Of a stretch of DNA of 64,000 bases, positions 1 through 64,000 are shown piece by piece. A model generated the notes under the pieces. That model did not search any database and had not been told where the DNA came from. It saw nothing but the letters and a program-made list of their open reading frames with translations. The stretch spans positions 62,001-126,000 of the forward strand of contig CANBCI010000001.1 in NCBI GenBank assembly GCA_947367055.1. Reading direction: 5' to 3'. The translations under genes were made by a program, and so were the position numbers. Within the stretch, counting starts at the first letter, position 1; each line of letters starts with the position of its first letter. This DNA is from an uncultured Alphaproteobacteria bacterium (lineage in GTDB: Bacteria > Pseudomonadota > Alphaproteobacteria > Rs-D84).

Positions 1-531
1 ATGTACCAATGGTACATGGTGTCGTTTATACTGTTCGTACTGGCCGCGGTATCCGACTTCTTTGACGGGTGGCTGGCAAAAAAATATAATGCGACATCAA
101 AAATCGGCGGCGTGCTGGATCACATCGGGGACAAATTCCTGGTTGTGAACACGATGATAATGCTATCTATCATGATGCCGGTATGGTTCATATTTATCCC
201 GATTATAATAATGATTGCGCGCGAATTGTACATCAGCGGCCTGCGCGAATTCCTGGGGACCCAGAAAATCGAAATGCCGGTACCCAAGGCACGCTTTTCA
301 ATGGGAAAAATCAAAACCACATTGCAAATGGTTGCATTGTCTGCGTTCCTGCTGCTGTTTGTATTAACCACGTTTATAACCCCGGAAACAATCACACGCA
401 CATACCTGATGCTGATGAACATCTTGTCCCAGGTTGGAATTACTGTTCTGTGGGCGGCATTGGCTGCATCATTGTGGTCGGCCACGCAATACACACGGAC
501 ATTTGCGGAAAAATTAAAGAAAATAAAATAA
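1..531 (+). CDS. pgsA: CDP-diacylglycerol-glycerol-3-phosphate 3-phosphatidyltransferase, 5' partial
   Basis: Integral membrane enzyme that makes phosphatidylglycerol phosphate from CDP-diacylglycerol and glycerol-3-phosphate. The CDP-alcohol phosphotransferase motif lies at about residues 18-44: DFFDGWLA, then G, then D and D in HIGDK, although the usual Arg of the AR pair is Lys here. Four or so hydrophobic segments follow. The family usually has about 180-200 residues and starts with a conserved NLPNxLTxxR helix, which is missing here. The ATG at position 1 is therefore probably internal and the true start lies before the window. A strong terminator follows the stop codon. Confidence 0.88.
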   Translation: MYQWYMVSFILFVLAAVSDFFDGWLAKKYNATSKIGGVLDHIGDKFLVVNTMIMLSIMMPVWFIFIPIIIMIARELYISGLREFLGTQKIEMPVPKARFSMGKIKTTLQMVALSAFLLLFVLTTFITPETITRTYLMLMNILSQVGITVLWAALAASLWSATQYTRTFAEKLKKIK

Positions 532-541
532 CAACAAAATC

Positions 542-567
542 GGCCGGCGAAAACGCCGGCCCTTTTT
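542..567 (+). terminator. Rho-independent terminator of pgsA
   Basis: An 8-bp perfect GC stem (GGCCGGCG, loop AAAA, CGCCGGCC) is followed by C and five T. It ends the pgsA transcript just before the promoter of the next gene. Confidence 0.9.
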
Positions 568-571
568 ATTA

Positions 572-600
572 TTGAAAAATATCACACAAATCCCTATAAT
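572..600 (+). promoter_or_regulatory. Promoter of the cysteine-rich protein gene at 674
   Basis: TTGAAA (572-577), a 17-nt spacer and a perfect TATAAT (595-600). The -10 box lies inside the sequence shared with the inverted copy near 14.8 kb, but the -35 box does not. Transcription should start near 607, giving a leader of about 67 nt with an A7 tract and a small dyad at 649-660. Confidence 0.75.
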
Positions 601-964
601 TACAGGCATGCGGGGCGAAGGACAAAAGCCCAAAAAAACGGTCGTTTCACTTGTGCAAGTAGCGGAGGGACATATGCGGCACAAATCGTGGATATTTTCT
701 GATAAGACAATGCTGAATTTAATCCACCGTTTTCTTTTCTCTACATTAGTGCTGATATGTGTAAATCCGTTTGCATATGGTGCGGGCTACACATGCCCCG
801 CATATAAAAAATACACATCGTGCAGTTCCGGGTATTATCTGAACGGGACGGGTGCGGGAAATTCGTGTGATGCGTGTCCGTCCGGGTGCACATGTGCCGG
901 CGGTACTGCACAGCCTGTATGCAACTGTGACCCTGGATATTATAAATTAAACGGCGAATGCGTT
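589..964 (+). repeat. Inverted long repeat, copy 1 (leader and N-terminal part of a cysteine-rich protein)
   Basis: This 376-bp segment is identical to the reverse complement of 14470-14846 except for one A in a homopolymer (A7 here, A8 there). It covers the -10 box, the 5' untranslated region, the signal peptide and about 97 codons. Identity stops abruptly after the GECV codons at 964, after which the two genes differ at nucleotide level. Confidence 0.95.
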
Positions 965-2206
965 GAATGCGGCGCCGGCGGTTATTACTGCCCCGGCGAC
1001 AATAACAGATACAGATGTCCCGCAAATAACCAAGATTTGGCGATATTATCCGGTGCCGAAGTTCTTGAGCAAAAGCAAGAATGGTCCAGCAGTTCCCCAC
1101 GTTCAACCAATGCCGGTCAATGCATGGGCGACGCTTACATAAAAACAGAATCTGGGACATATCTGGCGGAATGCTCGTGGAACGGCAAAAATTATTATGA
1201 TGCTTGTAACGGTGACTTTTTATGGTACGCGGCAAATACCGGGTATTACTTATATGGATATAAAAGCACATCGTGGGAAGCATGGTATAGCGGCGCGCGC
1301 GCATGCACAAATGCGCCGGCGAACTCGCACTATACAGGCGCCGGCGATCCGGAAACAAACAACTGCCCGTGGATATGCGATGCCGGATACTATCTGTCGG
1401 GCGGCAGCTGCGTACAGTGCGAATCCGTTTATTATTGCCCGGGCGACAACAACCGATATTCATGCCCCACCCCGCAAAGCGATAAATATTATACTTACGG
1501 CTGGGCATATTCAATAAACAGCCCAAAGGGCAGCACATCAATAACACAATGCAATCTGGACAGGGCCCTGGGGGAAACATGGATTTATGAATTCCAATAT
1601 AACGGCCTGTACCGCTGGACCGGTAAATGTTATTATTCCCCAGAAACAGAGATATACAACAACTGCGAAAACGACCGGTATTTTCGTGAATGCAATGCCG
1701 GGTATTATGCCAGCACAATTCCGCTGGGGCCGGGATTCTCCAATTCTTGCCAGCCGTGCGACGCCGGCTCATACACCAAGGCGGCCGGGCACCTGGGCAT
1801 AACGGGCAGCAACGATGATTCATACCATTACGCCACATCATGCACGTTATGTGAAACCGGTACTTACAATGACAAAAGCGCCGGCACATCGTGCACCGCA
1901 TGCACAAACGGGCCCGATAATTCGCATTATGTCGGAACGGGCGCCAATTCCGCCAATTGCCAGTGGGAATGCGACACAGGACATAACAAAACAGTCAAAA
2001 ACACCTGTGCGCCGGTATGTGATGCCGGAATAACCACACTGCGTGTTGGAAATATTTCAATACCGTTATACAAATCCCGAAACACCGCACCGGCATTGAA
2101 CATAGGTTTCAACGGCCAGGTATGCTATGGCGATTTGGCGGACGGTGATGCGGCCGGCGAATTAAACATAAATTACGGTGGAAAAACATATCACACGGCC
2201 AAATAA
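674..2206 (+). CDS. Exported cysteine-rich modular protein (paralogue 1)
   Basis: Function unknown. The start at 674 is chosen because GGAGGG sits 4 nt upstream and the product then opens with a signal peptide ending near the AYGAG residues. The mature part (about 475 residues) is built from repeated short modules of the type GYYLxxxxC, CPGDNNRYxCP and CxxCxxG. These resemble EGF or TNF-receptor-like repeats and are probably held by disulfides. The last 60 residues form a domain shared with the paralogue at 13207-14760: AGITTL, SIPLYK, QVCYG, then a YH-containing end. Its promoter, leader and first 97 codons are practically identical to that paralogue, in inverted orientation. Most likely a surface or periplasmic protein; signs of recent recombination are clear. 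Confidence 0.8.
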   Translation: MRHKSWIFSDKTMLNLIHRFLFSTLVLICVNPFAYGAGYTCPAYKKYTSCSSGYYLNGTGAGNSCDACPSGCTCAGGTAQPVCNCDPGYYKLNGECVECGAGGYYCPGDNNRYRCPANNQDLAILSGAEVLEQKQEWSSSSPRSTNAGQCMGDAYIKTESGTYLAECSWNGKNYYDACNGDFLWYAANTGYYLYGYKSTSWEAWYSGARACTNAPANSHYTGAGDPETNNCPWICDAGYYLSGGSCVQCESVYYCPGDNNRYSCPTPQSDKYYTYGWAYSINSPKGSTSITQCNLDRALGETWIYEFQYNGLYRWTGKCYYSPETEIYNNCENDRYFRECNAGYYASTIPLGPGFSNSCQPCDAGSYTKAAGHLGITGSNDDSYHYATSCTLCETGTYNDKSAGTSCTACTNGPDNSHYVGTGANSANCQWECDTGHNKTVKNTCAPVCDAGITTLRVGNISIPLYKSRNTAPALNIGFNGQVCYGDLADGDAAGELNINYGGKTYHTAK

Positions 2207-2207
2207 A

Positions 2208-2228
2208 AATCCCGCGTAATGCGGGATT
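2208..2228. terminator. Bidirectional terminator between convergent genes
   Basis: AATCCCGC, a 5-nt loop and GCGGGATT. On the minus strand the stem is followed by a longer T-rich tract, so it mainly serves dnaJ; it also ends the cysteine-rich gene. Confidence 0.8.
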
Positions 2229-2231
2229 GTA

Positions 2232-3380
2232 TTAAAACCAGCCTTTTTTATCCGATTTGGTTTCGGCAAATTCCTTTAATATCTTCTTTTGCTTTTCCGT
2301 AAGTTTTGTCGGAATTCGTGTCGCAATGTCTATGTACATGTCACCGAACGAACCGGCACGGCGCCCCGGCATGCCATGCCCGCGAACGCGCAATTTTTCA
2401 CCAATCTGGGTTCCGGCGGGCACCTTTACCGACAAGGTCTTGTCATCAATCGTTTCGACATCAATTTCACCACCCAGCGCCAATGTTGTAAACGGCACCT
2501 CGATACGAGTGATTAAATCCGCCCCCTGGCGTACAAATCGCTTGTCTGGGCGCACACGCACATCCAGATAGAAATCGCCCGCCGGCGCCCCGTTTTGACC
2601 GGCCTCGCCCTGCCCGGCCAAACGCAGGCGGGCCCCGTCATCAATACCGGCCGGAATTTTTACGTCCAGCGTACGTTGTTTGTGCACGGTGCCGTCCCCG
2701 CCGCATTCTGTGCATTTTTTATCAATCTTGCGCCCCAGGCCATTACATTCCGGGCAAGGCGTCTCCATTGCAAAAAATCCCTGGCGCGTGTGGACATATC
2801 CCGTTCCGTGGCAGTTTTGACATTCTGGCGCCGGCTTGCCGTCAGCCGTTCCAAACCCATGACATTTTTCACATGTCGTGTTTGTTGAAAACTTAACCGT
2901 GTGCGTTTTTCCAAAGTACGCGTCGCGCAGGTCAATTACAACCTCGTCCAGCAGGTCGCGGCCGGCACGCGCCGTCGTCGCCGCGCGCCCCGCACCGGCA
3001 GATGCGCCGGTGCCAAACCCGTCAAAACCAAAACCGCGCATCGCCTCGCGCAGAATGTCTTCCATGCCGCCGGCACCGCCGCCCATATTGAAATGAAACG
3101 CACCATCGCCAAACGGATTTGCCCCGAATCCGGCCCCGGCCGACGCACCGTTTCCGCCCGCGAACGCCGCGTCACCGAAACGATCATACGCCGCCCGCTT
3201 TTGCGGGTCTTTCAATATATCAAACGCATTATTGACTTCTTTGAATTTTTCTTCGGCCGACTTGTCACCCGGATTTTTATCCGGATGATATTTCATAACC
3301 AATTTATGATATGCCTTTTTAATATCTGCGTCGGACGCGTCACGGGCGACACCCAAAACTTCATATGGATTTTTATTCAT
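2232..3380 (-). CDS. dnaJ: Molecular chaperone DnaJ (Hsp40)
   Basis: Co-chaperone that stimulates DnaK ATPase activity and delivers substrates. At 382 residues it is full length. The J domain (residues 1-70) contains HPD within YHPDKNPGD, and a Gly/Phe-rich linker follows. The zinc domain has all four CxxCxGxG motifs ([32 protein letters not shown]) before the C-terminal substrate-binding domain. The ATG at 3380 has a GGGA ribosome site and begins directly at the J domain; an upstream TTG would add eight unconserved residues. Neither dnaK nor grpE is adjacent. Confidence 0.97.
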
Positions 3381-3445
3381 CGCATAATTCCCATTTATTT
3401 CCAAGATTATATAGGTTTAATTATACACAAAATCAAGCCCATAAA

Positions 3446-3474
3446 AACAAAAAAGGATGGGAATATACCCATCC
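3446..3474 (-). terminator. Terminator of the HAD gene
   Basis: Perfect 7-bp stem GGATGGG/CCCATCC with a 6-nt loop, followed on the minus strand by TTTTTTGTTTTT. Confidence 0.85.
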
Positions 3475-3478
3475 ATTG

Positions 3479-4072
3479 TCAAAGCTTTTTAACCCGCATG
3501 TAATCTGCAAATGCAGCCAAACTTTCAAAGTTCATCGCAGCATACTTTTGGCACGCCTGTTTTACGGCGCCCTTGTTCGCGGATATAAATACCGGCGACG
3601 CGTTTATCATGTACGCACTGCGAATATTATGCAACGAATCATCCAAAACATACATATGGTCAAAAACGGGCTTTGCCATGCGGTAAAAATTAATCTTCGG
3701 CTTGTCCAAACCCAAAAGTTCATACCTGTTGATTTTATTCATGCATGCCGCACGTGAACGATAAAACTTTTCCAATCCGACCGTATCCGATTCAAACGGC
3801 ATTGTCGAACACACATCAACCGAACAATCGCCGCGGCTGGTCAGATAGTCAATAGCCGCCTCGGCCCCGGGCAAAAATTTTGCATTTTCACGACATTCAC
3901 GAATTAAATCGGATATTTCATCCAAAATTTCCGCGCGATATGCCTCGGCACAAAATTTTACCAGCATCGCCGACGCACGAAAATATCCATACTTTTTAAA
4001 TCCCGTTTTTATAACCAGTTCCTTAATCGGCTCAAAAACAACGCCGTCCAAATCCAATATTATTTTAGCCAT
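3479..4072 (-). CDS. HAD-superfamily hydrolase
   Basis: Small 197-residue protein of the haloacid-dehalogenase fold. Motif I at residues 4-11 (ILDLDGVV) carries the nucleophile Asp and the second acid Asp two residues on. Near residue 145 a DDSLHN motif matches the metal-binding motif III/IV acidic pair. The rest is helical cap and core and does not tell the substrate; it resembles 5'-nucleotidase or phosphoglycolate-phosphatase-like members. The ATG at 4072 has AAGGA 7 nt upstream. It is transcribed alone, divergent from parE and ended by a strong terminator. Confidence 0.75.
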   Translation of the reverse strand: MAKIILDLDGVVFEPIKELVIKTGFKKYGYFRASAMLVKFCAEAYRAEILDEISDLIRECRENAKFLPGAEAAIDYLTSRGDCSVDVCSTMPFESDTVGLEKFYRSRAACMNKINRYELLGLDKPKINFYRMAKPVFDHMYVLDDSLHNIRSAYMINASPVFISANKGAVKQACQKYAAMNFESLAAFADYMRVKKL

Positions 4073-4134
4073 ACAATCATCCTTGCCAAAACAAATTACA
4101 CAAAAGCCCCACGGTTTGTCAAGAATTGTTTCGC

Positions 4135-4163
4135 TTGCGAAAAATCAAATTTTGCGCTAATAA
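4135..4163 (+). promoter_or_regulatory. Promoter of parE, predicted leaderless
   Basis: TTGCGA (4135-4140), a 17-nt spacer, then TAATAA (4158-4163). The predicted start point, about 7 nt further on, falls 2-3 nt before the ATG at 4173, and no Shine-Dalgarno sequence is present. Confidence 0.55.
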
Positions 4164-4172
4164 TGTCATGCT

Positions 4173-6152
4173 ATGACAGATACTAATACACATTCTTATG
4201 ACGCATCAGACATTCAGGTTTTAGAAGGTTTGGAACCCGTTCGCCTGCGGCCGGGCATGTATATCGGCGGCACGGATGAAAAGGCGTGGCATCACCTGCC
4301 GGTGGAAATAATGGATAACTCCATTGACGAGGCGGTCGCCGGATTCGCAAAAAAAATATCGGTGAACCTGATTGATGCGAAAACAATTGAAATAACCGAC
4401 GACGGACGCGGCATTCCGGTTGACGAACATCCAAAATACCCCGGCAAATCCGCGTTGGAGGTTATACTTACCACCCTGCATTCGGGCGGCAAGTTCAACA
4501 ATAATGTCTACAAGACAAGTGGCGGTCTGCACGGGGTCGGTTCGGCCGTGGTGAACGCGTTAAGCGCGGAAATGATTGTCACCATTTCACGCGACGGATA
4601 CGAATGGCGCCAGACCTTTTCCCGCGGCAAACCAACCAGCCCAATGACACGCGGCGATGCGACACGCGCGCACGGCACAAAAATCCGCTTTACAATTGAC
4701 GATGAAATATTCGGCGCAAACGCGGTTTTCAAGCCGATAAAAATATACCGCATGGCGCAGGCAAAATCCTTTCTGTCGCGCGGGGTGAAAATTGAATGGA
4801 AATGCAACCCGCTGCTCTTAACCGAAGATATGGGCATCCCCTCCGACACAACATTTTATTATCCGAACGGCGTCGCCGACTTTCTGGAAGAAAAAACAAA
4901 ATCCAAACCGCGTATTTTGCCACGCATATTCAGCGGATCAGTTGATTTCCCCGATGACACGGGACGCGTTGAATGGGCGCTGACATTCCTGACGGATGAA
5001 AACGGCGCGGCATCTGACGATGGATTCTTTTCATCATACTGCAACACGATTGCGACAATTGACGGCGGCACACATGAAACCGGATTTAAATCCGCCATTA
5101 CCAAGGGGATAAAGGCGTACGGTGAAAAAACCAATAACAAACAGGCCGCCGCAATTATCGGCGACGACGTCTTTGATTCGGTTGCGGCAATTGTTTCGGT
5201 GTTTTACAAAACCCCGCAATTTCTGGGGCAAACCAAAGAGAAATTATCCAATCCAGAGGTTGCGCGCTATACCGAAAACGCACTGCGTGACCCGTGGGAA
5301 ATATTCCTGGCGTCCGATCCGAAAACATCAAACGCGTTGCTGGAATTTGTAATAAACCTTGCAAATGCGCGCATCAAGACAAAACAGGTCAAGGATGTCG
5401 CACGCAAAACACCAACCAAGCGCATACGCATGCCGGCAAAACTGGCCGATTGTTCAAAGCACGGCGTCGCTGGAACAGAACTGTTTATTGTAGAGGGCGA
5501 ATCGGCGGGTGGCACCGCAAAACAGGCGCGCGACCGCGCGACCCAGGCGATTATGCCCCTGCGCGGCAAGGTGTTAAATGTTATATCAAATTCTGATGAA
5601 CGCTTTGGCGCAAACAAAGAATTAAACGAACTGATTGAAATCATCGGTGCTGGCACCGCCAAGGATTGGAACGAAGACAAGTTGCGCTATGAAAAAATAA
5701 TTGTGATGACCGATGCCGACGTGGACGGCAGCCATATTGCATCACTGTTAATGGCGTTCTTTTACCAGCATATGCCGCAATTGATATACGGGGGGCATCT
5801 GTACCTGTCATGTCCGCCGTTATATAAACTGACATGCGGGACCGAATCGATTTATGTGGACACCGACGAAGAACTTGAAGAATTAAAGAACGGCAAATAT
5901 AAAAACAAAAAAATTGAAATTTCACGCTTCAAGGGACTTGGCGAGATGATGCCGAACCAGCTAAAGGAAACCACCATGTCGCCGAAAACACGGCGCCTGA
6001 TTCGTGTCGATTTGCCGCCACGCACCGCCGACGGCGCAGACGACACGGAAAAAACGCGAACAATCGTTTCGGAACTTATGGGTAAAAAACCCGAATTTCG
6101 GTTTAAATTCATAACGGAACACGCGCAATTCGTTAAAGACCTGTTCGTATAA
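4173..6152 (+). CDS. parE: DNA topoisomerase IV subunit B
   Basis: ATPase subunit of the type II topoisomerase that unlinks daughter chromosomes; its partner ParC is not in the window. The GHKL ATPase domain has EIMDNSIDE, DDGRGIP and GGLHGVGSAVVNALS. The Toprim domain has IVEGESAGG (near residue 435) and MTDADVDGSH. The C-terminal end has RFKGLGEMMP. Length (659 residues) and the GGTDEKAxHHL stretch fit ParE rather than the longer GyrB. No ribosome site precedes the ATG; the -10 box ends 9 nt before it. Its stop overlaps the ATG of the next gene (TAATG). Confidence 0.9.
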   Translation: MTDTNTHSYDASDIQVLEGLEPVRLRPGMYIGGTDEKAWHHLPVEIMDNSIDEAVAGFAKKISVNLIDAKTIEITDDGRGIPVDEHPKYPGKSALEVILTTLHSGGKFNNNVYKTSGGLHGVGSAVVNALSAEMIVTISRDGYEWRQTFSRGKPTSPMTRGDATRAHGTKIRFTIDDEIFGANAVFKPIKIYRMAQAKSFLSRGVKIEWKCNPLLLTEDMGIPSDTTFYYPNGVADFLEEKTKSKPRILPRIFSGSVDFPDDTGRVEWALTFLTDENGAASDDGFFSSYCNTIATIDGGTHETGFKSAITKGIKAYGEKTNNKQAAAIIGDDVFDSVAAIVSVFYKTPQFLGQTKEKLSNPEVARYTENALRDPWEIFLASDPKTSNALLEFVINLANARIKTKQVKDVARKTPTKRIRMPAKLADCSKHGVAGTELFIVEGESAGGTAKQARDRATQAIMPLRGKVLNVISNSDERFGANKELNELIEIIGAGTAKDWNEDKLRYEKIIVMTDADVDGSHIASLLMAFFYQHMPQLIYGGHLYLSCPPLYKLTCGTESIYVDTDEELEELKNGKYKNKKIEISRFKGLGEMMPNQLKETTMSPKTRRLIRVDLPPRTADGADDTEKTRTIVSELMGKKPEFRFKFITEHAQFVKDLFV

Positions 6153-6403
6153 TGCCGAATTTACCGCCCCGCCCCGACATAACGCGACTGCACACAACGC
6201 CAATGGGCGCGGGGCGGATTCGGCGTAACCTGTCACTTTGCCCGAATACGGATGCGGTGGATTTTGTGCGGCGCATTGTATCCGCGGCCCCCGATTGTAA
6301 CATCATTTCCCGTGGCAAGAACTTTTATGTACATACCCGCAACATTGTAATAACCATAAACGCGCACAGCAACACCATTATCACTGCGCATAAAACCGTA
6401 TAA
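6152..6403 (+). CDS. DUF3781 family protein
   Basis: Small 83-residue protein whose pattern matches DUF3781: LHTTxxGxxRIRRNLxL near the start, a middle stretch ending in a Cys, then SRGKNFYV and a terminal ITINAxSxTIITAHK. The biochemical role of the family is unknown to me. Its ATG overlaps the parE stop codon by one base, so it is translationally coupled to parE and probably co-transcribed. Confidence 0.75.
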   Translation: MPNLPPRPDITRLHTTPMGAGRIRRNLSLCPNTDAVDFVRRIVSAAPDCNIISRGKNFYVHTRNIVITINAHSNTIITAHKTV

Positions 6404-6408
6404 AAATA

Positions 6409-6436
6409 TTGACAATTTAATTTTTTGTGTTTTAAT
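6409..6436 (+). promoter_or_regulatory. Promoter of the gene at 6465
   Basis: Consensus TTGACA (6409-6414), a 16-nt spacer and TTTAAT (6431-6436), 28 nt before the start codon. Confidence 0.6.
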
Positions 6437-6464
6437 GCTATTAAATAGATACAAAAGGCACAAA

Positions 6465-6893
6465 ATGTCCATATATAAAAATACAAATTATTCCGCCAAA
6501 CCGGCATCATTTACAATGACATGCAAGCCGGGAATATCAAACACGTACAAATTGGATTTTTCCGGCGCCACACCGCAGATTAGTCGTGAATACATAAAAA
6601 AATTTACGCGCAACAAGGCGTCCATTATTCAATCGGAATACAATGAAATCGTTCCATACTTCGGTTTTGATTTGGCACGCACTGTAATTGAATACCTGGA
6701 CAAAGACACCGGCGCGCCTGTAATCATGCTGTTCCCGACAACAACGCACATTTTCGACGGATACAATGAAAAAAATTATATTCAGCATTTAAGCCGCCGC
6801 GCACAAAACGACTTATACAAAGAAATGGAACTTCGTGCGTCTATGATTGACAACTATATAAAAGAAACAATGCACGCAAAAACCTGCATGTAA
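6465..6893 (+). CDS. Hypothetical protein
   Basis: I do not recognise this 142-residue protein. The ATG at 6465 has AAGG 6 nt upstream and a good promoter before it; an ATG 30 nt earlier in frame lacks a ribosome site. No signal peptide or membrane segment is visible. The sequence is mixed and mildly basic, ending in a helical part rich in Lys, Glu and Met. It stands alone between parE-DUF3781 and a convergent exported protein. Confidence 0.6.
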   Translation: MSIYKNTNYSAKPASFTMTCKPGISNTYKLDFSGATPQISREYIKKFTRNKASIIQSEYNEIVPYFGFDLARTVIEYLDKDTGAPVIMLFPTTTHIFDGYNEKNYIQHLSRRAQNDLYKEMELRASMIDNYIKETMHAKTCM

Positions 6894-6900
6894 AACAAAA

Positions 6901-6920
6901 CACCGCCCAACCGGGCGGTG
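6901..6920. terminator. Terminator between convergent genes
   Basis: Perfect 8-bp stem CACCGCCC/GGGCGGTG with loop AACC. The T-rich tail TTTTGTTTT lies on the minus strand, so it chiefly ends the gene at 6941-8347. Confidence 0.85.
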
Positions 6921-6940
6921 TTCCAATAAAAGCCGTTATT

Positions 6941-8347
6941 TTATTTGATACCGACGCGGAACAAATCATCCCAGCCGGCGACCACCTGGCCCCCTACGGT
7001 ACAGCTTATATCTTCAAAGCCGTTCTTTATTTGGTTCTTTTTTATCACGTTACTTGTTATCAGGCCCCCCGCCGTCCCCAGCACCACGCCAGCTATCGAA
7101 TCGGATGCCAGGCGCGTTGTATTGAACTTTCCGTCCTCGTTCTTCCATACCGTCTTTTCAAATCCGTCTGCTATGCCCTTTGCAGATTGCGCCGCTTCCT
7201 TTATCTTGTTTCGGCTCTGACTTTCCAAATTTATTGTGCCGCCAGCGGTCTGCGTTGTCACACAACGGCCATTCGCATCCATCGTTTTGTCTGATTCTAT
7301 ACATACGCATTTCCCCAGCACATAATTCCATTGGGTTTCACTGCCCGCATTACATGCCGCTATAACCGGATTTTCCACGCACCGGTCTTGCTGCCATATT
7401 TTTGTAGTGTCACGGCATATGCATTCTTTCCCATTCCAATAGGCGATGTCATTCCCAGCCTTTTCACAGTTTCCCTTTTCCAATGCCGAATCAGCCATTT
7501 TGCAAGTTTTTGTGGCGGTGTCAAACTCGTAATTTTCATTTATACATTCACACACCTTGCCAACAGTCTTTAGATTTTTTGCCGCATCACATATGCACTT
7601 GCCATTCGACCACACGCCACCAGATGCTTCACAAGGCGCCTTGTTAGGGTTAGGTGCAGTTATTACGACCGGATCTATCTCTATTTCCGGCATATTGTCG
7701 GGATTTTTATCCGGTTTCGGGTTGTTTGACGGCGATTTTGTTGTTGCACCATCACAATCCGTCTCGACCCATCGATCGCCACCAGATGTCAGACAAATAT
7801 AACATTTTTGTTCATTTACAATGCTGCCTTTAAATTTATGGCCGGCATTAACATTTATTTTTTTCCCTTCGGCACATCCGCTTTCGTCATCACATTCATA
7901 TACATTATTACCGGAATATATAAATTCATTATCGTTACCATATTGAACCGAAAAAGCAGTTCTAACCGTGCCGATTTGGGCCGGGCACGCTTTTTCAACA
8001 TATCCTCTTTTCGGCTTTGTCACACCAGATGTCTGTATCTTCCACTTATCACTTATCCCCGTGCTACATTTATATGTAACTTCCTGGTTTATGGTCTGTC
8101 CCATAAAAATGTGTCCGCTTGGCAACGTTATTTCTGTATTATTTTGACAATGCTCATTATCACACTCATAGGCATAGTCACCATAATATAAAAATTCATC
8201 ATCGGTTTGTTGCTGATTACCTGTGTATGAAACTGTTAATCTGGCCTTTCCGCAACCGTTTATTGCACCAGCCGCATCGGCCCCCACAGCATGAGTTATG
8301 CCAAACAGGCAAACCATTGAAACCATAAAAAAGCGCGTAAAGTTCAT
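6941..8347 (-). CDS. Exported cysteine-rich protein with C-terminal glycine zipper
   Basis: Function unknown; 468 residues. A signal peptide (residues 1-25, ending near VGADA) is followed by two similar modules at about 30-110 and 120-200 (SYTGN or QYGND, then EFIYxGxxxYECD, GHxFxGxxxN, and paired Cys). A linker rich in Pro, Asn and Asp follows, then four short modules of the type CxxxGxxWxxGKCxC. The last 80 residues hold a small-residue hydrophobic segment (SIAGVVLGTAGGLITSNVI), a glycine-zipper-like stretch that could insert in a membrane. The ATG at 8347 has GGAGAG 7 nt upstream. Confidence 0.7.
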   Translation of the reverse strand: MNFTRFFMVSMVCLFGITHAVGADAAGAINGCGKARLTVSYTGNQQQTDDEFLYYGDYAYECDNEHCQNNTEITLPSGHIFMGQTINQEVTYKCSTGISDKWKIQTSGVTKPKRGYVEKACPAQIGTVRTAFSVQYGNDNEFIYSGNNVYECDDESGCAEGKKINVNAGHKFKGSIVNEQKCYICLTSGGDRWVETDCDGATTKSPSNNPKPDKNPDNMPEIEIDPVVITAPNPNKAPCEASGGVWSNGKCICDAAKNLKTVGKVCECINENYEFDTATKTCKMADSALEKGNCEKAGNDIAYWNGKECICRDTTKIWQQDRCVENPVIAACNAGSETQWNYVLGKCVCIESDKTMDANGRCVTTQTAGGTINLESQSRNKIKEAAQSAKGIADGFEKTVWKNEDGKFNTTRLASDSIAGVVLGTAGGLITSNVIKKNQIKNGFEDISCTVGGQVVAGWDDLFRVGIK

Positions 8348-8363
8348 AATTTCTCTCCATTTA

Positions 8364-8393
8364 TGCGCAATTCAACGATGATTTGAATGCGCA
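8364..8393 (-). promoter_or_regulatory. Dyad in the leader of the exported protein gene
   Basis: TGCGCA-ATTCAA and TTGAA-TGCGCA form an 11-bp inverted repeat with a one-base bulge and a 7-nt loop. It ends about 5 nt before the GGAGAG ribosome site, so it could mask translation or bind a regulator; there is no T tract for termination. Confidence 0.4.
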
Positions 8394-8506
8394 AACACCT
8401 TGCTTTTATGAATATATTTTATCATAAATTCGGCACCATTCCAATCATGAAATTTACGCGGTTCCAAAAATCATTCACTTATTTTGATTGAATATCCGCC
8501 GTTGTT

Positions 8507-9796
8507 TTATCTGCATTCTGCAACCAACTGTGATATTTGCGCCGACAAAACCAAATCTGTTTTCTTTAATTTTTCAATCTGGGAAATCGCATACAAAACC
8601 GTCGCATGATCACGGTCACCCACCAGGCGCCCTATTTCCGTCAAAGACATGTTTGTTGATTCTTTTAATACGGCCATCATCGTCTGACGCGCCAGAACCA
8701 AAGAGCGACTGCGCCCCGCGCCGCATACGGCGTCATATGACACACCCAGTTTTTCACACATGGACTTAACCATTACAATCGGTGTTTTTGATTTTTCCAA
8801 AGTATCGGCCAGCAACCGTTGCGCAACGTCCATATCAACGGTCGCGCCCATCAGTTCGGCATAGGTCTTTATTTTTAACGCAATACCGCAAACCAAATGC
8901 CCATTACCGGATATGCGGCGGGACAATGCGTCCGCAACATCCGATGCGACACCTGCGCGGCGCAACATAACCGCACGAACATGCACGTTCGGCAAAGCCA
9001 CATCCGCCACCAAGCCCGAGGCCAGCACCGCCTGCATACGGCGGTCAAATCCCGACAAATTATTCGGCGCCGCGTTCGCTGTCAGAACAATGTTTTTTCC
9101 GGCCGCACGCAAATCCATAACCAGTTGCAAAAATTCTTCGCATGTTGCACGCTTGCCTGCCAAAGTATGCACATCATCCATAATAAATGTATCACAATTG
9201 CGGCAATAGTCTTTGAATGCAAATACCGCGCGATCATGCAGGCTGCGTGCGAATTCCGCAACAAACTGACCGCCCGTCATCATAATTACGCGCCCCGCCG
9301 CCGACGCATTTATCGCCCCCGCCAACAGTGATTTTCCGCAACCCGCCGGCCCATAGATAAACAAAGGTGAAAACGCAACCGCGCCAGACGCAATTTTTTT
9401 GCAGGCCGACAAAACAAACGCGTTTTCGTCGGATGCGACAAAATCATCAAATGCGGACGCATCACGCGCGGATTTAACAGAATCATTTTTAACCGGCGTA
9501 TAACGCTGAACATTATTGTCGTTTGCAACCGGCGCATTTTTTGCCGCCGCGCCACGCACCGCAACATTCACAGAAATTCCAAATTCCGCGGCAACCGCAT
9601 TCAACACACCGCTGTGCACGCTGTTTATAAAATCGGCGGAAAACTGGTTTTGCGCACGCAGCGTCAAAGCATCGTCGGCAAGTTCAAAATCAAGCGGTGA
9701 AATCCAGGAAGAAAAGCTTGCAGAATCCATTTTTGCGGCAATGGCCCCCTTGATTTGTTCCAAGTTCGTCATTTGCTTTGTCGCCGCTACCTGCAT
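8507..9796 (-). CDS. dnaA: Chromosomal replication initiator protein DnaA
   Basis: AAA+ initiator that binds DnaA boxes and opens the origin. The 429 residues show an N-terminal domain I (helix with SFSSWISPL), a linker at about 85-120, and the AAA+ domain with Walker A GPAGCGKS (about 149-156) and a Walker-B-like MDDVHTLAGK. The C-terminal domain has the DnaA signature (EIGRLVGDRDHATVLYA). The ATG at 9796 has AAGGAGA 7 nt upstream; a longer upstream reading would add 22 unconserved residues. DnaN is not next to it. Confidence 0.93.
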   Translation of the reverse strand: MQVAATKQMTNLEQIKGAIAAKMDSASFSSWISPLDFELADDALTLRAQNQFSADFINSVHSGVLNAVAAEFGISVNVAVRGAAAKNAPVANDNNVQRYTPVKNDSVKSARDASAFDDFVASDENAFVLSACKKIASGAVAFSPLFIYGPAGCGKSLLAGAINASAAGRVIMMTGGQFVAEFARSLHDRAVFAFKDYCRNCDTFIMDDVHTLAGKRATCEEFLQLVMDLRAAGKNIVLTANAAPNNLSGFDRRMQAVLASGLVADVALPNVHVRAVMLRRAGVASDVADALSRRISGNGHLVCGIALKIKTYAELMGATVDMDVAQRLLADTLEKSKTPIVMVKSMCEKLGVSYDAVCGAGRSRSLVLARQTMMAVLKESTNMSLTEIGRLVGDRDHATVLYAISQIEKLKKTDLVLSAQISQLVAECR

Positions 9797-10117
9797 GCTA
9801 TTTCTCCTTTCCTTCCCTAAAAGAGTTTTGCCCGTGCAAGAGTGTAAAAACCACCCATGCATAAACGCTAAATTTCACTTACCCGAATTATCAGATTCAT
9901 AAAAATTTAGTGTTTATGCTCGTCCTACTTGTTTATACTCTCTCGCTTGTTTGTTTTGTGTTTCAATCACCCGTTTAACACGATTGATAAGTTATAAGAT
10001 AAAATCTGATTTGCAACCAAATGTTAAACAATTTTTTAACATTTATTTTTTGACAACGATTCGTTTTTTTGCCCGTTTTCTGCGGCTTGTATATACACTG
10101 TATAGACATGAAAAGAA
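9797..10117. other. AT-rich intergenic region between dnaA and dprA
   Basis: These 321 bases hold no gene. They are AT-rich and include a near-perfect 17-bp inverted repeat (9859-9919) and an 8-bp dyad ATGTTAAA/TTTAACAT at 10021-10042. I searched by eye for TTATCCACA-type DnaA boxes and found none convincing, so the place beside dnaA is not enough to call an origin. Confidence 0.6.
9859..9919. repeat. Inverted repeat upstream of dnaA
   Basis: Arm 1 is GCATAAACGCTAAATTT (9859-9875). Arm 2 (9903-9919) is its reverse complement with one mismatch (16/17). The arms are 27 bp apart and lie 63-123 bp upstream of the dnaA start. Such spacing suits a regulator site or a large hairpin; there is no T tract. 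Confidence 0.7.
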
Positions 10118-11140
10118 TCATATCCGAATGTATCCGCCATCAACTTTTCGCACCAAACCCTGCAATTCTAAAATAACCAAATCGCTTTTAATTTCCGAAA
10201 TCGGTTTTTTGACAATCTGTGCCAATACAGATTCGGATACCGGATTTATCCCAATTTTATCCAACAACGGATTTTCAGGCATAAATTTTTCCGAAATTTT
10301 TCCCGTATCCGCATTTTTGCCAGTATTTTTAAAAAAGTCCGCTGAACCCGAACATAATTTGGCCAATCCCCCGGAAATCAAGGAATTTGGTCCGACACTT
10401 CTGGGGTCGGCGGGGTGTGACGGCACGGCCCACAAATCGCGACCGTATTCAATTGCGAATCGGGCGGTGGTCATGCTGCCGGATTTTATATCCGCCTCGC
10501 CCAGGATAAGTTTCTCTGCAATTCCGGCAATCCAGCGATTTCGCTGAACAAAATTTGTGGCACCGGGGACAAATCCGACCGGCATTTCACTGATAATCGC
10601 GCCATTTGAAACAATATCGTAATAAAGCGATTCGTTTTCCAACGGCCATATATAATCCGCCCCGCCCGCCAAGACCGCAATTGTCGCGGCGTGGCTGTTT
10701 GAACGCAGGGCGCCGCGATGCGCCGCGGTATCCGTCCCCATGGCCATGCCGCTTGCAACCGCATAGCCATTTTGTGCGAAATCCCGGGCCAAATTCGCCA
10801 TAAATCCCATGCCGGCGGCGGTTGCATGCCGCGTTCCGACCATTGCGACAATCGGCCGGCGCAAAGTATCAAGGTTACCGCGCACCGTAATTACCGGTGG
10901 ATGATTTTTTATCGCACGCAGCATGGTCGGATATAATTCGTCATCATCACATATATAATGAATGCCCATTCGCGATGCAGCATCCATTTCACGCAAAATC
11001 GCATCACGGCGATTTGCGTCCGCCCCGATTGAGGCCGCCGCCGCATCCGCGCCGCCGAAACGGCGGATCAAATCCGCATACTTTGCGGGCCCGACACCCG
11101 GCGTTCTGATAATCAACAACTTATTAAATAAATCCGACAT
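10118..11140 (-). CDS. dprA: DNA-processing protein DprA (Smf)
   Basis: Binds single-stranded DNA entering during natural transformation and loads RecA. In this 340-residue protein a helical N-terminal region (PGVGPAKYADLIRRFG) precedes the Rossmann-like core, which has VAMVGTRHATAAG, SGMAMGTDTAAHRGAL, VLAGGADYIWP and GAIISEMPVG. The C-terminal end forms a short winged-helix (SEIKSDLVILELQGLVRKVDGGYIRI). Natural competence is possible but not shown, because comEC and other uptake genes are not in the window. No clear ribosome site precedes the ATG. Confidence 0.93.
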   Translation of the reverse strand: MSDLFNKLLIIRTPGVGPAKYADLIRRFGGADAAAASIGADANRRDAILREMDAASRMGIHYICDDDELYPTMLRAIKNHPPVITVRGNLDTLRRPIVAMVGTRHATAAGMGFMANLARDFAQNGYAVASGMAMGTDTAAHRGALRSNSHAATIAVLAGGADYIWPLENESLYYDIVSNGAIISEMPVGFVPGATNFVQRNRWIAGIAEKLILGEADIKSGSMTTARFAIEYGRDLWAVPSHPADPRSVGPNSLISGGLAKLCSGSADFFKNTGKNADTGKISEKFMPENPLLDKIGINPVSESVLAQIVKKPISEIKSDLVILELQGLVRKVDGGYIRI

Positions 11141-11199
11141 GATAAATGCAGTATAAAAATTTATATAATGTCATAAAAGTGAAAATATCACCCACTCAT

Positions 11200-11229
11200 A
11201 AAAAAATGTCCGCCAATCCCGCGGACATT
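11200..11229 (-). terminator. Terminator of the gene at 11245
   Basis: Nine-bp stem AATGTCCGC/GCGGACATT with a 7-nt loop, followed on the minus strand by a run of T. Confidence 0.85.
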
Positions 11230-11244
11230 AAAATTATGCATCAA

Positions 11245-12093
11245 TTACAAGTTCAGGAAATAGTTATAATCATATTCCGTGCACTCTTCGGGCTTGCCAT
11301 TTGCCCATGTGACATCGGTTCTTTCGCATTCGTCACGCAACACGCGCATATAGCGCATAAACTTCTTGTAATCGTCGGAATCCTTTTCCGCCAGCAATTG
11401 TGAACGTAACCGTTCGTTTTCGCTTAATTTCTTGTTTTTCTGGCCTTCAACCTTGCCGCCGATCACCTTATTACCGAACAGCTCCATCATGCCGACACCG
11501 ACACCGGCACCACCCACAACACCACCAACTGTGCCCCATGTACGGCCTGATTTTTTAGCATCTAGGATGCGTTTTTCTATCTTTGACTTATCGGCCCACT
11601 CGCCACAGGTTATATCGCGCCCCATTTCATAATATTGGGCCGGAATATCGGCGACCGATATTTTTGCATCGTCCGAACGCAATTCGACCTTTACAAAGCA
11701 AGTGTTGTTTTCAGGGTTAGCCGTATCTTCAACCATGGATGCATAATTGTTTGTATTGCTGTACCGGGACGCCCACACAAAAGTATTACCGATGCCTATA
11801 TTATTCCCCAGACACGCCGCGCGTTCCTTTTCTCGCCTATCCTTGTCCGCGTTGCTGCTATCACCGGCGGCATTGGATGCCGGAATATCCACCTGTTGAC
11901 GGATGCTTGACTTATCAACCGTTGCGGCCGCATTCAAATCGCCCATTGCGTTTATCTGGTTTTTCGACACGGTTGTCGCGCGCGGCGATGCCATCTGTTC
12001 AGCCATTGAACGGCGCGCTGTAGCCACCTGCGACGCGGCAAGCGCGGGACTTGCGACACATAATAAAACCATGGCGGATATAAATCTTTTCAT
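11245..12093 (-). CDS. Exported protein with glycine zipper
   Basis: Function unknown; 282 residues. It has a signal peptide (MKRFISAMVLLCVASPALA), then an Ala/Ser/Thr-rich region, then a domain with four spaced Cys. Near residue 195 the segment GTVGGVVGGAGVGVGMMELFG is a strong glycine zipper, followed by a charged helical tail with two more Cys. Zipper-containing exported proteins often sit in the outer membrane or oligomerise; that is only an inference here. The ATG at 12093 has a GGATGGG ribosome site and begins the signal peptide. Confidence 0.7.
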   Translation of the reverse strand: MKRFISAMVLLCVASPALAASQVATARRSMAEQMASPRATTVSKNQINAMGDLNAAATVDKSSIRQQVDIPASNAAGDSSNADKDRREKERAACLGNNIGIGNTFVWASRYSNTNNYASMVEDTANPENNTCFVKVELRSDDAKISVADIPAQYYEMGRDITCGEWADKSKIEKRILDAKKSGRTWGTVGGVVGGAGVGVGMMELFGNKVIGGKVEGQKNKKLSENERLRSQLLAEKDSDDYKKFMRYMRVLRDECERTDVTWANGKPEECTEYDYNYFLNL

Positions 12094-12170
12094 TTTCCCA
12101 TCCTGCATTATTTTTATTTATTATATCACAAAAACGCAAAAAAATAAAGTCTAAAAACCTATATGCCACT

Positions 12171-12197
12171 AAAAAAGCCGCAAAAATATGCGGCTTT
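12171..12197 (-). terminator. Terminator of plsY
   Basis: AAAGCCGCA/TGCGGCTTT stem of 9 bp with a 6-nt loop, then TTTTTT on the minus strand. Confidence 0.85.
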
Positions 12198-12208
12198 ATT
12201 TCCATGTT

Positions 12209-12799
12209 TTATTTTTTCCATTTCCATTCTATTTTCGATTCGGTGCCTGCAATCAATCGCCCTATATTTTCGCGATGACGGAACAGACACAACAAACCAA
12301 TTGCCAAGAATGCAAAACCGATTCGAATATCTATTGCAAATCCCAATATCGGCATTAAACAGAACGCAACCACCGCCCCCAGTGACGAATACCCACTGGA
12401 CAACGCCACAATCAACCACTCAACCGCACATATCGCAAATGAAAGCGGGCTTACCGCCAGCAAAACCCCGAACAGTGACGATATTCCCTTGCCGCCATGA
12501 AAACGCAGCCAAATCGGATAACAATGCCCGACAATCGCCGCAAAACCGCACCATGCGCCAAACCAATCCCCCAGCACGGCATTTCCGATAAACACCGCGG
12601 CAATCGCCTTGGCCATGTCCAAAACCCATGTCGCCGCCGCCATGCGCAGGCCGCCGACCCGCATCACATTTGTTGCGCCGATGTTTCCGCTGCCCACCTT
12701 GCGCAGGTCGCCCTTGCCCGCCAACTTTGTTAATATCAGGCCCATGGGTATGCTGCCCAGTAAATAAGACACCACTATTGTAATTATTGGTAATATCAT
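12209..12799 (-). CDS. plsY: Acyl-phosphate--glycerol-3-phosphate acyltransferase PlsY
   Basis: Inner-membrane enzyme that transfers an acyl group from acyl phosphate to glycerol-3-phosphate, the first step of phospholipid synthesis; it expects PlsX as partner. It has 196 residues with about five transmembrane helices. All three family motifs are present: GSGNIGATNVMR, GHCYPIWLRFHGGKG (the phosphate loop) and a C-terminal RHRENI. It is divergent from rpsT and ended by its own terminator. Confidence 0.95.
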   Translation of the reverse strand: MILPIITIVVSYLLGSIPMGLILTKLAGKGDLRKVGSGNIGATNVMRVGGLRMAAATWVLDMAKAIAAVFIGNAVLGDWFGAWCGFAAIVGHCYPIWLRFHGGKGISSLFGVLLAVSPLSFAICAVEWLIVALSSGYSSLGAVVAFCLMPILGFAIDIRIGFAFLAIGLLCLFRHRENIGRLIAGTESKIEWKWKK

Positions 12800-12814
12800 T
12801 TTATTCTTCCATTT

Positions 12815-12844
12815 TTGCTTGATTTTATGTTTGTTTTCTATAAA
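12815..12844 (+). promoter_or_regulatory. Probable rpsT promoter
   Basis: TTGCTT (12815-12820), an 18-nt spacer and TATAAA (12839-12844), giving a short leader before the GTG start. Confidence 0.5.
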
Positions 12845-12880
12845 ATATCAAAAACATGACTAAAATAAAAGGAAAATAAA

Positions 12881-13141
12881 GTGGCAAATCACAAGTCATC
12901 TGAAAAAAGAATTTTGGTAACGGCCAAGAAAAACGCAATCAACACGTCCCGCCGCAGTGCGGTAAAAACCGCCGCAAAAAAGGTATTGGTTGCCGTTGAA
13001 TCCGGCGACAAGGCTGCCGCAACGGCCGCCGCCCGCAACGCGGAAAGCAAAATTATGAAATCCGCCGGTAAAATAATGCCGAAAAAACGCGCGGCACGCA
13101 AAATTTCTAGACTGACCAAAAAAGTTGCCCAAATGGCATAA
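12881..13141 (+). CDS. rpsT: 30S ribosomal protein S20
   Basis: Binds 16S rRNA early in small-subunit assembly. The 86 residues open with MANHKSSEKRI and are Lys/Arg/Ala-rich and helical, ending with the RLTKKVAQMA helix typical of S20. The start is GTG at 12881 with AAGGA upstream. It is monocistronic, between a promoter and a strong terminator. Confidence 0.95.
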   Translation: MANHKSSEKRILVTAKKNAINTSRRSAVKTAAKKVLVAVESGDKAAATAAARNAESKIMKSAGKIMPKKRAARKISRLTKKVAQMA

Positions 13142-13160
13142 TTTCAGATAGGAAAATTAA

Positions 13161-13187
13161 AACACCCCGCACGGGGTGTTTTTTATT
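13161..13187. terminator. Bidirectional terminator between rpsT and the cysteine-rich gene
   Basis: AACACCCCG/CGGGGTGTT stem of 9 bp followed by seven T on the plus strand; the minus strand has a weaker T-rich tail. Confidence 0.9.
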
Positions 13188-13206
13188 TTGTCCGCGTCGC
13201 CACCGT

Positions 13207-14760
13207 TTATTCCACGGCATGATACACCGAACCGCCGATGTTTACATTCAAGGCCCCGGTCGCACTGCCCGACGCCAAGCTGCCATAACACACTTGATTA
13301 TTATATCCGACATGCAATGACGGCGTCGTGCGCGAATTTTTGTACAACGGTATTGATACACCGTTGCCGATATGCAATGTCGTAATCCCGGCCTCGCAAA
13401 GCGGTATTTTCTCGCACAAGGCATCGCCATTCAATTCATACCCATTGACGCATTCCCATGGACAATTACTTTCCACCGCATACATTTCCGACGGCGTTGA
13501 ATACGATGTATAAATCGCATGCGCCGGCGCATTTGTACATGGCAAACATTTGCTGTACCAATTACCCCAATAAAGCGGTTCTGCGGCATAGTATCCGTCG
13601 CGGCAAGCCTCGTATTGTGTGAATGTTGTACCGGACGGCCCCAGGCTGCACTTGCCTTGATTTAAATAATATTTTCTTGTTTCATCTTCCAATATCCAAT
13701 CACATCTGCAATCATCGGCGGTTGTACAATGTTCCAAATCATCCCAAGAGCCATTTGACAAAGAATAAGTTGCGTTCGGGCTTGGCGAGCTTGACGGGAC
13801 CACATCAGCACAAGATGTGCGATTTGATCCGCCCGGGCAATAGTTCCCGCGGCCACAGGCGACGCACGATGTGTCACCGTTTGCACTGGAACCATAATAC
13901 CCCGCATCGCATTCCCACGGGCAGTTGGCGGAATTGGCACCCGTACCGACATAGTGTGCATTTTCCGGCTTGTTAGTGCACGCGGCGCATGATGTGCCGG
14001 CGCTTTGGTCGTTGTAAGTGCCGGTTTCACATAACGTGCATGATGTGGCATAGGTGTATGACGGATCCGGTCCGCCGGTATTGGGCACTGTATTGGTCGC
14101 CGTTGTATAGGAACCGGGGCTGCACGGCTGACATGAATTGGTGAAACCTGTACCTTCGGGTATGGAATTATTTTTATAATATCCGGCGTTACATTCCGAA
14201 AAAGTCTTGGCCGTACTGCAATCGTAAATATCCTTTTCAACCGAATAATAACACTTTCCGGATGCCCAGCGATAAAATCCATGATATTTAAATTCATATA
14301 TCCAACTGTCATACGCCGAATTATCCAAGTAACACTGAGTCGGGGATGTGCTACCTTGCGGGCTGAAACGTGACAATCTCCATCCGTACACGAAATACTT
14401 ATCGCTTTGGCCGTCCGGGCACCAATATTTTTCATTGTCACCTGGGCAATATGCATTTTCGTCGCACATAACGCATTCGCCGTTTAATTTATAATATCCA
14501 GGGTCACAGTTGCATACAGGCTGTGCAGTACCGCCGGCACATGTGCACCCGGACGGACACGCATCACACGAATTTCCCGCACCCGTCCCGTTCAGATAAT
14601 ACCCGGAACTGCACGATGTGTATTTTTTATATGCGGGGCATGTGTAGCCCGCACCATATGCAAACGGATTTACACATATCAGCACTAATGTAGAGAAAAG
14701 AAAACGGTGGATTAAATTCAGCATTGTCTTATCAGAAAATATCCACGATTTGTGCCGCAT
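13207..14760 (-). CDS. Exported cysteine-rich modular protein (paralogue 2)
   Basis: Function unknown; 517 residues from the ATG at 14760, which has GGAGGG 4 nt upstream. The signal peptide and residues 1-97 are identical to the protein at 674-2206. The middle then diverges, although it keeps the same module style (CPGDNxxYxCP, GTYNDxSAGTSCxACTN, CxxGYY). The last 60 residues are again alike (AGITTLHIGN, SIPLYK, NQVCYG). Probably a disulfide-rich surface or periplasmic protein. It lies inverted to, and 12.5 kb from, paralogue 1. Confidence 0.8.
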   Translation of the reverse strand: MRHKSWIFSDKTMLNLIHRFLFSTLVLICVNPFAYGAGYTCPAYKKYTSCSSGYYLNGTGAGNSCDACPSGCTCAGGTAQPVCNCDPGYYKLNGECVMCDENAYCPGDNEKYWCPDGQSDKYFVYGWRLSRFSPQGSTSPTQCYLDNSAYDSWIYEFKYHGFYRWASGKCYYSVEKDIYDCSTAKTFSECNAGYYKNNSIPEGTGFTNSCQPCSPGSYTTATNTVPNTGGPDPSYTYATSCTLCETGTYNDQSAGTSCAACTNKPENAHYVGTGANSANCPWECDAGYYGSSANGDTSCVACGRGNYCPGGSNRTSCADVVPSSSPSPNATYSLSNGSWDDLEHCTTADDCRCDWILEDETRKYYLNQGKCSLGPSGTTFTQYEACRDGYYAAEPLYWGNWYSKCLPCTNAPAHAIYTSYSTPSEMYAVESNCPWECVNGYELNGDALCEKIPLCEAGITTLHIGNGVSIPLYKNSRTTPSLHVGYNNQVCYGSLASGSATGALNVNIGGSVYHAVE

Positions 14761-14846
14761 ATGTCCCTCCGCTACTTGCACAAGTGAAACGACCGTTTTT
14801 TTTGGGCTTTTGTCCTTCGCCCCGCATGCCTGTAATTATAGGGATT
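14470..14846 (-). repeat. Inverted long repeat, copy 2
   Basis: This is the 377-bp partner of 589-964, in opposite orientation, differing only by one extra A (A8 instead of A7) in the leader. It covers the -10 box, leader, signal peptide and first 97 codons. Both ends of identity are sharp, as expected after gene conversion or recombination. Confidence 0.95.
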
Positions 14847-14863
14847 CCACCAGATTTTGGCAA
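14835..14863 (-). promoter_or_regulatory. Promoter of cysteine-rich paralogue 2
   Basis: TTGCCA (14863-14858), a 17-nt spacer and perfect TATAAT (14840-14835). The -35 box lies outside the repeat, so the two paralogues have different -35 elements on an identical -10 and leader. Confidence 0.75.
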
Positions 14864-14875
14864 GCACATTATCCA

Positions 14876-14906
14876 TAAAAACACCGCCGCAAGTGCGGCG
14901 GTGTTT
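14876..14906 (-). terminator. Terminator of the secretin gene
   Basis: Twelve-bp stem AAACACCGCCGC/GCGGCGGTGTTT with loop AAGT, followed by further T on the minus strand. Confidence 0.92.
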
Positions 14907-14922
14907 CTGCTTATTCGTTTAT

Positions 14923-16554
14923 TTAATTCAAGGGCGCCCCCCAGTGTTGTTGAATACTGCGTTCCGCATCCATTGGGCTGACCAACACCTGCGGTGTCAG
15001 GATTACAACCAACACATCGCGTTGGGCCGCGGTTTCACGCGAACCGGACAGCGCCATAAAGTCCGGATCCCCCAAACCATAACGCGTATCACTGTTCGTC
15101 TGTTTTTCAAATCCGGATACAACCAGCATCTGGCCGGATTCCATTATAACCTCCTGCATGAAACTGCGTTCTTCAACCTCCGGCAATTGCAGGGTAACCT
15201 CCCCTATTGTCTGGGTCGACATTTTCAGCAGTTCGCGCACGGACATTCTAAACAGCAGCAAGATGCGCCCGTTGTCCAAAACATTCGGTAGCAACTGCAT
15301 CGAAAATCCGGTTTCCAAATCATCCTGGTCAACGGTGCTGGATTCAACCGTTGTAAAGTTGCGCGATTCAAACCGCTTTATATACCCGGTGGTGCGCGTA
15401 TTATTTACCGGCGCCACGCGGTTGTTGCGTGTCGTCACGCCGACATTTGTCACCAATGAAACCTTGCCCTGCTTTGCCAACGCCTCGATAAGTGCGCTGC
15501 TGCCGGCAACACCAGAAAGCGAACCATTGTTTATTTTGTCTGCGGTATATGCGCCTTCGACAACCTTGCCCGCCTCATCCAAATGCGTCGCCCCCGTCAG
15601 TGCCGATACGGTATTTGATAACACGGCGATGTTCATGGAACTGGCCTCGTTCGTGGCAAGATTATTTTTCGGATTTGCAACAATATTCAATCCCGATGCC
15701 GAGTTAATCGCCGCCGCCAGGTTCAGACCAAACGCCGAATCGTTTGAAATGGATACCTGCAACACCTTGACATCAATCGTGACCAACTGCGACAAGCGCT
15801 TGTTTTGTTTCGCGATATATTCATCTATGCGGTTCAAAACGGACGGTGGCGCCGTAACGGTTATTGTCCCCAAACTGCGCGATACGGTAAAATCCGCATT
15901 TTGTGCATTGCCGATAATCGCACCTATGGCGCGTTCAACCTCGTCCCATTCCTTTAATGTGGATTCCAACGACACCTGGTTTCCGTCGTCTGTTTGAACG
16001 GCGGTCTGGTATGAAACATCCGTCCCCAGCGCATACAATGTAAATGTCTTGGTTTCTGTTTCGTAAAATACGATTGCGTTCTTGTTATAGTACCACAGCA
16101 AATCCAAGTCGGTCGCCACCTGGGACAACAGGCCGGACAGTTTTCCGGTGTACGCGATGTTCACCGTCTTTTTTAATTTGTCTGCATTAACCTGGCTGTC
16201 GATTTTGACCGGAATGCCGGTTATGGTGTTTATATCATTCGCCAGCACCTGCAATGATACCGGTTCATCCAACAAGATTGTTATCCCCGTATCCGTTTCA
16301 AACTGTGACGGCAGATTGTTTCGATGTTCCAAAACGGTCGACTTGTTCCCCAGCCAAACACCCTCTGACATTGAAACGGTGTCGCCGCTGGCCACCTTGG
16401 CACGCGGATTCTTGGCCATTTCAAACGCGTCATACGCGTTGATAAAGTCTTGGTCGACCGATGCGGCAACCTTGGCCGATTCACGTGTGGTGCACCCCGA
16501 CACAATCGCACATACGGCGGCGCATGCTATTAAAACTTTTATTGGATTTGTCAT
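14923..16554 (-). CDS. Secretin-family outer-membrane lipoprotein, type IVb pilus PilN-like
   Basis: 543 residues. A lipoprotein signal peptide (IVSGCTT, lipidated Cys near residue 21) is followed by N-terminal secretin domains with IPVKIDSQVNA and a region like the TcpC/PilN secretins (DLLWYYNKNAIVFYETETKTF). The C-terminal secretin beta domain has EVTLQLPEVEERSFMQEVIMESGQMLVVSGF and ends with DVLVVILTPQVL. Together with the upstream TcpQ-like gene this matches part of an R64/TCP-type pilus or related export channel. The pilin, ATPase and inner-membrane genes are not nearby. The N-terminal lipobox, unusual for general secretins, fits the PilN type. Confidence 0.82.
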   Translation of the reverse strand: MTNPIKVLIACAAVCAIVSGCTTRESAKVAASVDQDFINAYDAFEMAKNPRAKVASGDTVSMSEGVWLGNKSTVLEHRNNLPSQFETDTGITILLDEPVSLQVLANDINTITGIPVKIDSQVNADKLKKTVNIAYTGKLSGLLSQVATDLDLLWYYNKNAIVFYETETKTFTLYALGTDVSYQTAVQTDDGNQVSLESTLKEWDEVERAIGAIIGNAQNADFTVSRSLGTITVTAPPSVLNRIDEYIAKQNKRLSQLVTIDVKVLQVSISNDSAFGLNLAAAINSASGLNIVANPKNNLATNEASSMNIAVLSNTVSALTGATHLDEAGKVVEGAYTADKINNGSLSGVAGSSALIEALAKQGKVSLVTNVGVTTRNNRVAPVNNTRTTGYIKRFESRNFTTVESSTVDQDDLETGFSMQLLPNVLDNGRILLLFRMSVRELLKMSTQTIGEVTLQLPEVEERSFMQEVIMESGQMLVVSGFEKQTNSDTRYGLGDPDFMALSGSRETAAQRDVLVVILTPQVLVSPMDAERSIQQHWGAPLN

Positions 16555-16586
16555 CTATATTCTCCTACGGCGATTGAGTTCAAATC

Positions 16587-17501
16587 TTATTCTTCTGTTG
16601 TGGATATAACCAAAACGCGGTTGCCCTTGTAAAATTTGGCATACGGCACAGGTGTCGCGCGTCCAAAATTCCGAACCAAGGCCGACGCAACATCAACAAA
16701 ACGCCCCTTGAATACGGCGCTTGCCTCTATCGGGTATTCACGCGACGTCGCCCAAACCAGGTCCCAGCCTTCCTTGTTGCACCAGTTTTGCAAAACCTCG
16801 CGCAGGGTCTGGCCGTTTGCAACAACCCACGAACGAACCTGGTCGGTCAAATCAACCGCGGGTTCGGCATCGGCGGATATGTCAACCGCAATTTCCGTTT
16901 CGGACACTGTGCCATCTTTCGTTTCCGTCATCCCCATTTTGGCCAGATATGCGGTGTAGCCGTCCGAATATTTTGCGCAATTTTTCCGCCCACTGCGCGA
17001 CAGTGTCAAGACATCGCCACCGTCATCCTCTAATACTTCGCGGTGCAGCAACGGCATTTCCGAACCATTATTGCATTCGTCGTCAAAGCCGACCGGAATC
17101 TGCGTGCCGTGCAATAAATTTGCACCGCCCGACCATCCGCCAAAGTCAGAACCGGAATTGCCCAGGTTAAAATTATTTTCAACCACCAAATCGGCACCGA
17201 TTTTAGACACGATGCGGATATTGTCGCTTTGCTTGTTCTTGGCGCACAGACCGTCGCCACAGGAAACCTCAACATCGGCGTCAGAACCCGCAATCGGCCA
17301 CGCCGGAATCTGCGCCATGGCGGGCTGTGTCATCACCGTTTCCGTCTGAACCGTATCGTATTGAACATACTCGTCACCACCGCCGGTGCGTTCCTCGGTG
17401 TAAAACACCTGGGATGTGACAACCTGGGGCAATGTCTCGGCGGCATAGCAATAGCCGACCGCGGCAAAAAACATTGCAAATATCAAAATCTTGCGGAACA
17501 T
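16587..17501 (-). CDS. TcpQ/PilL C-terminal domain protein
   Basis: 304 residues with a signal peptide (MFRKILIFAMFFAAVGYCYA). The first 200 residues are unrecognised and have several Cys. The last 85 residues match the TcpQ C-terminal domain: a WVVANGQTLREVLQNWCNKEGW start, then DLVWATSREYPIEASAVFKG and a KFYKGNRVLVI end. TcpQ domains help assemble the outer-membrane secretin, which is the gene just downstream. The ATG at 17501 has AAAGGAAG upstream, and a strong promoter precedes it. Confidence 0.75.
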   Translation of the reverse strand: MFRKILIFAMFFAAVGYCYAAETLPQVVTSQVFYTEERTGGGDEYVQYDTVQTETVMTQPAMAQIPAWPIAGSDADVEVSCGDGLCAKNKQSDNIRIVSKIGADLVVENNFNLGNSGSDFGGWSGGANLLHGTQIPVGFDDECNNGSEMPLLHREVLEDDGGDVLTLSRSGRKNCAKYSDGYTAYLAKMGMTETKDGTVSETEIAVDISADAEPAVDLTDQVRSWVVANGQTLREVLQNWCNKEGWDLVWATSREYPIEASAVFKGRFVDVASALVRNFGRATPVPYAKFYKGNRVLVISTTEE

Positions 17502-17543
17502 AAAGACTTCCTTTCCTAATATTTCCTTTAATAGATGATATTT

Positions 17544-17572
17544 ATTATAACAACTTGACCGAATCTGTGCAA
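17544..17572 (-). promoter_or_regulatory. Promoter of the tcpQ-like/secretin operon
   Basis: TTGCAC (17572-17567), a 17-nt spacer and perfect TATAAT (17549-17544), 43 nt upstream of the start codon. Confidence 0.8.
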
Positions 17573-17688
17573 GCGGTAAAACACACATAAAACAACCTAA
17601 ATTTAAGTGAAAGAAAAGATAAAATCGCACGAATCGACAAAAGGTGCTATACTGCATACCGAAAAAGATGCAACCTTGGGGACGGCAA

Positions 17689-18228
17689 ATGCAAAACATG
17701 TTGATTTTAGGCATAATTTCTGTGACTGCGCTGATTTGTATCGGCATTGCGATATACATGTACCGCATCACCGCGCAAATGCGCGACATACGCAAAACAT
17801 TGGCGCATCAATACAACCTTATGGTGAAAATTCAGACCGTCCTAAAAAACAAAACCGCAACAAACGCGGTTGCGGAAAACGCCGAAATGATATATCAGGA
17901 TTTACTGCAAAATCTTATCCCGATTATGGCGGCGATTGACATAATGCCGCGCGCGACATCCGAACACCCATTGTGGCGGGCGTTGGGCGGAATAATGGAC
18001 GAATACGCAAAAAATCCGTTCGCACTTGAAAAATTACGCCGTGCAATAAAACTGGACCCGGACGTCGCCCGAAATATAGACAATTATATGAACCGCGCGG
18101 ACAGATTGCTAACCCACCTGACAACAACAGAGCCGAACGGCATTCTGGCGGCGACATTTACAGACGGCCTGCTGGGGCAATCGCTTACATTCTTTGCACA
18201 GGCAAAACAACTGGCCGCCGGGGAATGA
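17689..18228 (+). CDS. Membrane-anchored hypothetical protein coupled to sufB
   Basis: I do not recognise this 179-residue protein. One N-terminal transmembrane helix (residues 4-26) is followed by a helical, probably cytoplasmic or periplasmic domain without Cys. The ATG at 17689 has GGGGA 6 nt upstream; an in-frame ATG at 17668 lacks a site. Its last codons overlap the first ATG of sufB (ATGA, 4 nt), so the two are translationally coupled. That may link it to iron-sulfur assembly, but nothing in the sequence proves this. Confidence 0.65.
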   Translation: MQNMLILGIISVTALICIGIAIYMYRITAQMRDIRKTLAHQYNLMVKIQTVLKNKTATNAVAENAEMIYQDLLQNLIPIMAAIDIMPRATSEHPLWRALGGIMDEYAKNPFALEKLRRAIKLDPDVARNIDNYMNRADRLLTHLTTTEPNGILAATFTDGLLGQSLTFFAQAKQLAAGE

Positions 18229-19565
18229 TGCAACGCATGGCGAAACTGTCCGAAAATCTTGTACGCGAAATATCCCACCGCCGGGGCGAGCCGGAATGGA
18301 TGACACAATGGCGTCTAAACGCATTTGAACAGTGGAAAAAAATGACGGAACCCCATTGGGCGGAATTTGAATATGACCCGATTGATTATGATGCGTTGAA
18401 TTATTATAACGAACCGGCGCAGATTGATAATTCCGATTTGAAAAAAACGTATGAAAAAATGGGCCTGCCCGAAAGCGAGCAGCGTGCCCTGCTCGGCATG
18501 GCGACGGACACCGTAATCGACAGCGCGTCCGTCCACACGTCGTACACGGAACAATTAAACAAACTGGGGATAATATTTCTGCCGATGTCGGATGCGGTGC
18601 GTCAATATCCTGATTTGGTCCAAAAGTATTTGGGTTCTGTTGTCGGGCCGGGCGACAATTTTTTTGCCGCATTGAATGCCGCCGTGTTTTCGGACGGAAC
18701 ATTCGTGTATGTGCCTAAAAATACAAAATGCCCGATTGACCTGGCCAGTTATTTTAGAATCGAAACCGCAAAAATCGGCCAGTTTGAACGCACACTGATT
18801 ATTGCGGATACTGGGGCCGAACTATCCTATATGGAGGGATGCAGCGCCCCGCGCCGCCCAAACCACCAATTGCACAGCGGGGTTGTTGAAATCGTTGTAT
18901 GCGACAACGCGCATGTAAAATACGCAACCGTCCAAAACTGGTACGCGGGCGAATGGAAAAATGGGAAAAACGTCGGCGGAATACTAAATTTTGTTACCAA
19001 GCGCGGCCGGTGCGACAAAAACGCGACGCTTGACTGGACCCAGGTGGAAATCGGATCTGCAATGACATGGAAATATCCGTCGACAATTCTGGCCGGTGAC
19101 GGCGCAAAGAGCGATTTTTATTCCCTGGCCATAACACGCGGCGGTCAAATGGCCGACACCGGGACAAAAATGATACATATCGGTGACAACACGACATCCA
19201 ACATTGTCTCGTACGGCGTCGCCGCCGACAATTCAAACCAGACATTTCGCAGCCTGGTAAGTTTTTCGGGAAAAAATTCAAAAAACGCATCAAAGTGCGA
19301 CACGCGCCTGATTGGGGGTGCGGCAATTGCGAACACCCTGCCAACAATTGTGCATGGAAATGGTGAAAACCAACAAAGCCACGAGGCCGCCACCGGCGCA
19401 ATTGATCCGGCGCAATTGTGGTTTTTGGAACGCGGCGGAATCCAAACAGACGAAGCGACGGCCCTGATTATCGGCGCAAGTGCCGCACCGGTGATATCAC
19501 GCCTGCCGATGGAGTTCTTGGTTGAATCAAAACAATTGATTCAAATGGCGTTGTCACAGCAATAA
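18225..19565 (+). CDS. sufB: Fe-S cluster scaffold protein SufB
   Basis: Core of the SufBCD scaffold on which iron-sulfur clusters are built. The 446 residues include the family regions SVVGPGDNFFAALNAAVFSDGTFVYVPKN, GAELSYMEGCSAP, NWYAGEWKNGKN and TRGGQMADTGTKMIHIG. Near the C-terminus are SRxxK-like and HEAATGAIDPAQLWFLERGGI motifs. It overlaps the preceding gene by 4 nt. In most genomes sufC follows directly; here an exported-protein gene on the other strand lies between them, and sufD is not in the window. Confidence 0.95.
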   Translation: MMQRMAKLSENLVREISHRRGEPEWMTQWRLNAFEQWKKMTEPHWAEFEYDPIDYDALNYYNEPAQIDNSDLKKTYEKMGLPESEQRALLGMATDTVIDSASVHTSYTEQLNKLGIIFLPMSDAVRQYPDLVQKYLGSVVGPGDNFFAALNAAVFSDGTFVYVPKNTKCPIDLASYFRIETAKIGQFERTLIIADTGAELSYMEGCSAPRRPNHQLHSGVVEIVVCDNAHVKYATVQNWYAGEWKNGKNVGGILNFVTKRGRCDKNATLDWTQVEIGSAMTWKYPSTILAGDGAKSDFYSLAITRGGQMADTGTKMIHIGDNTTSNIVSYGVAADNSNQTFRSLVSFSGKNSKNASKCDTRLIGGAAIANTLPTIVHGNGENQQSHEAATGAIDPAQLWFLERGGIQTDEATALIIGASAAPVISRLPMEFLVESKQLIQMALSQQ

Positions 19566-19572
19566 ATTTATA

Positions 19573-20220
19573 TTATTCCACCACCCAGTTGCAACGTTTA
19601 CTAGCAATTTCAGAAGTTATTACAAATACGCCGGTTTCATCCTTGTATTCATTTCGACAATTGTCCCTTACGCAGCGCGAAGACTTCAAATAACAATCCG
19701 TAATTTTCATATTCGCCATGCTGGGTGTGTGTCCGTACGACCACTGCTGATCATTTTCATCAACCCATGCATTATCTACACAACCTTCGCACATAACCGA
19801 CGGACATTGCACGCAGTCGCCCGCGTCCGCTGAATAATAATAACCATATTCGCACGATGCGCTAACTGACACAACCGTCCATGTATCGCACATGCATCCA
19901 CTACCCTGTTCCGTAATTGTAACGTTACCCTCTGTCCTTGTACGTGTTCCGCAAGATGTATAACAAAACCCGGTAGAGCTGCATCGCAGATTACTGTATG
20001 TAGAGTTGACCGCAACATCCGTCACGCCGCCACCGCACCCGGCATACTGCGGAACGCAATTGCTGATATGTGTTGTGCCGCCACCCAGACACCATGCACA
20101 TTTGTTTGATTCATTTGCGCAATATACGTTATTGCCACTACTGCCATAGATAGAATACGCACCATATGCGCCATACATATTGCATAAAACAACAACAGCA
20201 ATCACAAATCTCTTTAGCAT
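19573..20220 (-). CDS. Exported cysteine-rich protein downstream of structured RNA A
   Basis: Function unknown; 215 residues. A signal peptide (MLKRFVIAVVVLCNMYGAYG) is followed by about 20 Cys in patterns such as CAWCLGG, CVQCPSVMCEGC and CGTRTR, so it is probably disulfide-stabilised outside the cytoplasm. The ATG at 20220 has GAGGA about 9 nt upstream. It is preceded by a promoter, a 191-nt structured RNA and a terminator whose U run ends 7 nt before that ribosome site. Its 3' end nearly meets the convergent sufB. It looks inserted into the suf locus. Confidence 0.75.
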   Translation of the reverse strand: MLKRFVIAVVVLCNMYGAYGAYSIYGSSGNNVYCANESNKCAWCLGGGTTHISNCVPQYAGCGGGVTDVAVNSTYSNLRCSSTGFCYTSCGTRTRTEGNVTITEQGSGCMCDTWTVVSVSASCEYGYYYSADAGDCVQCPSVMCEGCVDNAWVDENDQQWSYGHTPSMANMKITDCYLKSSRCVRDNCRNEYKDETGVFVITSEIASKRCNWVVE

Positions 20221-20241
20221 TGCGACAATTCCTCTTTCAAC

Positions 20242-20432
20242 AAAAACCACCAAAAAACGGTGGCTGGGGGATGAGAACAACTTCGAGAAATTGTGGGCTT
20301 ATTTATCTATATCGCCGCCCCCCAGCACTCTGGCCGGGGCACTTTTCATCACACAAAAAAAGACACTTTTACGCTTTTTTAGCATGACGCTCGAAAAGGG
20401 TTCTCATACCCGTCGACAGAACACCCGTCGAC
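20242..20432 (-). ncRNA. Structured leader RNA, copy A (unassigned family)
   Basis: Candidate 191-nt RNA, listed in RNA sense. Hairpin H1 spans 20432-20412 (7-bp stem, loop GGUGUUC). Hairpin H2 is at 20411-20398 (GGG, loop UAUGAGAA, CCC). Seven bases of the H2 loop (20407-20401) pair with 20277-20271. Helix P3 pairs 20395-20390 with 20287-20282 and encloses two hairpins plus the motif GAUAUAGAUAAAUA (20313-20300) and ACAAUU (20294-20289). The terminator CCACC/GGTGG plus five T is at 20263-20242. Copies B and C keep the same order with changed but paired bases. Whether it works in cis on the gene at 20220 or as a free RNA is not known. Confidence 0.75.
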
Positions 20433-20439
20433 AAAAATC

Positions 20440-20468
20440 ATTATACGCAGGCGTTCTTTGCAACGCAA
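20440..20468 (-). promoter_or_regulatory. Promoter of structured RNA A
   Basis: TTGCGT (20468-20463), a 17-nt spacer and perfect TATAAT (20445-20440). The predicted start point about 7 nt on matches the first base of hairpin H1. The -35 box overlaps the -35 region of the divergent sufC promoter. Confidence 0.75.
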
Positions 20469-20485
20469 GTTATTTATGATATAAT
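20458..20485 (+). promoter_or_regulatory. Promoter of sufC
   Basis: TTGCAA (20458-20463), a 16-nt spacer and TATAAT (20480-20485) with an extended TGA just before it. It overlaps the divergent promoter of RNA A. Confidence 0.75.
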
Positions 20486-20508
20486 GTCACAGACATACAG
20501 GATTAAAA

Positions 20509-21186
20509 ATGCTGGAAATTAAAAATTTAACCGTATCAATGGGCGGGAAAACGCTGTTGCGTGATATAAATATGAATGTTGCGCGCGGCGCGCGCCACTT
20601 GCTGTCCGGACATAACGGGTCGGGTAAATCAACACTGGCGTCAACAATCGCGGGGAACCCGGAACTAAAAATTGACAATGGGAAAATAATATTCGACGGT
20701 CGCGATATAACAAATGAAAACACAACCACGCGCGCGTTGCTGGGGATATTTCTGGGGGCGCAAAACGTTCCGGAAATTCCGGGGCTTACCGTTTTGTCTT
20801 TCCTAAAGCATTCGGCCGCCGCGCATCATCATTTTCAAACGGGTCGCGATTTGTCCATGGGGGAATTCCTAACCCGGCTGGAAGAAGTCCGCGAACGGCT
20901 GTCCATTCCGAAAGAATGGCTAAACCGCAGTGTAAACGTCGGCTTTTCCGGCGGCGAACGAAAACGCCTGATGCTGTTGCAACTGATTATGACGGAACCA
21001 AAATTTGCAATTTTGGACGAACCTGATTCCGGCGCGGACGCCAAGACCCAGGAACTGATTGCGCGGACAATGCGTGAAATGTCCGGCACAACATTTTTAT
21101 TTATCAGCCACCAGGAAAAATTCACACAACTGGTCGGCCCGACCAATACAACGGTTATGTCAAACGGGCAAATCGATGCAAAATAA
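20509..21186 (+). CDS. sufC: Fe-S cluster assembly ATPase SufC
   Basis: ABC-type ATPase of the SufBCD complex. Its 225 residues have Walker A GHNGSGKST (about 34-42), the SufC-type signature FSGGERKR, Walker B FAILDEPDSGAD and the switch His in ISHQEK. It is somewhat shorter than the usual 245-250 residues, mainly at the C-terminus. It has its own promoter, separate from sufB by an inverted exported-protein gene, and is followed by an unrelated membrane-protein gene rather than sufD. Confidence 0.93.
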   Translation: MLEIKNLTVSMGGKTLLRDINMNVARGARHLLSGHNGSGKSTLASTIAGNPELKIDNGKIIFDGRDITNENTTTRALLGIFLGAQNVPEIPGLTVLSFLKHSAAAHHHFQTGRDLSMGEFLTRLEEVRERLSIPKEWLNRSVNVGFSGGERKRLMLLQLIMTEPKFAILDEPDSGADAKTQELIARTMREMSGTTFLFISHQEKFTQLVGPTNTTVMSNGQIDAK

Positions 21187-21202
21187 ACAAAAGGGAAACG
21201 GC

Positions 21203-22147
21203 ATGAAAAAAAATGCATCCGCAACAAACGAAACGGCAAAACTTTCAACATGGCTGCTCAAGGCACCATTGAAATTTGCGTTGTCGGCAACACTGCTGTC
21301 TTTGGCGGCAATATTTATTTATGCGCTTATCGCACGGCAAGGAACCGTCGCATGGCCGATATTTTCAATATTCGGTGTGATTACCGCGATATGCGCGGTC
21401 TGGATGTTGCGCCGTACGCCGTCGGTGCAATTAAGTCACCGTGAATTTGTTGCGATTGATTTGGGGATTAGCATCATTTTAATTATCATGCCGATTGTCC
21501 TGCTTGTGGCGGGATACTTTGTAATTATACCGTTAATCGGCAAAATGATAGCGCAACAGTCAATTATCTCGCTTGCCATACTGGGGATTTTTGCTTGCAT
21601 TATATCAATGTACCAAATCGGCCTGTCGATTATAAATATGCAACCCGTGTACAACAGAACGCGGACACTTGGCGTGCCAAAATGGAAGGCCATATTTTCC
21701 CTGCCGTTTTCATTGCTGGCGATTCCGTGCTACATGCTGGACGATAAAAAGAACACAACACAGTCTGTTAAAATCGGCAGCACATGGTACGACCGCTTTA
21801 TCAATCAAATTATATCGCGTGACATGTACATATGGGCTGCAATTATAGCAACGACATTCGCCGCCGTTTTAATCGCCCCGGGGGCGGCGATAATAATACT
21901 GCCGATGGTGGTATCAGAAATATTGATTTACCTGATTTGGGAAAAAGTAACCGGGCGCGAAAAACTGCGTAAAAATATTGGCGGCGCATTTGCAACAACC
22001 GCGGTGATTTTAAACATACTATTTGTTGCAATGTATGTAATTTGGATTGGCGCCAACATCAACACGCGCCATAAAATCGCAACGGAAATATCGGCGCAGT
22101 ATGCCGAAACAATAACCATAACGGACACGCAAAATACTGCACAGTAA
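21203..22147 (+). CDS. Multi-pass membrane protein of unknown function
   Basis: 314 residues with about seven transmembrane helices: residues 25-48, 55-72, 88-112, 120-145, 160-180 and two or three near the C-terminus. I see no catalytic motif. The ATG at 21203 has AGGGA 6 nt upstream and follows sufC by 16 bp, so it is probably co-transcribed. It is not SufD, which is soluble. Confidence 0.65.
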   Translation: MKKNASATNETAKLSTWLLKAPLKFALSATLLSLAAIFIYALIARQGTVAWPIFSIFGVITAICAVWMLRRTPSVQLSHREFVAIDLGISIILIIMPIVLLVAGYFVIIPLIGKMIAQQSIISLAILGIFACIISMYQIGLSIINMQPVYNRTRTLGVPKWKAIFSLPFSLLAIPCYMLDDKKNTTQSVKIGSTWYDRFINQIISRDMYIWAAIIATTFAAVLIAPGAAIIILPMVVSEILIYLIWEKVTGREKLRKNIGGAFATTAVILNILFVAMYVIWIGANINTRHKIATEISAQYAETITITDTQNTAQ

Positions 22148-22189
22148 AAAACGCGCTATGTGCACGAATACAAGGCATAGGAGATTTTT

Positions 22190-23236
22190 ATGAATGGAAT
22201 AATATTATTTGCGGCAACGGTTGTTTTTCTGTGGATGGGCCGATCGATTTTAATACCGTTGCTGGTTGCGGTGTTTATGTGGTATCTGATAAACGCAATC
22301 GCCGCGTATTGTCGCAAACTGTTCCCATACAGTGACCAAAACGCCAGAAAAAATCACACTGTTGCGGCACGTGCATTGGATTGGACATCAAACGTACTTG
22401 CCGCGGCGATTTTGTTTGGCGTTATATACCTGTTCGTGACGCAGGTTCGCCCCATGTTTTCAGAACTGATTGCGTCCCTGCCGGGGCTGCAGCATAAACT
22501 GGTTGATTTGGGCGATTATCTGTCTGCATCGGTCGGATTAAAATTTGATGCAAACATTTTGCCCAACATAACCCAGATTGCAAAAAATGTTGGTGCGTCG
22601 GTCGCGTCAATCGCAACCTCGGTCGGAATGATTGTCGTATATATGTTGTTCATGTTTGTGGAACAAAGCACATTCAACCGAAAGTTCGCCGCCCTGTTCC
22701 CGAACAAAAACAAATACAAAAAAATGCGCTATATCACCGAAAGCATCGATACAAACATGAAAAAATATCTGTTTATGAAAACAATGATTTCCGGCGTAAC
22801 GGGCATATTGTCGTACATATGGTTGCATATGATTGGCGTTGAATTTGCCGGTGTTTGGGCATTTATTGTTTTCGTCACCAGCTACATTCCCACAATCGGT
22901 GCAATCGTGGCATGCAGCCTGCCTATACTTTATTCAATGGCCACAACGGGCGGACTGCAGCAACCGATACTGACGGCAATCGGCCTTATTGGTTTGCAGA
23001 TACTGTTCGGCAATATAATTGAACCGAAACTGACCGGGTCAACATTGAATTTATCTACGCTGGCGATATTGATAAACCTGGTATTTTGGGGAATGATATG
23101 GGGCATCGCGGGCATGTTTTTCAGTATACCGCTGCTGGTCGCAACGTATATTATCACCGCACAATTTGATTCAACGCGTTGGGTTGCGGTTCTGTTGTCG
23201 GCGGACGGTCAAATCCCCGACAAACGCGACGAATAA
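22190..23236 (+). CDS. AI-2E (PerM/YdiK) family transporter
   Basis: 348-residue membrane protein with eight predicted helices in the family arrangement: LIPLLVAVFMWYLINAI near the start, a soluble middle region, then FAGVWAFIVFVTSYIPTIGAIVACSLP and GNIIEPKLTGSTLNLS near the end. The substrate of this family is uncertain (quorum signal, Na+/H+ exchange or lipid-linked roles have been proposed). It lies in the same direction as sufC and the preceding membrane gene, 42 bp downstream. Confidence 0.85.
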   Translation: MNGIILFAATVVFLWMGRSILIPLLVAVFMWYLINAIAAYCRKLFPYSDQNARKNHTVAARALDWTSNVLAAAILFGVIYLFVTQVRPMFSELIASLPGLQHKLVDLGDYLSASVGLKFDANILPNITQIAKNVGASVASIATSVGMIVVYMLFMFVEQSTFNRKFAALFPNKNKYKKMRYITESIDTNMKKYLFMKTMISGVTGILSYIWLHMIGVEFAGVWAFIVFVTSYIPTIGAIVACSLPILYSMATTGGLQQPILTAIGLIGLQILFGNIIEPKLTGSTLNLSTLAILINLVFWGMIWGIAGMFFSIPLLVATYIITAQFDSTRWVAVLLSADGQIPDKRDE

Positions 23237-23249
23237 TTTTTCCCCGTGA

Positions 23250-23702
23250 TTATTTCAGCCGCGCCATTACTGCGATCGCATTTTCCAGAATTACACGCGC
23301 CGCCTCGGAATCGAGGCGCGCTTTTATATCCGCAACCCTGACGCGCCCCATTTGCTCCTGGGCGGCATGACTGGTCAAATTTTCTTCGATAAACGCAATC
23401 GGCAGTTCGGTCAACGCGGCCAAATCCGATGCAAATTTGCGAACATCCGTTGCGGTTTGCGACGGCGTGCCGTCCGCATGCACCGGCAACCCGATAATAA
23501 TCCCCGCGACTTGCTCTAGCGCCGCGATTTCGGCGATTTTTTGTGCGATTGCCCCGCCCGCGCCACGCGACACAATCGCATCGCGCACAAAAACAAATTC
23601 ACGCGACGCGTCGGACACCGCGACGCCCGTTCTGCGGGCGCCCCAATCTATTCCCAATATGCGCCCTGCGCGTGGAAAAGCCTTGAAATCTGGCAAAATC
23701 AT
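23250..23702 (-). CDS. ruvX: YqgF/RuvX family Holliday-junction-type nuclease
   Basis: RNase-H-fold protein (150 residues) involved in 16S rRNA 5' processing and possibly junction resolution. Family motifs are ILGIDWGARRTGVAVSD (first catalytic Asp), GLPVHADGTPSQTA, FIEENLTSHAA (catalytic Glu) and a C-terminal DSEAARVILENA (catalytic Asp). It is convergent with the AI-2E family gene and divergent from gatC, whose promoter lies in its first codons. Confidence 0.92.
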   Translation of the reverse strand: MILPDFKAFPRAGRILGIDWGARRTGVAVSDASREFVFVRDAIVSRGAGGAIAQKIAEIAALEQVAGIIIGLPVHADGTPSQTATDVRKFASDLAALTELPIAFIEENLTSHAAQEQMGRVRVADIKARLDSEAARVILENAIAVMARLK

Positions 23703-23710
23703 TGTATAAT
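23683..23710 (+). promoter_or_regulatory. Promoter of the gatC operon
   Basis: TTGAAA (23683-23688), a 16-nt spacer and perfect TATAAT (23705-23710), inside the start of the divergent ruvX gene. Confidence 0.7.
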
Positions 23711-23739
23711 TTCCTCTGCATTAAATAATAGGATTCAAA

Positions 23740-24033
23740 ATGGCATTTAGCAAGCAGCAATTACGCAAATTCGCAGATTTGATTCGCATTGAAATTCCGG
23801 ATGAAAAACTGGAACAAATGAACATTGATTCCGTGGTTGATTGGCTGGACAAACTGCAAAAGATTGATACGACCGGCGTCAAGCCCATGCTGAACCCGGC
23901 CGAACACGCCCTGCCGCTGCGCATGGACTCGGTGACGGACGGCGATATTCGTGACGCGGTTTTGGCGAACGCACCGGACAAATCCGGCGTATCACGTGGA
24001 TACTTTGCCGTACCAAAGGTTATGGATGAATAA
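23740..24033 (+). CDS. gatC: Asp/Glu-tRNA amidotransferase subunit C
   Basis: Small subunit that holds GatA and GatB together in the enzyme converting Asp-tRNA(Asn) and Glu-tRNA(Gln) to the correct amides. The 97 residues show the usual helical start (KQQLRKFADLIRIEIPDEKL), then VDWLDKLQKIDTTGVKPM and a C-terminal PDKSGVSRGYFAVPKVMDE. It is the first gene of a gatC-x-gatA cluster; gatB follows after tRNA-Phe. Confidence 0.93.
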   Translation: MAFSKQQLRKFADLIRIEIPDEKLEQMNIDSVVDWLDKLQKIDTTGVKPMLNPAEHALPLRMDSVTDGDIRDAVLANAPDKSGVSRGYFAVPKVMDE

Positions 24034-24034
24034 A

Positions 24035-24496
24035 ATGAAAAATAAAATGCAAGATTCAGACAATGAAATATTCGTGTCGTTCGTTCAATACGAACCATAC
24101 GAACAAGTTCCTAATATAATTGCAACATTGGGGACACTGCCAGTTGAAAAAATTTTAAAACTGCATAAAAAATTGGGCACGCAAAAGATGAAAAAAAACT
24201 CATGCGTGGATCGAATTACTGCAGAATATACAAATACACGTTATTTATGTTACGACAAATGGCATAAGTATTGTGATAGTAGTAGCCACAGCAGCTATAA
24301 TTTATACGGGATGTTCTATATGCACGAAGAATATTTACCCCCGTGCGCAGGGCATAAAAAACCGAAAACAGAAGAACAGATGATACGCATGTGCGCACGC
24401 AATCTGCGCCACGGACGTTGCGTTGATGAATATATGAAAAAAACGCTGGGCGTTGCACTGTTCCCGGACAAGTACGCAAAAGAACATCAAAAATAA
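24035..24496 (+). CDS. Hypothetical protein between gatC and gatA
   Basis: I do not recognise this 153-residue basic protein. It is soluble, with eight or so Cys (LCYDKWHKYC, PPCAGH, MCARNLRHGRC) and many His and Lys, which could bind metal or nucleic acid. The start at 24035 is just past the gatC stop; 24026, overlapping that stop, is an alternative, and neither has a clear ribosome site. Its AT-rich style differs from the flanking gat genes, so it may be an insertion in the operon. Confidence 0.6.
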   Translation: MKNKMQDSDNEIFVSFVQYEPYEQVPNIIATLGTLPVEKILKLHKKLGTQKMKKNSCVDRITAEYTNTRYLCYDKWHKYCDSSSHSSYNLYGMFYMHEEYLPPCAGHKKPKTEEQMIRMCARNLRHGRCVDEYMKKTLGVALFPDKYAKEHQK

Positions 24497-24524
24497 AAAT
24501 CCAAACATAAATAAAGTGACCGAA

Positions 24525-25991
24525 ATGATAGACCTGACGATTACCGAAGCATTAAAGAAATTAAAATCGCGCGAAATCAGCGCCACGGAACTGACGCGTG
24601 CGCATTTGGACAGAATTGAAAAATATGGCGAACAATTAAATTGCTATATAACGGTTACGCCAGAACGCGCGCTTTCCGATGCGGCGGCCAGTGACGCGCG
24701 CTATGCGGCGGGCGAAGCGCTGGCCCTTGACGGGATTCCAATCGGGATGAAGGATTTATTTGCAACGCGCGGCATTCGAACCACGGCCGCATCAAAAATG
24801 CTGGAAAACTTTATTCCGGAATATGAATCAACCGTATCCCAAAAATTTATTGACAGCGGCACCGTTCTTCTGGGGAAAACAAACCTGGACGAATTTGCAA
24901 TGGGAACATTCAGCAAAACCAGTTTCTTTGGCGCACCTGTAAACCCATGGCAAATGGAACGGCGGCTTACGGCCGGCGGCTCGTCCGGGGGTGCGACCAG
25001 TGCGGTGGCCTCGGGCCTTGCCATGGGCGGCACGGGAACGGACACCGGCGGTTCAATTCGTTTTCCGTCGGCGATAACGGGTCTGGTCGGAATGAAACCG
25101 ACATATGGATTATGTTCGCGCTGGGGATGCGTCGCGTTTGCGTCCAGTCTTGACACGCCCGGGCCGATTGCGCGTACCGCGGACGATGCGGCGGCCCTGC
25201 TTGCCGCAATGGCGGGTTTTGACCCCAAGGATTCGACCAGTGCCAAAAACGGTTTTGATTTCAACGGCGAATTGCAACCAATTCTTGGGGGGGGCAAATC
25301 GCTGCGCATAGGGCTGATTAAGGAATTGCGCGATGTAAAAATATCGGACGACATGCAGAAAATATTTGATGCGCGCATTGCCGATTTGAAATCGCTCGGC
25401 GCCGAAATAGTAGAGGTTTCAATTCCGAACATACTTGACGCGTTGGCGGCATACTATATCATCGCCCCGGCCGAGGCATCATCAAACCTGGCGCGGTATG
25501 ACGGAATGAAATACGGCCTGCGTGTTGACGGCACAGACTTAATCGATACATATAAAAAGACCCGCGCCAGCGGTTTTGGCGACGAAGTAAAGCGCCGCAT
25601 GATTATCGGCACCGCGGTGTTAAGCAGTGAATCATACGACGTATATTTCATGCAGGCCGCACGCGTGCGCCGCATGATTGCGGACGCGTTCCGTACGGCG
25701 TTTGACGGATGTGATTTGATTGTATGCCCGTCCAGCGCGGGTGCCGCAATGCCGCTTGACGCAGATTTGACGCCGCTGGAATATTACGCATTGGATTTGT
25801 TCACGGTCGCAATGAACCTGGCCGGGGTGCCTGCCTGCAGTGCGCCGGCGGGATTGTCCGAAAACGGTTTGCCCCTGGGGCTGCAGGTGGTGGGGCCGCG
25901 TTTCGCGGATATGCATGTGTTGCAACTGGCCAAGCACATTCAACAGTTTGCAAACATTGATAATCGTCCGACAAAGGTAATGGGGAAATAA
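24525..25991 (+). CDS. gatA: Asp/Glu-tRNA amidotransferase subunit A
   Basis: Amidase subunit that frees ammonia from glutamine for the tRNA amidation. In its 488 residues the amidase signature is complete: Lys in IGMKDLFATRG, the GGSSGGATSAVA stretch (cis-Ser and nucleophile region) and GTDTGGSIRFPSA. The C-terminal AGVPACSAPAGLSENGLPLGLQVVGP is typical of GatA. The ATG at 24525 is placed at the conserved start (IDLTITEALKKL) with AAGTGA upstream. Confidence 0.95.
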   Translation: MIDLTITEALKKLKSREISATELTRAHLDRIEKYGEQLNCYITVTPERALSDAAASDARYAAGEALALDGIPIGMKDLFATRGIRTTAASKMLENFIPEYESTVSQKFIDSGTVLLGKTNLDEFAMGTFSKTSFFGAPVNPWQMERRLTAGGSSGGATSAVASGLAMGGTGTDTGGSIRFPSAITGLVGMKPTYGLCSRWGCVAFASSLDTPGPIARTADDAAALLAAMAGFDPKDSTSAKNGFDFNGELQPILGGGKSLRIGLIKELRDVKISDDMQKIFDARIADLKSLGAEIVEVSIPNILDALAAYYIIAPAEASSNLARYDGMKYGLRVDGTDLIDTYKKTRASGFGDEVKRRMIIGTAVLSSESYDVYFMQAARVRRMIADAFRTAFDGCDLIVCPSSAGAAMPLDADLTPLEYYALDLFTVAMNLAGVPACSAPAGLSENGLPLGLQVVGPRFADMHVLQLAKHIQQFANIDNRPTKVMGK

Positions 25992-26010
25992 CGAATGGGT
26001 ATAAAAAAAG

Positions 26011-26086
26011 TGGTGGCTAGGGACGGAATCGAACCGCCGACACAGGGATTTTCAGTCCCTTGCTCTACCAACTGAGCTACCTAGCC
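26011..26086 (-). tRNA. tRNA-Phe (GAA)
   Basis: Cloverleaf on the minus strand: acceptor GGCTAGG/CCTAGCC, D arm AGCTCAGTTGGTAGAGC, anticodon loop CTGAAAA (anticodon GAA) in an AGGGA/TCCCT stem, a T arm with GGTTCGATTCC, discriminator A and an encoded CCA. Confidence 0.97.
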
Positions 26087-26098
26087 AACGCGAAAGCA

Positions 26099-26127
26099 AT
26101 AATAAGATAAGATAAAACAAAAAGCAA
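26099..26127 (-). promoter_or_regulatory. Promoter of tRNA-Phe
   Basis: TTGCTT (26127-26122), a 17-nt spacer and TATTAT (26104-26099), 12 nt before the mature 5' end. It lies back to back with the gatB ribosome site. Confidence 0.65.
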
Positions 26128-26139
26128 GGAAAAAGAAAC

Positions 26140-27663
26140 ATGTACACTATAAAGGGCAAAACAGGCGATTGGGAATTGGTAATCGGATTGGAAACGCACA
26201 TAGAAGTGTTGTCCAATTCCAAACTGTTCAGCGGGGCCAGCGCGGATTACAACCCGACCGTTTCCCCCAACACACAGGTTTCAATGGTTGATTGTGCAAT
26301 GCCGGGAATGCTGCCGGTGTTGAATGAATATTGCGTGGAACAGGCGATAAAAATGGGCCTGGGGCTGAATGCGGAAATATCCCGCCACAGCAGTTTTGCC
26401 CGCAAGCAATATTTCTATCCCGACCTGCCCCAGGGTTATCAGATTTCACAACCCGCCGATGAACCGCCCGTTGTCGGACGCGGCTGGGTTGAAATAATGT
26501 CTGATGACGGCGCACCCAAAAAGATTTTCATAGAACGCGCCCACTTGGAACAGGATGCCGGGAAATTAAAGCACGACATGCATCCGACAAAATCCTTTGC
26601 CGATTATAACAGAACCGGCGTCGCACTGTTGGAAATCGTCACATGGCTGGATGTTAAAAATCCGGAGAAAAATTCATACATATCATCCCCGGACGAGGCG
26701 GAAAGATACCTGCGCGAAATACGCGAAATCGCCCGCGCACTTGGCGTCAGCAAGGCCAACATGGAGGAAGGATCCATGCGCGCGGACGTAAACGTATCGG
26801 TCCGCCCCGCGGGTTCAAACGAATTTCGCACGCGCACCGAAACAAAAAACATGGTGTCATTTAAATTCATCAAGTCCGCAATTGAGTACGAGGCGCGCCG
26901 TCAAATTGAAATTTACGAATCGGGTGGCACCGTCAGCCAGGACACCATGCGCTATAACCAATCAGAGGGCACGACATCCGTAATGCGCAGCAAGGAAGAC
27001 GCACTGGATTACCGCTATTTCCCGGATCCGGATTTATTACCGCTGGATATTGACGAAGAAACAATCGAACGAATCCGCCGCACAATGCCGGAATTGCCCG
27101 CCGCAACGCGCGCGCGATACATCAATGACTTGGGACTGGCCGAATATGATGCTGCGCGCCTGACGGAAAATACAGACATATCAAAATGGTTCGACGCGGC
27201 GGTTGGCGACAAAAAACAGCGCGCCAAAGGGGTTGCAAACTGGATGATATCAGAACTGTTCGCACACCCTGAAAACTGGGATGAAAAAAACGCTGTGGAT
27301 GCATCGGAGCAAGGCATAGCGCGAATCATACGCCCGTCCGATTTGGCCGAATTGGTCGACATGATTTCAGAAAACGCCGTTAACGGGAAACAGGCAAAGG
27401 AAATATTTATAAAAATGCTGGACGGTGAAAACGGAACACCGCGTGAAATTGCGGAAAAATTCGGTATGAAACAAATTACGGACACCGGTGCAATTGAAAA
27501 AGCGGTTGACGACGTAATCAGCGCGAATCCCGCCCAGGTTGAGCAGTACAAGTCCGGCAAGGTTGGCCTGCTCGGTTTCTTTGTTGGGAACGTCATGAAA
27601 GCAACCGGCGGCAAGGCAAACCCCGCCGTCGTAAATGAAATACTAAAGAACAAATTATCTTAA
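26140..27663 (+). CDS. gatB: Asp/Glu-tRNA amidotransferase subunit B
   Basis: Kinase and tRNA-binding subunit of GatCAB. The 507 residues start with WELVIGLETHIEV. The cradle domain has the metal and substrate motifs HxxFxRKxYFYPDLPQGYQIS and EEGSMRADVNVSVR, and the tail ends with a YqeY-like region (EIFIKMLDG, VEQYKSGKVGLLGFFVGNVMKATGGKANP). The ATG has AAGGA upstream. A complete GatCAB implies that Asn- and/or Gln-tRNA are made by amidation, which fits the gltX at 53.8 kb being non-discriminating. Confidence 0.96.
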   Translation: MYTIKGKTGDWELVIGLETHIEVLSNSKLFSGASADYNPTVSPNTQVSMVDCAMPGMLPVLNEYCVEQAIKMGLGLNAEISRHSSFARKQYFYPDLPQGYQISQPADEPPVVGRGWVEIMSDDGAPKKIFIERAHLEQDAGKLKHDMHPTKSFADYNRTGVALLEIVTWLDVKNPEKNSYISSPDEAERYLREIREIARALGVSKANMEEGSMRADVNVSVRPAGSNEFRTRTETKNMVSFKFIKSAIEYEARRQIEIYESGGTVSQDTMRYNQSEGTTSVMRSKEDALDYRYFPDPDLLPLDIDEETIERIRRTMPELPAATRARYINDLGLAEYDAARLTENTDISKWFDAAVGDKKQRAKGVANWMISELFAHPENWDEKNAVDASEQGIARIIRPSDLAELVDMISENAVNGKQAKEIFIKMLDGENGTPREIAEKFGMKQITDTGAIEKAVDDVISANPAQVEQYKSGKVGLLGFFVGNVMKATGGKANPAVVNEILKNKLS

Positions 27664-27675
27664 AAAGGAATAAAG

Positions 27676-27867
27676 ATGAAAACCACAGGAACAATTAAAG
27701 ACAAATTTGCAACAAACGCACGATATGCATATGCGTCTCCGTTGTCCAATTCAATGACACAGCGGCAAAAGGAATCAAACGCCACCACCGCACGCATATA
27801 CAAGCAAACACAGCGGAACATAACAAAAAAAATGTTAACAAATTCGGTATTTAAACGGTGCAAATAA
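27676..27867 (+). CDS. Small basic hypothetical protein
   Basis: 63 residues, strongly basic and Thr/Asn/Lys-rich, without a signal peptide or known motif. A good ribosome site (AAAGGA, 7 nt before ATG) and its fit between gatB and miaB support it; its last 10 bases overlap the GTG start of miaB. It may mainly serve to couple translation of miaB. Confidence 0.5.
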   Translation: MKTTGTIKDKFATNARYAYASPLSNSMTQRQKESNATTARIYKQTQRNITKKMLTNSVFKRCK

Positions 27868-29174
27868 AAAAATTCTTTATCCAGACATTCGGCTGCCAGA
27901 TGAATGTGTACGACGGTCAGCGTATCGCGGCAATGCTCTTGCAGCGCGGGTATGCCGCAACTGAAAAAATTGCTGATGCCGATATAATAATACTGAACAC
28001 ATGCGCCGTCCGCGCCAAGGCCACAGACAAGGTTTTTTCGGCCCTGGGGCGTGTTCGTCGCGCCAAGAAAACGGACGCACTGTTCGGAATCGTGGGTTGT
28101 GTCGCCCGCGAAGCGGGCGCCGCGGCCTTTAAACGAATTCCGGACCTGAATTTTGTCCTGGGACCGCAGAGTTATCACAAACTGCCCGATATTTTGGAAA
28201 ACCCGGATACAAAGCTGCTTAATATTGATTTAGGCGGCCTTGAAAAGTTTGATGAATTGCCGGAATCGTCCACATCACCCGCGGTCGCATATATCCCCAT
28301 ACAGGAGGGATGCGACCATTGCTGCACCTACTGCATCGTCCCATACACGCGCGGCCGTGAAATATCGCGCCCGTTTGAAAACGTTATGCACGATGTACGC
28401 CATGCGGCCGCAACCGGCGCACTGGAAATATGCTTTTTGGGGCAAAATGTCAACGGATACAAATATTCAGACAACACAGGGAAAGCCTTCAGACTGTCCG
28501 ATTTAATACGTGAAACGGCAAAACTTGATGCAATCAAACGCATACGATTTACATCCAGTTATCCGACGGAAATGACCGATGACCTAATCGAAATGTTCCG
28601 TACTGAACAGAAATTGCTACCTTTTCTTAACATGCCTATACAAAGCGGGTCGCCCGATGTATTGACAAGAATGAATCGTCCTTATTCGCTAGATCTATAT
28701 ATAGATATAGTTGACAAATTAAAGGCGGCGCGCCCTGACATCCAAATATCCAGCGACTTTATAGTCGGCTTTCCCGGCGAAACGGATGCAGACTTTGAAA
28801 AAACGGTTCAAATCGCAAAACAGATAAGGCACATAAATTCCTATTCATTCAAATATTCGCCCCGCCCCCATACGGCGGCGGCCCTTATGCCAAACCAGAT
28901 ACCAGAAAACGTCAAGGCATCGCGCCTGGCGGCATTGGACGGCGAATTAAACGAAATCCAGCGTGAATTTAACGAGGCATGCGTCGGGGAAACAATGGCC
29001 TGCCTGTGCGAAGGTGCGGACAAGACCGGGAAAAAACTGGTTTATCGCACCCCGTATATGCAGCAATGCATTGTCGACGCCCCTGAAAACGGCAACGCCC
29101 CGCAAATGGCGGATATTCGCATTACGGCGGCGAACAAGGCGTCCCTGCGCGGCGAGTTCTGCGATCAAAATTAA
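27858..29174 (+). CDS. miaB: tRNA-2-methylthio-N6-isopentenyladenosine synthase MiaB
   Basis: Radical SAM methylthiotransferase that modifies A37 of tRNAs reading UNN codons, such as the tRNA-Phe 1.8 kb upstream. The N-terminal domain has the three Cys of the auxiliary cluster (FGCQMN, NTCAVR, VGCVAR). The radical SAM domain has CxxxCxxC in GCDHCCTYCIVPYTRG, and the C-terminal end is TRAM-like. At 438 residues it is full length. The start is GTG at 27858, overlapping the small gene before it. Confidence 0.95.
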   Translation: MQIKKFFIQTFGCQMNVYDGQRIAAMLLQRGYAATEKIADADIIILNTCAVRAKATDKVFSALGRVRRAKKTDALFGIVGCVAREAGAAAFKRIPDLNFVLGPQSYHKLPDILENPDTKLLNIDLGGLEKFDELPESSTSPAVAYIPIQEGCDHCCTYCIVPYTRGREISRPFENVMHDVRHAAATGALEICFLGQNVNGYKYSDNTGKAFRLSDLIRETAKLDAIKRIRFTSSYPTEMTDDLIEMFRTEQKLLPFLNMPIQSGSPDVLTRMNRPYSLDLYIDIVDKLKAARPDIQISSDFIVGFPGETDADFEKTVQIAKQIRHINSYSFKYSPRPHTAAALMPNQIPENVKASRLAALDGELNEIQREFNEACVGETMACLCEGADKTGKKLVYRTPYMQQCIVDAPENGNAPQMADIRITAANKASLRGEFCDQN

Positions 29175-30727
29175 AATTTGATTTGCATCCCTAGGGCGAC
29201 TTTATAGGAAACGCCCGTAATTTCATCCCGGACAAGCGACAACGAAACTCCGCCGCCCAGTTTATCAAACACCGATAAAAAGTGGGCCGCAACCCCGACG
29301 TCGAAATCAAGCGATGAATATGCAACCGCGTGCAAATTATAATCATAGCGGATTCCATCAGTTTTAAAACCGTATGATGCACCGATGCCCACACGCGGCG
29401 AAAAATCATTATCCGCATCATGGGCGACCGTGGCCCTGCCCGCCGCAATTCCGGCGAATGGCGAAACGCGCCACCCATCGCCGATACGGAATCCGACACC
29501 GGCATCCACAGCCCCGTAAACATTCAACCCGTCCGGATCTGTTTCAATTGTGCCATTCTTTCCCTTTACCGGGCCAATATCAAATTCAGCCTTTGACACA
29601 CCAAACAGACCATGAACAAAATAATTGTTACGCATATCATACCGTGCGCGAAAATTGGCGCCATATGTCATAAAATTGTATTCGTTTATACTGTCGCGGT
29701 ATTCGCCAAGACTTGCATATGCCGCCGCACCAACCGACAGATTTTCAGATACCACTCCACCAAAACCACCGCGGACACCATATACATTAAAATCCGAATT
29801 GGTCATGTAAAACGACCCCATATGCGTTTCAAACGCATGCCCGGCAAACAAGGTCGTTTCCACCCTATCCAGAATTCGTGGAACGGCCATTAACTTTACC
29901 GGGTTCAAACGCACGGATTTATCCATTACATCACGCAACGCCGACATGTTCGGCGCGTTATCCAATGCACTCAACAACCTGTCATCTGCATGCGATGACC
30001 GCAAAGTATTTAGGAACCGACCCGTGTTATCGCGGAATACCTTCGCATAATCCGTCTCGCGTTCCCATTTCACGTACAACTTATCTTTGACTATATAGGT
30101 TTTGAACCCCATTAAATCGTCCGATATATTTGACACTATATGCAAGGTTCCGTCACCACTTACATTTTCCAGCAACGGTTCATCCGGTATTTCAAAGTCA
30201 TCATCCACATAAACAAGTACATCGCCCTGCAAATCCAGACTGGATATAAACGACAAATCAGATGTATCCATAATTATGGATGAATTGCTGAATACCAAAT
30301 CACCCTTGCCTAGCTTTTCAATATCCGTCATGGATATTCTATCTGCGTTGTGTATCATTATGCCGTCTATCCGGTCGGTGGCAAGATTGCCATATTCATC
30401 CGGGTGCGAAATTACCTGAACCAGTTTGGCACCGGCATCAAAATTAAACGAACCGGAAAATCTGCCGTTATTTTGGAAATACAGAACGCAATCCGAACAA
30501 ATATTTACCGGCGCATTGATAACGCCGGAATTATTCAGCATAAGGGAAGAGTTAACACGTATGGTTGCGTTGATAATTCTGGATCCGTGACCAACAACGG
30601 AATGTTCATAGAGGTCGACAGAACCACCGATAATATTCTGACTTATCAGGTTTAGGGCATGCGCATCCACAGGTGAAAAGATAACACCTACGCAAAACAG
30701 CGAAGTAATAGAAAATATGTTTCTCAT
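29171..30727 (-). CDS. Autotransporter-type outer-membrane protein
   Basis: 518 residues. A signal peptide (ending near VDAHA) is followed by a passenger of about 240 residues rich in Asn/Ser/Ile repeats, resembling a short beta-helix. The C-terminal part (about 280 residues) has alternating aromatic strands (FYMTNSDFNVYGVRGGFGG, NYFVHGLFGVSKAEFDIG, WRVSPFAGIAAGRATV) and ends VALGMQIKF, with the terminal Phe of outer-membrane barrels. The second ATG of an ATGATG pair is used as start because it is better spaced from GAGGGG. Its stop overlaps the miaB stop by 3 bp on the opposite strand. Confidence 0.8.
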   Translation of the reverse strand: MRNIFSITSLFCVGVIFSPVDAHALNLISQNIIGGSVDLYEHSVVGHGSRIINATIRVNSSLMLNNSGVINAPVNICSDCVLYFQNNGRFSGSFNFDAGAKLVQVISHPDEYGNLATDRIDGIMIHNADRISMTDIEKLGKGDLVFSNSSIIMDTSDLSFISSLDLQGDVLVYVDDDFEIPDEPLLENVSGDGTLHIVSNISDDLMGFKTYIVKDKLYVKWERETDYAKVFRDNTGRFLNTLRSSHADDRLLSALDNAPNMSALRDVMDKSVRLNPVKLMAVPRILDRVETTLFAGHAFETHMGSFYMTNSDFNVYGVRGGFGGVVSENLSVGAAAYASLGEYRDSINEYNFMTYGANFRARYDMRNNYFVHGLFGVSKAEFDIGPVKGKNGTIETDPDGLNVYGAVDAGVGFRIGDGWRVSPFAGIAAGRATVAHDADNDFSPRVGIGASYGFKTDGIRYDYNLHAVAYSSLDFDVGVAAHFLSVFDKLGGGVSLSLVRDEITGVSYKVALGMQIKF

Positions 30728-30802
30728 CATCCCCTCTCCCAAACGCGGGGTCCAGAGAATAAAGTAGCAAATGTGAATATATTCTTAAAGAACTTTTTTT
30801 AT

Positions 30803-30832
30803 AAAAAATTTTACCCCCGAAAACGGGGGTAA
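30803..30832 (-). terminator. Terminator of the lipoprotein gene
   Basis: Nine-bp stem TTACCCCCG/CGGGGGTAA with an AAAA/TTTT loop, followed on the minus strand by a long T-rich tract. Confidence 0.9.
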
Positions 30833-30859
30833 TTGATGTGGTTTTTTGTTTATAGTTTT

Positions 30860-31390
30860 TTAGAACATGCTCTGTTCCATTTTGCCCCATGCGGCCTTGT
30901 AACCACCATCGCGTTCCAGATAGATTTTTGCGTTATTCAACTGGCTGGCGGTCAAACCGCGGACGATAAAGGATTCTTCCAAACGGCCCACTTTGTTTAT
31001 GCGAAGTGTCGGCAAATCGATATTCATCGGGTTCTGTGCACAGCATGTATTGTCATTGCACGCACCGCACTGTTTGATTTTTACAGTATAATTGATGCCC
31101 GGGCGCAAATCCTTCAGGTCAACGATCATTTTCAAACCGGCGTCTGTTTCATCAAATTTGATTGTACCCATTTTCGATTCGCCGCCGTTGCTGCTGTGCG
31201 TGTACATTTTTGCGGTGACACGGTTCACATCGGCATTTTCATATGTTTGATAGAACACCACCACATCTGATGTCTGCTGCGGTTTTGGCTGCGGCTTTCT
31301 GTGTTTGCAACCGGTCGTGCACCCGGACAGCAAAACGGCAACACCCAAAATGGATGATAACATGAACATTTTTTTGATTAAGTTTTTCAT
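30860..31390 (-). CDS. Lipoprotein with a possible SodC-like fold
   Basis: 176 residues. A lipobox (VLLSGC, lipidated Cys near 24) is followed by a Lys/Pro/Gln-rich spacer. The rest (GTIKFDETDAGLKMIVDLKDLRPGINYTVKI) recalls the strand pattern of Cu/Zn superoxide dismutase or CHRD domains (the L-x-x-L-x-PG-x-H-x-x-H-x-H region), but the metal His are missing. Four Cys cluster near residue 105-115 (QCGACNDNTCC). If it is SodC-like it has lost activity. The ribosome site AAAGGAG is good. Confidence 0.6.
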   Translation of the reverse strand: MKNLIKKMFMLSSILGVAVLLSGCTTGCKHRKPQPKPQQTSDVVVFYQTYENADVNRVTAKMYTHSSNGGESKMGTIKFDETDAGLKMIVDLKDLRPGINYTVKIKQCGACNDNTCCAQNPMNIDLPTLRINKVGRLEESFIVRGLTASQLNNAKIYLERDGGYKAAWGKMEQSMF

Positions 31391-31570
31391 AAAGGTCTCC
31401 TTTTTTCCTTTTGGTTACAAACGCATTGTATAATATTTTTTTTCAATTTTCGTCAGGTTTGAATCCCTAGGAATCCCAGCAAATCATGCACATAGCGGGA
31501 AATGAATTGCTTCCTATAACTATAAAAATCAATGCGTGCTAATTTCTTTGTAAACCAAAGGAGAGAAAAA

Positions 31571-31927
31571 ATGTACGAATTGCTGCAACGCCTGGTGGCG
31601 TTCAAATACGCATGTAAAATAAACCATTGGAAAAGCGCGGCGTATGCACCGCATCTGCTGTTTGACCGTCTGGCCGAAGACATCGACACGTGGGTCGACA
31701 GTGTGGCCGAATCGCATTTTATGGCGGCTGATGAAAAGAATGTTTTCAAACCGGATTTGCTAAATCCAAAAATGATAGATAAAAATCTGGTAAAATTATG
31801 CGAATCGATTATATCACATATTGAGGCACTGCTGGACGACGACGAACTAAACGAAGGCGACAAATCTCTGCTGGGGGATATAGAGGCGGCATTTCTTGGG
31901 AAACTGGCACTAGCAAAACTGGCCTGA
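31571..31927 (+). CDS. Small helical protein, possibly ferritin/Dps-like (DUF5856 type)
   Basis: 118 residues, all helical by pattern. The stretch FKYACKINHWKSAAYAPHLLFDRLAEDIDTWVDSVAE resembles the first helices of Dps-like and DUF5856 proteins (His-Trp, Tyr, His, then Asp/Glu at metal-ligand spacing). Too short and too divergent for certainty. The ATG at 31571 has AAAGGAGAG upstream. It is ended by a terminator at 31936. Confidence 0.55.
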   Translation: MYELLQRLVAFKYACKINHWKSAAYAPHLLFDRLAEDIDTWVDSVAESHFMAADEKNVFKPDLLNPKMIDKNLVKLCESIISHIEALLDDDELNEGDKSLLGDIEAAFLGKLALAKLA

Positions 31928-31935
31928 TAAAAAAT

Positions 31936-31957
31936 ATCCCGTCGCAAGACGGGATTT
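31936..31957 (+). terminator. Terminator of the gene at 31571
   Basis: ATCCCGTC, loop GCAA, GACGGGAT and a T-rich tail, placed just before the convergent DUF2798 gene. Confidence 0.8.
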
Positions 31958-31961
31958 TGTT

Positions 31962-32402
31962 TTACTTTGCAACCGATATCCGCCCGCGCCAAGCCCCCAG
32001 CACGAACAAACCGAATCGCATTGCGACAAACACCTGCAGCAGCAGCGCCGCAATATAATTACGCGGCAACGCCACGCAGTAGCGCGCCAAATCCGGTGCG
32101 TACCCCGTTTCTATGACCGGTGCGACAAATGTCAATATGCCCGCCATAAGTCCGACCCGGAAAAACGGCATATATTTTATAATGTTAAACCTGCGGACAA
32201 AGCGCATGACAATGGGACCAACAATAAAAAAGTCCAATAAAAACGCCGTTGCAAAAATTTTTGGGAATGCGTGGATAAAATGCGCCGGTGTCAATGCCCC
32301 GTATATCCACAGGTTCAACGACATCATACCAACAACCATCACCAGGCAATTAGGTACCGATGCGATAACGGCCTCTTTCATGTTCTGCGGGAATTTATTC
32401 AT
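31962..32402 (-). CDS. DUF2798-like small membrane protein
   Basis: 146 residues with four predicted transmembrane helices. The pattern VPNCLVMVVGMMSLNLWIYG, HFIHAFPKIFATAFLLDFFIVGPIVMRFVRR fits the DUF2798 family (small inner-membrane proteins of unknown role). The ATG at 32402 has GGAGG 5 nt upstream. About 200 bp separate it from the outer-membrane protein gene upstream on the same strand, with a terminator between. Confidence 0.7.
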   Translation of the reverse strand: MNKFPQNMKEAVIASVPNCLVMVVGMMSLNLWIYGALTPAHFIHAFPKIFATAFLLDFFIVGPIVMRFVRRFNIIKYMPFFRVGLMAGILTFVAPVIETGYAPDLARYCVALPRNYIAALLLQVFVAMRFGLFVLGAWRGRISVAK

Positions 32403-32531
32403 ATTTACCTCCATAAAAAAAAACGCACCGGCAACTGGACTTACGTGTCTGGCACAGCGCGTTGTATATTGTTCATGTTTTAAAGTTTCAACAAAATTGC
32501 AGAAATTTATTTTTTAATCAAGAAAAAAATT

Positions 32532-32553
32532 AAATCGCCACAAACGGCGATTT
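32532..32553 (-). terminator. Terminator of the outer-membrane barrel gene
   Basis: Eight-bp stem AAATCGCC/GGCGATTT with a 6-nt loop, followed on the minus strand by AATTTTTTT. A second GC-rich palindrome at 32580-32602 lies nearer the gene but lacks a T tract. Confidence 0.75.
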
Positions 32554-32619
32554 TTCATCACGAAACATAGAATAAATGCACCCGCCGGAATTTCCGGCGG
32601 GTTTAAGCCCGGGGCACCT

Positions 32620-33225
32620 TTAGAACATAAATCTTACGCCGATGTCACCACCGAAATCATGCATTCCGGAATTGATATCGACATAGTTATAGCGGGCGGC
32701 AACGTCAACTGCGAACTTTTCCCAGTCAAACGTCAGACCCAATGTTCCCATCGCAGAGAAGCGAGTCTTGCTTTCGCTGTGCTTAACAATGTCTTCGCCC
32801 TTGCGCTTTACATCTGTAAAGGCCACACCGGCACCGACACCAAAGAACGGGCGAACAATCTGGTATTCACCGAATTCCCAATATGTGTTCCACAACAATG
32901 TCTGCATTTTTGTTTCAACATCGATTCGATTTGCAGTGTTGAAGTCCGCATGGTCTTTGGCTTTGCTATACATAGACCATTCGATTTCGGAACGGACTTT
33001 GTCGCAAACTTCCAAACCTAATGCCGCACGGCCCTGAAATACGACATCGGACAGAGTGTCTTTTTTGCCGTTGTATTTGTAGTTCAGGTTTTCATACGTC
33101 ACACCACCGCGGATGCCGATATACGGATCCAGACCGAACAATTGCCAGCTGCTTGTCTGATTCGGGCCAGCAAACGCCGGGCACGCCATCAGGACCGCCA
33201 GTGTCGATATTGCTATTTTTTTCAT
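32620..33225 (-). CDS. Outer-membrane beta-barrel protein
   Basis: 201 residues with a signal peptide (MKKIAISTLAVLMACPAFA) and about eight amphipathic strands (DPYIGIRGGVTYENLNY, IVRPFFGVGAGVAFTDV, KFAVDVAARYNYVDIN), ending in GGDIGVRFMF with the terminal Phe of barrels. It is similar in plan to small OmpA/OmpW/Opa-like porins. An AAGGAG ribosome site precedes the ATG. No partner genes are evident. Confidence 0.8.
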   Translation of the reverse strand: MKKIAISTLAVLMACPAFAGPNQTSSWQLFGLDPYIGIRGGVTYENLNYKYNGKKDTLSDVVFQGRAALGLEVCDKVRSEIEWSMYSKAKDHADFNTANRIDVETKMQTLLWNTYWEFGEYQIVRPFFGVGAGVAFTDVKRKGEDIVKHSESKTRFSAMGTLGLTFDWEKFAVDVAARYNYVDINSGMHDFGGDIGVRFMF

Positions 33226-33415
33226 TTTCTCTCCTTTTTGGTTTTTTGTTTCTTTTCGGATTTCTATGTCACCGATTTAATTCTAGCAAAGCATTTTCAA
33301 TCTTTGCATAGGTATGGATTCCTGCGGATTTACGGGTTTTTTACGGTTTTGTTCCCTATGGTTAACGGTGCAAAAAAACTATAAAATAAAATTGAAATAT
33401 AAAGAGGGGAAACAT

Positions 33416-34312
33416 ATGCAAGAAGAACCGCAAAAGCCCAAAAATTCAGCAAAAAAATATTACAGCAAACCATACCCTAAACAACATCAACCGTATCCCG
33501 GACTGGAACAAAAAATGAAGCCGAAACCCGACTGCGGCGAAACATCATATGTGGGCCACAACCTGTTACTTAATCGTCGCGCATTAATCACCGGGGGCGA
33601 TTCGGGTATCGGCCGTGCCGTTGCCATTGCGTTCGCCCGCGAAGGCGCCGATGTCGCAATATCATACATGCCGGCGGAAGAAGCCGACGCACTGGACGTA
33701 AAAAAATATATTGAACAATCCGGCCGGCGCGCGATTCTTATTCCGGGTGATTTGCCCGACGAAAAGTTTTGCCAAAAACTTGTGCGCGAAGCGGCCAAAA
33801 AACTGGGCGGGCTTGATATCATGGTGCTAAATGCCGGATATCAGCAATATTCAACCGATATACTAAAACTTGATACCGAACAACTGGAACGCACATTCGC
33901 AATCAACGTTTTTTCCATGTTTTGGATGGTAAAAGCGGCAATACCGCTTATGAAACAAGGGGCTTCAATAATAACAACCTCATCCATACAGGCATATAAG
34001 CCGAGCGAGAATCTGATAGATTATGCCGCAACCAAAGCAGCAATCGTAGCGTTTACACGCGCGCTTGCAAAACAGGTCGTGAAACGCGGCATACGCGTAA
34101 ATTCGGTGGCACCAGGCCCGATTTGGACCGCCCTGCAGGTATCCGGCGGCCGCAAAACCAGCAGCATTCCCGCATTTGGCAAAGACACGCCGATGGGACG
34201 CGCGGGTCAACCGGCCGAACTTGCCGGTGTATATGTATTGCTCGCATCCCAGGCTTCATCATACACCACCGCAGAGGTTTATGGTGTCACCGGCGGCAAC
34301 CATACAATATAG
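33416..34312 (+). CDS. SDR-family oxidoreductase (YghA/YhdF type)
   Basis: 298 residues. A Pro/Lys-rich N-terminal arm of about 45 residues ([28 protein letters not shown]) is typical of the glucose/ribitol-dehydrogenase-like SDR subgroup found in stress-response loci. The cofactor motif is [11 protein letters not shown], followed by NAGYQ, the catalytic Ser in TTSSIQ and YAATK (Tyr, Lys). The end [14 protein letters not shown] fits. The ATG at 33416 has AGAGGGGA upstream. The substrate cannot be told. Confidence 0.88.
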
Positions 34313-34328
34313 CCGGCACAATAAATGC

Positions 34329-34356
34329 TTGCAAACAGCGAAAAAAGATATATAAT
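34329..34356 (+). promoter_or_regulatory. Promoter of tRNA-Lys
   Basis: TTGCAA (34329-34334), a 16-nt spacer and perfect TATAAT (34351-34356), 28 nt before the tRNA. Confidence 0.8.
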
Positions 34357-34383
34357 TTTTGGGTCTAAAAAATAAACGGACCC

Positions 34384-34459
34384 GGGTGCGTAGCTCAGTT
34401 GGTAGAGCAACTGACTCTTAATCAGTGGGTCCAGGGTTCGAGTCCCTGCGCGCCCACCA
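34384..34459 (+). tRNA. tRNA-Lys (CTT)
   Basis: Cloverleaf with acceptor GGGTGCG/CGCGCCC, D arm AGCTCAGTTGGTAGAGC, anticodon stem ACTGA/TCAGT, loop CTCTTAA (anticodon CTT), T arm CAGGGTTCGAGTCCCTG, discriminator A and an encoded CCA. Its last 21 bases are repeated 191 bp downstream. Confidence 0.97.
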
Positions 34460-34523
34460 AAAATAAATGTCGCCTTTATGGCGGCAATTTATTTTTTGTA
34501 TCGGGCAAGCCGGACGAAGAACC
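34439..34523 (+). repeat. Direct repeat 1: tRNA-Lys 3' end plus downstream sequence
   Basis: 85 bp starting in the T loop of tRNA-Lys and including its CCA, the terminator and GGGCAAGCCGGACGAAGAACC. It is repeated at 34630-34715 with one extra T. Confidence 0.95.
34461..34497 (+). terminator. Terminator after tRNA-Lys
   Basis: GTCGCC/GGCGGC stem extended by AT pairs, followed by a run of six T. The same hairpin recurs in the second repeat near 34652-34689. Confidence 0.8.
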
Positions 34524-34629
34524 CTAAAAGCGGCGACAGCCGCGCGGGTTCGACAAGGCGTAGTTGAGAACAAGTGCATAGCACGCAGTTCGAAACGTCA
34601 CAACTGCCGCACAGGGCGGCACGCCCGAG

Positions 34630-34715
34630 CGAGTCCCTGCGCGCCCACCAAAAATAAATGTCGCCTTTATGGCGGCAATTTATTTTTTTGTATCGGGCAA
34701 GCCGGACGAAGAACC
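34630..34715 (+). repeat. Direct repeat 2: detached tRNA-Lys 3' end
   Basis: A copy of the final 21 bases of tRNA-Lys with CCA and the following 65 bp, without the rest of the tRNA. The 106 bp between the repeats (34524-34629) hold no gene. The arrangement looks like the attachment-site duplication left by an element that integrates in a tRNA 3' end. Confidence 0.85.
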
Positions 34716-34802
34716 TTTAAACCACCAATCCCCCTGTAAAAATAACTTGCTTTTATTTTATTCAATCTGAATAATCTTTTCTTTTTAAGAAAGGATACAA
34801 AT

Positions 34803-35975
34803 ATGATAAATGATGATTATAAAGAAATTAAATTTGATTCCCCAACTAACCCATCTGACTTTTTGCAAAATATTTATGCGGAAAAATCATTTTTCATGTT
34901 GGGACAATCCCTGCCCTATTGTTACAATTGTCTTTACTGCAGACTTACCGGCGAAGGTCAAAACAACAAACAGATAAAATGGGATACTTTGCCGACACAA
35001 ATAAATCCATATTTCAAATCGTTACCTGTAGCGGTAAATCTATTTTATGGTGACCCATTGATTCAAATAAATACCACCGTGGATTATTTACGAAAACTGG
35101 AATCTGCCGGTCACACTGGTCCAGTGGTAATCGTAACCAAAGGCGACTTTTCAAAATTCCCAGATGTTCCATTTAACTTAAATCTGCATCTTGCATTTTC
35201 TACATTTGGCAAGAATCATAAACTGGACGGGAACACAATGGAACGATTTAAAAATAATCTGGCTCAGATCAAGACACGAAAACACAATTATAAATATTCG
35301 ATAGAATTCCGACCAATAATATATGGCATTAATGATGACGAGCAAACATTGCGAAATGTCATCCAATTGGCACAACAGTATAATTTATGTATAGGATATT
35401 CAGGACTTCAGGGAAAGCCAGCCGCACAACGCGTATGGGCCGACAGCGGACTTGGGGATATATTGCGGCAATACCCAGGTTATAAACTTGGTGTCACAAA
35501 ACCAATTGCAGCACCGGTTGTAAAAAAGTTCCGTGAATTGGCCAAAGAATACAATGTTCCCGTATTTATAAAAACGTCATGCCTGATTTCATACGTGGAC
35601 AATATGACGCGCGATTACAACGCACATTATTATAGACCGCAACAGGTAAATTGTACCGAATGCATTATGCATGATAAGTGTATGGATTTTAAGGCAAATC
35701 CGATAATCCCGAAAAACTTGGCCAACATAATTCCATTCAAACACGAAGTTATTAAAAAGGTACAACATGAATGTCCACTTATTACAAACGGGGCATGTAA
35801 ATCCCCAAGTGCGGAATGTCGCAATCTATCCGGTCATTTCATAGCGGTTGATCTACCACAAGGGCGCGAACTTTCAATTGCTGATTATCGTTTGATAAAA
35901 TGGTTAACCGGATTAATGCCCGCCAAGGCACCAATGATTGAATACCCACGAATCAGCAAAGAATGGTGCAGATAA
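34803..35975 (+). CDS. Radical-SAM-like iron-sulfur protein
   Basis: 390 residues. Cys40, Cys43 and Cys46 form CYNCLYC, a CxxCxxC spacing instead of the canonical CxxxCxxC. The following pattern fits a radical SAM barrel: NLFYGDPLIQ in the place of the GGEP loop, then VVIVTKGDFS, IEFRPIIYGIND and CIGYSGLQG. The C-terminal third has more Cys (CTECIMHDKC, ECPLITNGACKSPSAEC) that could hold auxiliary clusters. The gene is visibly more AT-rich than its neighbours and lies just past the duplicated tRNA-Lys end, which suggests transfer. Substrate unknown. Confidence 0.6.
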   Translation: MINDDYKEIKFDSPTNPSDFLQNIYAEKSFFMLGQSLPYCYNCLYCRLTGEGQNNKQIKWDTLPTQINPYFKSLPVAVNLFYGDPLIQINTTVDYLRKLESAGHTGPVVIVTKGDFSKFPDVPFNLNLHLAFSTFGKNHKLDGNTMERFKNNLAQIKTRKHNYKYSIEFRPIIYGINDDEQTLRNVIQLAQQYNLCIGYSGLQGKPAAQRVWADSGLGDILRQYPGYKLGVTKPIAAPVVKKFRELAKEYNVPVFIKTSCLISYVDNMTRDYNAHYYRPQQVNCTECIMHDKCMDFKANPIIPKNLANIIPFKHEVIKKVQHECPLITNGACKSPSAECRNLSGHFIAVDLPQGRELSIADYRLIKWLTGLMPAKAPMIEYPRISKEWCR

Positions 35976-35999
35976 AAAGTATAAACCATCTTATAAAAA

Positions 36000-36416
36000 T
36001 CAAATATCCTTGCAAAATTCTATGTACGCGTCACCAAATTTGCAATTGTTCCGTTTGTAAAAATTCATTGTATTCCAATTTATATCACCAGACCCAAAAA
36101 GCCATGATGCGCCGCGTGATTTACATTCGGTTTCAAACGCATTAAATAATTGTCGACCTATTCCACGACCACGCAAATTTTCATCAACAACAAAATACCA
36201 AATCACGCAACCATTGCACATCAACATTTCACCATGAATCATTCCGATAATTTTTTCATCACATTCCGCGACAAAAAACACGCCGTCATCACACGATTTG
36301 ATAAAATACTCATCACTGTTGTATTGAGTTTTTTGATCTATAAAATCAGTTGTACGCAGCAACCGCATAACCTGCGGAATGTCTTTTTCTTTTGCGGGAC
36401 GAATTGTGATTTCCAT
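36000..36416 (-). CDS. GNAT-family N-acetyltransferase
   Basis: 138 residues. The acetyl-CoA motif is VDENLRGRGIGRQLFNAFE, followed by GASWLFGSGDINWNTMNFYKRNNCKFGD as in small GNAT enzymes; the acceptor is unknown. The ATG at 36416 with AAGGA 7 nt upstream is preferred over an in-frame ATG five codons earlier. It is AT-rich like the convergent radical-SAM-like gene 24 bp away, so both may belong to the same acquired patch. Confidence 0.85.
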   Translation of the reverse strand: MEITIRPAKEKDIPQVMRLLRTTDFIDQKTQYNSDEYFIKSCDDGVFFVAECDEKIIGMIHGEMLMCNGCVIWYFVVDENLRGRGIGRQLFNAFETECKSRGASWLFGSGDINWNTMNFYKRNNCKFGDAYIEFCKDI

Positions 36417-36439
36417 TACAAATCCTTTCATATAAAAAT

Positions 36440-36473
36440 CGCGCTATATGCAGTAAATCATGCACATAGCGCG
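36440..36473 (-). terminator. Terminator of the NlpD-like gene
   Basis: CGCGCTAT-ATGCA pairs with TGCA-CATAGCGCG around an 8-nt loop, followed on the minus strand by ATTTTTAT. It separates the NlpD-like gene from the acetyltransferase gene. Confidence 0.8.
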
Positions 36474-36486
36474 TTTTTAGACTATT

Positions 36487-37869
36487 TTATTTCTTCAAAT
36501 ACGACGACGGATTGTACGCCTTGGTTCCCTTTCGTATTTCGAAATGAAGCTGTGGTTTATCAACCTTTCCGGTGGCGCCGACTGTCCCTATCTTTTGACC
36601 GACGGAAACCTTTGTTCCGCGTTTCACCGCCAATGAATCCATATGCGCATACACCGTCATCCATCCGTCCGCATGCTGCACTATTATCAGGTTGCCCATT
36701 CCCTTGACCTCGTTTCCGGCATATGCGACAACGCCGTTCTCAGCCGCCCCAACCGTTGTTCCGCGCGCGGCGGAAATGTTTATTCCGTCATTAAACAGCC
36801 CGTTCGATTTGGCCCCGAAGTGCGACAATATAGTCCCGCGAACCGGCCATGAAAATTTGGACGAAGAACGCGCCCCGATGGAAGGTAATTTTTTTACCGG
36901 TTCGGATTTAGTCGTCTTTTTAGATGTTGATGTAACTGTTGTACCGGCCAGCGTTTTTTTAACGGACACCGTATCGGATTTTTTTACATCAGCGGATTGT
37001 GGCTGCGCGGCCGCGCGCACGGGTGCGGATTTTAAATTCGGAACCTTTAACGTTTGCCCTATGGACAAAGTGAACGGCGCGCTTAAATTATTCATAACGG
37101 CCAGGTCGTTTACCGGTATTGAATATTTGCGCGATATGGAATACAGGGTATCACCCGCCCCAACCTTTACTTCACTTAATTCCACGCGCGTCGTCGTTGC
37201 GGCACCGCGCACCATACTGTGGGTTGCCGGCCGCGCCTTTTCCGGGACGATAACGACATCGCCCGGCACTTTTATTTTCTGTCCAACAGATAACGCAAAC
37301 GGCGCGGACAAATTATTCATTTTTGCCAATTCATCAACCGATGTGTCGTATTTTTTCGCCAACGAATAAAGTGTATCGCCACGTGCGACGGTAACAGTCG
37401 TTTCCGCACGCGGCAATGCGCCCCCACCATACACGGGAACGCGCAGCACGTCGTCCGTGTCGGGCGCCGCGCCCTGCGCATCCGGTGAATAATAAACAAT
37501 TTCACCACCGACGGTCGCATCGGGCGTTTCACCACCGGACACCATGGATACGGTCAAATTATCGGTTGAACCATACTGGGATGCGGCGTCCAACGACGGT
37601 GGGATGATATAATCATCTATGCTTGCGTACATGACGTAGTCATCGCCATTATCCGCACCATACAACTGGGGCGAGGCATAAACACCATAGTCGGTCGCCG
37701 CCGAATTATAAATTTCCGGCTGCGTTTCGGGATCGGCCAACAACGCGGGATAACGCGCCGAGATAAAGTCGCCGACCGAATCGGGCAAAGACATTATTTT
37801 CGGCTGCAAATCACATGCGCCCAAAACAGCGCAAAAGCCCGCAATAAAAAACGCCCCGATTTTTTTCAT
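36487..37869 (-). CDS. NlpD-like lipoprotein: two LysM domains and a degenerate LytM (M23) domain
   Basis: 460 residues. The lipobox VLGAC is near residue 20. Two LysM repeats of about 45 residues follow (VTVARGDTLYSLAKKYDTSVDELAKMNNL and the similar VKVGAGDTLYSISRKYSIPVNDLAVMNNL). A Ser/Thr/Lys linker leads to the M23 domain (FSWPVRGTILSHFGAKSNG, MGNLIIVQHADGWMTVYAHMDSL, GTVGATGKVDKPQLHFEIRKG). The first zinc site, normally HxGxD, is NDGIN here, so it is probably a non-enzymatic activator of amidases, like NlpD and EnvC, in cell separation. The promoter suggests a leaderless message. Confidence 0.88.
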   Translation of the reverse strand: MKKIGAFFIAGFCAVLGACDLQPKIMSLPDSVGDFISARYPALLADPETQPEIYNSAATDYGVYASPQLYGADNGDDYVMYASIDDYIIPPSLDAASQYGSTDNLTVSMVSGGETPDATVGGEIVYYSPDAQGAAPDTDDVLRVPVYGGGALPRAETTVTVARGDTLYSLAKKYDTSVDELAKMNNLSAPFALSVGQKIKVPGDVVIVPEKARPATHSMVRGAATTTRVELSEVKVGAGDTLYSISRKYSIPVNDLAVMNNLSAPFTLSIGQTLKVPNLKSAPVRAAAQPQSADVKKSDTVSVKKTLAGTTVTSTSKKTTKSEPVKKLPSIGARSSSKFSWPVRGTILSHFGAKSNGLFNDGINISAARGTTVGAAENGVVAYAGNEVKGMGNLIIVQHADGWMTVYAHMDSLAVKRGTKVSVGQKIGTVGATGKVDKPQLHFEIRKGTKAYNPSSYLKK

Positions 37870-37875
37870 AATAAA

Positions 37876-37884
37876 ATTATATCA
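37876..37884 (-). promoter_or_regulatory. Extended -10 promoter of the NlpD-like gene, predicted leaderless
   Basis: TGATATAAT ends 6 nt before the ATG at 37869; no ribosome site is present. The -35 region is weak, as is usual for extended -10 promoters. Confidence 0.55.
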
Positions 37885-37929
37885 TAAAATTACACGGAAA
37901 TAAAACGCAATACGCATGCGCGCGAAAAA

Positions 37930-38640
37930 TCATTCGCGCCCACGCATAAACAGTATGCTGATTTCGAACAAAGCCCACAGCGGCAACGCCAACAATACCT
38001 GTGACACGACGTCCGGCGGCGTCAGAACGGCCGCCGCAACAACAATTGCGACAATCGCGTAACGCCGCATCTTGACAACGCGCGCCCGCGGCAGCAATCC
38101 TACGCGGTTCAGCAACACCAGGAACAGCGGCAGTTGGAACGCAACGCCAAACACTTTTAACATTCCGATTGAAAAACCCAAATAGTCACGCGCCGCCGGC
38201 AGCATCATGGCATTTACAGGTGACGCATCGTTCAGTTCTATAAAAAACCTGAATGCAAATGGGAACAAAACAAAATATGCGAATGCCGCGCCAACGCAAA
38301 ACAAAACGGGCGACGCCACAACTATCGGCCATACCAAATTGCATTCATTGCGCTTCAGCCCCGGCGCCACAAACGCCCATAAATTCCAAAGCAACGCAGG
38401 CATCGTCACAACAAGCGCAAACATTGACGCCAATGACAGCCGTATCATCAAGCCGTCTGTGATTCCGGTATACAGCATTGTCCCATCGGCCCATACGCGC
38501 ATCAGCGGGCGCGCCAACATCTGATGCAGGAACGGCGACACGTACCATCCCGCGACAAATGATATTAAAAATATTGCGGCGCACCATAAAATACGTCGGC
38601 GCAATTCGGACATATGCTGATACAATGTCATTTTTTTCAT
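37930..38640 (-). CDS. tatC: Sec-independent protein translocase TatC
   Basis: 236-residue, six-helix membrane protein that recognises twin-arginine signal peptides. Family motifs are HMSELRRRIL near the start, ALLWNLWAFVAPGLKRNE, FAYFVLFPFAFRFF and TPPDVVSQVLLALPLWALFE. It overlaps the tatB stop by 4 nt (ATGA). tatA is located separately at 47.9 kb. Confidence 0.95.
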   Translation of the reverse strand: MKKMTLYQHMSELRRRILWCAAIFLISFVAGWYVSPFLHQMLARPLMRVWADGTMLYTGITDGLMIRLSLASMFALVVTMPALLWNLWAFVAPGLKRNECNLVWPIVVASPVLFCVGAAFAYFVLFPFAFRFFIELNDASPVNAMMLPAARDYLGFSIGMLKVFGVAFQLPLFLVLLNRVGLLPRARVVKMRRYAIVAIVVAAAVLTPPDVVSQVLLALPLWALFEISILFMRGRE

Positions 38641-38951
38641 TTCGCGCGCCCCCGTTTTTTTGTCGCCGCGGCGGCGGATTTCTTTCGCGATTTTTTAACC
38701 ATTGCAATAGGTTCGGAAAAACCGTCCAGAACCTCGTCCGTGGTGGTGCGAATAATTTCATCAATCGGCCGTTGCAGGTCAACCTGCTCCTTTAAATGTT
38801 CGGATGCATCGGTTATTTTCCAAACGGCCGCCCGAATAAAATTCACCGCCCGCGCCAGAAAGCGCGCCACATCAGGCCAGTTGCGTGCTGGTATAACCAC
38901 AACGGCGACCAATATTATTACAAAAAGTTCCGCCCAACTGATTCCGAACAT
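38637..38951 (-). CDS. tatB: Sec-independent protein translocase TatB
   Basis: 104 residues: an N-terminal helix FGISWAELFVIILVAVVVIPA, a short amphipathic helix (WPDVARFLARAVNFIRAAVWKI) and a charged Lys-rich tail. The Glu near residue 8 and the IPARNWP hinge mark TatB. It is co-transcribed with tatC (4-nt overlap) and lolA (6-bp gap). Confidence 0.9.
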   Translation of the reverse strand: MFGISWAELFVIILVAVVVIPARNWPDVARFLARAVNFIRAAVWKITDASEHLKEQVDLQRPIDEIIRTTTDEVLDGFSEPIAMVKKSRKKSAAAATKKRGRAK

Positions 38952-38957
38952 TTTCGC

Positions 38958-39575
38958 CTAGTCATAGTAATCATCGCCGCCGGACGCTGAAACCGTCTTG
39001 TGGCGCTGAATTTGAAAGTAGTTTTTTCCAAAATCCGTCTTTGTTTTAAGCCCGCGGAACGCGACATCCGTTTTCGCACCGGTGGCGTCAACCACGGACC
39101 AAGAATTTAGTTTTACCGGATTCTTGTCAAACACCACCGTCATATGGCCCAGCCCCTCTTGGCCGCGCAGATTCATTTTCAATGAGAACGTATTTTTTCC
39201 ATCCACGGTTTCAATAACATTTATATCCGCGTTTTGCAGGTCTATGTTTTTGCGCACCAGTATTCCGGCCGGCGTGCTGGTTATCGGAATTGTCGTTATC
39301 TGATCCAATGATTTGTCGAAAAAGTACAAATCGCGACCGTCGGAAATCAGTTGCACAGGCATATTCTTGTAATCAAGCCGCACGCGTCCGGGACGCAACA
39401 TGGAAAATGTTCCGCCCTGCTTTGAACCGGCGGACGACTGCACAAAATCGCCGGTCAATCCGGTTATCGAATTAAGATATTTTTCCGCCGCCGCGACCGA
39501 TGCGGAATCAACCGCCGCATGCGAGGCGGCGCAAAACAGCGCACATACAAATGATATGATCGCCAGTCTTTTCAT
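38958..39575 (-). CDS. lolA: Outer-membrane lipoprotein carrier protein LolA
   Basis: Periplasmic chaperone that carries lipoproteins from LolCDE to the outer membrane. Its 205 residues have a signal peptide (MKRLAIISFVCALFCAASHA) and the family pattern YLNSITGLTGDFVQ, GTFSMLRPGRVRLDY, LISDGRDLYFFDKSLDQIT and a central hydrophobic half-barrel. It lies in the minus-strand operon between the DHH gene and tatB. It fits with the Lnt fusion at 59.5 kb in lipoprotein maturation. Confidence 0.9.
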   Translation of the reverse strand: MKRLAIISFVCALFCAASHAAVDSASVAAAEKYLNSITGLTGDFVQSSAGSKQGGTFSMLRPGRVRLDYKNMPVQLISDGRDLYFFDKSLDQITTIPITSTPAGILVRKNIDLQNADINVIETVDGKNTFSLKMNLRGQEGLGHMTVVFDKNPVKLNSWSVVDATGAKTDVAFRGLKTKTDFGKNYFQIQRHKTVSASGGDDYYD

Positions 39576-39578
39576 TTT

Positions 39579-40544
39579 TTATCTCCCTCGGAATAACTCC
39601 ACTATCTTTGCCTGAACATTTTCGGGTGTGTCGTCACGAACGACCGCACCGGCCGCAAATTCATGGCCGCCCCCGCCAAATGCCGCGGCAATGTCATTTA
39701 CCGGCTTCATCCGACCGCGAATGGACAGCCCGATTTGATTTTCCTTTTGATGTTTTATAAGCACAATGTACTCAACCCCTTTTATTTGGGACAATATGTT
39801 CAAAATCATTTCGCCGCGTCCGTCCAGATTGCGATAATCGTGCTTTGTCACCGTCGCCACCGCCAGGCGCCCATGATAATAAAACTGTGTCTTTGACACG
39901 ACATCCGCATCCGTCAGAACGGATTTGCGCGGCCGGTTGTTCATGGAATCCAGCAACGCGCGAATACGCACGCCCGCATCAACCAAATCCCCGACAATAC
40001 GCATCGGCGTACCGTTGCGCGCAAATTTGAAATGCCCGGTATCGGTAATTATCGCAACCGTCAAAAGTGACGCCACATCCGTGTCGTATTCCCACCCGGC
40101 CGCGCGCATGATGTTGTAAATAATTTCACCCGCGGCCGACGCATTCTCGTCATCAAGGCACAATTGCCCCATCTTCGAATCGTTTTTATGGTGATCTATT
40201 TCAACGATAAACTTCGCCTTGTCCAATATGGGCATTGGGCCCCCTATGTGGTTCACGGTGCCGTAATCAACCACAATCGCCAAATCAAACGGTTCCGTCA
40301 TATCAACGCGACCGTAATACTTTACATACCCGCGCCGCGGAATATTTTCCAGCGTGTCGGAAATATTTCCGTCATAAACACAGACTGGGCGGTATCCGAA
40401 ATTAATCTCAATCAACCGCGCCAGCGCCAAAACAGAACACAACGAATCGCCGTCCGGATTTTTATGCCCCATTATGGCGATTGATTTCGCGTTTCTGATT
40501 TTATCTATAAAAATATTCAGTTCATTTTCATTCATTGCAAACAT
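39579..40544 (-). CDS. nrnA: DHH-family phosphoesterase, NrnA-like
   Basis: 321-residue enzyme of the nanoRNase/pAp-phosphatase type. The DHH domain has GHKNPDGDSLCS, AIVVDYG and EIDHHKND, and the DHHA1 domain ends with AFGGGGHEFAAGA. It probably degrades 2-5 nt RNAs or 3'-phosphoadenosine 5'-phosphate. The start at 40544 has GGAAG 4 nt upstream; an ATG at 40535 overlaps the recJ stop (ATGA) and is the alternative. It lies directly downstream of recJ, another DHH protein, with overlap. Confidence 0.85.
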   Translation of the reverse strand: MFAMNENELNIFIDKIRNAKSIAIMGHKNPDGDSLCSVLALARLIEINFGYRPVCVYDGNISDTLENIPRRGYVKYYGRVDMTEPFDLAIVVDYGTVNHIGGPMPILDKAKFIVEIDHHKNDSKMGQLCLDDENASAAGEIIYNIMRAAGWEYDTDVASLLTVAIITDTGHFKFARNGTPMRIVGDLVDAGVRIRALLDSMNNRPRKSVLTDADVVSKTQFYYHGRLAVATVTKHDYRNLDGRGEMILNILSQIKGVEYIVLIKHQKENQIGLSIRGRMKPVNDIAAAFGGGGHEFAAGAVVRDDTPENVQAKIVELFRGR

Positions 40545-42268
40545 ATGTCTTCCAAGAAAAATTGCGCAGAGACACGGCCCTTGTATTCATTTTCCTTTAG
40601 CCGTCCCAACATTGTTATTTTAGTGTTTGCATTCGCATCGTCCAGCAAAAAATCACCGACCGGTGTCCCAACCAGATTAAACCCTACAAACGCCAGTTGT
40701 GTGCCGGCGCTGGTGCCGACAGTACCGCGCAGATGCGATCCGTTTCCCATTGGGCATGCGCCATGCAACACGGCCCCGTGCAGAACCAGCATCGGTTCCG
40801 GATTGCCCTGGCCGAACGGTTCCAGCGCGGAAAGCTTTGACACAAGTTTCATTGTTGCGCCCCCTGCATCCAGTTCCGCATCAACAAAAACCTCCTGCTG
40901 GGGCAACGCGCCGCCCAATTGCCGCGACACAGAATTTTCCAAGAATTCGGCAAAGGCCGCCTCGTTCTGGGCGGGCAAAGAAAATCCCGCCGCCGCCGCG
41001 TGACCGCCGCCTTCTGAAACGATTCCAAGAGAAAGCGCCTCGTGTATAATCCGGCCTAAATCAACGCCGGCAATTGAACGACCGGAACCGTTTATAACAT
41101 CGTCCGACTTGGTTGCGACGCATGTCGGCAGGTTATATTTGTCCTTTAGCCGACCGGCAATAATGCCCATTACGCCACCGTGCCAGTTATCGCCACACAC
41201 GAACAAGCTGCATCTGCCGGCGGCACATTTTTCTTCGGCCTGTTCTGTTGCACGCAGCATTATCGCATTTTGTATATCTATGCGTTCTTGATTCATTTTA
41301 TGCAGTTTTTCCGCCAGGTCGCGCGCAATCAACGGATTGTCCGTCAGCAGCAGTTCCAACGCAGGCGACGCGCTGTCTATGCGGCCCGCCGCATTCAACC
41401 GCGGCCCCAGCACAAAGCCCAACGCATAAACCGACGGCTGCTTTACCATGGCGACATCCATCAGCACACACAACCCCAGATTGTTTCGCAGCGCCATTAC
41501 CTTTAGCCCTGTTGCAACAAACGCACGGTTCAACCCGACAAGCGGCATCGTGTCGCAAACAGTCCCCAGCGCCACCAAATCCAAATAATTTAACAGGTTT
41601 ATTTTTTCAATGCGCGGCATAATTTGCGCATCACCGCGTGATTTCAATTCACGGTTTACCGCCACCAGCGTCAAAAATGCAACACCAACACCGGCCAGAT
41701 ATTGCATGCCGGACGCGTCATCAGAACGCTTTGGATTTACAACCGCGTCCGCCGCGGGCAACACCGCATCCGGCGAATGGTGGTCCGTCACGACAACGCG
41801 CATTCCGCGCATTCGTGCATGCGCGACATCATCAACCCCGCTGATGCCACAATCCACGGTTATCATCAGTTTCGCCCCCGCATCCTCAATTTCGTCAATT
41901 GCCGCAATGTTCAGGCCGTATCCCTCGCCCTCGCGCGTGGGCAAATGCCAAATCACATCGCACCCCAGCGAACGCAAATACTTCACAAAAATTGCCGTTG
42001 ATGTTATACCGTCGACATCATAATCGCCATATATCGCGATTTTGTCACCGTTCAAGACCGCATCAGCAATTACGCGCGCGGCGGCGTCCATATCGCGCAA
42101 GACGCACGGGTCAGGCATGTATTCCTTTATGCTGGGGTTCAAAAACTTTTCAACATCGCCGTCACAGACGCCGCGATTGGCCAATATTTTATTTATTAAA
42201 TCGCCGGTTGATAAAAAGCCACATTCTGAACTGATATCATTTTCCGTCACCCATGCCCGGCCCAGCAT
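40532..42268 (-). CDS. recJ: Single-stranded-DNA exonuclease RecJ
   Basis: 5'-3' exonuclease for recombination and mismatch repair. The 578 residues carry the DHH motifs YGDYDVDGITSTA, MITVDCGISG, VVTDHHSPD and LVALGTVCDTMPL. The DHHA1 part has GRSIAGVDLG and SEGGGHAAAAGF, and an OB domain follows. The ATG at 42268 has GGAG 6 nt upstream; a GTG eight codons earlier lacks one. Confidence 0.95.
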   Translation of the reverse strand: MLGRAWVTENDISSECGFLSTGDLINKILANRGVCDGDVEKFLNPSIKEYMPDPCVLRDMDAAARVIADAVLNGDKIAIYGDYDVDGITSTAIFVKYLRSLGCDVIWHLPTREGEGYGLNIAAIDEIEDAGAKLMITVDCGISGVDDVAHARMRGMRVVVTDHHSPDAVLPAADAVVNPKRSDDASGMQYLAGVGVAFLTLVAVNRELKSRGDAQIMPRIEKINLLNYLDLVALGTVCDTMPLVGLNRAFVATGLKVMALRNNLGLCVLMDVAMVKQPSVYALGFVLGPRLNAAGRIDSASPALELLLTDNPLIARDLAEKLHKMNQERIDIQNAIMLRATEQAEEKCAAGRCSLFVCGDNWHGGVMGIIAGRLKDKYNLPTCVATKSDDVINGSGRSIAGVDLGRIIHEALSLGIVSEGGGHAAAAGFSLPAQNEAAFAEFLENSVSRQLGGALPQQEVFVDAELDAGGATMKLVSKLSALEPFGQGNPEPMLVLHGAVLHGACPMGNGSHLRGTVGTSAGTQLAFVGFNLVGTPVGDFLLDDANANTKITMLGRLKENEYKGRVSAQFFLEDICLQ

Positions 42269-42333
42269 GGATTTCTCCACTATCTTTTTCACGCTATACT
42301 CTTTTTTCTTATCAAGAGCATTATAATCAAAAT

Positions 42334-43977
42334 TTATTCAAATAGCAACGGCAGTATGCTATCAAGAATTTTTCCCGTTGTCGGAACGGCGTTCCATGCG
42401 GCCGTACGCCATCCCCACGAGTCCTGTGTGGCGTGCGGTTCATCCAAAACGATTAAAATCACATACTGCGGGGCGTCGGCGGGGAATATTCCGACAAAGG
42501 ATGTCACGTTCCGATTCGGATCAATTTTTCCGTTCACCGCCTTTTCCGCGGTTGCGGTTTTGCCGCCTATTTTTATTCCCGCGATGCGCGCCCTTCTGCC
42601 GCTGGTTTCTTCGGCAACCCGAACCATTATCGGACGCAGCTGGGCCGATATTTCATCCGCCAAGACACGCTCGCCCTGAACAACGCCGACAGAACGCTTT
42701 TGCAAGGTCGGGTATATGTATATTCCGCCGTTTGTCACCGCGTTCACCCCCAACATCAAATGCATCGGCGTGACGGCATACCCTTGGCCGTATGCGACGG
42801 TCGCACGCTCAACGGGGCCCCATTTGCGCTGCGGAATGCTGTTCTCGGTGCGGCCAAATTCCAAATCCAGCGCACTGTCCATATGCAACCTTTCAAAAAA
42901 TTCCTTTTGCGCGCCGTCTGGCAATTCCAGCGCTATCTGGGCACTGCCGACGTTACAGGAATGCACCATAATCTCTTCTACATTGATGCTGGGGCGCGGC
43001 GGTTTGAAACTACGAATATCGGAAATATTTTTCGCAATGCGACCGAACTTGTCATATATCGGGAACGGCTTGGCAACATAATATTCCTTGTCCTTGGAAA
43101 TTCCGTTTTCCAGTGCTAATGCCGTATTGAATATTTTGAATATGGAGCCGACTTCATACACGCTGCGCATGGGCTTGAACAAACGGTTCGCCACCGGGTC
43201 CGCCCGCAGATTTTCCGGGTCATAATCCGGCAGCGACACCATCGCAATCATTTCCCCCGTGCGCGAATTCATCAGCATGCCCATCGCGGCCCGGGTCTGA
43301 TATTTATCCATGGCAATGGACAATTGTTCATAAAACACAGATTGAATCCGCGAATCCAGCGACAGACGCAGCGGCGCCGTATTTTCCCGCAGATATTTGT
43401 CGTATGTTTTTTCAACACCGTCCAGTCCGCCCCCGTCACTGCCGACAAAGCCAACAACATGCGAAAACAGGCGCCGTTTCGGATATCTGCGCGTTTGGCG
43501 AACCTCGACCTCTAATCCTGAAATTTTCGCCGCGCGAATCATTTGCCGCACATCGTCAGACGCCAGTTTTTTCACATATGTATAGCGGTTGTTTTTCGTG
43601 GCCGCGTTCACCAATTTTAACGCATCATTTAACGAATATTCGTACGGCAGCGCCCGGTGAATCATTTCGGCAACGGCGTCCGGGTCACGAACCAGGCCCG
43701 GAACAATTCCGATATGTCCGGATTCGACGTTCTTGGCCAATATGTCGCCATTTCTGTCGACAATATCCGCGCGTTCCGGAACCCATTGGGCGTCGCCGCG
43801 CGCCAAACGCGACCTGTCGGTGCCATGAATGCCCAGATACAATGTACGCACCGCAAATATGGCGAACGCAATAACGAACAACAAATATATAAACCGCAAC
43901 CGGCCGCGGCCGAACCGGTCGCCGCCAATAACGCCGTAAAAACCATGCCTGAATATATCGGATCCTACTTCAAACAT
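42334..43977 (-). CDS. ftsI: Peptidoglycan D,D-transpeptidase FtsI (PBP3)
   Basis: Septal transpeptidase. In its 547 residues the N-terminal membrane anchor is at about residues 28-50 and a PBP dimerisation domain is followed by the catalytic motifs: SxxK in VGSIFKIF, SxN in HSCNVGS and KTA in GGKTATAEK (KTG in most relatives). It is preceded by ftsL with a 1-nt overlap. It is not followed by murE as in the usual division cluster; recJ comes next instead. Confidence 0.93.
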   Translation of the reverse strand: MFEVGSDIFRHGFYGVIGGDRFGRGRLRFIYLLFVIAFAIFAVRTLYLGIHGTDRSRLARGDAQWVPERADIVDRNGDILAKNVESGHIGIVPGLVRDPDAVAEMIHRALPYEYSLNDALKLVNAATKNNRYTYVKKLASDDVRQMIRAAKISGLEVEVRQTRRYPKRRLFSHVVGFVGSDGGGLDGVEKTYDKYLRENTAPLRLSLDSRIQSVFYEQLSIAMDKYQTRAAMGMLMNSRTGEMIAMVSLPDYDPENLRADPVANRLFKPMRSVYEVGSIFKIFNTALALENGISKDKEYYVAKPFPIYDKFGRIAKNISDIRSFKPPRPSINVEEIMVHSCNVGSAQIALELPDGAQKEFFERLHMDSALDLEFGRTENSIPQRKWGPVERATVAYGQGYAVTPMHLMLGVNAVTNGGIYIYPTLQKRSVGVVQGERVLADEISAQLRPIMVRVAEETSGRRARIAGIKIGGKTATAEKAVNGKIDPNRNVTSFVGIFPADAPQYVILIVLDEPHATQDSWGWRTAAWNAVPTTGKILDSILPLLFE

Positions 43978-44276
43978 TATTGATGTGCATCCCCGCGGTT
44001 TGGCAAGTCTTCTATTGTGACAGATTTGTTGAAACTGATAACTTCTGATTTTGGGGCGATGCTTGTGACCAAATTGCGTAATATTTCCGGCCGGACATAC
44101 GATGCGAAGTTCGCCTGGGCGACGGCTATCTCCTGCTGGGTGCGGACGATTTGGGAATGCACCCTGTCACGGGCGCCATTTTGGGTGCGATAGCATACCT
44201 GTAACCCGATTGTCAGCAGTATTACAACCCCCAGACTCCAAATACCTATTTGAAACATTTTTTCTTCTTCACGCAT
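43977..44276 (-). CDS. ftsL: Cell division protein FtsL
   Basis: 99 residues: a short cytoplasmic tail, one transmembrane helix (residues 10-28), a coiled-coil segment (ARDRVHSQIVRTQQEIAVAQANFA) and a short C-terminus. Size, topology and the position directly before ftsI identify it; sequence conservation in FtsL is low. Its stop overlaps the ftsI start (TAATG). rsmH/mraZ do not precede it. Confidence 0.75.
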   Translation of the reverse strand: MREEEKMFQIGIWSLGVVILLTIGLQVCYRTQNGARDRVHSQIVRTQQEIAVAQANFASYVRPEILRNLVTSIAPKSEVISFNKSVTIEDLPNRGDAHQ

Positions 44277-44312
44277 CTGACTGGCACCTGATTTTTATCC
44301 TCTTACAGTTTA

Positions 44313-44675
44313 TCACAAATTCTGTAAAAATCTAATCATTGAATCCAAACCGTTCATACGCCCGGCCCCGAGGCGCAGCCCCAACCCGGCAAACTCGCCC
44401 GATAAATCCATTTTTTTTATCTCCCCCGGGGTGTGTCCATCAACCATGGCAGTTAAAATTGCAACGATACCGCGAACCAGTGCCGAATCGGCCGTACCGA
44501 AAAAATTATTGCCCGCTTTGCATATTTCAACATATGACGCACACCCCGAAATGACATGACATTGCGCGCCCGCGGGGGGCGGCGCCATATGTGCGCCAAA
44601 ATCCATAACCAATTCAAGTTTTTGAACCGGGTCATCCACCGCGGCAAGCAAGTTTTTCATCTGCTGATATGTCAT
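44313..44675 (-). CDS. sufE: Cysteine desulfuration protein SufE
   Basis: 120 residues. It accepts persulfide sulfur from SufS. The family core is CHVISGCASYVEIC with the acceptor Cys in GCxS, then ADSALVRGIVAILTAMVDGHTPGEI and a LxAGRMNGLDSM end. It is in an operon with sufT and sufS. Confidence 0.9.
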   Translation of the reverse strand: MTYQQMKNLLAAVDDPVQKLELVMDFGAHMAPPPAGAQCHVISGCASYVEICKAGNNFFGTADSALVRGIVAILTAMVDGHTPGEIKKMDLSGEFAGLGLRLGAGRMNGLDSMIRFLQNL

Positions 44676-44678
44676 GGG

Positions 44679-44990
44679 TCACCATCCCTGCTCTGTTAAA
44701 TCCAGTTCCAGACGCGCACTGTCCGACATTCGCGACAAATCCCATGGTGGATCCCATACTAAATCGACCCGCACCGGCATTGCGGCGGCCGATGACGCGG
44801 CATCGCGAACCTGGGTCAGCAAATCCTCCATCATGGGGCATGTCGGACTGGTAAAAGTCATAGTGATAACAACACCGTCTTGGTTTATTGCAATGTCATA
44901 CACTAAACCCAAATCCCATATGTTCACCGGTATTTCCGGATCATATACGGTTTTTAGCGCATTTATAATATCCTCTTTTTTGGGCAGCAT
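44679..44990 (-). CDS. sufT: SufT-like DUF59 (MIP18) protein
   Basis: 103 residues matching the MIP18/DUF59 family, used in iron-sulfur cluster maturation: KTVYDPEIPVNIWDLGLVYDI, MTFTSPTCPMMEDL (conserved Cys) and VDLVWDPPWDLSRMSDSAR. It lies between sufS (1-bp gap) and sufE (3-bp gap), which supports the assignment. Confidence 0.88.
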   Translation of the reverse strand: MLPKKEDIINALKTVYDPEIPVNIWDLGLVYDIAINQDGVVITMTFTSPTCPMMEDLLTQVRDAASSAAAMPVRVDLVWDPPWDLSRMSDSARLELDLTEQGW

Positions 44991-44991
44991 A

Positions 44992-46092
44992 TTATTTCAC
45001 CACGTTTTCTATTATATCGGCTGTTTGCCGCATGTCTTCAATTGTATTCCAAAATCCCGGCGATATGCGAATACTGCCGTCAACCCCCAGGGCGCGATGA
45101 ATCCATGTCGCGCACATGTTTCCAACACGCAGACATACGCCGTGCGCGCCAACAAGGGCCCCAAAATCCAGAACATGCATTCCGTCAACAATAAAAGATA
45201 TAAGCGCCGCATCCGGCTGCGTCAGTATTCTTACGCGCGGCATCTTTGCCAACCTGTCATACATATATTTGACAAGGTCTGCCGCCGCCGGCCGCGATTT
45301 TGCATTATCAATCGCAAACGGCAACCCCGCAATCTGGGTAAGCGGCAGTGTTCCGGCCTCGAACTTTTCGGGCGCGGGGCTAAAAATAATCTCGTCCGTC
45401 ATAACGCGCGAAACCATCCCGCCGCCGAACTTGTCCGGCGCATATTTTTCAGGATTTTTTATATACATAACACCGATTCCCGTATCCGCCCCGATTTTGT
45501 GACCGGAAAAACACATAAAATCGCAATCCCAAGCACGCACGTCAATTGATGCGTGCGCAGCATATTGCGCCGCGTCTACAATTGTGACGACATTCGGATT
45601 TTTTTCGCGCGCGGCGCGCACTATTTCCGCAACATTCTGCGCGACACCCATAACGTTCGACATTGCCGTTATAACCATAATGTCGGCATACGGAATTTTC
45701 GTCACATCAATATTATATTGCGAATCGAGCGGCATAACGGTCAAATCAACCGTACCCGCCAGATGCGCCGCCATCCACGGCAGACGCGCCGAATGGTGGT
45801 CCAAGTCGGACACCGCGACCATGGGATGCGCCACATTTTTTAATATATCACGAACCCGGTTCAGGCCATCGGTCGCACCGGACGTAAAAACAATCTGTTG
45901 CGGTTTTGCATTTATAAATGCGGCGACCGCGTCGCGGGCCCGCGTCACCATTTCGTCCGCCCCCGCCGCGCGCGCACAGACTCCGCGGCCGGCATTGGCA
46001 TATTTATTGCGCAAAAAATCAGATTCCGCATCAATTACCGCATCCGGTTTAAGGCTGCTGGCGGCGGCGTCTAAGTATATGATTTTATTCAT
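44992..46092 (-). CDS. sufS: Cysteine desulfurase SufS
   Basis: PLP enzyme that takes sulfur from cysteine and passes it to SufE. The 366 residues are at the short end for the family. Motifs are YLDAAASSLKP, FTSGATDGLN, SDLDHHSARLPWM, VDAAQYAAH and FSGHKIGADTGIG with the PLP Lys. The catalytic Cys is in RVGNMCATW near the C-terminus. The start is ATG at 46092 at the conserved beginning. It is the first gene of a minus-strand run that goes on to sufT and sufE, then the division genes. Confidence 0.92.
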   Translation of the reverse strand: MNKIIYLDAAASSLKPDAVIDAESDFLRNKYANAGRGVCARAAGADEMVTRARDAVAAFINAKPQQIVFTSGATDGLNRVRDILKNVAHPMVAVSDLDHHSARLPWMAAHLAGTVDLTVMPLDSQYNIDVTKIPYADIMVITAMSNVMGVAQNVAEIVRAAREKNPNVVTIVDAAQYAAHASIDVRAWDCDFMCFSGHKIGADTGIGVMYIKNPEKYAPDKFGGGMVSRVMTDEIIFSPAPEKFEAGTLPLTQIAGLPFAIDNAKSRPAAADLVKYMYDRLAKMPRVRILTQPDAALISFIVDGMHVLDFGALVGAHGVCLRVGNMCATWIHRALGVDGSIRISPGFWNTIEDMRQTADIIENVVK

Positions 46093-46168
46093 TTTATGTT
46101 TTCTCTTGCATTTTATGACGATTATAATACACTCTCGACGAATATCAACAAAGTTTAAGGAGAAAAAG

Positions 46169-46489
46169 ATGGCTTTAGAACACGCAAACGACCAAAATTT
46201 TGCAGATCTGGTAAAAAATGGGGTGACCTTGGTGGATTTCTGGGCATCTTGGTGCGGCCCGTGCCGCATGTTCGGCCCGATTTTCGAATCGGTTTCTGCA
46301 CAAATGCCAGATGTTAATTTCGTAAAGTTTGAAATTGACGAGGCAAACCGCCGCACACCGGCCAAATACGGAATCCGCAGCATCCCCAGCATTCTGGCAT
46401 TCCGCAACGGCGAATTGGTCGAGGCACGCACCGGCGTCATGGATCCGGAAACATTAACCGCATGGATAGAAGAATTAAAAGGAGCCTAA
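46169..46489 (+). CDS. trxA: Thioredoxin
   Basis: 106 residues with the active site WASWCGPCRMFGP and the cis-Pro region IRSIPSILAFRNGE. A general disulfide reductant of the cytoplasm. TAAGGAG precedes the ATG at 46169. It is divergent from sufS and followed after 3 bp by a DksA-like gene, so the two form an operon. Confidence 0.95.
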   Translation: MALEHANDQNFADLVKNGVTLVDFWASWCGPCRMFGPIFESVSAQMPDVNFVKFEIDEANRRTPAKYGIRSIPSILAFRNGELVEARTGVMDPETLTAWIEELKGA

Positions 46490-46492
46490 TAA

Positions 46493-46924
46493 ATGGCCGC
46501 ACAAAATTACAAGACAATGGAATTGCCGCCAAAATATGCGCCGAAAAAATCGGAACCGTATATGTGCCCGATGCACTTGGCATATTTTTACCAGGTTCTC
46601 AATTCCCAGAAAGAGGAATTGATGCAGGAACGCGCGTCCGTTTTAAGCGATGTGCGCATGGCGGAAAAAACAGAAACCGCGGGTGTTGGCGACGAAGTTG
46701 ACAACGTCATGTTTGATCAGGAAATAAACATGAACCTGCGTATGTCGGAACGAAACAACAAACTGTTGGCAAAAATAAACGCCGCACTGGATAGACTCGA
46801 AAACGGAACATATGGATACAGTGTTGTGTCCGGTGATGAAATCGGCCTGCCCCGGCTGATGGCGCGACCGTTGGCCACAATGACGGTCGAAGAACAGGAA
46901 GAATATGAAAGCCGTAAAAACTAA
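46493..46924 (+). CDS. DksA/TraR-family protein lacking zinc-finger cysteines
   Basis: 143 residues. DksA proteins act with ppGpp in the RNA polymerase secondary channel. The long coiled coil has the acidic tip (GDEVDNV, two Asp three apart). The C-terminal globular part (GTYGYSVVSGDEIGLPRLMARPLATMTVEEQE) aligns with the usual GxYGxCxxCGxxI...RLxARPxAxxCxxC end, but all the Cys are replaced. The fold must be held without zinc, as in some other DksA homologues. Operon with trxA. Confidence 0.85.
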   Translation: MAAQNYKTMELPPKYAPKKSEPYMCPMHLAYFYQVLNSQKEELMQERASVLSDVRMAEKTETAGVGDEVDNVMFDQEINMNLRMSERNNKLLAKINAALDRLENGTYGYSVVSGDEIGLPRLMARPLATMTVEEQEEYESRKN

Positions 46925-46943
46925 CATATATTCATGAAACAAA

Positions 46944-46968
46944 AACCCGCCTCATGGCGGTTTTTTTA
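46944..46968 (+). terminator. Terminator of trxA-dksA
   Basis: CCCGCC, loop TCAT, GGCGG stem followed by seven T. Confidence 0.85.
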
Positions 46969-47013
46969 TTAATTTTCCTTTACCGCAAATAAAGTTTATG
47001 TAAAAATATGAAT

Positions 47014-47226
47014 GTCACAGGGAATTTCTGTGACGGGGCGTCGAAACCCCTTATAGAGGGTCCGGATTATTCCGGACATTTATGGCACAACGAAATAATT
47101 GCTTATTTTCATGGTTGTGCCGCCTTCCAACCACACAGGTTGGAGGATGGCTGAATATATTGAATAGGCCTGCAATTCTCTATAATTGTTTCGAACCTCC
47201 AACCACTTGATTTTTCAGTGGTTTTT
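47014..47226 (+). ncRNA. Structured leader RNA, copy C (unassigned family)
   Basis: Candidate 213-nt RNA. H1 is at 47014-47034 (7-bp stem, loop GGAAUUU). H2 is at 47035-47050 (GGGG, loop CGUCGAAA, CCCC), and its loop bases 47041-47046 pair with 47189-47194. P3 pairs 47051-47058 with 47178-47185 (8 bp). Inside P3 are perfect hairpins at 47060-47077, 47084-47121 (8 bp) and 47124-47146 (9 bp), then GAAUAUAUUGAAUA (47153-47166, identical to copy B) and GCAAUU (47172-47177). CCUCC is at 47196-47200, and the terminator is at 47203-47226. A weak promoter (TTTACC, 16 nt, TAAAAA) lies just upstream. Confidence 0.75.
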
Positions 47227-47265
47227 CTTTGGCAACAAAACACGCAAAGGGGGACGAAAAAAAAT

Positions 47266-47877
47266 ATGAAATACGTTACGTTAATTTTCTGCATAATGCT
47301 GTCAATGCCGGCATTTGCATACCTGCAGGTTTCCAGCGGTTCCGCACCCGGCACATGGTGCGACAGTGAGTGTACCTGGGGCGGATGCGGCGTGTTCAGA
47401 CAAATACAATGTGACTTTGATTGTGACACAATCGCCGACGAACTGACATCCCGGGGTGACTGCACCGATGACAATAGCGAATATTGCTATTTTGGAAAAA
47501 CCGGAAACACATATTATTACTGCGACCAAGGCGGCGAAGGGGCATGCTCAAATATTAGCGGCACCGCAAACATAAATCAAAACAGCAGCTGGGAAACACT
47601 CAACGCATCAAGACACAGTGTATTAAGCCACACATTTCACGTATCGGAACAAGAATACGACATATGCATAATCGGCCTGGTCAGAACAAATTACGGATGC
47701 GCGGCCGGATATTATGCAACACAAAACACCGGCACAGCAAACATAGTCTGCAGTCCGTGCCCCGCCGGCGGCAGCAGCGATTTGGGAAACACCGGTCAAT
47801 CCGGATGCTATCTACGTCCCGGTAACTTTAGCGACGCAAGCGGCACCGGGCAGTATACCGCAAACTGCTATTGGTAA
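47266..47877 (+). CDS. Exported cysteine-rich protein downstream of structured RNA C
   Basis: Function unknown; 203 residues. The signal peptide MKYVTLIFCIMLSMPAFA precedes about 20 Cys (WCDSECTWGGCG, CDFDCD, CSPCPAGGSS) and a tail GCYLRPGNFSDASGTGQYTANCYW that resembles modules in the larger cysteine-rich paralogues. The start at 47266 begins the signal peptide; the AGGGGGA site is rather far (11 nt). It is preceded by a structured RNA with its terminator and followed by a second terminator. Confidence 0.7.
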   Translation: MKYVTLIFCIMLSMPAFAYLQVSSGSAPGTWCDSECTWGGCGVFRQIQCDFDCDTIADELTSRGDCTDDNSEYCYFGKTGNTYYYCDQGGEGACSNISGTANINQNSSWETLNASRHSVLSHTFHVSEQEYDICIIGLVRTNYGCAAGYYATQNTGTANIVCSPCPAGGSSDLGNTGQSGCYLRPGNFSDASGTGQYTANCYW

Positions 47878-47900
47878 ATGGCGAATACAATATGCATGAT

Positions 47901-47927
47901 AAAAGGGGCGGTAAAACCGCCCCTTTT
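47901..47927. terminator. Bidirectional terminator between convergent genes
   Basis: Perfect 12-bp stem AAAAGGGGCGGT/ACCGCCCCTTTT with a 3-nt loop and T tracts on both strands; serves the gene at 47266 and tatA. Confidence 0.92.
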
Positions 47928-47939
47928 TGTTAAGGTATG

Positions 47940-48230
47940 CTATTTACTTTTGGATGATTTTTTCACGGTCTTTTTTGACACAGGCGCCGACTTTTTAGCG
48001 GCGGGTTTCGCCACAGGCTTTTTTGCCGCGGCTTTTGCTTTTGGGGCCGCCTTTTTCGCCGCATCTATCGCGGGCACAGGTTCGGTCTTTTGTTTTGCAA
48101 TTTCCTTTTTGAAAATATTCAACCCGTCCGCCAGATTTTTCATCATGCCGGGAATCTTGCCGGATCCGAACAAAACTATAACCAAAACCACTATGACCAG
48201 TATTTCGGCCCATCCAAATCTTCCAAACAT
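47940..48230 (-). CDS. tatA: Twin-arginine translocase subunit TatA
   Basis: 96 residues. The N-terminal helix has the TatA pattern (FGRFGWAEILVIVVLVIVLFGSGKIP), then an amphipathic helix (MMKNLADGLNIFKKEI) and a long Ala/Lys/Pro-rich tail. Pore-forming subunit of Tat export. It lies next to the SPOR gene, 9 kb away from tatBC. Confidence 0.93.
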   Translation of the reverse strand: MFGRFGWAEILVIVVLVIVLFGSGKIPGMMKNLADGLNIFKKEIAKQKTEPVPAIDAAKKAAPKAKAAAKKPVAKPAAKKSAPVSKKTVKKSSKSK

Positions 48231-48245
48231 ATTTATCCCCTTTTA

Positions 48246-49019
48246 TTATTTCGCAACATAACAGTCCAGACCGTCGGATTTTGCATTTCTGCAAAATCCG
48301 TTGGCGTCATTGGCATTTGAAAACGCAATGCGCAATCTGTACGTGGTCGTTCCATTCGGCAGTTGCGCGGCCAGAATTACAAATTGCTTGCCTGTAAACA
48401 GGCCGCTGTGTGCATTACGAATTTGCTTCTCGGCGCGTTCCGCCAATGCGCGCGTGCTGTATGAACCGAACTGGACATACCATGCGCCCTTTGGTGCAAC
48501 CTGTGGTTTCGGGGCCGCCTTTTTGGGTGCCGGTTTTGCCGCCGGCTTTTTTGCCGCGGCGGGCTGTTTTGATTGAACAGGTTTCGGCGCATCCGCCTTT
48601 TCCGGGTTGAATGTGACAGGTTTTCTATCCTCTACCACGCGGACGGGAACCCCCGGCGTCTCTGTTGCGGCGGCGGCTGGCGCGGTCGGTGCACTGGGCA
48701 CGGTCGCCGGCGCGGGCTGCGCGTCGGGTTTCGGGCTATCCGGTTTTTGCGGGTCCGCCAACGGTTTCAAATCCGGCGCCGGCGCCCCGTCGATAACAAC
48801 GACAGGTGCATCCAAATCAACATCTATTGACGAGGATGAATCATTACCAATCGTACGGACAATAATATATGTGGCCAATATGATAACCACGACCCCCAGC
48901 CCCAGCAACAACCATGGCTTTTTAGGGCGCGGCGCGACAAACGGCGCGGCATCCGGCAATGCATCCATGGACACATCGTCGTCCAGGTCTAATAAATCCA
49001 AATTTTTATCGTCATTCAT
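48246..49019 (-). CDS. SPOR-domain cell-division/envelope protein
   Basis: 257 residues. A short acidic cytoplasmic part (LDLLDLDDDVSMDALPD) precedes one transmembrane helix near residues 35-55 (WLLLGLGVVVIILATYIIV). A long Pro/Ala/Lys linker leads to a C-terminal SPOR domain (GAWYVQFGSYSTRALAERAEKQI, YRLRIAFSNANDANGFC), which binds denuded glycan strands at the septum. The ATG at 49019 has GGGGGA upstream. It is 15 bp from tatA. Confidence 0.88.
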   Translation of the reverse strand: MNDDKNLDLLDLDDDVSMDALPDAAPFVAPRPKKPWLLLGLGVVVIILATYIIVRTIGNDSSSSIDVDLDAPVVVIDGAPAPDLKPLADPQKPDSPKPDAQPAPATVPSAPTAPAAAATETPGVPVRVVEDRKPVTFNPEKADAPKPVQSKQPAAAKKPAAKPAPKKAAPKPQVAPKGAWYVQFGSYSTRALAERAEKQIRNAHSGLFTGKQFVILAAQLPNGTTTYRLRIAFSNANDANGFCRNAKSDGLDCYVAK

Positions 49020-49130
49020 AATGATTCCCCCATTACTCTTTGACCATATTATATCATAAAAATATTCCCATAACAAAGAATATCTGGCAAAAAACAGTCT
49101 GTTTTAGCGGAAAATTTTCTTAAACACGCA

Positions 49131-49274
49131 TTATTTGGGCATTTGGCCAAAGTTTGGCGGAACAATCAGCTTGTGATTTTCGCTGACAATGGGTTCAACC
49201 TCGCAACGGGACATACACCCCGACAGCACCAGCGGAAACGCCGCAACACACAATAAAAACAATACTCTCTTCAT
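49131..49274 (-). CDS. Very small lipoprotein, BamF-like end
   Basis: 47 residues. A lipoprotein signal with LSGC is followed by only about 28 residues ending in HKLIVPPNFGQMPK. That end resembles the conserved stretch of DUF3035 (the alphaproteobacterial Bam component BamF; FAVVTRAPLVIPPxF type). If so, this is a minimal form of it. The ATG at 49274 has GAAGGA upstream. It is between thrS and the SPOR gene on the same strand. Confidence 0.6.
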   Translation of the reverse strand: MKRVLFLLCVAAFPLVLSGCMSRCEVEPIVSENHKLIVPPNFGQMPK

Positions 49275-49334
49275 TTTTATATCCTTCCATTTTAATTGTT
49301 TTGTGGCGCGTGGAACCACGCGCCACACACTTAT

Positions 49335-51068
49335 TTAGCACGGCATTTTTACCGCATCACGCATTTTATTTACAAACGCATCCAGCGACATGGTTTCCTG
49401 CTGCTCTACCCCGAGTGTACGCAGTGTGACGTTTTTGTCGGCCTGCTCCTTCTCGCCAACAACGGCGATAATCGGGGTTTTGGCCATTGACAGTTCGCGA
49501 ATTTTATAGTTCACCTTTTCGTCACGCAAATCGGCGCGTGCATTTACCCCCGCATCACGCAGTGCATTTACAACTTCATTCGCATAGTCTTTGAACTTTT
49601 CGGAAATGGGCGTGACGACCACCGGTTCCGGCGACAGCCACAGCGGCAAATTCCCGCCGGTCGATTCCAGCAAAATTCCCATAAAGCGTTCAATCGACCC
49701 CAGCATCGCGCGGTGCAACATAATGGGCCGGTGTTTTTCACCGTCTTCACCGATATAGGACAAGTCAAACCGTTCCGGCAGATTCATGTCCAGCTGAACG
49801 GTTCCACACTGCCAAATGCGGCCCATGGAATCTTTTAGATAATTGTCGATTTTCGGGCCGTAAAACGCCGCGTCACCTTCGGCAATTTCATATTCAATGC
49901 CGTTCGCATCCAGCGCATGACGCAGTGCGCCCTCCGCCTTGTCCCAGATTTCATCAGACCCGATACGGAATTCCGATTCTTTTCGTGTCGCCAGTTTCAT
50001 TGAAATTTTTTCAAAACCAAACTTGCTGTAAATATCCTTGATAAAGCGCAGGATTTTTACAACCTCGGTTTCCAGTTGTTCTTCTGTGCAGAAGATATGG
50101 GCGTCGTCCTGGGTAAATTCACGCACACGCATCAGACCCGAGAGGCCGCCGGCCGCCTCGTACCGGTTAACCTTGCCAAATTCCGCCAAATACATCGGCA
50201 GGTCTTTATAAGACTTTATCCCCTGTCCGAATACCAGCATTCCGCCCGGGCACGACATCGGCTTTACACAGAAAGTCTTGCCGTCCTGGGTTTTACCGGA
50301 ATAATTATGCTCGCCATATTTCGCCCAGTGGCCGCTGCGTTCCCACAGGCACCGGTCCATAACCGACGGCGTTGAAATTTCAAGGTAGCCCGCCCGTTCC
50401 TGACGCGCACGTACATATTCAATCAGGCGTCGATAAATACGATACCCTTTGTCATGCCAGAACACCGCACCCGGCGCGTATTCCGGTTCAAAATGGAACA
50501 AATCCATATCGCGTCCCAGCTTTCGGTTGTCACGCGCGGCGGCCTCTTCCTGCATTTTAAGAAATGCGTCCAGTTCTTCCTTGCTTGCAAACGCGTCGAC
50601 ATAGATGCGCTGCAACATTTTGTTTTTTGCGTCACCCTTCCAATATGCGCCGGCGACCGAACGAATTTTGAAACCGTCGCGCGGCAAATCCTTGGAGCTT
50701 TCCACATGCGGGCCGCGGCACAAATCCGTAAAATCGCGGAACGAATAAATCGACAGTTTTTCACCAGCCGCATCATATTCACGCAGCCATTCGGTTTTAT
50801 ACGGCTGGGCGGCAAAAATTTCCATTGCCTCGTCGCGCGACACAAAGCGCTGTTCAAATCGGCCGTTTGATTTGATCAGAGCCCGCATTTCCTTTTCTAT
50901 TTTTTCAAAATCTTCGTCGGTAAATCTGTGTTCGGTGTCAAAATCATAATAAAACCCGTTTTCAATCGCGGGTCCGCCCGCAAATTTTACATCAGGGTAT
51001 AAATGCTGAACCGCCGCCGCCAAAACATGCGCCAACGAATGCCGTATTGTTTCTATTTCATATGACAT
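49335..51068 (-). CDS. thrS: Threonyl-tRNA synthetase without TGS domain
   Basis: 577 residues, against about 640 in most bacteria. The N-terminal TGS domain is absent and the protein starts directly at the editing domain (RHSLAHVLAAA, CRGPHV zinc/editing His and Cys). The class II catalytic core follows (MSCPGGMLVFGQGIKSYKDLPMY, RVREFTQDDAHIFC, LHRAMLGSIERFMGIL) and an anticodon-binding domain ends it. The ATG at 51068 is the only start near the conserved beginning. Confidence 0.95.
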   Translation of the reverse strand: MSYEIETIRHSLAHVLAAAVQHLYPDVKFAGGPAIENGFYYDFDTEHRFTDEDFEKIEKEMRALIKSNGRFEQRFVSRDEAMEIFAAQPYKTEWLREYDAAGEKLSIYSFRDFTDLCRGPHVESSKDLPRDGFKIRSVAGAYWKGDAKNKMLQRIYVDAFASKEELDAFLKMQEEAAARDNRKLGRDMDLFHFEPEYAPGAVFWHDKGYRIYRRLIEYVRARQERAGYLEISTPSVMDRCLWERSGHWAKYGEHNYSGKTQDGKTFCVKPMSCPGGMLVFGQGIKSYKDLPMYLAEFGKVNRYEAAGGLSGLMRVREFTQDDAHIFCTEEQLETEVVKILRFIKDIYSKFGFEKISMKLATRKESEFRIGSDEIWDKAEGALRHALDANGIEYEIAEGDAAFYGPKIDNYLKDSMGRIWQCGTVQLDMNLPERFDLSYIGEDGEKHRPIMLHRAMLGSIERFMGILLESTGGNLPLWLSPEPVVVTPISEKFKDYANEVVNALRDAGVNARADLRDEKVNYKIRELSMAKTPIIAVVGEKEQADKNVTLRTLGVEQQETMSLDAFVNKMRDAVKMPC

Positions 51069-51250
51069 GATAACAATCCTTAAATATTCTTTTGTTATTT
51101 ATTGTTTGACTTAAATTATACATCGCGCGCGGAAAACCGCAAATAGAAATTACACCCCCAAAGGGGTCGTAGTCGTTGTAAAAGAAATAAACATCAGAAC
51201 GTAATCTTTCATAAGAAACATTATGGCTTCAACATGGCGCAAAGTCAATA
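51069..51250. other. Intergenic region upstream of thrS
   Basis: No gene is visible. There is a small palindrome ACCCC-CAAA-GGGGT near 51153-51166 without a T tract; it could be part of a thrS leader hairpin. Confidence 0.4.
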
Positions 51251-51271
51251 AAAAACGCCCCGTTTGGGGCG
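51251..51271 (-). terminator. Terminator of the 51924-51292 operon
   Basis: CGCCCC, loop GTTT, GGGGCG stem with a run of T on the minus strand. Confidence 0.85.
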
Positions 51272-51291
51272 AAATTGACAATATTATATTA

Positions 51292-51891
51292 TCAGTTGTT
51301 AACCTTGACGCATTCGGCAGATGTCGCATCCCAGCGTCCCTGCCAGCCATCGCCTTGCCATTTCAAACATTGCGTTTCATCCAAACCGGTGCATCTCTCT
51401 TCGATTTCGCCATTGCTTTTTTGCGCCAGCCCATATTCGCCTTTACCCAACGCCCTGCACCACATATCAGGATATATTGTTACCTCATGAATGCCATCCT
51501 GTCTCTCGGGCATGCTAAATGCGACCATTTTTTCCGCGGATAAACATACCGCATAAATCATTGTGCCTTTTTGTAAAAATCTAATATTGGAACAACCATT
51601 GGGAAGGCCTATCCGGTATCTCGCATAAGATCCTATAAGCCCCATTATCTCCATTTTATTTTCCTCTGTGCTAATGTCATACTTTCCAAAAAATGAACCG
51701 GCGCAATATTTCTCTCTATAATTGTTTTTATCGCACGCGTCAATCGGCACACATGCCGTATCACTTTCAACCCATACCTTCTTGTCGCTTTTATTGCACA
51801 GTTCCCTTTTCCGCTCCACTGTCATTTCCGCGGCGCAAACCGCGCCCGCCGCAAAAATTACCGCCAAAGATGTCATTATTATTTTTTTCAT
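51292..51891 (-). CDS. Exported hypothetical protein
   Basis: I do not recognise this 199-residue protein. It has a signal peptide (MKKIIMTSLAVIFAAGAVCA) and ten or so Cys, including CVPIDACDKNNYREKYC and an end CLKWQGDGWQGRWDATSAECVKVNN, which suggests disulfides. It is 32 bp downstream of another exported protein, with no terminator between, so both are probably made from the transcript that starts with structured RNA B. Confidence 0.65.
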   Translation of the reverse strand: MKKIIMTSLAVIFAAGAVCAAEMTVERKRELCNKSDKKVWVESDTACVPIDACDKNNYREKYCAGSFFGKYDISTEENKMEIMGLIGSYARYRIGLPNGCSNIRFLQKGTMIYAVCLSAEKMVAFSMPERQDGIHEVTIYPDMWCRALGKGEYGLAQKSNGEIEERCTGLDETQCLKWQGDGWQGRWDATSAECVKVNN

Positions 51892-51923
51892 TTTTTACTC
51901 CTTTTCAATGTTTGTGTTTTTAT

Positions 51924-52694
51924 TTATTCCATGCATTCGGGTTCATCCGGAAACTCTTCGCAGAGTTCGTCTGCCTCGTCTGTACTATCCGCATCCTGTT
52001 CGGGTGCGTTATCTTGCTTGGAATCTTGTTCGACCGCCGCCGCCGATATTGCAACATTTTCTGGATTGTTTTTTTGCGGAACACTTACCGCGTCGCCATT
52101 ATTCGCCGCGGGATTTTCCGTCATCGGTCGAATGTCGGTGTTCTGCGCCGCCGCCGTGTTATCTTTTATCCCGCCCAGGGATGCGGCGGACGCAATCATT
52201 GCGATGCCTGCGCTTATATCATTTGACGAACTATCGGATTCAACACGCCGCACTGCGGACGTCATTTGGTATTCCGGCGACGCGGCCGCAACTTTGTACA
52301 GGCGCCCATCGGCATCAATAATGTTTTCAAAATCCGGCACGGGCGGCATGTCCAATTCATCCCGCAAGGCATTAACCCTTTGCAACAGATTGATATAAGA
52401 ATCACGCAGGCCAGCGAAAGGCTGGCCGGGTTCTGGCAACTTATGCGACTGCTTATAAGATACATGCGGATAATTGGACGAATAAATGCAATTTATGGTT
52501 GCTTGAAAATTCCGCATGTCTTGCGCGGCATCAACATCGGCCCGCGCCGTCGCCGTGGCAGATGCGATTTTTTCTACGCCCGCCGACATCATCCCCAGAT
52601 CCGCAGCATATCCGTTTTGATTTTGATCGCAATATGCATGAAAAGTCACACACAAATTTAATAAAACAATTAAAACGATTTTTCTGGCTCCCAT
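51924..52694 (-). CDS. Exported acidic protein downstream of structured RNA B
   Basis: Function unknown; 256 residues. A signal peptide (residues 1-22, KIVLIVLLNLCVTFHAYC) precedes a helical middle (VEKIASATATARADVDAAQDM, YINLLQRVNALRDEL) and a low-complexity Ala/Asn/Asp-rich region. The tail is very acidic (DSTDEADELCEEFPDEPECME). It is the first gene after the 206-nt structured RNA and its terminator, separated by a second small hairpin (about 52700-52728). Confidence 0.65.
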   Translation of the reverse strand: MGARKIVLIVLLNLCVTFHAYCDQNQNGYAADLGMMSAGVEKIASATATARADVDAAQDMRNFQATINCIYSSNYPHVSYKQSHKLPEPGQPFAGLRDSYINLLQRVNALRDELDMPPVPDFENIIDADGRLYKVAAASPEYQMTSAVRRVESDSSSNDISAGIAMIASAASLGGIKDNTAAAQNTDIRPMTENPAANNGDAVSVPQKNNPENVAISAAAVEQDSKQDNAPEQDADSTDEADELCEEFPDEPECME

Positions 52695-52723
52695 GACAAC
52701 CTTTTACATTTTTTATCCAATGT

Positions 52724-52929
52724 AAAAACCGTCAAACAATTGACGGTCGGGAGGCTAGAAACAATCCTATGAATTGCGCGCCGTATTCAATATATTCCGG
52801 CGCCCTCCCAACCGGGGGCTGGGACACATTTCATCGCAGGATAAAAAAACAGCGCATTAGCGCGCCATCCATATTCTGTGACGCATAGGCAAGAGGTTTC
52901 TAGGCCTCGTCAGCAGAACACCTGCTGAC
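52724..52929 (-). ncRNA. Structured leader RNA, copy B (unassigned family)
   Basis: Candidate 206-nt RNA, listed in RNA sense. H1 is at 52929-52909 (7-bp stem, loop GGUGUUC as in copy A). H2 is at 52908-52893 (GAGG, loop CCUAGAAA, CCUC), and loop bases 52903-52897 pair with 52761-52755. P3 pairs 52889-52884 with 52771-52766. Inside P3 are further hairpins, then GAAUAUAUUGAAUA (52797-52784) and GCAAUU (52777-52772). A second CCUC (52754-52751) can compete for GAGG. The terminator CCGTCAA/TTGACGG plus five T is at 52746-52724. Confidence 0.75.
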
Positions 52930-52935
52930 ATAATT

Positions 52936-52964
52936 ATTATGTCATTTATATATTTTTAACACAA
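52936..52964 (-). promoter_or_regulatory. Promoter of structured RNA B
   Basis: TTGTGT (52964-52959), a 17-nt spacer and CATAAT (52941-52936). The predicted start point coincides with the first base of hairpin H1. Confidence 0.6.
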
Positions 52965-53010
52965 GCAAAAAATCCCATTAAAAATGACCGGCATTTGCCG
53001 GCCAAATTTA

Positions 53011-53757
53011 TTAAAAATCAATTATGCATCCGAATAGCACCGCGAAAAAGAAACACACCGTGCCGCCGATTACAAACAAATGCCATATTGCGTGCGAATA
53101 TTTCATGCGCCGCCACAAGTAGAATATTACCCCCAACGAATACGACAAACCACCCGCCAGGATAAACCACATCCCGCGCGCCGGTATATGACGCAACATC
53201 GCCGGCAATATAAACAGCAGCGTCCACCCCATAACCAGATACAGCAACACCATCCATTTCGGCTGCTGCTTTGGGTTTCTGATTTTCATGACGGCGCCGA
53301 ATATCACAATCGCCCAGAGTATACCGAACACCGTCCACCCCAGTCCGCCGCGCAGATTGACCAGGCAAAACGGCGTGTACGTCCCGGCAATAAGCGCGTA
53401 TATGGCGACGCTGTCCCAAACCTCAAAAAAGCATTCTGACTTTTGCCCGATGGACGCATGACACATGGTCGAACCAAAGTACAATGTAAACATTGTGACG
53501 CCGAAAATTGCGGTCGACACAATCGCCCACGCATCGCCCTTTAGCGCCGCGAACACCACCAGCAGCGTCAGCGCCGCAATCGCGATTCCAATTCCGATTC
53601 CGTGCGTTAATATATTTAACGCCTCCTCTCCTTTTGTACTGGGGCGTTCCCAGCGGAACAATCCCGTCGCCCGCAACGCCCGCAAAATGCGCGCGGCATG
53701 CGTATCACGCTTTACTGCCTTTAATTTTGTCTTAACTTGTTTCTTTGTTTTTGTCAT
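53011..53757 (-). CDS. Hemolysin III (PAQR) family membrane protein
   Basis: 248 residues with seven transmembrane helices. The PAQR metal-site pattern is present: EEALNILTHGIGIG, STMCHASIG (His), DSVAIYALIAGTYTPF (Asp) and SHAIWHLFVIGG (His). Despite the family name, members may act as hydrolases or in lipid homeostasis. The ATG at 53757 overlaps the gltX stop (ATGA), so it is coupled to gltX. A basic N-terminal extension of about 40 residues is unusual. Confidence 0.85.
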   Translation of the reverse strand: MTKTKKQVKTKLKAVKRDTHAARILRALRATGLFRWERPSTKGEEALNILTHGIGIGIAIAALTLLVVFAALKGDAWAIVSTAIFGVTMFTLYFGSTMCHASIGQKSECFFEVWDSVAIYALIAGTYTPFCLVNLRGGLGWTVFGILWAIVIFGAVMKIRNPKQQPKWMVLLYLVMGWTLLFILPAMLRHIPARGMWFILAGGLSYSLGVIFYLWRRMKYSHAIWHLFVIGGTVCFFFAVLFGCIIDF

Positions 53758-55331
53758 TTTAATATGTCCCCTATCCTTTGCCGGACGCGATTCTCTCCAA
53801 GCACGTTTATTATTGAATACAAGTCCGGCGTATTTGTGCGCCCAGACAACGCCACACGCAGACTCATCGCCACATCGCCGTTTTTGATTCCCAATTTCTC
53901 GGCAATTGCGACGATTTTCGACCACCACGCGTCCTTGTCGTCGGACGCGTTATACACCGCCAAAAATTCGCGTAATGCGTCACGGTTGTATTCAAATTCT
54001 GTATTCGGCACAAACAACGCGTCCCAGAAAAACGCAACGTTTTCCAGCGTCTGACGCCAGGTGATAAAATCCTTGCGCACGCGCTTTGGATTATCGCGTT
54101 CAATCGACAGCACCGCTGTCAAATAATCCCTGTCCGCAACCTGCATCTTATTATTATCATCGCCGTATTCGTTCGCCCATTGGGTGACCCGCGCAACCAA
54201 TTCCGGCACCGGCAGCGCGCCGATAAATTCTTTGGCCCACCATTCCAATTTTTTCATATCAAACAGCGCACCCGACATCGGAATCTTTTTCGGCCGCATT
54301 TCATATTCCCAAACAGATTTGACGGCGCCTTTGTTTTTCGCCTCTTCATACCCCGATGCGGCGATATTGAACAAATATTCCAGAACAGATTCCGTCGGCC
54401 ACCCGTCGCGCAGGAAATATTCCACATTTGCCTCCGGATCCTTGCGCTTGGACAGTTTGCGCTGCTTGCCCGTTTCATCATCAATCTTGTCAATGGTAGA
54501 TGTATGAATATATAGCGGTGCGGCCCAATCCATCATGCGGAATAGCGCCACATGCAGCGGCAACGACGGCAACCATTCCTCGCCGCGGATAACATGCGTC
54601 GTGCGCATAAAGTGGTCGTCCACCAAGTGCGCAAAATGATATGTCGGCAACCCGTCGTTTGATTTGATTAGAACCAAATCCTCATTATTTTCCGGGAAAC
54701 CGACCGAACCACGCACGGCGTCCTTGCAGAATATGCGGCGCGACGGGTCGCCCATGGAATACAGGCGAATTGTCGGTACTTCCCCCGCATCCAGATGCGC
54801 CGCAATTTCTTCTTCGGTTAAATTTCTATCGCGCGCAAATTCGCCGTAAATACCGGTTGGGAATCCGGCCGCCTTTTGCTCCGCACGGATTTTTTCCATG
54901 TCATCCGCCGTCAAGAAACACGGATACGCCAGACCCCGGCGCAACAAATCCGCCACCACCGAATGATATATATCCTTGCGCCGCGACTGATAATACGGCC
55001 CATAGGCATCATCATTATTATATTTCAATCCGAATCGGTCCATTGACGAGACAATGATCTTTACCGCATCCGCAACCTCGCGCTTGGTATCGGTATCTTC
55101 AATGCGCAGCATAAACACCCCGCCCGACTGTTGCGCCAATTTATAATCAATAAGTGCGCCATACAATCCGCCCAGATGCATCATGCCGGTGGGACTTGGG
55201 GCAAAACGCGTAACGAACGCACCGTCCGGCAAATTGCGCGCGGGAAATTTTTCCTCTAACTCTGCAATAGTGTACTTTGGCGCCGCCCCCAAAACGCGTG
55301 TAATAAGTTCTTCTGACAAACCCTGTCTCAT
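53754..55331 (-). CDS. gltX: Glutamyl-tRNA synthetase
   Basis: 525 residues, class I synthetase. The HIGH-type motif is APSPTGMMHLGG (MHLG) and the KMSKS-type motif is KLSKRKD. The discriminating-fold middle (RIEDTDTKREV, YHFAHLVDDHFMRTTHVIRGEEW) is clear. With GatCAB encoded in the window it is likely to charge tRNA-Gln as well as tRNA-Glu. It is about 50 residues longer than average, mostly at the N-terminus (about 37 residues before the catalytic start). Confidence 0.93.
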   Translation of the reverse strand: MRQGLSEELITRVLGAAPKYTIAELEEKFPARNLPDGAFVTRFAPSPTGMMHLGGLYGALIDYKLAQQSGGVFMLRIEDTDTKREVADAVKIIVSSMDRFGLKYNNDDAYGPYYQSRRKDIYHSVVADLLRRGLAYPCFLTADDMEKIRAEQKAAGFPTGIYGEFARDRNLTEEEIAAHLDAGEVPTIRLYSMGDPSRRIFCKDAVRGSVGFPENNEDLVLIKSNDGLPTYHFAHLVDDHFMRTTHVIRGEEWLPSLPLHVALFRMMDWAAPLYIHTSTIDKIDDETGKQRKLSKRKDPEANVEYFLRDGWPTESVLEYLFNIAASGYEEAKNKGAVKSVWEYEMRPKKIPMSGALFDMKKLEWWAKEFIGALPVPELVARVTQWANEYGDDNNKMQVADRDYLTAVLSIERDNPKRVRKDFITWRQTLENVAFFWDALFVPNTEFEYNRDALREFLAVYNASDDKDAWWSKIVAIAEKLGIKNGDVAMSLRVALSGRTNTPDLYSIINVLGENRVRQRIGDILK

Positions 55332-55343
55332 GTCTATTTACCC

Positions 55344-55372
55344 TTGTTTTCTTAACTAATGAATTTTATACT
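55344..55372 (+). promoter_or_regulatory. Promoter of trmB, predicted leaderless
   Basis: TTGTTT (55344-55349), a 17-nt spacer and TATACT (55367-55372). Only 6 nt separate the -10 box from the ATG at 55379, so transcription should start at or next to the first codon. Confidence 0.6.
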
Positions 55373-55378
55373 AAAAAT

Positions 55379-56005
55379 ATGGAAAAACAAGAAATAAGAA
55401 CTTTTGGACGCCGGCACGGGAAAAAACTGTCCCAGCGCAAGGAATATTTAATAGCGCACGTTTTGCCACAGATTGCCCCGACGACAAATGCTAAAATACT
55501 TGAAATCGGGTTTGGCGCGGGCGAGCATGTGCGCCAACTGGCACAAGACAATCCCGATGCCATTATCATCGGTGCGGAACCATTTATAAACGGGGTTGCG
55601 TCCCTGCTGTCGGCAATGACGGATGAAAAAGACAACGCAATTTTACCGGAATATAAAAACATACGCATATTTGCGGACGATGTACGCATAATGCTTAAAA
55701 ATTCGGCATTCAAATTTAATGAAATATGGATTCTGCATCCGGACCCATGGCCCAAGGCAAAGCATGAAAAGCGCCGCCTCTTAAATGCAGAGTTTTTGAC
55801 ACTGCTGTCACGGCATTTGGAAAAAGACGGGAAAATAATAATCGGCACGGACCACTGGGAATATTACGAATGGATAACCGAACGCGTCCCGGAAACACCG
55901 TTGCGGATTTTTGCGACGAATCTGGAAACAATAAAAACCCGGTATCAGTCTAAAAACATGGCCGGAACGGACGCGCCGAAATACCTAATTCTGCAAAACG
56001 GATGA
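55379..56005 (+). CDS. trmB: tRNA (guanine-N7-)-methyltransferase TrmB
   Basis: 208 residues, full length. The N-terminal FGRRHGKKLSQRKE is typical. The SAM-binding motif is ILEIGFGAGEHV, and the signature is ILHPDPWPKAKHEKRRL, with the end TKYQxK-like (KTRYQSKNMAGTDAPKY). It modifies G46 in tRNA. It overlaps the small exported gene on the other strand by 21 bp. Confidence 0.95.
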   Translation: MEKQEIRTFGRRHGKKLSQRKEYLIAHVLPQIAPTTNAKILEIGFGAGEHVRQLAQDNPDAIIIGAEPFINGVASLLSAMTDEKDNAILPEYKNIRIFADDVRIMLKNSAFKFNEIWILHPDPWPKAKHEKRRLLNAEFLTLLSRHLEKDGKIIIGTDHWEYYEWITERVPETPLRIFATNLETIKTRYQSKNMAGTDAPKYLILQNG

Positions 56006-56179
56006 CACTTTTGAATTATGTTCGTGCGGTGCGGCCTTCGGGTGGCGCACCGGATGCTTTGCGGCGGGCGCCGGACACGCATGACATGCGGGAATTGCTT
56101 TTAATGTCGACGCCATGGCGGCATGCGATGCCACGCCCGCAAAAATAGATATAAGCAACACACACACGACGCGCATCAT
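55985..56179 (-). CDS. Very small exported His/Cys-rich protein
   Basis: 64 residues: a signal peptide (VVCVLLISIFAGVASHAAMA), then a mature part of about 43 residues with CHACPAPAAKHPVRHPKAAPHEH. The Cys pair and His run could bind a metal. The ATG overlaps the stop of the gene before it (ATGA), which supports translation. Its 3' end overlaps trmB on the other strand, so it may also be spurious. Confidence 0.45.
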   Translation of the reverse strand: MMRVVCVLLISIFAGVASHAAMASTLKAIPACHACPAPAAKHPVRHPKAAPHEHNSKVSSVLQN

Positions 56180-56862
56180 TTTCCACCCGCCGTCATAAAA
56201 AATCCCATACGATCACAGAGCCCGGACCGCATCGCCCTTGCCAGTCGCGAAACCTGCTGCATACGGAAATCCGCCATTGGGGCGAAGAATACCGCGCCGT
56301 TAAATTCATTATCAAACGAATCCAGCATTCCGTAAACGCGCCCGACAAAATCCGATTTATCGCCCGCGTCATCCGCAAAGGCAAATATTACGGACGATGC
56401 CTTTATGGACTTTAAATTTTCAAACACATATGGCCAGTCGCACGGCTCTATATTGCCCAGGTCCATTCCTATCGATAACTCGCGGTTAAAAAACAAATCT
56501 TCACGTATCGCGTGAAATTCATCAACGAACCACCCCAGCATTGAAACCGGCATAAAAACCTGGGCGCCGGCGGCACCGCTGCGAAATGCGGAATTTATGC
56601 GTGCAGACAAATCCACCGCCGCATTTGCCCGGGCCGCCGCGCCGCATTTTTCAACGACAAAGCGCGCGATTATATCGGTATTCGTTTTTTCCAGCCACGG
56701 CCACAGGGACGCAACCGCATCCGGCGCGGCGGACAGCCGCCCCATACCGTTTGCCAGCGCGTATTCCGCCGCCGCCGCCAAATCGGCCCCCTTGACAGAT
56801 GAAGGAACCCATGCAAAAACACGCCCGTCAAATTCTTCAAAAAACGCATTCTGTTCAATCAT
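56176..56862 (-). CDS. Hypothetical protein
   Basis: I do not recognise this 228-residue soluble protein. It has no signal peptide. The pattern DEFHAIREDLFFNRELSIGMDLGNIEPCDWPYVFENLKSIKASSVIFAFADDAGDKSDF suggests an alpha/beta barrel-like enzyme or decoy fold. The ATG at 56862 has no ribosome site. It is divergent from the operon at 56906, with 43 bp between the starts. Confidence 0.55.
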   Translation of the reverse strand: MIEQNAFFEEFDGRVFAWVPSSVKGADLAAAAEYALANGMGRLSAAPDAVASLWPWLEKTNTDIIARFVVEKCGAAARANAAVDLSARINSAFRSGAAGAQVFMPVSMLGWFVDEFHAIREDLFFNRELSIGMDLGNIEPCDWPYVFENLKSIKASSVIFAFADDAGDKSDFVGRVYGMLDSFDNEFNGAVFFAPMADFRMQQVSRLARAMRSGLCDRMGFFMTAGGK

Positions 56863-56905
56863 TATGCTTTTTACTTTATCATAAATATGATACAATCAAA
56901 GACAA

Positions 56906-57820
56906 ATGAGAAACAGAATAGATAATATCTTGCTCTGTCTGTTGTGGGTCTTGGCGGTGACGCTGGGGGCCAGTTTTTGGTTTAACACGCAATTCGGGTT
57001 CAACATATTTTCCGGCGCAAACTGGCAATATCTGGCATATCTGCAGGCATCACAGTCACATGTGCGGCCAATGTTTTACGTGTCACTGGCCTCGGCAATA
57101 TTTATACTTATATTCGGGCTATATATATTGATGCGGCCGCGGCGCCGTAAAATAAGAATTGCGCAAACAATAACCGTTACGGACACGGCCCCAAAAAGCG
57201 CCGACGACACCGCGACCGACGCGTCTACAATTGATATTGTGGCGGCCGAACCCGCACCAAAGGCGCCCCCCGCACCGTCGGGCCCAATTGATGCAAAGCG
57301 GCCGCCGCGGCTGAACCTGCCGCGTATTAACAACACGGCCCCACAGCCGCGCCCGTCGCAGCAACCCCTGGGCGGAACATTTTTGCAACCGAACACCAAC
57401 CCGGACGCCAACGCGGCGGAAATACGAAAAATATTTGAAGATGCCGGATACATAATAAAGAAAAATCCACAGATAGGTACCCTTCGCCCCAGTCTGTTTG
57501 CAATCGGAACAAACGAAGTGTTGTGGATTGGCGCATCAAATATTTCCACGGCGGATTTGCGGCGCGCCATAGACAAACTGTCGAATATCTTTACCGACAC
57601 ACTGGATAACATAGAAATCAATGTCAACGGGTTTGTAATAAATGCAACGGACGCCACAACATCAGAATTCCAGGACATACTGATGTTTGCCGACGTGAAT
57701 GGTCTGCGCGATTATATGGCCGGACATCGGAATCCGCCGCCACCGCCAAATGACGAAGGCAACTTTGATGCATATTCGGCATATATCGGAACAGTAATAG
57801 ATTACATAGGAAAAATGTAA
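56906..57820 (+). CDS. Two-helix membrane protein with proline-rich linker
   Basis: 304 residues, unrecognised. Two transmembrane helices (about 7-25 and 55-77) enclose a short loop. A Pro/Ala-rich linker (about 100-160) leads to a C-terminal domain of about 130 residues (EIRKIFEDAGYIIKKNPQIG, LRRAIDKLSNIFTDTLDNIEINVNGFVIN). First gene of an operon of four. An extended -10-like TGATACAAT ends 9 nt before the ATG, and there is no ribosome site. Confidence 0.6.
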   Translation: MRNRIDNILLCLLWVLAVTLGASFWFNTQFGFNIFSGANWQYLAYLQASQSHVRPMFYVSLASAIFILIFGLYILMRPRRRKIRIAQTITVTDTAPKSADDTATDASTIDIVAAEPAPKAPPAPSGPIDAKRPPRLNLPRINNTAPQPRPSQQPLGGTFLQPNTNPDANAAEIRKIFEDAGYIIKKNPQIGTLRPSLFAIGTNEVLWIGASNISTADLRRAIDKLSNIFTDTLDNIEINVNGFVINATDATTSEFQDILMFADVNGLRDYMAGHRNPPPPPNDEGNFDAYSAYIGTVIDYIGKM

Positions 57821-58321
57821 ATGAATCAGTCCGCGGCAGAAAAAAGAATACGGGATCTCGGCATGGACGACATGCCGCTGATGCAGTTTCAACCGACGCC
57901 GACCCGCATTGCGGACAACTGGTTTGCGAAATATCGGCAAACCGTTCGAAAGTTTATGACGTCGCTTACCGATTCGGTGGAAAGTCTGGCATTTATGAAC
58001 CTGTCCCAGGATGAATTTATGTCCCTGATTATGGGCCGTGCAATGCCTGAAAATCTATCGGTACGAATGCGTGTGCCTTTATTTTTAGGGGGCCCCATTG
58101 AAATAGACAACATGTTTTTATGCCGAACGTTCCCACATTCGCACAATCTGGACAGATTTATAATTGAACAAGCCGGGTCTGAAACATTATGGTTGCCGAA
58201 CCCCGTAAAAAAAGTATATCTGCCGGCGCATACAACCGGCGGCGGTGACGGGGGTAACGCGACCGAAGACCGCCTGGCGCAAATGGCGGCGCAAATCGCC
58301 GCAAGCCGCGGCATGGAATAA
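57821..58321 (+). CDS. Hypothetical protein, second gene of the operon
   Basis: 166 residues, soluble, unrecognised. It starts directly after the stop of the preceding gene; AGGA is 9 nt upstream. The stretch RVPLFLGGPIEIDNMFLCRTFPHSHNLDRFIIEQ and the Gly-rich TTGGGDGGNATEDRLAQMAAQIAASRG tail are its notable parts. Confidence 0.6.
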   Translation: MNQSAAEKRIRDLGMDDMPLMQFQPTPTRIADNWFAKYRQTVRKFMTSLTDSVESLAFMNLSQDEFMSLIMGRAMPENLSVRMRVPLFLGGPIEIDNMFLCRTFPHSHNLDRFIIEQAGSETLWLPNPVKKVYLPAHTTGGGDGGNATEDRLAQMAAQIAASRGME

Positions 58322-58330
58322 GGGGCGAAA

Positions 58331-58765
58331 ATGACCAGTAACGAATTCTTGGCATCCATAAAGGCGCGCGGCGCGTCATTCGCGCCGGGGACGACACAGC
58401 GCGACATAATACTGGCAACAAATGCACTAATGGCGATGCATGCCGCCAGACTGCCGCAGTACATGTCGGATCTATATATAAATGCCGGTGGCATAAACCT
58501 TGGGGCGGGCTACATTTTCGGTCCGACCGAATGGACCGCAAAACGCGGCGTTCCCGTACCGGGGATAGTAAACATCAACAATGAAATTACAAAAATTCCG
58601 TCCATGCGCGGCAAAACGGTATTCGGCCGCAATGATTTATTCTGGTTTGTATTCGATACGTTCGGCACGTGCTATATGCTGGATAATGTGGCGTTGCGCG
58701 AATTGCGCAAATATGACGACCCATATAAAGCCATGACAGATTGCCTGATCGCGGGGAAATTTTAG
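58331..58765 (+). CDS. Hypothetical protein, third gene of the operon
   Basis: 144 residues, soluble. Weak resemblance to SMI1/KNR4 (SUKH) folds: LPQYMSDLYINAGGINLGAGYIFGPTEW, then VFGRNDLFWFVFDTFGTCYML and a DDPYKAM end. Such folds are often immunity or adaptor proteins, but the match is by eye and not strong. AAGGGG is 6 nt before the ATG. Confidence 0.55.
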   Translation: MTSNEFLASIKARGASFAPGTTQRDIILATNALMAMHAARLPQYMSDLYINAGGINLGAGYIFGPTEWTAKRGVPVPGIVNINNEITKIPSMRGKTVFGRNDLFWFVFDTFGTCYMLDNVALRELRKYDDPYKAMTDCLIAGKF

Positions 58766-58767
58766 GT

Positions 58768-58968
58768 ATGAAAAAAATATCGGTTTCATTATCCGGTCAT
58801 CAAACCAGCATTTCGCTGGAGCCGGAATTCATAGACGCATTGCATGAAATTGCCGGCGTCCAAAACCGACCGGTCGGCGCAATAATAAATGAAATTGATA
58901 AAACGCGCGGGCGGACAAACCTGTCGTCCGCCGTGCGCGTGTGGATTTTGAAAAACGTGAGCTCCTAG
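58768..58968 (+). CDS. Ribbon-helix-helix domain protein
   Basis: 66 residues. The sequence KKISVSLSGHQTSISLEPEFIDALHEIAGVQNRPVGAIINEID followed by NLSSAVRVWIL fits the RHH_4-type ribbon-helix-helix domain: a strand, then two helices, and a longer third helix. It probably binds DNA as a dimer. It is the last gene of the operon, 2 bp after the previous stop, and may regulate it. Confidence 0.75.
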   Translation: MKKISVSLSGHQTSISLEPEFIDALHEIAGVQNRPVGAIINEIDKTRGRTNLSSAVRVWILKNVSS

Positions 58969-59390
58969 CGCTGGTTCCCCTGGTTCGGCCACATGGGCGC
59001 CCTGTCCGGTTTAACCGTGCCGATATTATTGATTTGATATATCTGCCAACTGTGCAATTTCGGGTTGTAAATTTCTATAACCTCAACTTTGGTGAACGCT
59101 GAAAAATTCATAATCGCCTCGCCGGGGTGAACGACGCGCGTGCATATGTGCGTCTCGCCCGTATCAAAATCATTAACATGGTACAAGACATTCTGCACAC
59201 CGGCGGTGTCCGCATCCACTATTTCCACTTTTCTTATCATGCCGACCGTACGACGCGCGGCGGCATCGACATTTTCAATTTTATATGATTTTTTATCGGT
59301 CTTTTTTTCCTGCGCAACGGCGGGCGACCCCATTGCCAGCACGGCGGAGGCCCCACCGACCAGCAACGCCTTTTTTAAATCTTTTTTCAT
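58965..59390 (-). CDS. Exported hypothetical protein
   Basis: 141 residues with a signal peptide (LLVGGASAVLAMGSPAVA). The mature part (GETHICTRVVHPGEAIMNFSAFTKVEVIEIYNPKLHSWQIYQI) is unrecognised; a single Cys sits in a strand-rich region. Convergent with the ribbon-helix-helix gene (4-bp overlap of ends). Confidence 0.6.
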   Translation of the reverse strand: MKKDLKKALLVGGASAVLAMGSPAVAQEKKTDKKSYKIENVDAAARRTVGMIRKVEIVDADTAGVQNVLYHVNDFDTGETHICTRVVHPGEAIMNFSAFTKVEVIEIYNPKLHSWQIYQINNIGTVKPDRAPMWPNQGNQR

Positions 59391-59476
59391 GTTTTCTCCT
59401 ATAACTTACCGGGTTTCGACACCCGAATACGACAACCAATCGTACAATTACCATATTATCATTTTCACATATTTTT

Positions 59477-61441
59477 TCAATCCGATTTTGTGCGCGCGCC
59501 GCAAAACGCACCGACACAGGAAACAATCAAAATGATTATCATCCATGCGTTTCGCCCCAATGCACGATACGGCGTCAAATGCGCCGACCCCACATTCCCG
59601 TCAAGCACACCCGCCGCACCAACCGGCAGGTATGACGTCACACGCCCCGCCGCATCAACAAATGCGCTTATTCCGGAATAATTTGCCCGAACAATTGGCA
59701 CGCCTGATTCAACCGCATAACGGCGGACCATGTCCAAATGCTGATAAACGCCGGGGGTGTTTCCAAACCACGTATCATTCGTTATGTTTACAATCGCATC
59801 CGGCATTGCACCGCGCGGTATCAGTGAATCAGAAAAAATTATTTCATAACAAATTGCGGGTACAAATGTAAACTCACCGTCTTTGGTTTGCAAGGAAACA
59901 ACTTCCGGTCCATTGCCGCGACTTAAATTCGCGGGCGACGGCATGATTCCGCCCAGGGGCGAATATTCACCGAACGGCACCAGGTGCGATTTGTTATATA
60001 TCTTTTGAACCGTGCCATTTGCATCCGCCACAATCATCGAATTATAAAGTTTCGAATCCAAAAACGCGGTCGCCCCCAATATGACGTGCCGCGTCAACGC
60101 ACGCGACAGTGGCATGTCGTTATCAACAACCACAAACGGGTATGTGGTTTCCGGAAAAACTATTATATCCGGCGCACCTGGTGTTGATGCCAAATCAATC
60201 AAATTCAAAATCCCCCGCTCTGCACTGGCGATGCGTTCGTCCCGCGATGCGTTATAGGATATTTTCTCGGACTGGGTGCGGGCCGGTTGAACAATGCGTA
60301 TTGTCATAGACCGTGCAACATCGTCAAAGCTTGACCGACGAATATTTTCATGTCCAAAAATTCCGCCACAAGCCAACGCCCCGACAAAGCAACCCAAGGA
60401 AATCATGCACATACGGCATTTTTTATTGCGCATGACTTCAACCGCGGATGAAATCAGTCCGACTATTATAAACGTCAATCCCAACGCCCCCCACAACGAC
60501 ATTGAATTTGCAATCACGGGATACGGCATCGCAATATTTGCAACCGGATTCCATGGAAATCCGGTAAAAGCCCATTCACGCAGCCATAAAACAAATGTCC
60601 AAATTCCCGCAAAAACAAATGGGCGCGACGCATCCGACGAAACGCGCGCGGCCGAAACGAACGGAATTGCAAACACAACCGCACCGGCGACCCCCATGGC
60701 CAGCAATGCCGGCACGGTCCATACGGCAAACTCCGCGGTCAATTCCGGAACGACATAAATCGAATGCAGCGCCCACCAAAACATTGCAACCGCGTATCCG
60801 GCCCCGAACGGTGCCGCCTGCAAAAAAGACCGCCAGATTGTTTTGTGTGTCTGTCGCGCCATCATCCAATACGCCAGGCCAATCCCGACAATCGTCGCCG
60901 GCCATATATAAAACGGCGCGAATCCAAGCGCGGCGCCAACCCCACAAGCAAACAGCGCACCCGCGTTCAACCACCGCTTGAAACGCCGCGGCGCGTTGCA
61001 CGTCGCCGCCGTATCATCAGCATACGGATTTTTAAGTCCCAATTTTTTCATTGTCTTTATTTCCAGGGATTCCATGATTTCGGCCTCATCATCTTTGATG
61101 TGATCATATCCCTGCAGATGCAGCATACCGTGAACCACCATATGCGCCGTGTGTTCCGCAACGGAAATTTTTGCCGCCGCGGCCTCGCGCAAGACGGTAT
61201 CAAGCGATATATATATGTCGCCCATCAACACCGGGTCACCCAGTTCAAACGACAACACGTTGGTTGCACGGTCAATCCCGCGGTACCTGCGGTTCAATTC
61301 ATGAATCTCCGTATCATCCGTCAGAATAATTGAAACTTCCGAATTCTTGTATGCGGCGCCAACCGCCATGCAGGCGACTTTTTCAAAATCTATGTCATAC
61401 TTTTTCCAACGCTTGTCATTATAATTAACCCAAACTTTCAT
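59477..61441 (-). CDS. Fusion protein: YbeY rRNA endonuclease and Lnt apolipoprotein N-acyltransferase
   Basis: 654 residues in one reading frame. Residues 1-140 are a complete YbeY, with the metal-binding HGMLHLQGYDH (His104, His108, His114) used in 16S rRNA 3' processing. From about 155 on it is a complete Lnt: about six transmembrane helices and a periplasmic C-N hydrolase domain. The latter has the catalytic Glu in FPETTYP, Lys in NKSHLVPFGEYSPLG and Cys in AICYEI. Lnt adds the third acyl chain to lipoproteins. The two are often neighbours in alphaproteobacteria but normally separate genes. Start ATG 61441 with GGGGGA upstream. Confidence 0.88.
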   Translation of the reverse strand: MKVWVNYNDKRWKKYDIDFEKVACMAVGAAYKNSEVSIILTDDTEIHELNRRYRGIDRATNVLSFELGDPVLMGDIYISLDTVLREAAAAKISVAEHTAHMVVHGMLHLQGYDHIKDDEAEIMESLEIKTMKKLGLKNPYADDTAATCNAPRRFKRWLNAGALFACGVGAALGFAPFYIWPATIVGIGLAYWMMARQTHKTIWRSFLQAAPFGAGYAVAMFWWALHSIYVVPELTAEFAVWTVPALLAMGVAGAVVFAIPFVSAARVSSDASRPFVFAGIWTFVLWLREWAFTGFPWNPVANIAMPYPVIANSMSLWGALGLTFIIVGLISSAVEVMRNKKCRMCMISLGCFVGALACGGIFGHENIRRSSFDDVARSMTIRIVQPARTQSEKISYNASRDERIASAERGILNLIDLASTPGAPDIIVFPETTYPFVVVDNDMPLSRALTRHVILGATAFLDSKLYNSMIVADANGTVQKIYNKSHLVPFGEYSPLGGIMPSPANLSRGNGPEVVSLQTKDGEFTFVPAICYEIIFSDSLIPRGAMPDAIVNITNDTWFGNTPGVYQHLDMVRRYAVESGVPIVRANYSGISAFVDAAGRVTSYLPVGAAGVLDGNVGSAHLTPYRALGRNAWMIIILIVSCVGAFCGARTKSD

Positions 61442-61459
61442 TATTCTTTCCCCCACGGG

Positions 61460-63226
61460 TTATGCGGTGTAATCGTCGCAAACCAAATTCGCGACAGACA
61501 CTCTTTTGATAGCTTCGTTGTCATGCAGTTTCTGCGATCCGGCATTAAAGCTCATACGCTTTCCGCGCACATTCATTTCTTTTGCGGCGTTCATGTACAT
61601 TTGCAACTTTTCCACGTCGTTGTCACCATGCTCGCAATTATAAACCGCGTTTTCAAAATTCTTGGCGGCCTTGCGATAATTATCGCGGGCCTTGTCCGGC
61701 ATTTTGCGCGACATATATATGTCGCCCATCGCGCGGCGCGCGCACCCGGCGGTATAGTAAGACGCGGCCTTGACATCACGGTCCATAAGCAGGCTCTTGT
61801 TTGCGTTCATTCGATTATTACATCTGACGACAACATTGACCGCATTTTGAAAACATTCGATATCGCCGCTTTTTTCACCCAGCCTGTTATACGCATCGGC
61901 AAGCTCACTATAGGCCCCCATATTATCCGGATCAATATCAATCGCCCGCTGAAACAGTTCTATTGCCCCTTTAAAATCCAGTGATACGAGTTTTGCACCG
62001 CCCAGATTAAGAAGCGACATGGACTCTTCTATATTTTTTGAAATTATGTCATCTTTTATCGCTGTATGTGCAACAATTCCGCGATTTTTTACCGTTCCAA
62101 GTATTTTACGCCCCGTATCAAACCCGGATAAAAATTTTTCAACACTGCCGTTAATGCTGGGGCGCGTCATAACGTATTTCACCGTCTGTTCGCCCAGCAG
62201 GAAATGTCCGTTTCTATAAATATTATTTATATCAACCTTGGAAAACGCATCACGACGCATTTTTAACAAATCCTCCGTGGTTATCACGCCGGCGGCATAC
62301 GCAGCGCAAACCCAGCGGCGCTTTAACGTACCCTCGCGCCACTTGGACGGGATTTTTCCTGCGGCAAATGCGTCCGCAACTTCCTGAGCCGTTTGGGCCA
62401 CATCTAGGCGTGCGGCAATATGCGCCATATCGGACGGGCGCTGATACCCGGCCAGCACCAGTGCAATCGCATGCCGGTCCGTAATATTCTTTGCCCCCCC
62501 CGTCGCCCGAACCAGTGCGGGCATTGTATCAAATTCCAGGTGGCGACGCACCTGTTCATAGTTTTCATCCCTGTCGCGAATGTTCGTATTGTCGTCGTTC
62601 GGCATTTGGCGCAGTTTGCCGTTATCGTCATAAAAATACGTCCACGTCGTTCCCAGTCCATAAGTATACCGGGATTCGCCGACATGTTTTCGCGGGGTCG
62701 CACGATACGTTTCCAGTTCGGTCAACCCGACCGCAATATCGGCCCAATATGCATCCAGCGACAAAACAGCGGAACCGGCAACTTCTTTATCGGGGTTTAC
62801 TTTGTCGACAATTTCAATTTTTGCGACATTTGAATCATCGCGCGCATCGTCGCGCAGCCTGTTCCCACCGGCAACAATTCCGGCCAGCATCATGTAATAT
62901 GTCAGATAAGACAATATCCACGGATGCCTCTGCATAAACTCAACAAATTTGTCATCGACGCTCTCGGTCTTGATTTCCGCCGTAAAGAGAGATTTGTACC
63001 CCCGTTCCATACCGCGCAGCAGCGCATTGTTGACAAGCACAATGTCAAACGTTTTTATCATATATGAAATCAGCGACAACAGAAAATATCCGCCGACCTT
63101 TGCGGTCTGCCCCAGTTTTGATTCCGGATATATCTGCAACAGTCGCCGGCGCGCGTTATCAAATTTTTCCGCCGCCCAATCAGGCCCCCGCCCGATTTTT
63201 TCCGTAGCAGTTTTTTTATTTGCCAT
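61460..63226 (-). CDS. Membrane-anchored protein with GH24-like domain and TPR repeats
   Basis: 588 residues. One hydrophobic segment at about residues 35-65 precedes a second near 110-120. Residues 180-380 resemble a phage-lysozyme-like (GH24) domain: a TELETYR start, YTYGLGTTWTYF and a REGTLKRRW helix. Residues 410-560 hold TPR units (AIELFQRAIDIDPDNMGAYSELADAYNRLGE, ARDNYRKAAKNFENAVYN). A muramidase role is an inference; the catalytic Glu may be the one in TELETYR. The start at 63226 has AGGGA upstream and overlaps mucR by 11 bp. Confidence 0.6.
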   Translation of the reverse strand: MANKKTATEKIGRGPDWAAEKFDNARRRLLQIYPESKLGQTAKVGGYFLLSLISYMIKTFDIVLVNNALLRGMERGYKSLFTAEIKTESVDDKFVEFMQRHPWILSYLTYYMMLAGIVAGGNRLRDDARDDSNVAKIEIVDKVNPDKEVAGSAVLSLDAYWADIAVGLTELETYRATPRKHVGESRYTYGLGTTWTYFYDDNGKLRQMPNDDNTNIRDRDENYEQVRRHLEFDTMPALVRATGGAKNITDRHAIALVLAGYQRPSDMAHIAARLDVAQTAQEVADAFAAGKIPSKWREGTLKRRWVCAAYAAGVITTEDLLKMRRDAFSKVDINNIYRNGHFLLGEQTVKYVMTRPSINGSVEKFLSGFDTGRKILGTVKNRGIVAHTAIKDDIISKNIEESMSLLNLGGAKLVSLDFKGAIELFQRAIDIDPDNMGAYSELADAYNRLGEKSGDIECFQNAVNVVVRCNNRMNANKSLLMDRDVKAASYYTAGCARRAMGDIYMSRKMPDKARDNYRKAAKNFENAVYNCEHGDNDVEKLQMYMNAAKEMNVRGKRMSFNAGSQKLHDNEAIKRVSVANLVCDDYTA

Positions 63227-63602
63227 GTTTTGCATCCCTGCCGCTTTTTCCCAACCCCGTCTTTTTCGCAATTGTTGAACGCCGGGCGGCATATGCCGGC
63301 GCAACAAACGGATAATCATCCGGCAAACCCCATTTCGCACGATACTGTTCCGGCGACATACCGAACTTTCGCCGCACATACCGACGCAGCATTATGTGCC
63401 ATGTGCCATCTTCTAGGCACTGAATTTTGTCGTGACGCACGCTGTCTGCAATTTGCTTTGGCGTCGCGACTGCGCCGCGCAGGCTCTCGCGCGCGGCACG
63501 AACCGCCGCATCCATGGACAGGGACGGATTTGCCGCGATCGCCGCCGCCGCCAGATTCGCCACCGCCAGCGCAAATTCGGAATTTTTATCAGTATTTACC
63601 AA
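63216..63602 (-). CDS. MucR/Ros-family transcriptional regulator lacking zinc-ligand histidines
   Basis: 128 residues. The C-terminal half is typical MucR: IQCLEDGTWHIMLRRYVRRKFGMSPEQYRAKWGLPDDYPFVAPAYAARRSTIAKKTGLGK. The two zinc-binding His of the RHLxxHHxM-type stretch are replaced (RRYVRRKFGM), as is the second Cys, so it would fold without zinc. The start is taken as TTG at 63602 with AAGGTG upstream, since no ATG gives the family's N-terminal helices. MucR proteins regulate cell-cycle and envelope genes in alphaproteobacteria. Confidence 0.85.
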   Translation of the reverse strand: MVNTDKNSEFALAVANLAAAAIAANPSLSMDAAVRAARESLRGAVATPKQIADSVRHDKIQCLEDGTWHIMLRRYVRRKFGMSPEQYRAKWGLPDDYPFVAPAYAARRSTIAKKTGLGKSGRDAKHGK

Positions 63603-63677
63603 TTGCCAACACCTTGTTTTTTTAATAAAATTATTATACCATAAATAAAAAGCAAATAAAACAAAGTAAAACAGATT

Positions 63678-64000
63678 ATGAAAACCGATAACAGACCACT
63701 TGCCGACCAAATGCGCCCAAACACGATTGACGATGTCGTGGGCCAGCGTCAATTGCTGGGGGAAAACGGACTGGTTCGGCGAATGGTTGAAAACGGAAAA
63801 TTATCAAACCTGATTTTATGGGGGCCGCCCGGGTGCGGCAAAACAACAATCGCGCGCGCATTGGCAAATTCCGTTGATATGGATTTTGTGCCAATGTCGG
63901 CAGTGTTTGCCGGAACGGCGGACATAAAAAAAACGATGGAGGCGGCAAAACTGCGACGCGACATCGGACGCAACACTTTGTTGTTCATTGACGAAATACA
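63678..64000 (+). CDS. rarA: Replication-associated recombination ATPase RarA (MgsA), 3' partial
   Basis: First 107 residues of a AAA+ ATPase. Family start PLADQMRPNTIDDVVGQRQLLGENGLVRRMVE, then Walker A WGPPGCGKTT and Walker B LLFIDEI at the window edge. RarA acts at stalled replication forks. The rest lies beyond 64000. Divergent from mucR. Confidence 0.92.
   Translation, partial: MKTDNRPLADQMRPNTIDDVVGQRQLLGENGLVRRMVENGKLSNLILWGPPGCGKTTIARALANSVDMDFVPMSAVFAGTADIKKTMEAAKLRRDIGRNTLLFIDEI

Follow-up and report, generated by a model that had tools for sequence, protein, structure and literature searches.

Two paralogous genes in an uncultured alphaproteobacterium, here called cysA and cysB, begin with almost the same sequence and then part company. 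How this shared front end arose, and what it may do, is the question raised by the locus. The window, by which we mean the whole analysed stretch of 64,000 nucleotides, is part of a 328-kb contig; the genome comprises 960 kb in five contigs. The original prediction described an inverted repeat whose copies differ by one A, run from the -10 box through about codon 97 and end sharply where the two genes diverge; it also called for a search for other copies. This description is borne out. Global alignment and genome search agree on identity in 376 of 377 columns between window positions 589-964 and the complement of 14470-14846, the sole difference being an A7/A8 run in the 5' leader, a homopolymer that could reflect a sequencing error. 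The block spans the -10 box (595-600) to about codon 97 of both cysA (ATG at 674) and cysB (ATG at 14760-14758, minus strand), and its edges are sharp, with identity falling to ~45-55% upstream of 589 and past 964, apart from one 86% patch further into the genes. The genome search found a weaker, partial third copy at C2:221228 (86% over 128 bp). An identity of 376 bp between paralogues that are ~40% identical overall at the protein level is not due to chance. The repeat is the common front end of two secreted cysteine-rich proteins, with the following features.

589-964, plus strand: homogenised block, copy A (376/377 columns identical to copy B)
14470-14846, minus strand: homogenised block, copy B (376/377 columns identical to copy A)
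1820-1974, plus strand, with 13907-14061, minus strand: second patch common to both genes, 86% (repeat search)
674-2206, plus strand: cysA, 510-aa cysteine-rich protein with an N-terminal signal peptide; reading frame open to 2206
13207-14760, minus strand: cysB, 517-aa paralogue of cysA, at the site between rpsT and pilQ; open reading frame
572-600, plus strand: fixed promoter of cysA, TTGAAA - 17 nt - TATAAT (595-600), with 11/12 matches in a promoter scan, a score that can also arise by chance
14835-14863, minus strand: fixed promoter of cysB, TTGCCA (14863-14858) - 17 nt - TATAAT (14840-14835), read by eye, with its -35 outside the repeat

To judge from its signal peptide and its cysteine-rich repeats, each product would be exported and may be exposed at the surface. 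No Pfam or NCBIfam family was found for the proteins at E 1e-3, and a weak Ephrin_rec_like match in the cysteine-rich proteins fell below the cut-off. A structure predicted from two sequences had a mean pLDDT of 38 and was discarded as too poor. A conserved C-terminal stretch, ITTLxxGN-SIPLYK...QVCYG.L..G.A.G.LN.N..G..YH, is present at window 2005-2206, at 13207-13410 and at G000:C1:157584 (G000 being the window genome), and C-termini of the ITTLxxGN-SIPLYK type recur at the ends of several otherwise unlike cysteine-rich proteins in the genus. The window encodes two more exported cysteine-containing proteins without a Pfam family, at 6941-8347 and 19573-20280 (both minus strand). Elsewhere in the window, a perfect 59-bp direct repeat (34439-34497 and 34630-34688, 191 bp apart) overlaps the 3' end of a tRNA gene (34384-34456) and looks like a partial tRNA duplication or an integration scar.

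Gene order and the origin of the shared block

The original prediction offered two explanations for the identity, recent gene conversion or inversion of the 13.5 kb between the copies. In the latter, homologous recombination at the 376-bp repeats would invert the segment and swap the tails behind the two upstream promoter regions. The geometry permits this, as the repeats are near-identical and inverted, with the tails inside and the promoters outside. We took the dnaA region from 26 same-genus genomes and placed the window genes on each. The order pgsA-dnaJ-parE-dnaA-dprA-plsY-rpsT-pilQ and the orientations are unchanged in the 22 relatives whose sequence could be followed all the way from pgsA to pilQ, and the parts examined in four others agree; across these relatives of other species the orientation of 965-14469 is constant and the segment is nowhere inverted. 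In addition, the far C-termini remain with their own loci in G053, the closest relative (DnaA 90% identical). Inversion of the 13.5 kb is therefore very unlikely, and that part of the prediction is not supported.

The comparison with G053 points instead to gene conversion. Cysteine-rich genes occupy the rpsT/pilQ site (that of cysB) in several relatives, while a cysA-like gene is present at the pgsA/dnaJ site in the window genome and G053 only; hence, cysA is probably the younger locus. Both loci existed before the split from G053, and the heads are 100% identical within the window species, compared with only 75-84% identity to the G053 heads. The G053 gene at the cysB site is a mosaic: its 5' third is cysB-like (63-71% identity to cysB versus 33-52% to cysA), its middle, corresponding to cysA 1407-1905, is cysA-like (76-88% to cysA versus 41-52% to cysB) and its 3' end is again cysB-like (82-85% to cysB versus 60-66% to cysA). 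An internal mosaic is expected of conversion rather than of reciprocal inversion. Non-reciprocal exchange explains the identity of the repeat, given the mosaic and the locus-specific C-termini, and reciprocal inversion does not. The 86% patch shared by the two genes is also consistent with conversion tracts. The same pattern of identical head and diverged tail is seen in the six genes of G063, where six elements are 94-99% identical, with upstream sequences at 60-72% and tails at 45-98%. Alternatively, the identity might reflect a recent duplication or an assembly artefact: the one-base homopolymer difference could be an error, and perfect repeats can confuse assembly. However, a new duplication would hardly explain identity limited to the head when the loci predate the split from G053, and unique flanks run on both sides of each copy within one 328-kb contig, so that this alternative is unlikely. 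On these alignments, recent gene conversion between cysA and cysB offers the best explanation of the 376-bp identity, and here the original prediction appears to have been right.

A probable start-codon inverton within the block

Inside each copy of the block is a short segment bounded by inverted repeats, which contains the start of the gene.

636-732, plus strand: start-codon inverton A, ON (orthologous 97 bp inverted in the closest relative; flip test)
14702-14798, minus strand: start-codon inverton B, ON, same sequence as A (repeat-pattern scan, flip test)
664-676, plus strand: cysA Shine-Dalgarno sequence GGAGGGA (664-670) and ATG (674-676), within inverton A (sequence)
14758-14770, minus strand: cysB start codon (14760-14758) and Shine-Dalgarno sequence (14770-14764), within inverton B (sequence, flip test)

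The 97-bp segment is delimited by AAACGGT...ACCGTTT. In inverton A the arms lie at ~635-658 and 710-733, with cores GGT at 640-642 and ACC at 726-728, and the inverted repeats are imperfect (16-17 of 24 positions matched). The cargo consists of the Shine-Dalgarno sequence, the ATG and the first 18 codons; GGAGGGA and ATG 674 are followed by first codons MRHKSWIFSDKTMLNLIH and then at once by the hydrophobic core FLFSTLVLICVNPFAYGA. Upstream, at 45-46 bp from the left core, is a fixed TATAAT, and the fixed cysA promoter stands outside the inverton. As the only promoter-like site found for the window invertons is the external one at 572-600, the segment is not an invertible promoter; nor, with a ribosome-binding site, ATG and first codons inside, is it a segment devoid of both promoter and open reading frame. 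An AAACGGT scan of the window found no inverton at the two further exported cysteine-containing genes noted above.

G053 has the same segment in the opposite orientation. When this genome was searched with the block, the cysB site gave two matches side by side, one on each strand. The part homologous to window 632-732 aligns in opposite orientation only (86% over 101 bp), the sequence downstream of it aligns normally (82%), and the breakpoints fall at AAACGGT/ACCGTTT with normal flanks. As assembled, the G053 gene lacks a start codon and has an in-frame TAA just before the hydrophobic core; flipping the segment in silico restores MRHKPGIFSDMKMLNLIHRFLFS. The G053 pgsA contig stops precisely at the left repeat, as would be expected if the assembler had met two orientations in the reads.

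A flip test was applied to 14 loci in 12 species, of which 5 were ON (both window copies, G064 C2, G115 and G086) and 9 OFF as assembled; with six further start-codon invertons in G063, all OFF, the count reaches 20 in 13 species (5 ON, 15 OFF), all of the compared genomes probably being metagenome assemblies. At each of the 14 loci an open frame with Shine-Dalgarno sequence and start exists in exactly one orientation, and every OFF copy regains an in-frame start on flipping, in a test with a loose control, since misplaced flips gave in-frame starts in 0-20% of trials per locus. The GG and CC cores of these 14 loci are 88-90 bp apart, and all 14 have a TATAAT at 45-46 bp ahead of the left core, two of them with a second TATAAT. 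Start-proximal peptides are alike in most (M-x-[QHR]-[KN]-S-x-[IF]-F type), and most of them were recovered only by flipping. The orthologous rpsT/pilQ site is ON in the window genome and OFF in G053, G064, G072, G073 and G116, so that opposite orientations at one site are seen between species; the heads in G064 and G054 are nearly identical but oppositely oriented. Serine recombinases require a matched crossover dinucleotide. In 13 of the 14 loci the core triplet matches between arms (GGT/GGT or GGA/GGA); the exception, G118, has GGA/CGA, with only GA in common, and starts with GTG. GT or GA may be the crossover dinucleotide of these elements. Exact scans for AAACGGT-type heads missed relatives with AAAGGGT/AAAGTGG arms, which a GG[T/A] core scan recovered.

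Taken together, these observations indicate that the window element is evidently a phase-variable ON/OFF switch that would act at the level of translation. The suggestion of surface variation in the original prediction therefore survives in spirit, but the mechanism would be another one, namely a start-codon inverton of 97 bp within the repeat in place of an exchange of tails.

Promoter-type elements and a candidate recombinase

The same repeat family extends beyond start codons; in this genus it also delimits elements that carry a promoter and lie upstream of genes for exported proteins. A search for AAACGGT-N70-100-ACCGTTT across 115 genus genomes found many 96-98-bp elements, with up to 19 pattern matches in G047, while counts in many other genomes of the genus were no higher than in the control. 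Single 111-bp matches recurring in many genomes look like a single conserved coding sequence, by eye probably that of ribosomal protein L10, and were set aside. We read 40 stretches around elements; many hold TTGAC-N17-TAAAAT-like promoters, 20-100 bp from a signal-peptide gene. By an approximate hand count, ~23 of 28 elements with one such neighbour point away from it (OFF) and 5 towards it, and two elements sit between two signal-peptide genes. These sister elements, for example those of G047 and G020, have the promoter inside the segment, as invertible promoters do, and the paralogous loci L255 and L256 are in opposite orientation. L264 (G064:C1:77158-77266) and L262 (G115:C4) lie between two divergent signal-peptide genes, so that a single flip would turn one gene off and the other on. 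The window genome has a third element of the family, 96 bp long, at G000:C3:39817-39912 (L260 2018-2113). A gene that begins like a membrane transporter lies 27 bp away, and neither a promoter nor a start codon could be clearly recognised within the element.

Three PF00239 genes are present in the window genome. One, at G000:C2:87147, encodes a 205-aa serine recombinase that scores 307.3 bits against NCBIfam NF009949 (master DNA invertase Mpi family), above the curated cut-off of 272 bits, and is thus a member of that family. The second, a related small recombinase at C4:170, falls below this cut-off (246.6 bits), and the third is larger. Orthologues of C2:87147 in G053, G020, G047, G088 and G010 also pass (301-313 bits). 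G047, the genome richest in elements, has one PF00239 gene, plus three Phage_integrase matches. Family membership and co-occurrence in the genus suggest that the Mpi homologue at C2:87147 is probably the flipping enzyme. A small serine recombinase is found within ~1-5 kb of an invertible element in G047:C14, G020:C1, G010:C18 and G063:C7. A tyrosine invertase was considered and rejected: G000, G053, G020 and G093 each have only two Phage_integrase-type genes, consistent with XerC/XerD. A 30-base inverton probe had no match in viral contigs.

The proposed switch, its rivals and known systems

Our results make it very likely that the repeats are head cassettes with a fixed promoter and a 97-bp start-codon inverton, probably flipped by an Mpi-family enzyme and made identical by gene conversion. 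The sequences themselves show the element, its opposite orientations at one and the same site in different species, a frame that is lost and then restored by flipping, and genes that are mosaics; we infer that orientation also switches within one population. Each copy would be the head cassette of a gene for a phase-variable exported protein. Transcription would begin at the fixed promoter. In the inverton downstream of it, imperfect inverted repeats of ~20 bp, whose conserved core is GGT (GGA elsewhere), enclose the start codon along with the ribosome-binding site and the initial codons of the signal peptide. In the ON orientation the ATG would be in frame with the remaining signal peptide and protein would be made; in the OFF orientation the message would have no usable start and an in-frame stop just before the hydrophobic core, and no protein would result. 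The flipping would most likely be done by a small serine recombinase, a 'master DNA invertase' of the Mpi family whose gene lies in another part of the genome, and recent gene conversion between the paralogues would have made the two cassettes identical over 376 bp.

Two other readings of the element have to be weighed. The 97-bp elements are small, have terminal inverted repeats and occur in many copies per genome (as in G047), and might be MITE-like mobile sequences, scattered by transposition, with opposite orientations arising from independent insertions. This is extremely unlikely, as orthologous sites show opposite orientations with unchanged flanks, each insertion would have to rebuild the frame of a gene whose start codon the element holds, and an Mpi-family invertase is present. 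Alternatively, the inverted orientation may form a transcription terminator, the loss of the start codon being secondary; a fixed promoter upstream of an invertible segment is also the arrangement of cwpV in Clostridioides difficile, where the 195-bp segment lacks both promoter and open reading frame and is proposed to form a terminator (PMC2784873). Hardly any weight can be given to this reading, however: folding predictions give the cysA leader a lower stability in the OFF orientation (-42.5 kcal/mol) than in the ON orientation (-54.6 kcal/mol), the only nearby terminator-like site in a scan of the present orientation lies after pgsA, and the element has a start codon and Shine-Dalgarno sequence, absent from the segment of cwpV.

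The start-codon switch nevertheless shares with cwpV a fixed promoter, an inverted segment between promoter and gene body that would act after transcription start, and a cell-surface protein as product, here a putative one; it differs in that the segment includes the start of the open reading frame. In Bacteroides fragilis, 13 regions are inverted by Mpi, and polysaccharide promoters make up seven of these (PMC4747536). The genus studied here resembles B. fragilis in that its recombinase belongs to that NCBIfam family, several short invertible elements are spread over the genome, the loci have a repeat family in common, and promoter-type elements occur as well; however, the window element carries a start codon and ribosome-binding site instead of a promoter, the host is an alphaproteobacterium, and the targets are cysteine-rich exported proteins and not capsule operons. 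In Mycoplasma agalactiae (Vpma) and Ureaplasma (mba/UU172), inversion either connects different genes with a promoter or exchanges neighbouring genes (PMC2268961, PMC3047005). Conserved 5' leaders and signal-peptide heads, variable tails and site-specific inversion are common to those systems and ours, whereas each of our genes comes with a separate promoter and a separate small switch. Intragenic or partial-gene invertons, in which inversion of a segment with coding sequence changes or abolishes the protein, were reportedly described by Chanin et al. in 2024, a study cited in PMC11868660. In our case, too, the inverted segment includes coding sequence and would affect the protein, but the 97 bp form a dedicated cassette, at a fixed distance from the promoter, that recurs at many loci of the genus. 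In Campylobacter fetus sap and Dichelobacter nodosus omp1, surface-protein paralogues are switched by inversion of the DNA between genes. Paralogues in opposite orientation with a common conserved 5' block are found here as well, but no inversion of the intervening DNA was seen in 26 genomes. Our literature search, of limited reach, found neither a study of invertons in this group nor one of cassettes that invert a start codon.

In most of the invertible switches described so far, it is a promoter that moves. A cassette of start codon and ribosome-binding site would represent phase variation at the level of translation, reused at many loci in the genus. We lean towards a wider view, in which one Mpi-type invertase runs genome-wide phase variation of exported proteins in the genus through both invertible promoters and invertible start codons, with head cassettes spread and homogenised by gene conversion. 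If this is true, some proteins would be switched in transcription and others in translation with the message always made. The start-codon cassette would also extend Mpi-type control to the Alphaproteobacteria, and it predicts mixed orientations in existing metagenome reads, which can be tested, and population diversity of exported cysteine-rich proteins in an uncultured group with genomes of ~1 Mb.

Follow-up and report, generated by a model that had tools for sequence, protein, structure and literature searches.

What is the structured RNA encoded at positions 20242-20432 of the window (the whole 64-kb stretch of DNA that was analysed), and how might it act on the gene behind it? An earlier note had grouped this segment with two others, and all three sit where it placed them: copy A at 20242-20432 (minus strand), copy B at about 47014-47226 (plus strand) and copy C at about 52724-52929 (minus strand).

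Three leaders of a large covarying RNA family

The first hairpin, H1, could be seen in the sequence of each segment, as described before: 21 nt long, with a 7-bp stem and a 7-nt loop (copy A, 20412-20432, loop GGUGUUC, right after a -10-like TATAAT; copy B, 47014-47034; copy C, 52909-52929). In all three copies the complement of the loop of the second hairpin, H2, lies more than 100 nt from it, just before a C-rich strand. This loop holds strand a1, identified from the sequence and by pairing tests: AUGAGAA at 20401-20407 in copy A (H2, 20398-20411), UCGAAAC at 47041-47047 in copy B (H2, 47035-47050) and 52897-52903 in copy C (H2, 52893-52908).

Two further conserved pairings, absent from the earlier note, were found: that of b1, located just after H2, with b' in the second hairpin loop of the core, and that of S1 with S2. 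Pairing tests placed b1 at 20390-20396 (UUUCGAG) in copy A, 47051-47058 (UUAUAGAG) in copy B and 52884-52889 (CCUAUG) in copy C; S1, the alternative partner of S2, was located by the S1:S2 pairing test at 20332-20340, 47123-47132 and 52814-52824, respectively. In copy C the linker also contains a terminator-like hairpin, seen in the sequence at 52843-52865.

The core occupies 20263-20328 in copy A, 47138-47204 in copy B and 52745-52813 in copy C, and consists of S2 (20319-20328; 47138-47146; 52804-52813), P3a (52778-52803 in copy C), P3b carrying b' (b' at 20281-20287 in copy A; P3b at 47173-47188 in copy B and 52762-52776 in copy C), a' (20271-20277; 47188-47194; about 52755-52761) and S3 (20263-20270; 47196-47204; 52745-52754). 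Each segment is followed by an intrinsic terminator, at 20242-20265 in copy A (3 nt in common with S3), 47201-47226 in copy B and 52724-52748 in copy C (4 nt in common with S3 in both), then by a Shine-Dalgarno-like stretch and ATG.

A covariance model (R2) was built from seven copies, C and six from elsewhere, with A and B excluded. In the window it matched copy C with 80.7 bits (6e-18; C being part of the model), copy B with 66.4 bits (2.5e-14) and copy A with 41.7 bits (4.2e-8; match at 20262-20327). The likeness of the three copies is thus not due to chance, since a model built without A and B still detects both.

Covariation, which had been claimed for the H2 pairing, proved very strong, in the core as well as in the a/b pairings. 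In the core structure 95.8% of the cells were paired, 15 of 23 pairs had changed on both sides, and the double-changed cells numbered 198, against 44 in shuffles. The internal loop of P3a is A/U-rich and conserved.

Models of two sub-types found about 67 cores (48 + 19) in the genome of 0.96 Mb, the end of contig C5 being covered in this count through loci L303 and L307. Ten of the 67 had no terminator, and for 17 no a1/b1 partner was detected by a strict automatic test. Within the genus the type-2 model matched 51 of 59 genomes, and within the order 96 of 114; outside the order, matches occurred in only 2 genomes of a class-wide sample of 190. Relatives throughout the order carry up to about 50 copies each, the relative G013 having 47 of type 2. 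The nearest named relative of the window genome is an uncultured Alphaproteobacteria MAG (SufC identity 92%). The RNA family is real, large and well supported.

A core plan shared with sRNA-Xcc1 and phage C4 RNA

At gathering level, Rfam reported only tRNAs in the 64-kb window, and the models of the C4 clan gave no match there. Below threshold, copy C matched RF02221 (sRNA-Xcc1) with 31.9 bits (E 5e-4; cut-off 53); copies A and B gave no RF02221 match, which makes their own link to Rfam an indirect one. In the genome, RF02221 matches were found at 12 places with E about 0.01 or better, the best reaching 42 bits and so lying under the cut-off. Other copies of the genus reach 50 bits, and one locus of the genus, L014, located before a phage Rha gene, scores 57.8 bits, above the cut-off. 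Homology to the RF02221 core (87 nt) was detectable in 23 of 40 relatives. GP20-b, hammerhead and sau-5971 were rejected as identities, their weak matches all lying under the Rfam cut-offs.

RF02221 loci in other Proteobacteria showed the same upstream a1 and b1 and an internal terminator, and most of them repeat a and b at the ribosome-binding site (RBS) of the downstream gene. By Pfam, the genes behind them encode SymE toxin, Bro-N, KilA-N, P22_AR_N (antirepressor) and Rha. The RF02221 model starts at S2 and has the length of mature sRNA-Xcc1, which is 88 nt (PMC2996969). In loci L151-L180 (RF02221) the internal terminator is conserved between b1 and the core, its loop often being CCCGWCAG; in P1, too, a terminator-like hairpin lies between b1 and the C4 core.

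The record of phage P1 is annotated in the order a1, b1, c4, a2, b2. When folded, P1 C4 showed the topology of the window copies: its second hairpin carries b', and a' lies ahead of the closing strand. RNase P maturation is reported for P1 C4 in a reference listed in PMC4919922. In Rfam, c4-2 and c4-a1b1 have a clan number and sRNA-Xcc1 has none. The analysis as a whole suggests that sRNA-Xcc1, too, belongs to the C4-type antisense RNAs.

The statement that no family with such a plan is known has to be abandoned, as the layout is that of P1 C4 RNA and of sRNA-Xcc1. What stands of the earlier description is a structured, covarying family found mostly before genes of exported proteins; its lack of relation to known families does not. 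The family is a divergent branch of the C4/sRNA-Xcc1 kind and not an unrelated new family. Apparently, the leaders are descended from a phage C4-type antisense RNA, which controls antirepressors.

Overlap of S3 with the terminator and pairing of S1 with the core

Of 100 copies, 95 had a U-tailed hairpin right behind S3, and in 74 of these 95 the hairpin begins exactly 4 nt within S3. In RF02221 loci a hairpin follows S3 in about half, with a comparable U run in only one. The energy of the terminator, −11.6 kcal/mol, fell to −3.0 kcal/mol once the nucleotides in common with S3 were removed.

The S1:S2 pairing was stronger than with shuffled upstream sequence in the window group (t = −13.5), and in true RF02221 loci it was no better than shuffled. 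Because the terminator overlaps S3 and S1 pairs with S2, the helices S1:S2, S2:S3 and S3:terminator are mutually exclusive, like those of a four-strand attenuator. An intrinsic terminator lies between promoter and gene and overlaps an alternative helix, which is the arrangement of an attenuator. From S3 to the start codon, the median distance is 47.5 nt.

Locus-private a/b codes

With fixed windows, and so not subject to the bias of hand parsing, a'b' paired with its own upstream a1b1 region at −24.3 kcal/mol and with foreign ones at −17.7 kcal/mol (100 copies, permutation sd 0.27). Against the RBS region the pairing showed no specificity (own −12.06, foreign −12.04 kcal/mol, 100 copies). In the RF02221 loci (n = 26) both the upstream and the RBS pairing were specific, the latter with −23.7 kcal/mol for own and −18.5 for foreign. 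The C4-like translational control through a2/b2 at the RBS that would be expected for the group is refuted in the window-type copies by this equality of own and foreign pairing.

In the window genome, 26 of 26 hand-parsed copies paired best with their own a/b, a figure that hand parsing somewhat favours; in an automatic test restricted to Watson-Crick pairs, 46 of 67 reached a score of 13 or more when matched to their own upstream region, as did 1.4% of the foreign combinations.

The copies of G013 are near-identical, and the 36 that were parsed carried 36 different a/b codes, the own pair being strictly the best in 35. In an ungapped alignment of a1b1:a'b' from 20 of the G013 copies, 98.9% of the cells were paired (slid controls, 49% at most), 12 of 14 pairs were double-changed, and there were 89 double-changed cells, against 25 in shuffles. 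Among the 11 closest copy pairs, 21 of 742 scaffold sites differed, 28 of 103 in b' and 14 of 88 in a'; relative to the core scaffold, b' thus changes about ten times and a' six times faster. The changes were always compensated, and in no pair were both codes the same. At L022 (G013 C4:1-2280) a leader and a 66-aa ORF are tandemly duplicated and nearly identical; the duplicates differ in the linker, b1 and b', and b1 and b' were altered together.

That the code sites change fast and with compensation suggests that private codes are selected for. A plain attenuator acting in cis would account for the data differently: the a/b helix would be structural only and drift while staying paired, no RNA would act in trans, and it would be of no functional consequence that each code is unique. 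The genome-wide targets of a'b', 26060 sites against 26375 in the mismatched control and so without excess, are in line with this, as is the finding that copies with similar scaffolds also differ in code from one genome to another. However, helices that need only to pair are usually slow to change, while the code sites of G013 outpace the scaffold as described, and no code is common to two intact copies. We regard this explanation as doubtful, though a serious competitor. The rule that orthologues keep their codes and paralogues diverge held in a few cases (e.g. L042/L043) and was not relied on, as codes differ between genomes too.

Private codes would make most sense if the strands meet in trans. 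One tentative reading takes the leaders for dozens of orthogonal, self-addressed RNA loops descended from a phage immunity RNA, in which the released core would act in trans solely on a1/b1 of its own locus and set one surface or secreted protein on or off. Here the codes would diverge because copies with the same code would interfere, as in plasmid incompatibility or phage heteroimmunity. Orthogonal control in trans, if true, would be a more striking result than an attenuator alone.

The segments could also be stand-alone genes of trans-acting sRNAs, as sRNA-Xcc1 has been described, the hairpin being the terminator of the sRNA and the downstream gene a mere neighbour. Short RNAs bounded by a terminator would fit this, as would the agreement between mature sRNA-Xcc1 and the RF02221 model in length and the presence in the genome of six promoter-like twin cores without a1/b1. 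We consider it improbable, since the short distance from S3 to the start codon leaves little space for a second promoter and the trans targets are not above background. A search for trans targets of the twin cores among the other leaders gave nothing convincing.

Predicted folds and a proposed transcription switch

Fold ensembles were computed free of pseudoknots and of co-transcriptional kinetics. In these, 62 of 62 leaders favoured S1:S2 together with a1b1:a'b', the probability of S2:S3 being about 0.00, and the nucleotides overlapping S3 were paired in the terminator with a probability of 0.79 in the window genome and 0.43 in G013. Masking a1/b1 in silico raised S2:S3 only to about 0.1-0.2, so that a further factor would be needed. 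The idea that the a1b1 pairing promotes read-through was dropped, as the ensembles gave the opposite.

The alternative fold must matter too, because S2:S3 and the stem of P3b are kept by covariation. As the ensembles favour a1b1:a'b' and covariation keeps S2:S3, we propose a switch that terminates transcription by default. The leader would be a 5' RNA with two exclusive folds. In fold T, the default, a1/b1 would pair with a'/b' and S1 would hold S2; the last 3-4 nt of S3 would then join the terminator, and transcription would stop before the gene. In fold R the C4-like core would form through S2:S3, its hairpin loop holding b', and would take the nucleotides of S3 from the terminator, so that transcription would run into the gene. 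Events at a1/b1 or a'/b' would decide the state of the switch.

We give a probability of roughly 60% to the joint reading that each segment has a core homologous to, and a plan identical with, the sRNA-Xcc1/C4-type phage antisense RNAs, and that the leaders are such RNAs rebuilt as transcription attenuators with a two-fold switch. The two folds likely switch the expression of the downstream gene, possibly as a locus-specific feedback in trans by a phage-derived RNA turned terminator switch.

Genes and loci behind the leaders

Copies A, B and C all precede genes with signal-peptide-like starts, in agreement with the earlier note: a 215-aa Cys-rich protein between sufB and sufC (19573-20220, minus strand), for which a Pfam scan gave no match, a 203-aa Cys-rich protein (47266-47877, plus strand) and a 256-aa protein (51924-52694, minus strand). 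Genome-wide, 35 of 42 genes behind intact leaders, those with an upstream partner, had signal-peptide-like starts, against 252 of 1025 genes of the genome (Fisher p = 4e-16), one crude predictor having been used for both sets. Other genes behind leaders encode glycosyltransferases, small membrane proteins and HTH regulators, and in one relative HsdM.

The genes after A, B, L104, L106 and L118 encode otherwise different Cys-rich exported proteins with a C-terminal pattern like CY...TG.Y...C.Y; a Pfam scan matched no family in those of this type that were scanned. L121, L111 and L119 (G000 C1:276727, 283870, 295377) are intact leaders with terminator and no convincing gene behind, and the DNA that follows is alike in at least two of them. 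In twin cores L224 (G000 C3:145048-145406) and L199 (C4:27580-27736), without a1/b1 or terminator, a -10-like box stands directly before S2; both lie within leader arrays, upstream of leader-controlled genes, and the C3 array ends in an HTH (XRE-like) gene.

The terminator, the mutually exclusive strands and the conserved A/U-rich loop of P3a would also fit a metabolite riboswitch whose pseudoknotted aptamer is of an uncommon type. However, the most specific sequences are the locus-private codes rather than a common ligand pocket, and no common pathway links the downstream genes; we consider a riboswitch very unlikely.

Copy A and its gene (19573-20508) are inserted between sufB and sufC; in more distant relatives (several among L073-L085) these two genes are direct neighbours. 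The insertion is present at L072. In the nearest named relative it has the a/b sequences of copy A and a diverged gene. This insertion, the tandem duplication of RNA and ORF in G013 and the occurrence of sRNA-Xcc1 ahead of symE in integron cassettes (PMC12444791) could indicate that the repeated structure is part of a mobile cassette and serves recombination or insertion, not gene control. The compensatory changes and the fixed order of promoter, RNA, terminator and RBS argue instead for an RNA acting in transcription, and a non-systematic search linked no integrase to the copies; a cassette part thus seems very unlikely.

The attenuator reading ties a chromosomal leader-RNA family of gut Alphaproteobacteria to phage C4 immunity RNA, and the family provides dozens of naturally occurring, orthogonal RNA codes within one small genome. 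Should the switch exist, phage-derived RNA would control about 4-5% of the genes in a reduced commensal genome, most of them surface genes.

Comparison with known systems

The C4 RNA of phages P1 and P7 (Rfam C4, c4-2, c4-a1b1) has in common with the leaders the promoter, H1, H2 with a1 in its loop, b1, the linker and the three-way-junction core, in which the second hairpin loop holds b' and a' precedes the closing strand; in the window, c4-a1b1 scored 15.1 bits in copy B (cut-off 46.7). Unlike C4, the window-type copies have no a2/b2 at the ribosome-binding site, have added S1 and a terminator overlapping S3 by 3-4 nt, and are chromosomal, multicopy and mostly located before genes of secreted proteins.

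With sRNA-Xcc1 (RF02221) the leaders share the homologous core and the upstream a1/b1, but true sRNA-Xcc1 members keep a/b at the RBS and lack S1 and the window-type terminator. DUF3800-VI RNA (RF02915) matched copy C weakly, with 20.5 bits against a cut-off of 35, and DUF3800 models matched none of the 10 downstream proteins scanned.

In the attenuators of pT181 and pIP501 an antisense RNA decides between mutually exclusive strands that end in a terminator. The leaders resemble these, and attenuators of the trp type, in having mutually exclusive strands with a terminator at the end; they differ from the pT181/pIP501 type in that the would-be antisense strand sits within the same leader.

Follow-up and report, generated by a model that had tools for sequence, protein, structure and literature searches.

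The locus raises the question of what a strongly folded RNA of about 210 nt, encoded just 5' of a protein gene, does for a bacterium with a very small genome. The window analysed here, a stretch of 64,000 nt in all, belongs to a genome of 0.96 Mb in five contigs (96% complete). An initial annotation had placed a structured RNA at 47014-47226 as the third of three copies (A, B and C) and likened it to a riboswitch or ribozyme. The structured RNA of copy C runs from 47014 to 47223 on the plus strand, its first base being the start of P1 and its last the end of a terminator stem with a T-run next to it, so the boundaries first proposed were nearly exact. Its fold energy is -90.1 kcal/mol compared with -57.8 kcal/mol for shuffled sequences (z -6.9), and none of 200 shuffles was as stable. 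The internal hairpins already described at 47060-47077 and 47084-47121 are present in the predicted fold, as is a third at 47123-47146 (previously given as 47124-47146). The parts of the RNA and its surroundings are listed in Table 1. An open reading frame crossing the RNA from an ATG at 47082 was judged accidental because the length of this region differs between copies, and a hammerhead-like reading of the motif CGAAAC was dropped because the same stretch covaries as one strand of pseudoknot PK-A.

Table 1. Features of copy C and its neighbourhood, followed by copies B and A, in window coordinates.
Feature	Position	Strand	Description	Basis
Promoter-like stretch	46979-47008	+	TTTACC, then AT-rich -10-like region, just 5' of the RNA; weaker than at most copies	Read from sequence
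P1	47014-47034	+	5' hairpin, 8 bp, loop GAATT	Fold; GNNUU-type loops recur in own-genome copies
P2	47035-47050	+	Hairpin GGGG/CCCC; loop bears PK-A 5' strand	93.3% of cells paired, double-sided changes in 4/4 pairs
PK-A 5' strand	47041-47047	+	UCGAAAC; partner GUUUCGA at 47188-47194	Covariation
PK-B 5' strand	47051-47058	+	UUAUAGAG; partner is P5 loop, 47178-47185	Covariation
Variable region	47060-47121	+	Two extra hairpins (47060-47077, 47084-47121), number not conserved	Fold, copy comparison
X 5' strand	47124-47132	+	CUUCCAACC; putative OFF arm, partner is switching strand 47138-47146	Covariation
Switching strand (G-arm)	47138-47146	+	GGUUGGAGG; alternative partners 47124-47132 and 47196-47204	Covariation
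P4	47149-47170	+	Hairpin with conserved loop GAAUAUAUUGAAUA	Stem covaries
P5	47173-47188	+	Hairpin CAAUU/AAUUG; loop is PK-B 3' strand	Double-sided changes in 5/5 pairs
PK-A 3' strand	47188-47194	+	GUUUCGA	Covariation
P3 3' strand	47196-47204	+	CCUCCAACC; putative ON arm, antiterminator partner	98.6% of cells paired (set partly chosen on the partner arm)
Terminator hairpin	47201-47223	+	AACCACU...AGUGGUU; 47201-47204 in common with P3	Sequence, fold
Terminator T-run	47222-47230	+		Sequence
Shine-Dalgarno-like	47246-47254	+	AAAGGGGGA	Sequence
Gene behind copy C	47266-47877	+	203 aa, signal-peptide-like N-terminus, Cys-rich	ORF reading
Copy B	52744-52910	-	Core of the same RNA as copy C	79.0 bits
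ORF behind copy B	51927-52694	-	256 aa, signal peptide	ORF reading
Copy A	20260-20414	-	Core of the same RNA as copy C	47.6 bits
ORF behind copy A	19576-20220	-	215 aa, signal peptide	ORF reading

The three copies of the window proved to be a small part of a large family. The 14-mer GAATATATTGAATA is indeed identical in copy C (47153-47166, plus strand) and copy B (52784-52797, minus strand), with four matches at up to two mismatches where 1.0 was expected. BLAST of the whole genome with copy C as query gave 25 rows, and a covariance model built from 20 own-genome copies (R1, from set A2; 132 positions, pseudoknots not included) yielded 48 rows at E <= 1e-3 and 51 at E <= 1. Removal of one opposite-strand row lying over copy C itself left the own-genome set of 50 copies. 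Copy C scored 98.5 bits, with copies B and A lower (Table 1). Several copies are grouped in tandem, two to seven to an array and separated by few genes or none, at 144.1-145.4 kb of contig C3 (L015), 26.9-27.8 kb of C4 (L014) and 20.9-21.2 kb of C5 (L009). The array on C3 ends at an HTH_3 regulator of a family marked by MSGRPFKP, and a member of this family also lies behind an RNA copy at 52.1 kb of contig C1.

We assessed the helices by covariation in 105 aligned copies (set A3). For P2, PK-A, P3, P4 and P5 together, 94.0% of cells were paired compared with 76.9% after shuffling, and double-sided changes were seen in 457 cells compared with 139.6, with no slid version of the helices coming near; shuffles across kin sequences overstate the significance of such differences somewhat. 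PK-A was absent from the search model, yet 95% of its cells were paired, with double-sided changes in all six counted pairs. PK-B reached 5 bp or more in 94 of 104 copies, with a mean score of 15.5 compared with 7.8 (sd 0.2) for swapped partners. The 102 other-species copies were picked, among the matches listed, with a search pattern anchored to the G-arm and P4 loop, so that conservation of P3 and P4 in that set is inflated. The 50 own-genome copies were chosen by the model alone, and there PK-A scored 15.7 compared with 9.0 for swapped partners (sd 0.38) and PK-B 16.7 compared with 11.6 (sd 0.36). Both pseudoknots, which are in none of the models, recur in Enterousia-type, class-level and phage or plasmid sets. 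The effect size and the slid controls leave little doubt, on comparative grounds, that these helices and pseudoknots are real. Most copies have a private pairing code, and AAUA is near invariant, twice, in the class-level set, on both sides of an extra hairpin within P4; the P4 of copy C is a collapsed version of this AAUA/AAUA internal loop and its P4b hairpin. Comparison of the copies thus delineates a conserved core of P2, P4, P5, PK-A and PK-B with closing stem P3, placed between a promoter-like sequence and a gene.

The proposal that a discrete RNA of about 210 nt is selected for its structure, with variable peripheral hairpins, is therefore backed by covariation extending far beyond three copies. 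An ordinary repeat or mobile-element remnant, rich in inverted repeats and devoid of RNA function, is a highly improbable explanation: the roughly 50 copies, the tandem arrays and the ties of relatives to mobile elements would suit it, but structure is kept while sequence identity is lost, through hundreds of double-sided changes, and the same architecture is found across the phylum.

Pairing between the P1 loop and the terminator loop was supported in the class-level set (8.3 compared with 6.6 for swapped partners, sd 0.30; none of 500 swaps as high) and unsupported among own-genome copies (437 of 500 as high); this contact is therefore not claimed for copy C. A covarying loop-loop contact tying both ends of the RNA together (UGAUG/CAUCA and others) was seen at class-level loci L248, L257, L258, L268, L274, L275, L276, L280 and L284.

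The position of the RNA relative to genes was examined at both of its ends. A promoter-like match lies 5' of 41 of the 50 own copies, compared with 386 of 2000 random positions. On the 3' side, 33 of 49 own copies have, 22-80 nt from the RNA, a start codon accompanied by a Shine-Dalgarno-like sequence, although in this test, as in the own-genome loop-loop, leader-pairing and leader-repeat tests, two of the 50 copies (C3:254720 and C5:16477) were read on the wrong strand. The corresponding counts were 71 of 100 for other-species copies, 34 of 40 for class-level copies and 189 of 2000 for random positions, and the distance from RNA to start was tight, with medians of 44-48 nt. The gene behind copy C probably encodes a secreted protein, judging from its N-terminus. 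Pfam searches with the three window genes behind copies A, B and C found no family. A signal-peptide-like or membrane-like N-terminus was seen in 24 of 33 own downstream ORFs by a simple hydropathy rule that was also positive for 20 of 56 long ORFs of the window. Pfam families among some of the own downstream ORFs were trypsin, PLD-like, outer-membrane barrel and HTH_3. For the class-level set (A4, 41 matches, from which 30 downstream proteins were put to Pfam), they included outer-membrane barrels, HTH_3 and the phage regulators Bro-N and KilA-N; by our reading, type IV pilin-like proteins, which have no Pfam family, and lipoproteins also appear to be present. No shared metabolic pathway was found by Pfam among the own and class-level downstream proteins.

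The 3' end of the RNA combines a terminator with two competing helices. With copies C3:254720 and C5:16477 on the correct strand, as in all own-genome terminator, X, P3 and pseudoknot counts, a terminator-like hairpin with a T-run stood directly at the RNA end in 40 of 50 own copies, compared with 93 of 101 other-species copies and 186 of 1000 random positions. Of the 50 own copies, 46 could form P3 with 7 bp or more and 45 could form X with 5 bp or more. X also tracks the strand of its own copy, scoring 16.4 compared with 13.3 (sd 0.39) when partners were swapped among the 50 copies. In the own genome the terminator usually has three or four bases in common with the P3 arm, and its median energy of -11.0 kcal/mol falls to -3.75 kcal/mol when that arm is occupied. 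The overlap is only 0-1 nt in four of the 40 own terminators, which leaves no switch action through overlap at those four. The layout of X, P3 and terminator is that of a transcription attenuator. The hairpin at 47123-47146, which had been regarded as peripheral, is thus real as a hairpin and misjudged as to its role, being one of two competing partners of 47138-47146.

These observations suggest the following course of events. Transcription would begin at P1. Persistence of the X hairpin (47124-47132/47138-47146), which is made early, would allow the terminator at 47201-47223 to form, so that only the RNA of about 210 nt would be made and the gene would be off. If the pseudoknotted core instead closes P3 (47138-47146/47196-47204), four bases of the terminator stem would be taken and transcription would read through into the gene for the putative secreted protein. 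Closure of P3 may be favoured by a ligand, a protein, a second RNA or the speed of transcription. We infer this direction, with X and terminator as the off state and P3 as the on state, from the layout. For copy C, nested folds calculated without pseudoknots gave -45.4 kcal/mol for the OFF state and -40.2 kcal/mol for the ON state; as the two are only 5 kcal/mol apart, the default state is uncertain. No recognisable terminator was found in 10 of the 50 own copies and no gene at the expected distance in 16 of 49, and several of these lie in tandem arrays. Copies without a terminator or gene may be trans-acting or remnants.

Transcription-terminating riboswitches, such as those for fluoride and ZTP, resemble this RNA in having a pseudoknotted core, exclusive helices and a terminator directly 5' of the gene. 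The riboswitch-type coupling of exclusive helices to a terminator is found in the own-genome copies, which thus show the logic of a riboswitch expression platform; nothing pointed to a ribozyme. A true small-molecule riboswitch, in which the core with its near-invariant AAUA/AAUA P4 loop would bind a ligand and the terminator would serve as expression platform, could account for the switch architecture, the near-invariant unpaired AAUA motifs and the regulon-like spread over many genes. Those riboswitches differ from the present RNA in that their ligands are known, whereas here there was no Rfam riboswitch match and the downstream genes have no common metabolic pathway. Among the candidate signals, GGDEF (PF00990) was found in none of ten same-genus copy-carrying genomes compared with all ten other carriers, and RelA_SpoT (PF04607) in none of the same ten compared with nine of ten; named genomes used as controls were positive. 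This makes cyclic di-GMP and (p)ppGpp improbable candidates for a general signal. We regard a ligand-binding riboswitch as improbable, and the relatives on phages, described below, count further against it, since the same core there lies in antirepressor leaders with antisense-like repeats.

A transcription attenuator acting in cis is the best-supported reading of the own-genome copies, its direction being the one deduced above. We next consider how widely the RNA occurs. R1 had matches in 48 of the 59 genomes in the relatives set, of which the own genome is one, in 175 of 190 genomes of the order and in 26 of 289 of the class. Among the matches listed, those with the exact core pattern came from metagenome-assembled genomes nearly all assigned to Alphaproteobacteria or unnamed proteobacteria of animal, rumen and insect guts, including Candidatus Enterousia; a single Aestuariivivens record among them is, by our estimate, at chance level. 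Enterousia is assigned to order Rs-D84, with genomes mostly smaller than 1 Mb (PMC12306168), and on these two grounds the host of copy C would fall there too. In the order search no copy was seen in the same-genus genomes G125, G129, G143, G173, G180, G183, G187 and G196, where stricter filters may miss weak copies, and close relatives have many. Such empty genomes would be consistent with fast turnover of copy number.

Class-level members (A4) retain the architecture of the RNA, and a second model built from them (R2) had matches in 44 of the 289 genomes searched for the class and in 27 of the 299 searched for the phylum, 20 of these 27 lying outside the class. When ten R2 loci were run against Rfam, eight matched RF02221, sRNA-Xcc1, at their 3' half. 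This link does not depend on the stepwise model alone, as R1, made from the own genome only, recovers nine of those ten loci at E <= 1 (best 4e-8). Seven RF02221-positive loci (L287-L293) are recovered by R1 at E 4e-8 to 1.4e-4, on which we regard the two RNAs as homologous, and two Alphaproteobacterial intermediates, L254 and L250, exceed the RF02221 threshold. sRNA-Xcc1 also shares the architecture of copy C: P3 encloses P4, with its AAUACAA...GAAUAA loop, and P5, and the Rfam alignment has the 3' strands of PK-A and PK-B at the same places. The 87-nt model of RF02221 corresponds to the 3' half only; P1, P2, X and both 5' pseudoknot strands lie outside, so the public model covers only half of the RNA. 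A search of the window with Rfam release 15 gave no RF02221 match at the gathering score (53 bits), and for 46900-47300 no RF02221 row even at E <= 10; nothing spanned the structure, the only rows being terminator-like chance matches. As it falls below the Rfam threshold, the window copy represents a divergent branch. Copy C is, as judged by homology and architecture and not by the Rfam threshold, a far-diverged branch of sRNA-Xcc1. The two pseudoknots, the terminator switch, the gene behind the RNA, the spread of the family over genome and phylum and the tie to sRNA-Xcc1 all go beyond the initial annotation.

sRNA-Xcc1 is reported as trans-acting in the title of a 2011 article by Chen. Here, about 50 copies are present per genome, many of them 5' of surface-protein genes. 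In Xanthomonas it is an 88-nt RNA, seen as a band of about 100 nt on Northern blots (PMC2996969), and in integron cassettes of that genus it lies 5' of symE in the same orientation (PMC12444791). Xylella has seven sRNA-Xcc1, five of them clustered (PMC12189769). The relative in E. coli O157 EDL933 is present in large amounts and not translated, with 40,293 reads, an RPKM of 25,609 and an RCV of 0.02 (PMC5331693, table 1). Among the titles and passages of the sRNA-Xcc1 literature that were covered, which took in few subscription papers, we found no proposal of a full-length pseudoknotted form, a terminator switch or C4-like control. A human-microbiome survey lists 100 unnamed candidates near HTH-XRE genes (PMC8040213), so overlap of the present RNA with one of these is possible.

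The description of sRNA-Xcc1 bears on a second alternative, that copy C is the gene of a stand-alone small RNA pairing in trans with other mRNAs or with matching copies, the gene behind it being incidental. A promoter-like sequence and terminator of its own, tandem arrays without intervening genes, the private pairing code of most copies and the short Xanthomonas RNA all fit such a role. Nevertheless, we consider it unlikely, since the distance to the gene start is narrow in own and distant copies alike (median 44-48 nt), a terminator switch is a cis arrangement and, in phages, the RNA and its repeated target share one transcript. We therefore judge it probable that copy C is a cis-acting leader RNA with a terminator switch, a divergent member of a lineage known only by its sRNA-Xcc1 part.

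Relatives on phages and plasmids offer a further view of how the core may act. BLAST with copy C found no match in the phage records, and phage members were reached only by a stepwise covariance-model route. Once reached, one family member matched 36 of 50,697 phage records and 169 of 5,426 E. coli genomes by BLAST, and another matched 157 of 72,556 plasmid records, mainly of Rhizobium and Agrobacterium. In a set of 16 phage, plasmid and proteobacterial members (A5), 5 bp or more were formed by PK-A in 15 members and by PK-B in 14; for each, none of 1000 swaps was as high. In Rac-SA53 the RNA ends 39 nt 5' of ant, which encodes an AntA antirepressor; in Vibrio phage Cla it lies 5' of a KilA-N gene whose annotated start overlaps it; and on an O157 chromosome it is 5' of an ORF6N gene. 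Three IMG/VR matches were unconvincing as phages, the one inspected (L198) having secreted proteins and a subtilase-like ORF.

The leaders of the downstream genes were compared with the RNA in 13 of the 16 A5 members, leaving out L294 (no gene found), L295 (a near-duplicate of L296) and L324 (no close gene). In these phage and plasmid members the leader repeats the 5' half of the RNA beside the Shine-Dalgarno sequence (score 15.2 compared with 12.3, sd 0.62; 0 of 5000 swaps as high), and the 3' half of the RNA is complementary to the leader (18.7 compared with 15.7, sd 0.84; 1 of 1000 as high). Both signals were weaker in the class set (0/300 for pairing, 16/2000 for the repeat). Own-genome leaders gave neither pairing at the ribosome-binding site (45 of 300 shuffles as high) nor a repeat of the 5' half (612 of 1000), and other-species Enterousia-type leaders gave no pairing signal (95 of 100 as high). 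In two genomes of one genus (L247 and L249), 10-12 bases of the leader are complementary to the PK-A region (GGAGACCGTTCA) of the RNA, and here too the complementary stretch overlaps the Shine-Dalgarno sequence. Phage members are mostly without a T-run, and the output of the RNA therefore seems to differ, with pairing at the start region in phages and a terminator in the host lineage.

The phage arrangement recalls C4 antisense RNA. As C4 of phages P1 and P7 (RF01695) is generally understood, it resembles the phage members in that its antisense strands lie within an RNA closed by a stem, one copy of the target lies upstream and another is located at the ribosome-binding site of an antirepressor gene downstream. 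It is unlike the own-genome copies, which have a terminator output and a double pseudoknot with the 5' half and in which target repeats were not detected. After processing by RNase P, the loops of C4 bind upstream and at the target's ribosome-binding site, and large families of C4 copies in one genome have also been reported, in Acinetobacter (PMC5320573). RF01695 did not match in the window, and at copy C only c4-a1b1 appeared, at 15.1 bits (cut-off 46.7), which is chance level. In E. coli O157 644-PT8 (L326, 880-1689), C4, isrK and c4-a1b1 RNAs lie some 500-700 nt 5' of an RNA of the sRNA-Xcc1 type, and each kind of RNA stands 5' of its own ORF6N gene. By analogy, the phage relatives favour C4-like antisense control of the downstream gene over a riboswitch or ribozyme.

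In phages and other proteobacterial relatives, then, the same two 3' strands would pair with the repeated 5' half, located at the ribosome-binding site of what is mostly an antirepressor gene, in the manner of C4. In the host lineage this antisense output seems to have been replaced by a terminator, and the element would have multiplied 5' of surface-protein and HTH genes. We propose, tentatively and with somewhat less than even confidence, that what is called sRNA-Xcc1 represents the 3' half of a double-pseudoknot leader found across the phylum. This leader would have arisen on phages and plasmids, where it silenced antirepressor-type genes in a C4-like manner; minimal-genome bacteria of animal guts would have domesticated it by exchanging antisense for a terminator switch, and its roughly fifty copies, most with a private pairing code, would control much of the secreted proteome. 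The proposal gives a testable structure and mode of action to a family hitherto described as a short sRNA of Xanthomonas, and ties together phage antirepressor control, the symE cassettes of Xanthomonas and the surface proteins of reduced gut bacteria. Some fifty leaders in a genome of 0.96 Mb, with no GGDEF or RelA_SpoT domain found in ten same-genus genomes, suggest that a large share of gene regulation in minimal cells may fall to RNA leaders. The E. coli prophage relatives open the RNA to laboratory work.

Two further repeats were seen in the window. An inverted repeat at 624-974 and 14460-14810 (351 nt, 98% complementary, 13.5 kb apart) lies in Cys-rich surface-protein-like sequence and is a possible site of inversion or gene conversion. 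A direct repeat at 34439-34529 and 34630-34721, with 59 nt at 100% and a spacing of about 191, spans the 3' end of a tRNA gene (34384-34456) together with a hairpin behind it, and looks like a tandem duplication at the tRNA.

Follow-up and report, generated by a model that had tools for sequence, protein, structure and literature searches.

The terminator of a 206-nt RNA, here termed copy B, and a second helix in the same RNA that would act as an antiterminator are mutually exclusive, and both are conserved. We find this RNA to be one of about 50 copies of a leader RNA in the 0.96-Mb genome of Candidatus Enterousia from which the 64,000-nt stretch of DNA analysed here (the window) derives. Copy B is likely to be a cis-acting transcription attenuator that is OFF by default, a reading inferred from its sequence, there being no expression data. 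Candidatus Enterousia live in the gut and have genomes of roughly 0.75-1.0 Mb that encode about 900 genes (PMC12306168). No described RNA of this kind was found in the literature that we searched.

The preliminary description of copy B had claimed that it starts at the start point of a TTGTGT-17-CATAAT promoter, ends in a terminator 30 nt upstream of an exported acidic protein, and is followed by a second exported protein without an intervening terminator. These claims held: the RNA begins with a G at 52929 of the minus strand at the expected spacing, the gap between the RNA and the ATG measures 29 nt, and the second gene is an ORF of 199 aa (Table 1). TTGTGT is a weak -35 element, and this promoter is absent from the list returned by a consensus promoter scan. 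The 256-aa product of the first gene has a signal-peptide-like N-terminus and a mature pI of 4.2; neither protein has a Pfam match. The computed fold of copy B (-93.6 kcal/mol) is far more stable than those of its shuffles (-61.5 +/- 4.2 kcal/mol; z -7.66).

Table 1. Positions of copy B, its structural parts, neighbouring genes and relatives (window positions unless marked as own genome)
Feature	Position	Strand	Basis or remark
Promoter of copy B, TTGTGT-17 nt-CATAAT	52936-52964	-	sequence; 6 nt upstream of RNA start
RNA copy B, 206-nt leader element	52724-52929	-	fold z -7.66; R1 181 bits
P1, 5' hairpin from RNA start	52909-52929	-	fold; compensatory changes at most pairs
5' strands of P2a (GAGGC) and P2b (UAGAAAC)	52896-52908	-	pair with 52762-52751; covarying
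5' strand of P3 (CCUAUG)	52884-52889	-	pairs with 52771-52766
P4, variable-length arm	52832-52883	-	folds
Segment X, 5' arm of P5	52817-52825	-	pairs with Y in terminator fold
Segment Y, 3' arm of P5	52802-52814	-	pairs with X or Z; covariation
P6 hairpin, conserved loop GAAUAUAUUGAAUA (AAUA...AAUA)	52778-52803	-	kept in nearly all copies
P7 hairpin (CAAU/AUUG), alternative fold	52760-52778	-	3' strand of P3 forms its loop
Segment Z, putative antiterminator partner of Y	52744-52755	-	shares nucleotides with P2a and terminator foot
Intrinsic terminator GACCGUCAA-UUGU-UUGACGGUU plus U run	52724-52748	-	sequence/fold
First gene, exported acidic protein, 256 aa	51924-52694	-	ATG at 52694; no Pfam family
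Second gene, exported Cys-containing protein, 199 aa	51292-51891	-	ORF; no Pfam family
RNA copy A	47014-47226	+	R1 133 bits; fold z -9.0
RNA copy C	20242-20432	-	R1 130 bits; fold z -7.0
Second-subtype loci L087-L091, L093	own genome C4:16781, C2:171126, C2:33642, C3:119562, C1:177293, C2:115204
Tandem array L084	own genome C3:144100-145710
Tandem array L086	own genome C4:26941-27735
Tandem array L082	own genome C1:52070-52481
Tandem array L081	own genome C3:163609-163989
Tandem array L083	own genome C5:20836-21261

The argument for attenuation rests on two alternative folds. The first, which is the computed minimum in almost all copies, consists of P1, the P2/P3 stem, the variable P4, P5, P6 and the terminator, and 28 of its 40 predicted pairs show compensatory changes; here the X:Y duplex (-14.0 kcal/mol in copy B) and the long P2/P3 stem leave the terminator free. 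In the second fold Y exchanges X for Z (11 bp and -22.3 kcal/mol in copy B), P6 is kept, and P7 is built from what were the P3 and P2 strands. Over 80 copies, Y:Z averages -19.6 kcal/mol for cognate partners, against -14.8 for non-cognate ones and -8.5 for shuffled Z, and none of 10,000 permutations reached the cognate mean. Runs of consecutive Y:Z pairs average 8.8, as opposed to 5.4 +/- 0.3 with permuted partners. There are 30 distinct Y/Z pairs with two-sided changes (e.g. AU 31/UA 30 and CG 37/UA 20). Cognate X:Y partners likewise pair better than permuted ones, and Y:Z is the stronger of the two duplexes in 77 of the 80 copies. A P7 hairpin of at least 4 bp can form in all 80, by pair types such as ACAAU/AUUGU, ACUAU/AUAGU and ACUGU/ACAGU. 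The exclusion itself is direct, as Y:Z overlaps the terminator stem by a median of 4 nt, and by at least 2 nt in 75 of the 80 copies. Across the alignment the AAUA/AAUA loop of P6, the CACAAUUC strand and P2b are fixed. It may be objected that the Y-Z covariation could arise in part from the constraint of each segment by a third partner. This remains possible; against it, the two positions at which Z varies most have no partner in the terminator fold.

The placement of the copies points in the same direction, the next start codon being almost always 15-40 nt away. An ORF starts 5-60 nt 3' of the RNA in 42 of 49 copies in the own genome and in 31 of 35 elsewhere, with median gaps of 26 and 28 nt respectively; nearly all of these ORFs begin with ATG and most have a Shine-Dalgarno-like stretch upstream. 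By an admittedly crude rule, 30 downstream ORFs of the own genome and 25 others have a signal-peptide-like start, compared with 21 of 59 genes of the window under the same rule. The families encoded behind the copies include OMP beta-barrels, a trypsin-like protease, PAP2, a PLD-like protein, GT8 and GT2 glycosyltransferases, XRE-type HTH proteins and an Mrr-type nuclease. On the 5' side, at least five of six matches to TATAAT occur within 18 nt of the RNA in 68 of 80 copies, mostly starting at -12 or -13.

A strong promoter between 52724 and 52694, which would make the gene independent of the RNA, had been named beforehand as what would refute a leader. The consensus scan gave one promoter-like site overlapping the terminator of copy B, the weak TTGACG-16-AAAAAT (52735-52708, 9/12 matches). 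Over the 80 copies, TATAAT-like hexamers are enriched upstream of the RNA (0.93 versus 0.56 in shuffles) and show no enrichment in the RNA-to-gene gap (0.33 versus 0.33 in its own shuffles); hence the comparative evidence does not support such a gap promoter. Taken together, the placement, the lack of any sign of a second promoter and the covarying helix that excludes the terminator support the earlier suggestion of a cis-regulatory leader.

Copies A and C are related to copy B by simple sequence comparison (E 6e-12 and 2e-8), the three sharing about 63% identity. Copy A lies 39 nt upstream of an exported Cys-rich protein (47266-47877) and copy C 21 nt upstream of an exported protein (20220-19573). 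A DNA search recovered relatives of copy B in the same genus, and a covariance model built from 17 copies (R1), whose E-values are rough, gave 48 matches in the own genome at E < 1e-4, with copy B on top; 38 of these also pass E < 1e-10. Beyond this genome, 33 of 34 congeners have R1 matches, as do 9 of 18 genomes from the rest of the order and 17 of about 380 from elsewhere in the Alphaproteobacteria. That most genomes of the class lack a match serves as a negative control for the model. Some of the weak matches represent a second subtype or antisense artefacts.

A known family of the same fold is RF02221 (sRNA-Xcc1), whose Rfam model was curated by others and thus gives independent support. 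Its outer stem, AAUA hairpin, second hairpin and following ACC correspond to the fold and motif formed by Y:Z, P6 and P7, and this three-way fold can be recognised in copy B and in the 80 copies. RF02221 covers no more than the 3' half, over 87 positions, and is classed as a small RNA gene, whereas the leaders described here also contain P1, the P2/P3 stem, P4, X and the terminator, and precede genes for surface proteins. Against the curated gathering score of 53 bits, copy B scores 31.9 and the best copy of its genome 42, whereas L185, a distant relative found with R1, scores 56.2; other relatives reach 51.7 (L186), 44.1 (L188) and 43.0 (L179). We conclude that copy B is not to be counted as a member of RF02221 and that the kinship is that of a wider family. 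Searching the own genome with RF02221 yielded 12 matches (E 1.9e-6 to 0.01), nine of which coincide with R1 matches. In the reverse direction, R1 recognises relatives of RF02221 in plasmid records, one (L210) at full length with E 3e-5 and another (L207) at 0.005. Three of four such relatives have P2b and P3 helices where these would be expected, though only one beats all shuffles; hence the full-length architecture is likely in these records and not shown. Plasmid-record relatives precede BRO-family, uncharacterised and ORF6N genes. These findings suggest, by inference only, that sRNA-Xcc1, which was cloned as an 88-nt RNA in Xanthomonas (PMC2996969) and lies upstream of symE in Xanthomonas integrons (PMC12444791), represents the antiterminator half of a leader acting in cis.

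We propose the following mechanism. Polymerase would start at 52929, X would capture Y to form P5, and the P2/P3 stem would close, leaving Z to the terminator so that an RNA of about 206 nt is released. If some trigger opened P2/P3 and P5, or made the three-way junction of P6 and P7 more stable, Y would pair with Z; Y:Z would then occupy the foot of the terminator stem, no terminator would form beside the U-run, and polymerase would read through into the genes 29 nt downstream. That Y:Z acts as an antiterminator in the cell is an inference. The terminator fold is favoured over the alternative by a mean of 13 kcal/mol, which implies that the leader should be OFF by default. In computed folds of the RNA truncated at the end of Z, Y:Z is still not exposed; this and the large energy gap suggest that read-through requires an active trigger, of which we found no sign. 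The signal, be it a metabolite, a protein or another RNA, may act at the P6/P7 junction or on the 5' half. Candidate triggers are a small molecule or protein bound at the junction, loss or sequestration of the 5' half, and pairing with another copy.

Besides the large energy gap and the missing trigger, what speaks against attenuation is that in tandem arrays several copies are not directly followed by a gene. As some copies, chiefly tandem ones, thus lack a direct ORF, a role in trans for some of them is not excluded. In its general form, this alternative holds that the RNA of about 200 nt or its 3' half is a trans-acting small RNA and that the downstream gene receives constant read-through. 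It can draw on the geneless tandem copies, several with their own promoter and terminator, on the cloning of sRNA-Xcc1 as an 88-nt RNA (PMC2996969), and on the Bartonella RNA Brt1, for which roles in cis as well as in trans have been proposed (PMC5387305). We nevertheless consider it unlikely, as the position before a start codon is kept over families and phyla, and in a purely trans-acting RNA the conservation of a helix incompatible with the terminator would have no obvious purpose.

Two further readings seem to us still less probable. The CI RNA of phage P4 is a model of attenuation controlled by an RNA in trans, and in the same manner Y of one, possibly processed, copy might pair with X or Z of the nascent transcripts of other copies, setting their termination and coupling all of them. 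In its favour are the three mutually complementary segments X, Y and Z within one leader, the Y cores common to many copies (two cores, in 19 and 15 copies), and the presence of RF02221 relatives before BRO and ORF6N genes, which are of the phage antirepressor type. Against it, Rfam scans gave no match to C4 antisense RNA, Y is buried in P5 of the released RNA, and the covariation is explained by intramolecular pairing; we judge it very unlikely. Also very unlikely is passive dosage control, in which a leaky terminator would give low constant expression and the upstream RNA would be the remnant of a mobile repeat. The high copy number and the tandem arrays with degenerate units would fit it, but the helices of both folds covary at about 60-70% identity, which shows long selection on structure and not a recent or decaying repeat. 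The cis-acting attenuator thus remains our preferred reading of copy B.

Several other candidates were considered and rejected. Readings as 6S RNA or SRP RNA were considered from the sequence and dropped, and no feature supported a T-box. A resemblance to the hammerhead (CUGAUG...GAAAC) is an accident of P1/P2 pairing that is not conserved, copy B having CUGACG. The identity of about 63% between the window copies and the compensatory changes argue against a MITE or other mobile repeat. For a type III toxin-antitoxin RNA, no tandem repeats were seen within the RNA, and the genes encode exported proteins without a Pfam match.

Among known systems, the nearest functional analogue of the attenuator proposed here is the Brt RNAs of Bartonella, a parallel drawn by analogy and without evidence of homology. 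Brt1-9 are multicopy RNAs of about 200 nt with their own promoter and a 3' terminator, directly upstream of a gene that is silent by default. They behave as attenuators: when Brt1 loses its 3' end, the gene that follows, trp1, is transcribed more strongly, and a reporter placed after brt1 increased with falling haem; a riboswitch function has been proposed (PMC5387305, PMC8070961). Brt RNAs have only XRE regulators downstream, whereas the leaders here mostly precede exported proteins; an XRE HTH gene lies behind L084 and L082 in the own genome and behind L199 and L201 elsewhere, and not behind copy B. The pyrophosphatase chain 3sw5, which we take to be from B. henselae, served as a probe for Bartonella genomes. 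Its best match in one class draw was 73% identical, and three family draws centred on the best matches contained nothing near-identical, so that no draw included a Bartonella-like genome.

Terminator-ending riboswitches and attenuators likewise carry, upstream of a gene, a terminator helix and an antiterminator helix that cannot coexist; the copy B leader differs from them in having no ligand, leader peptide or known aptamer and in occurring in about 50 copies per 0.96 Mb. A gathering-level Rfam scan of the window for known RNA families, riboswitches included, returned only two tRNAs. IsrK of the Salmonella Gifsy-1 prophage is a terminator-ended small RNA that is also the 5' part of an antirepressor read-through mRNA (PMC4825925). 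In IsrK, unlike the proposed leader, activation is at translation and by a short RNA in trans. The IsrK model gave a single weak, sub-threshold match (L008). The C4 antisense RNA family had no match in any Rfam scan run; c4-a1b1 gave one chance-level match.

If copy B is an attenuator, the choice of surface proteins made by the cell is probably set by the leader RNA, again an inference from sequence. One kind of RNA switch would then control dozens of secreted or surface proteins in a gut bacterium with a reduced genome, with far more copies than a riboswitch class usually has in a genome of this size. Further, sRNA-Xcc1 would be explained as the antiterminator half of a cis leader, and the Brt RNAs of Bartonella would gain a possible wider family. 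Since the 80 aligned copies reveal the fixed parts, the search for the signal would be tractable. A bolder reading, to which we incline slightly less than to its negation, is that these leaders are an unrecognised class of attenuators, with RF02221 as the antiterminator half, extending across Alphaproteobacteria, carried by mobile elements to other Proteobacteria and Desulfovibrionia, and serving as a surface-proteome switch in Enterousia. There, an expansion to about 50 leaders would amount to roughly one in twenty genes, and one signal sensed by the RNA, or RNA-RNA coupling between copies, would be the main switch of the surface proteome.

Some observations on divergent members of the family may be added. 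The second-subtype RNAs (Table 1) have a longer P6 (GGUUAUACAACAGGG...), follow the same X-Y-Z logic (GUCGGGAGG / CUUCCCGACC) and lie 23-35 nt upstream of signal-peptide-like ORFs; three RF02221 matches missed by R1 (C1:283863, C3:183740 and C1:219784) possibly belong to them. The tandem arrays of the own genome consist of 2-7 RNA units. Several of these units possess a promoter and a terminator, and a gene lies behind only some of them (XRE HTH, PLD-like, OMP), the upstream units being seemingly geneless.

Two records of the plasmid collection, NZ_CP119140.1 (Neisseria gonorrhoeae, 2.2 Mb) and NZ_AP026896.1 (Aeromonas caviae, 4.9 Mb), are labelled as plasmids and have chromosome-like sizes. 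L185 carries a second, divergent RF02221-like match (1215-1298, minus strand, 36.9 bits) about 290 nt away on the opposite strand. RF02221-like RNAs also occur at about 2350-2600 in L208, L209 and L210, from Pseudomonas, Nitratidesulfovibrio and Aeromonas records, a short way upstream of BRO, unknown and ORF6N genes, and the loci L209 and L210 share an upstream stretch, GTTTTTTTATGCCC, which may be a small ORF.
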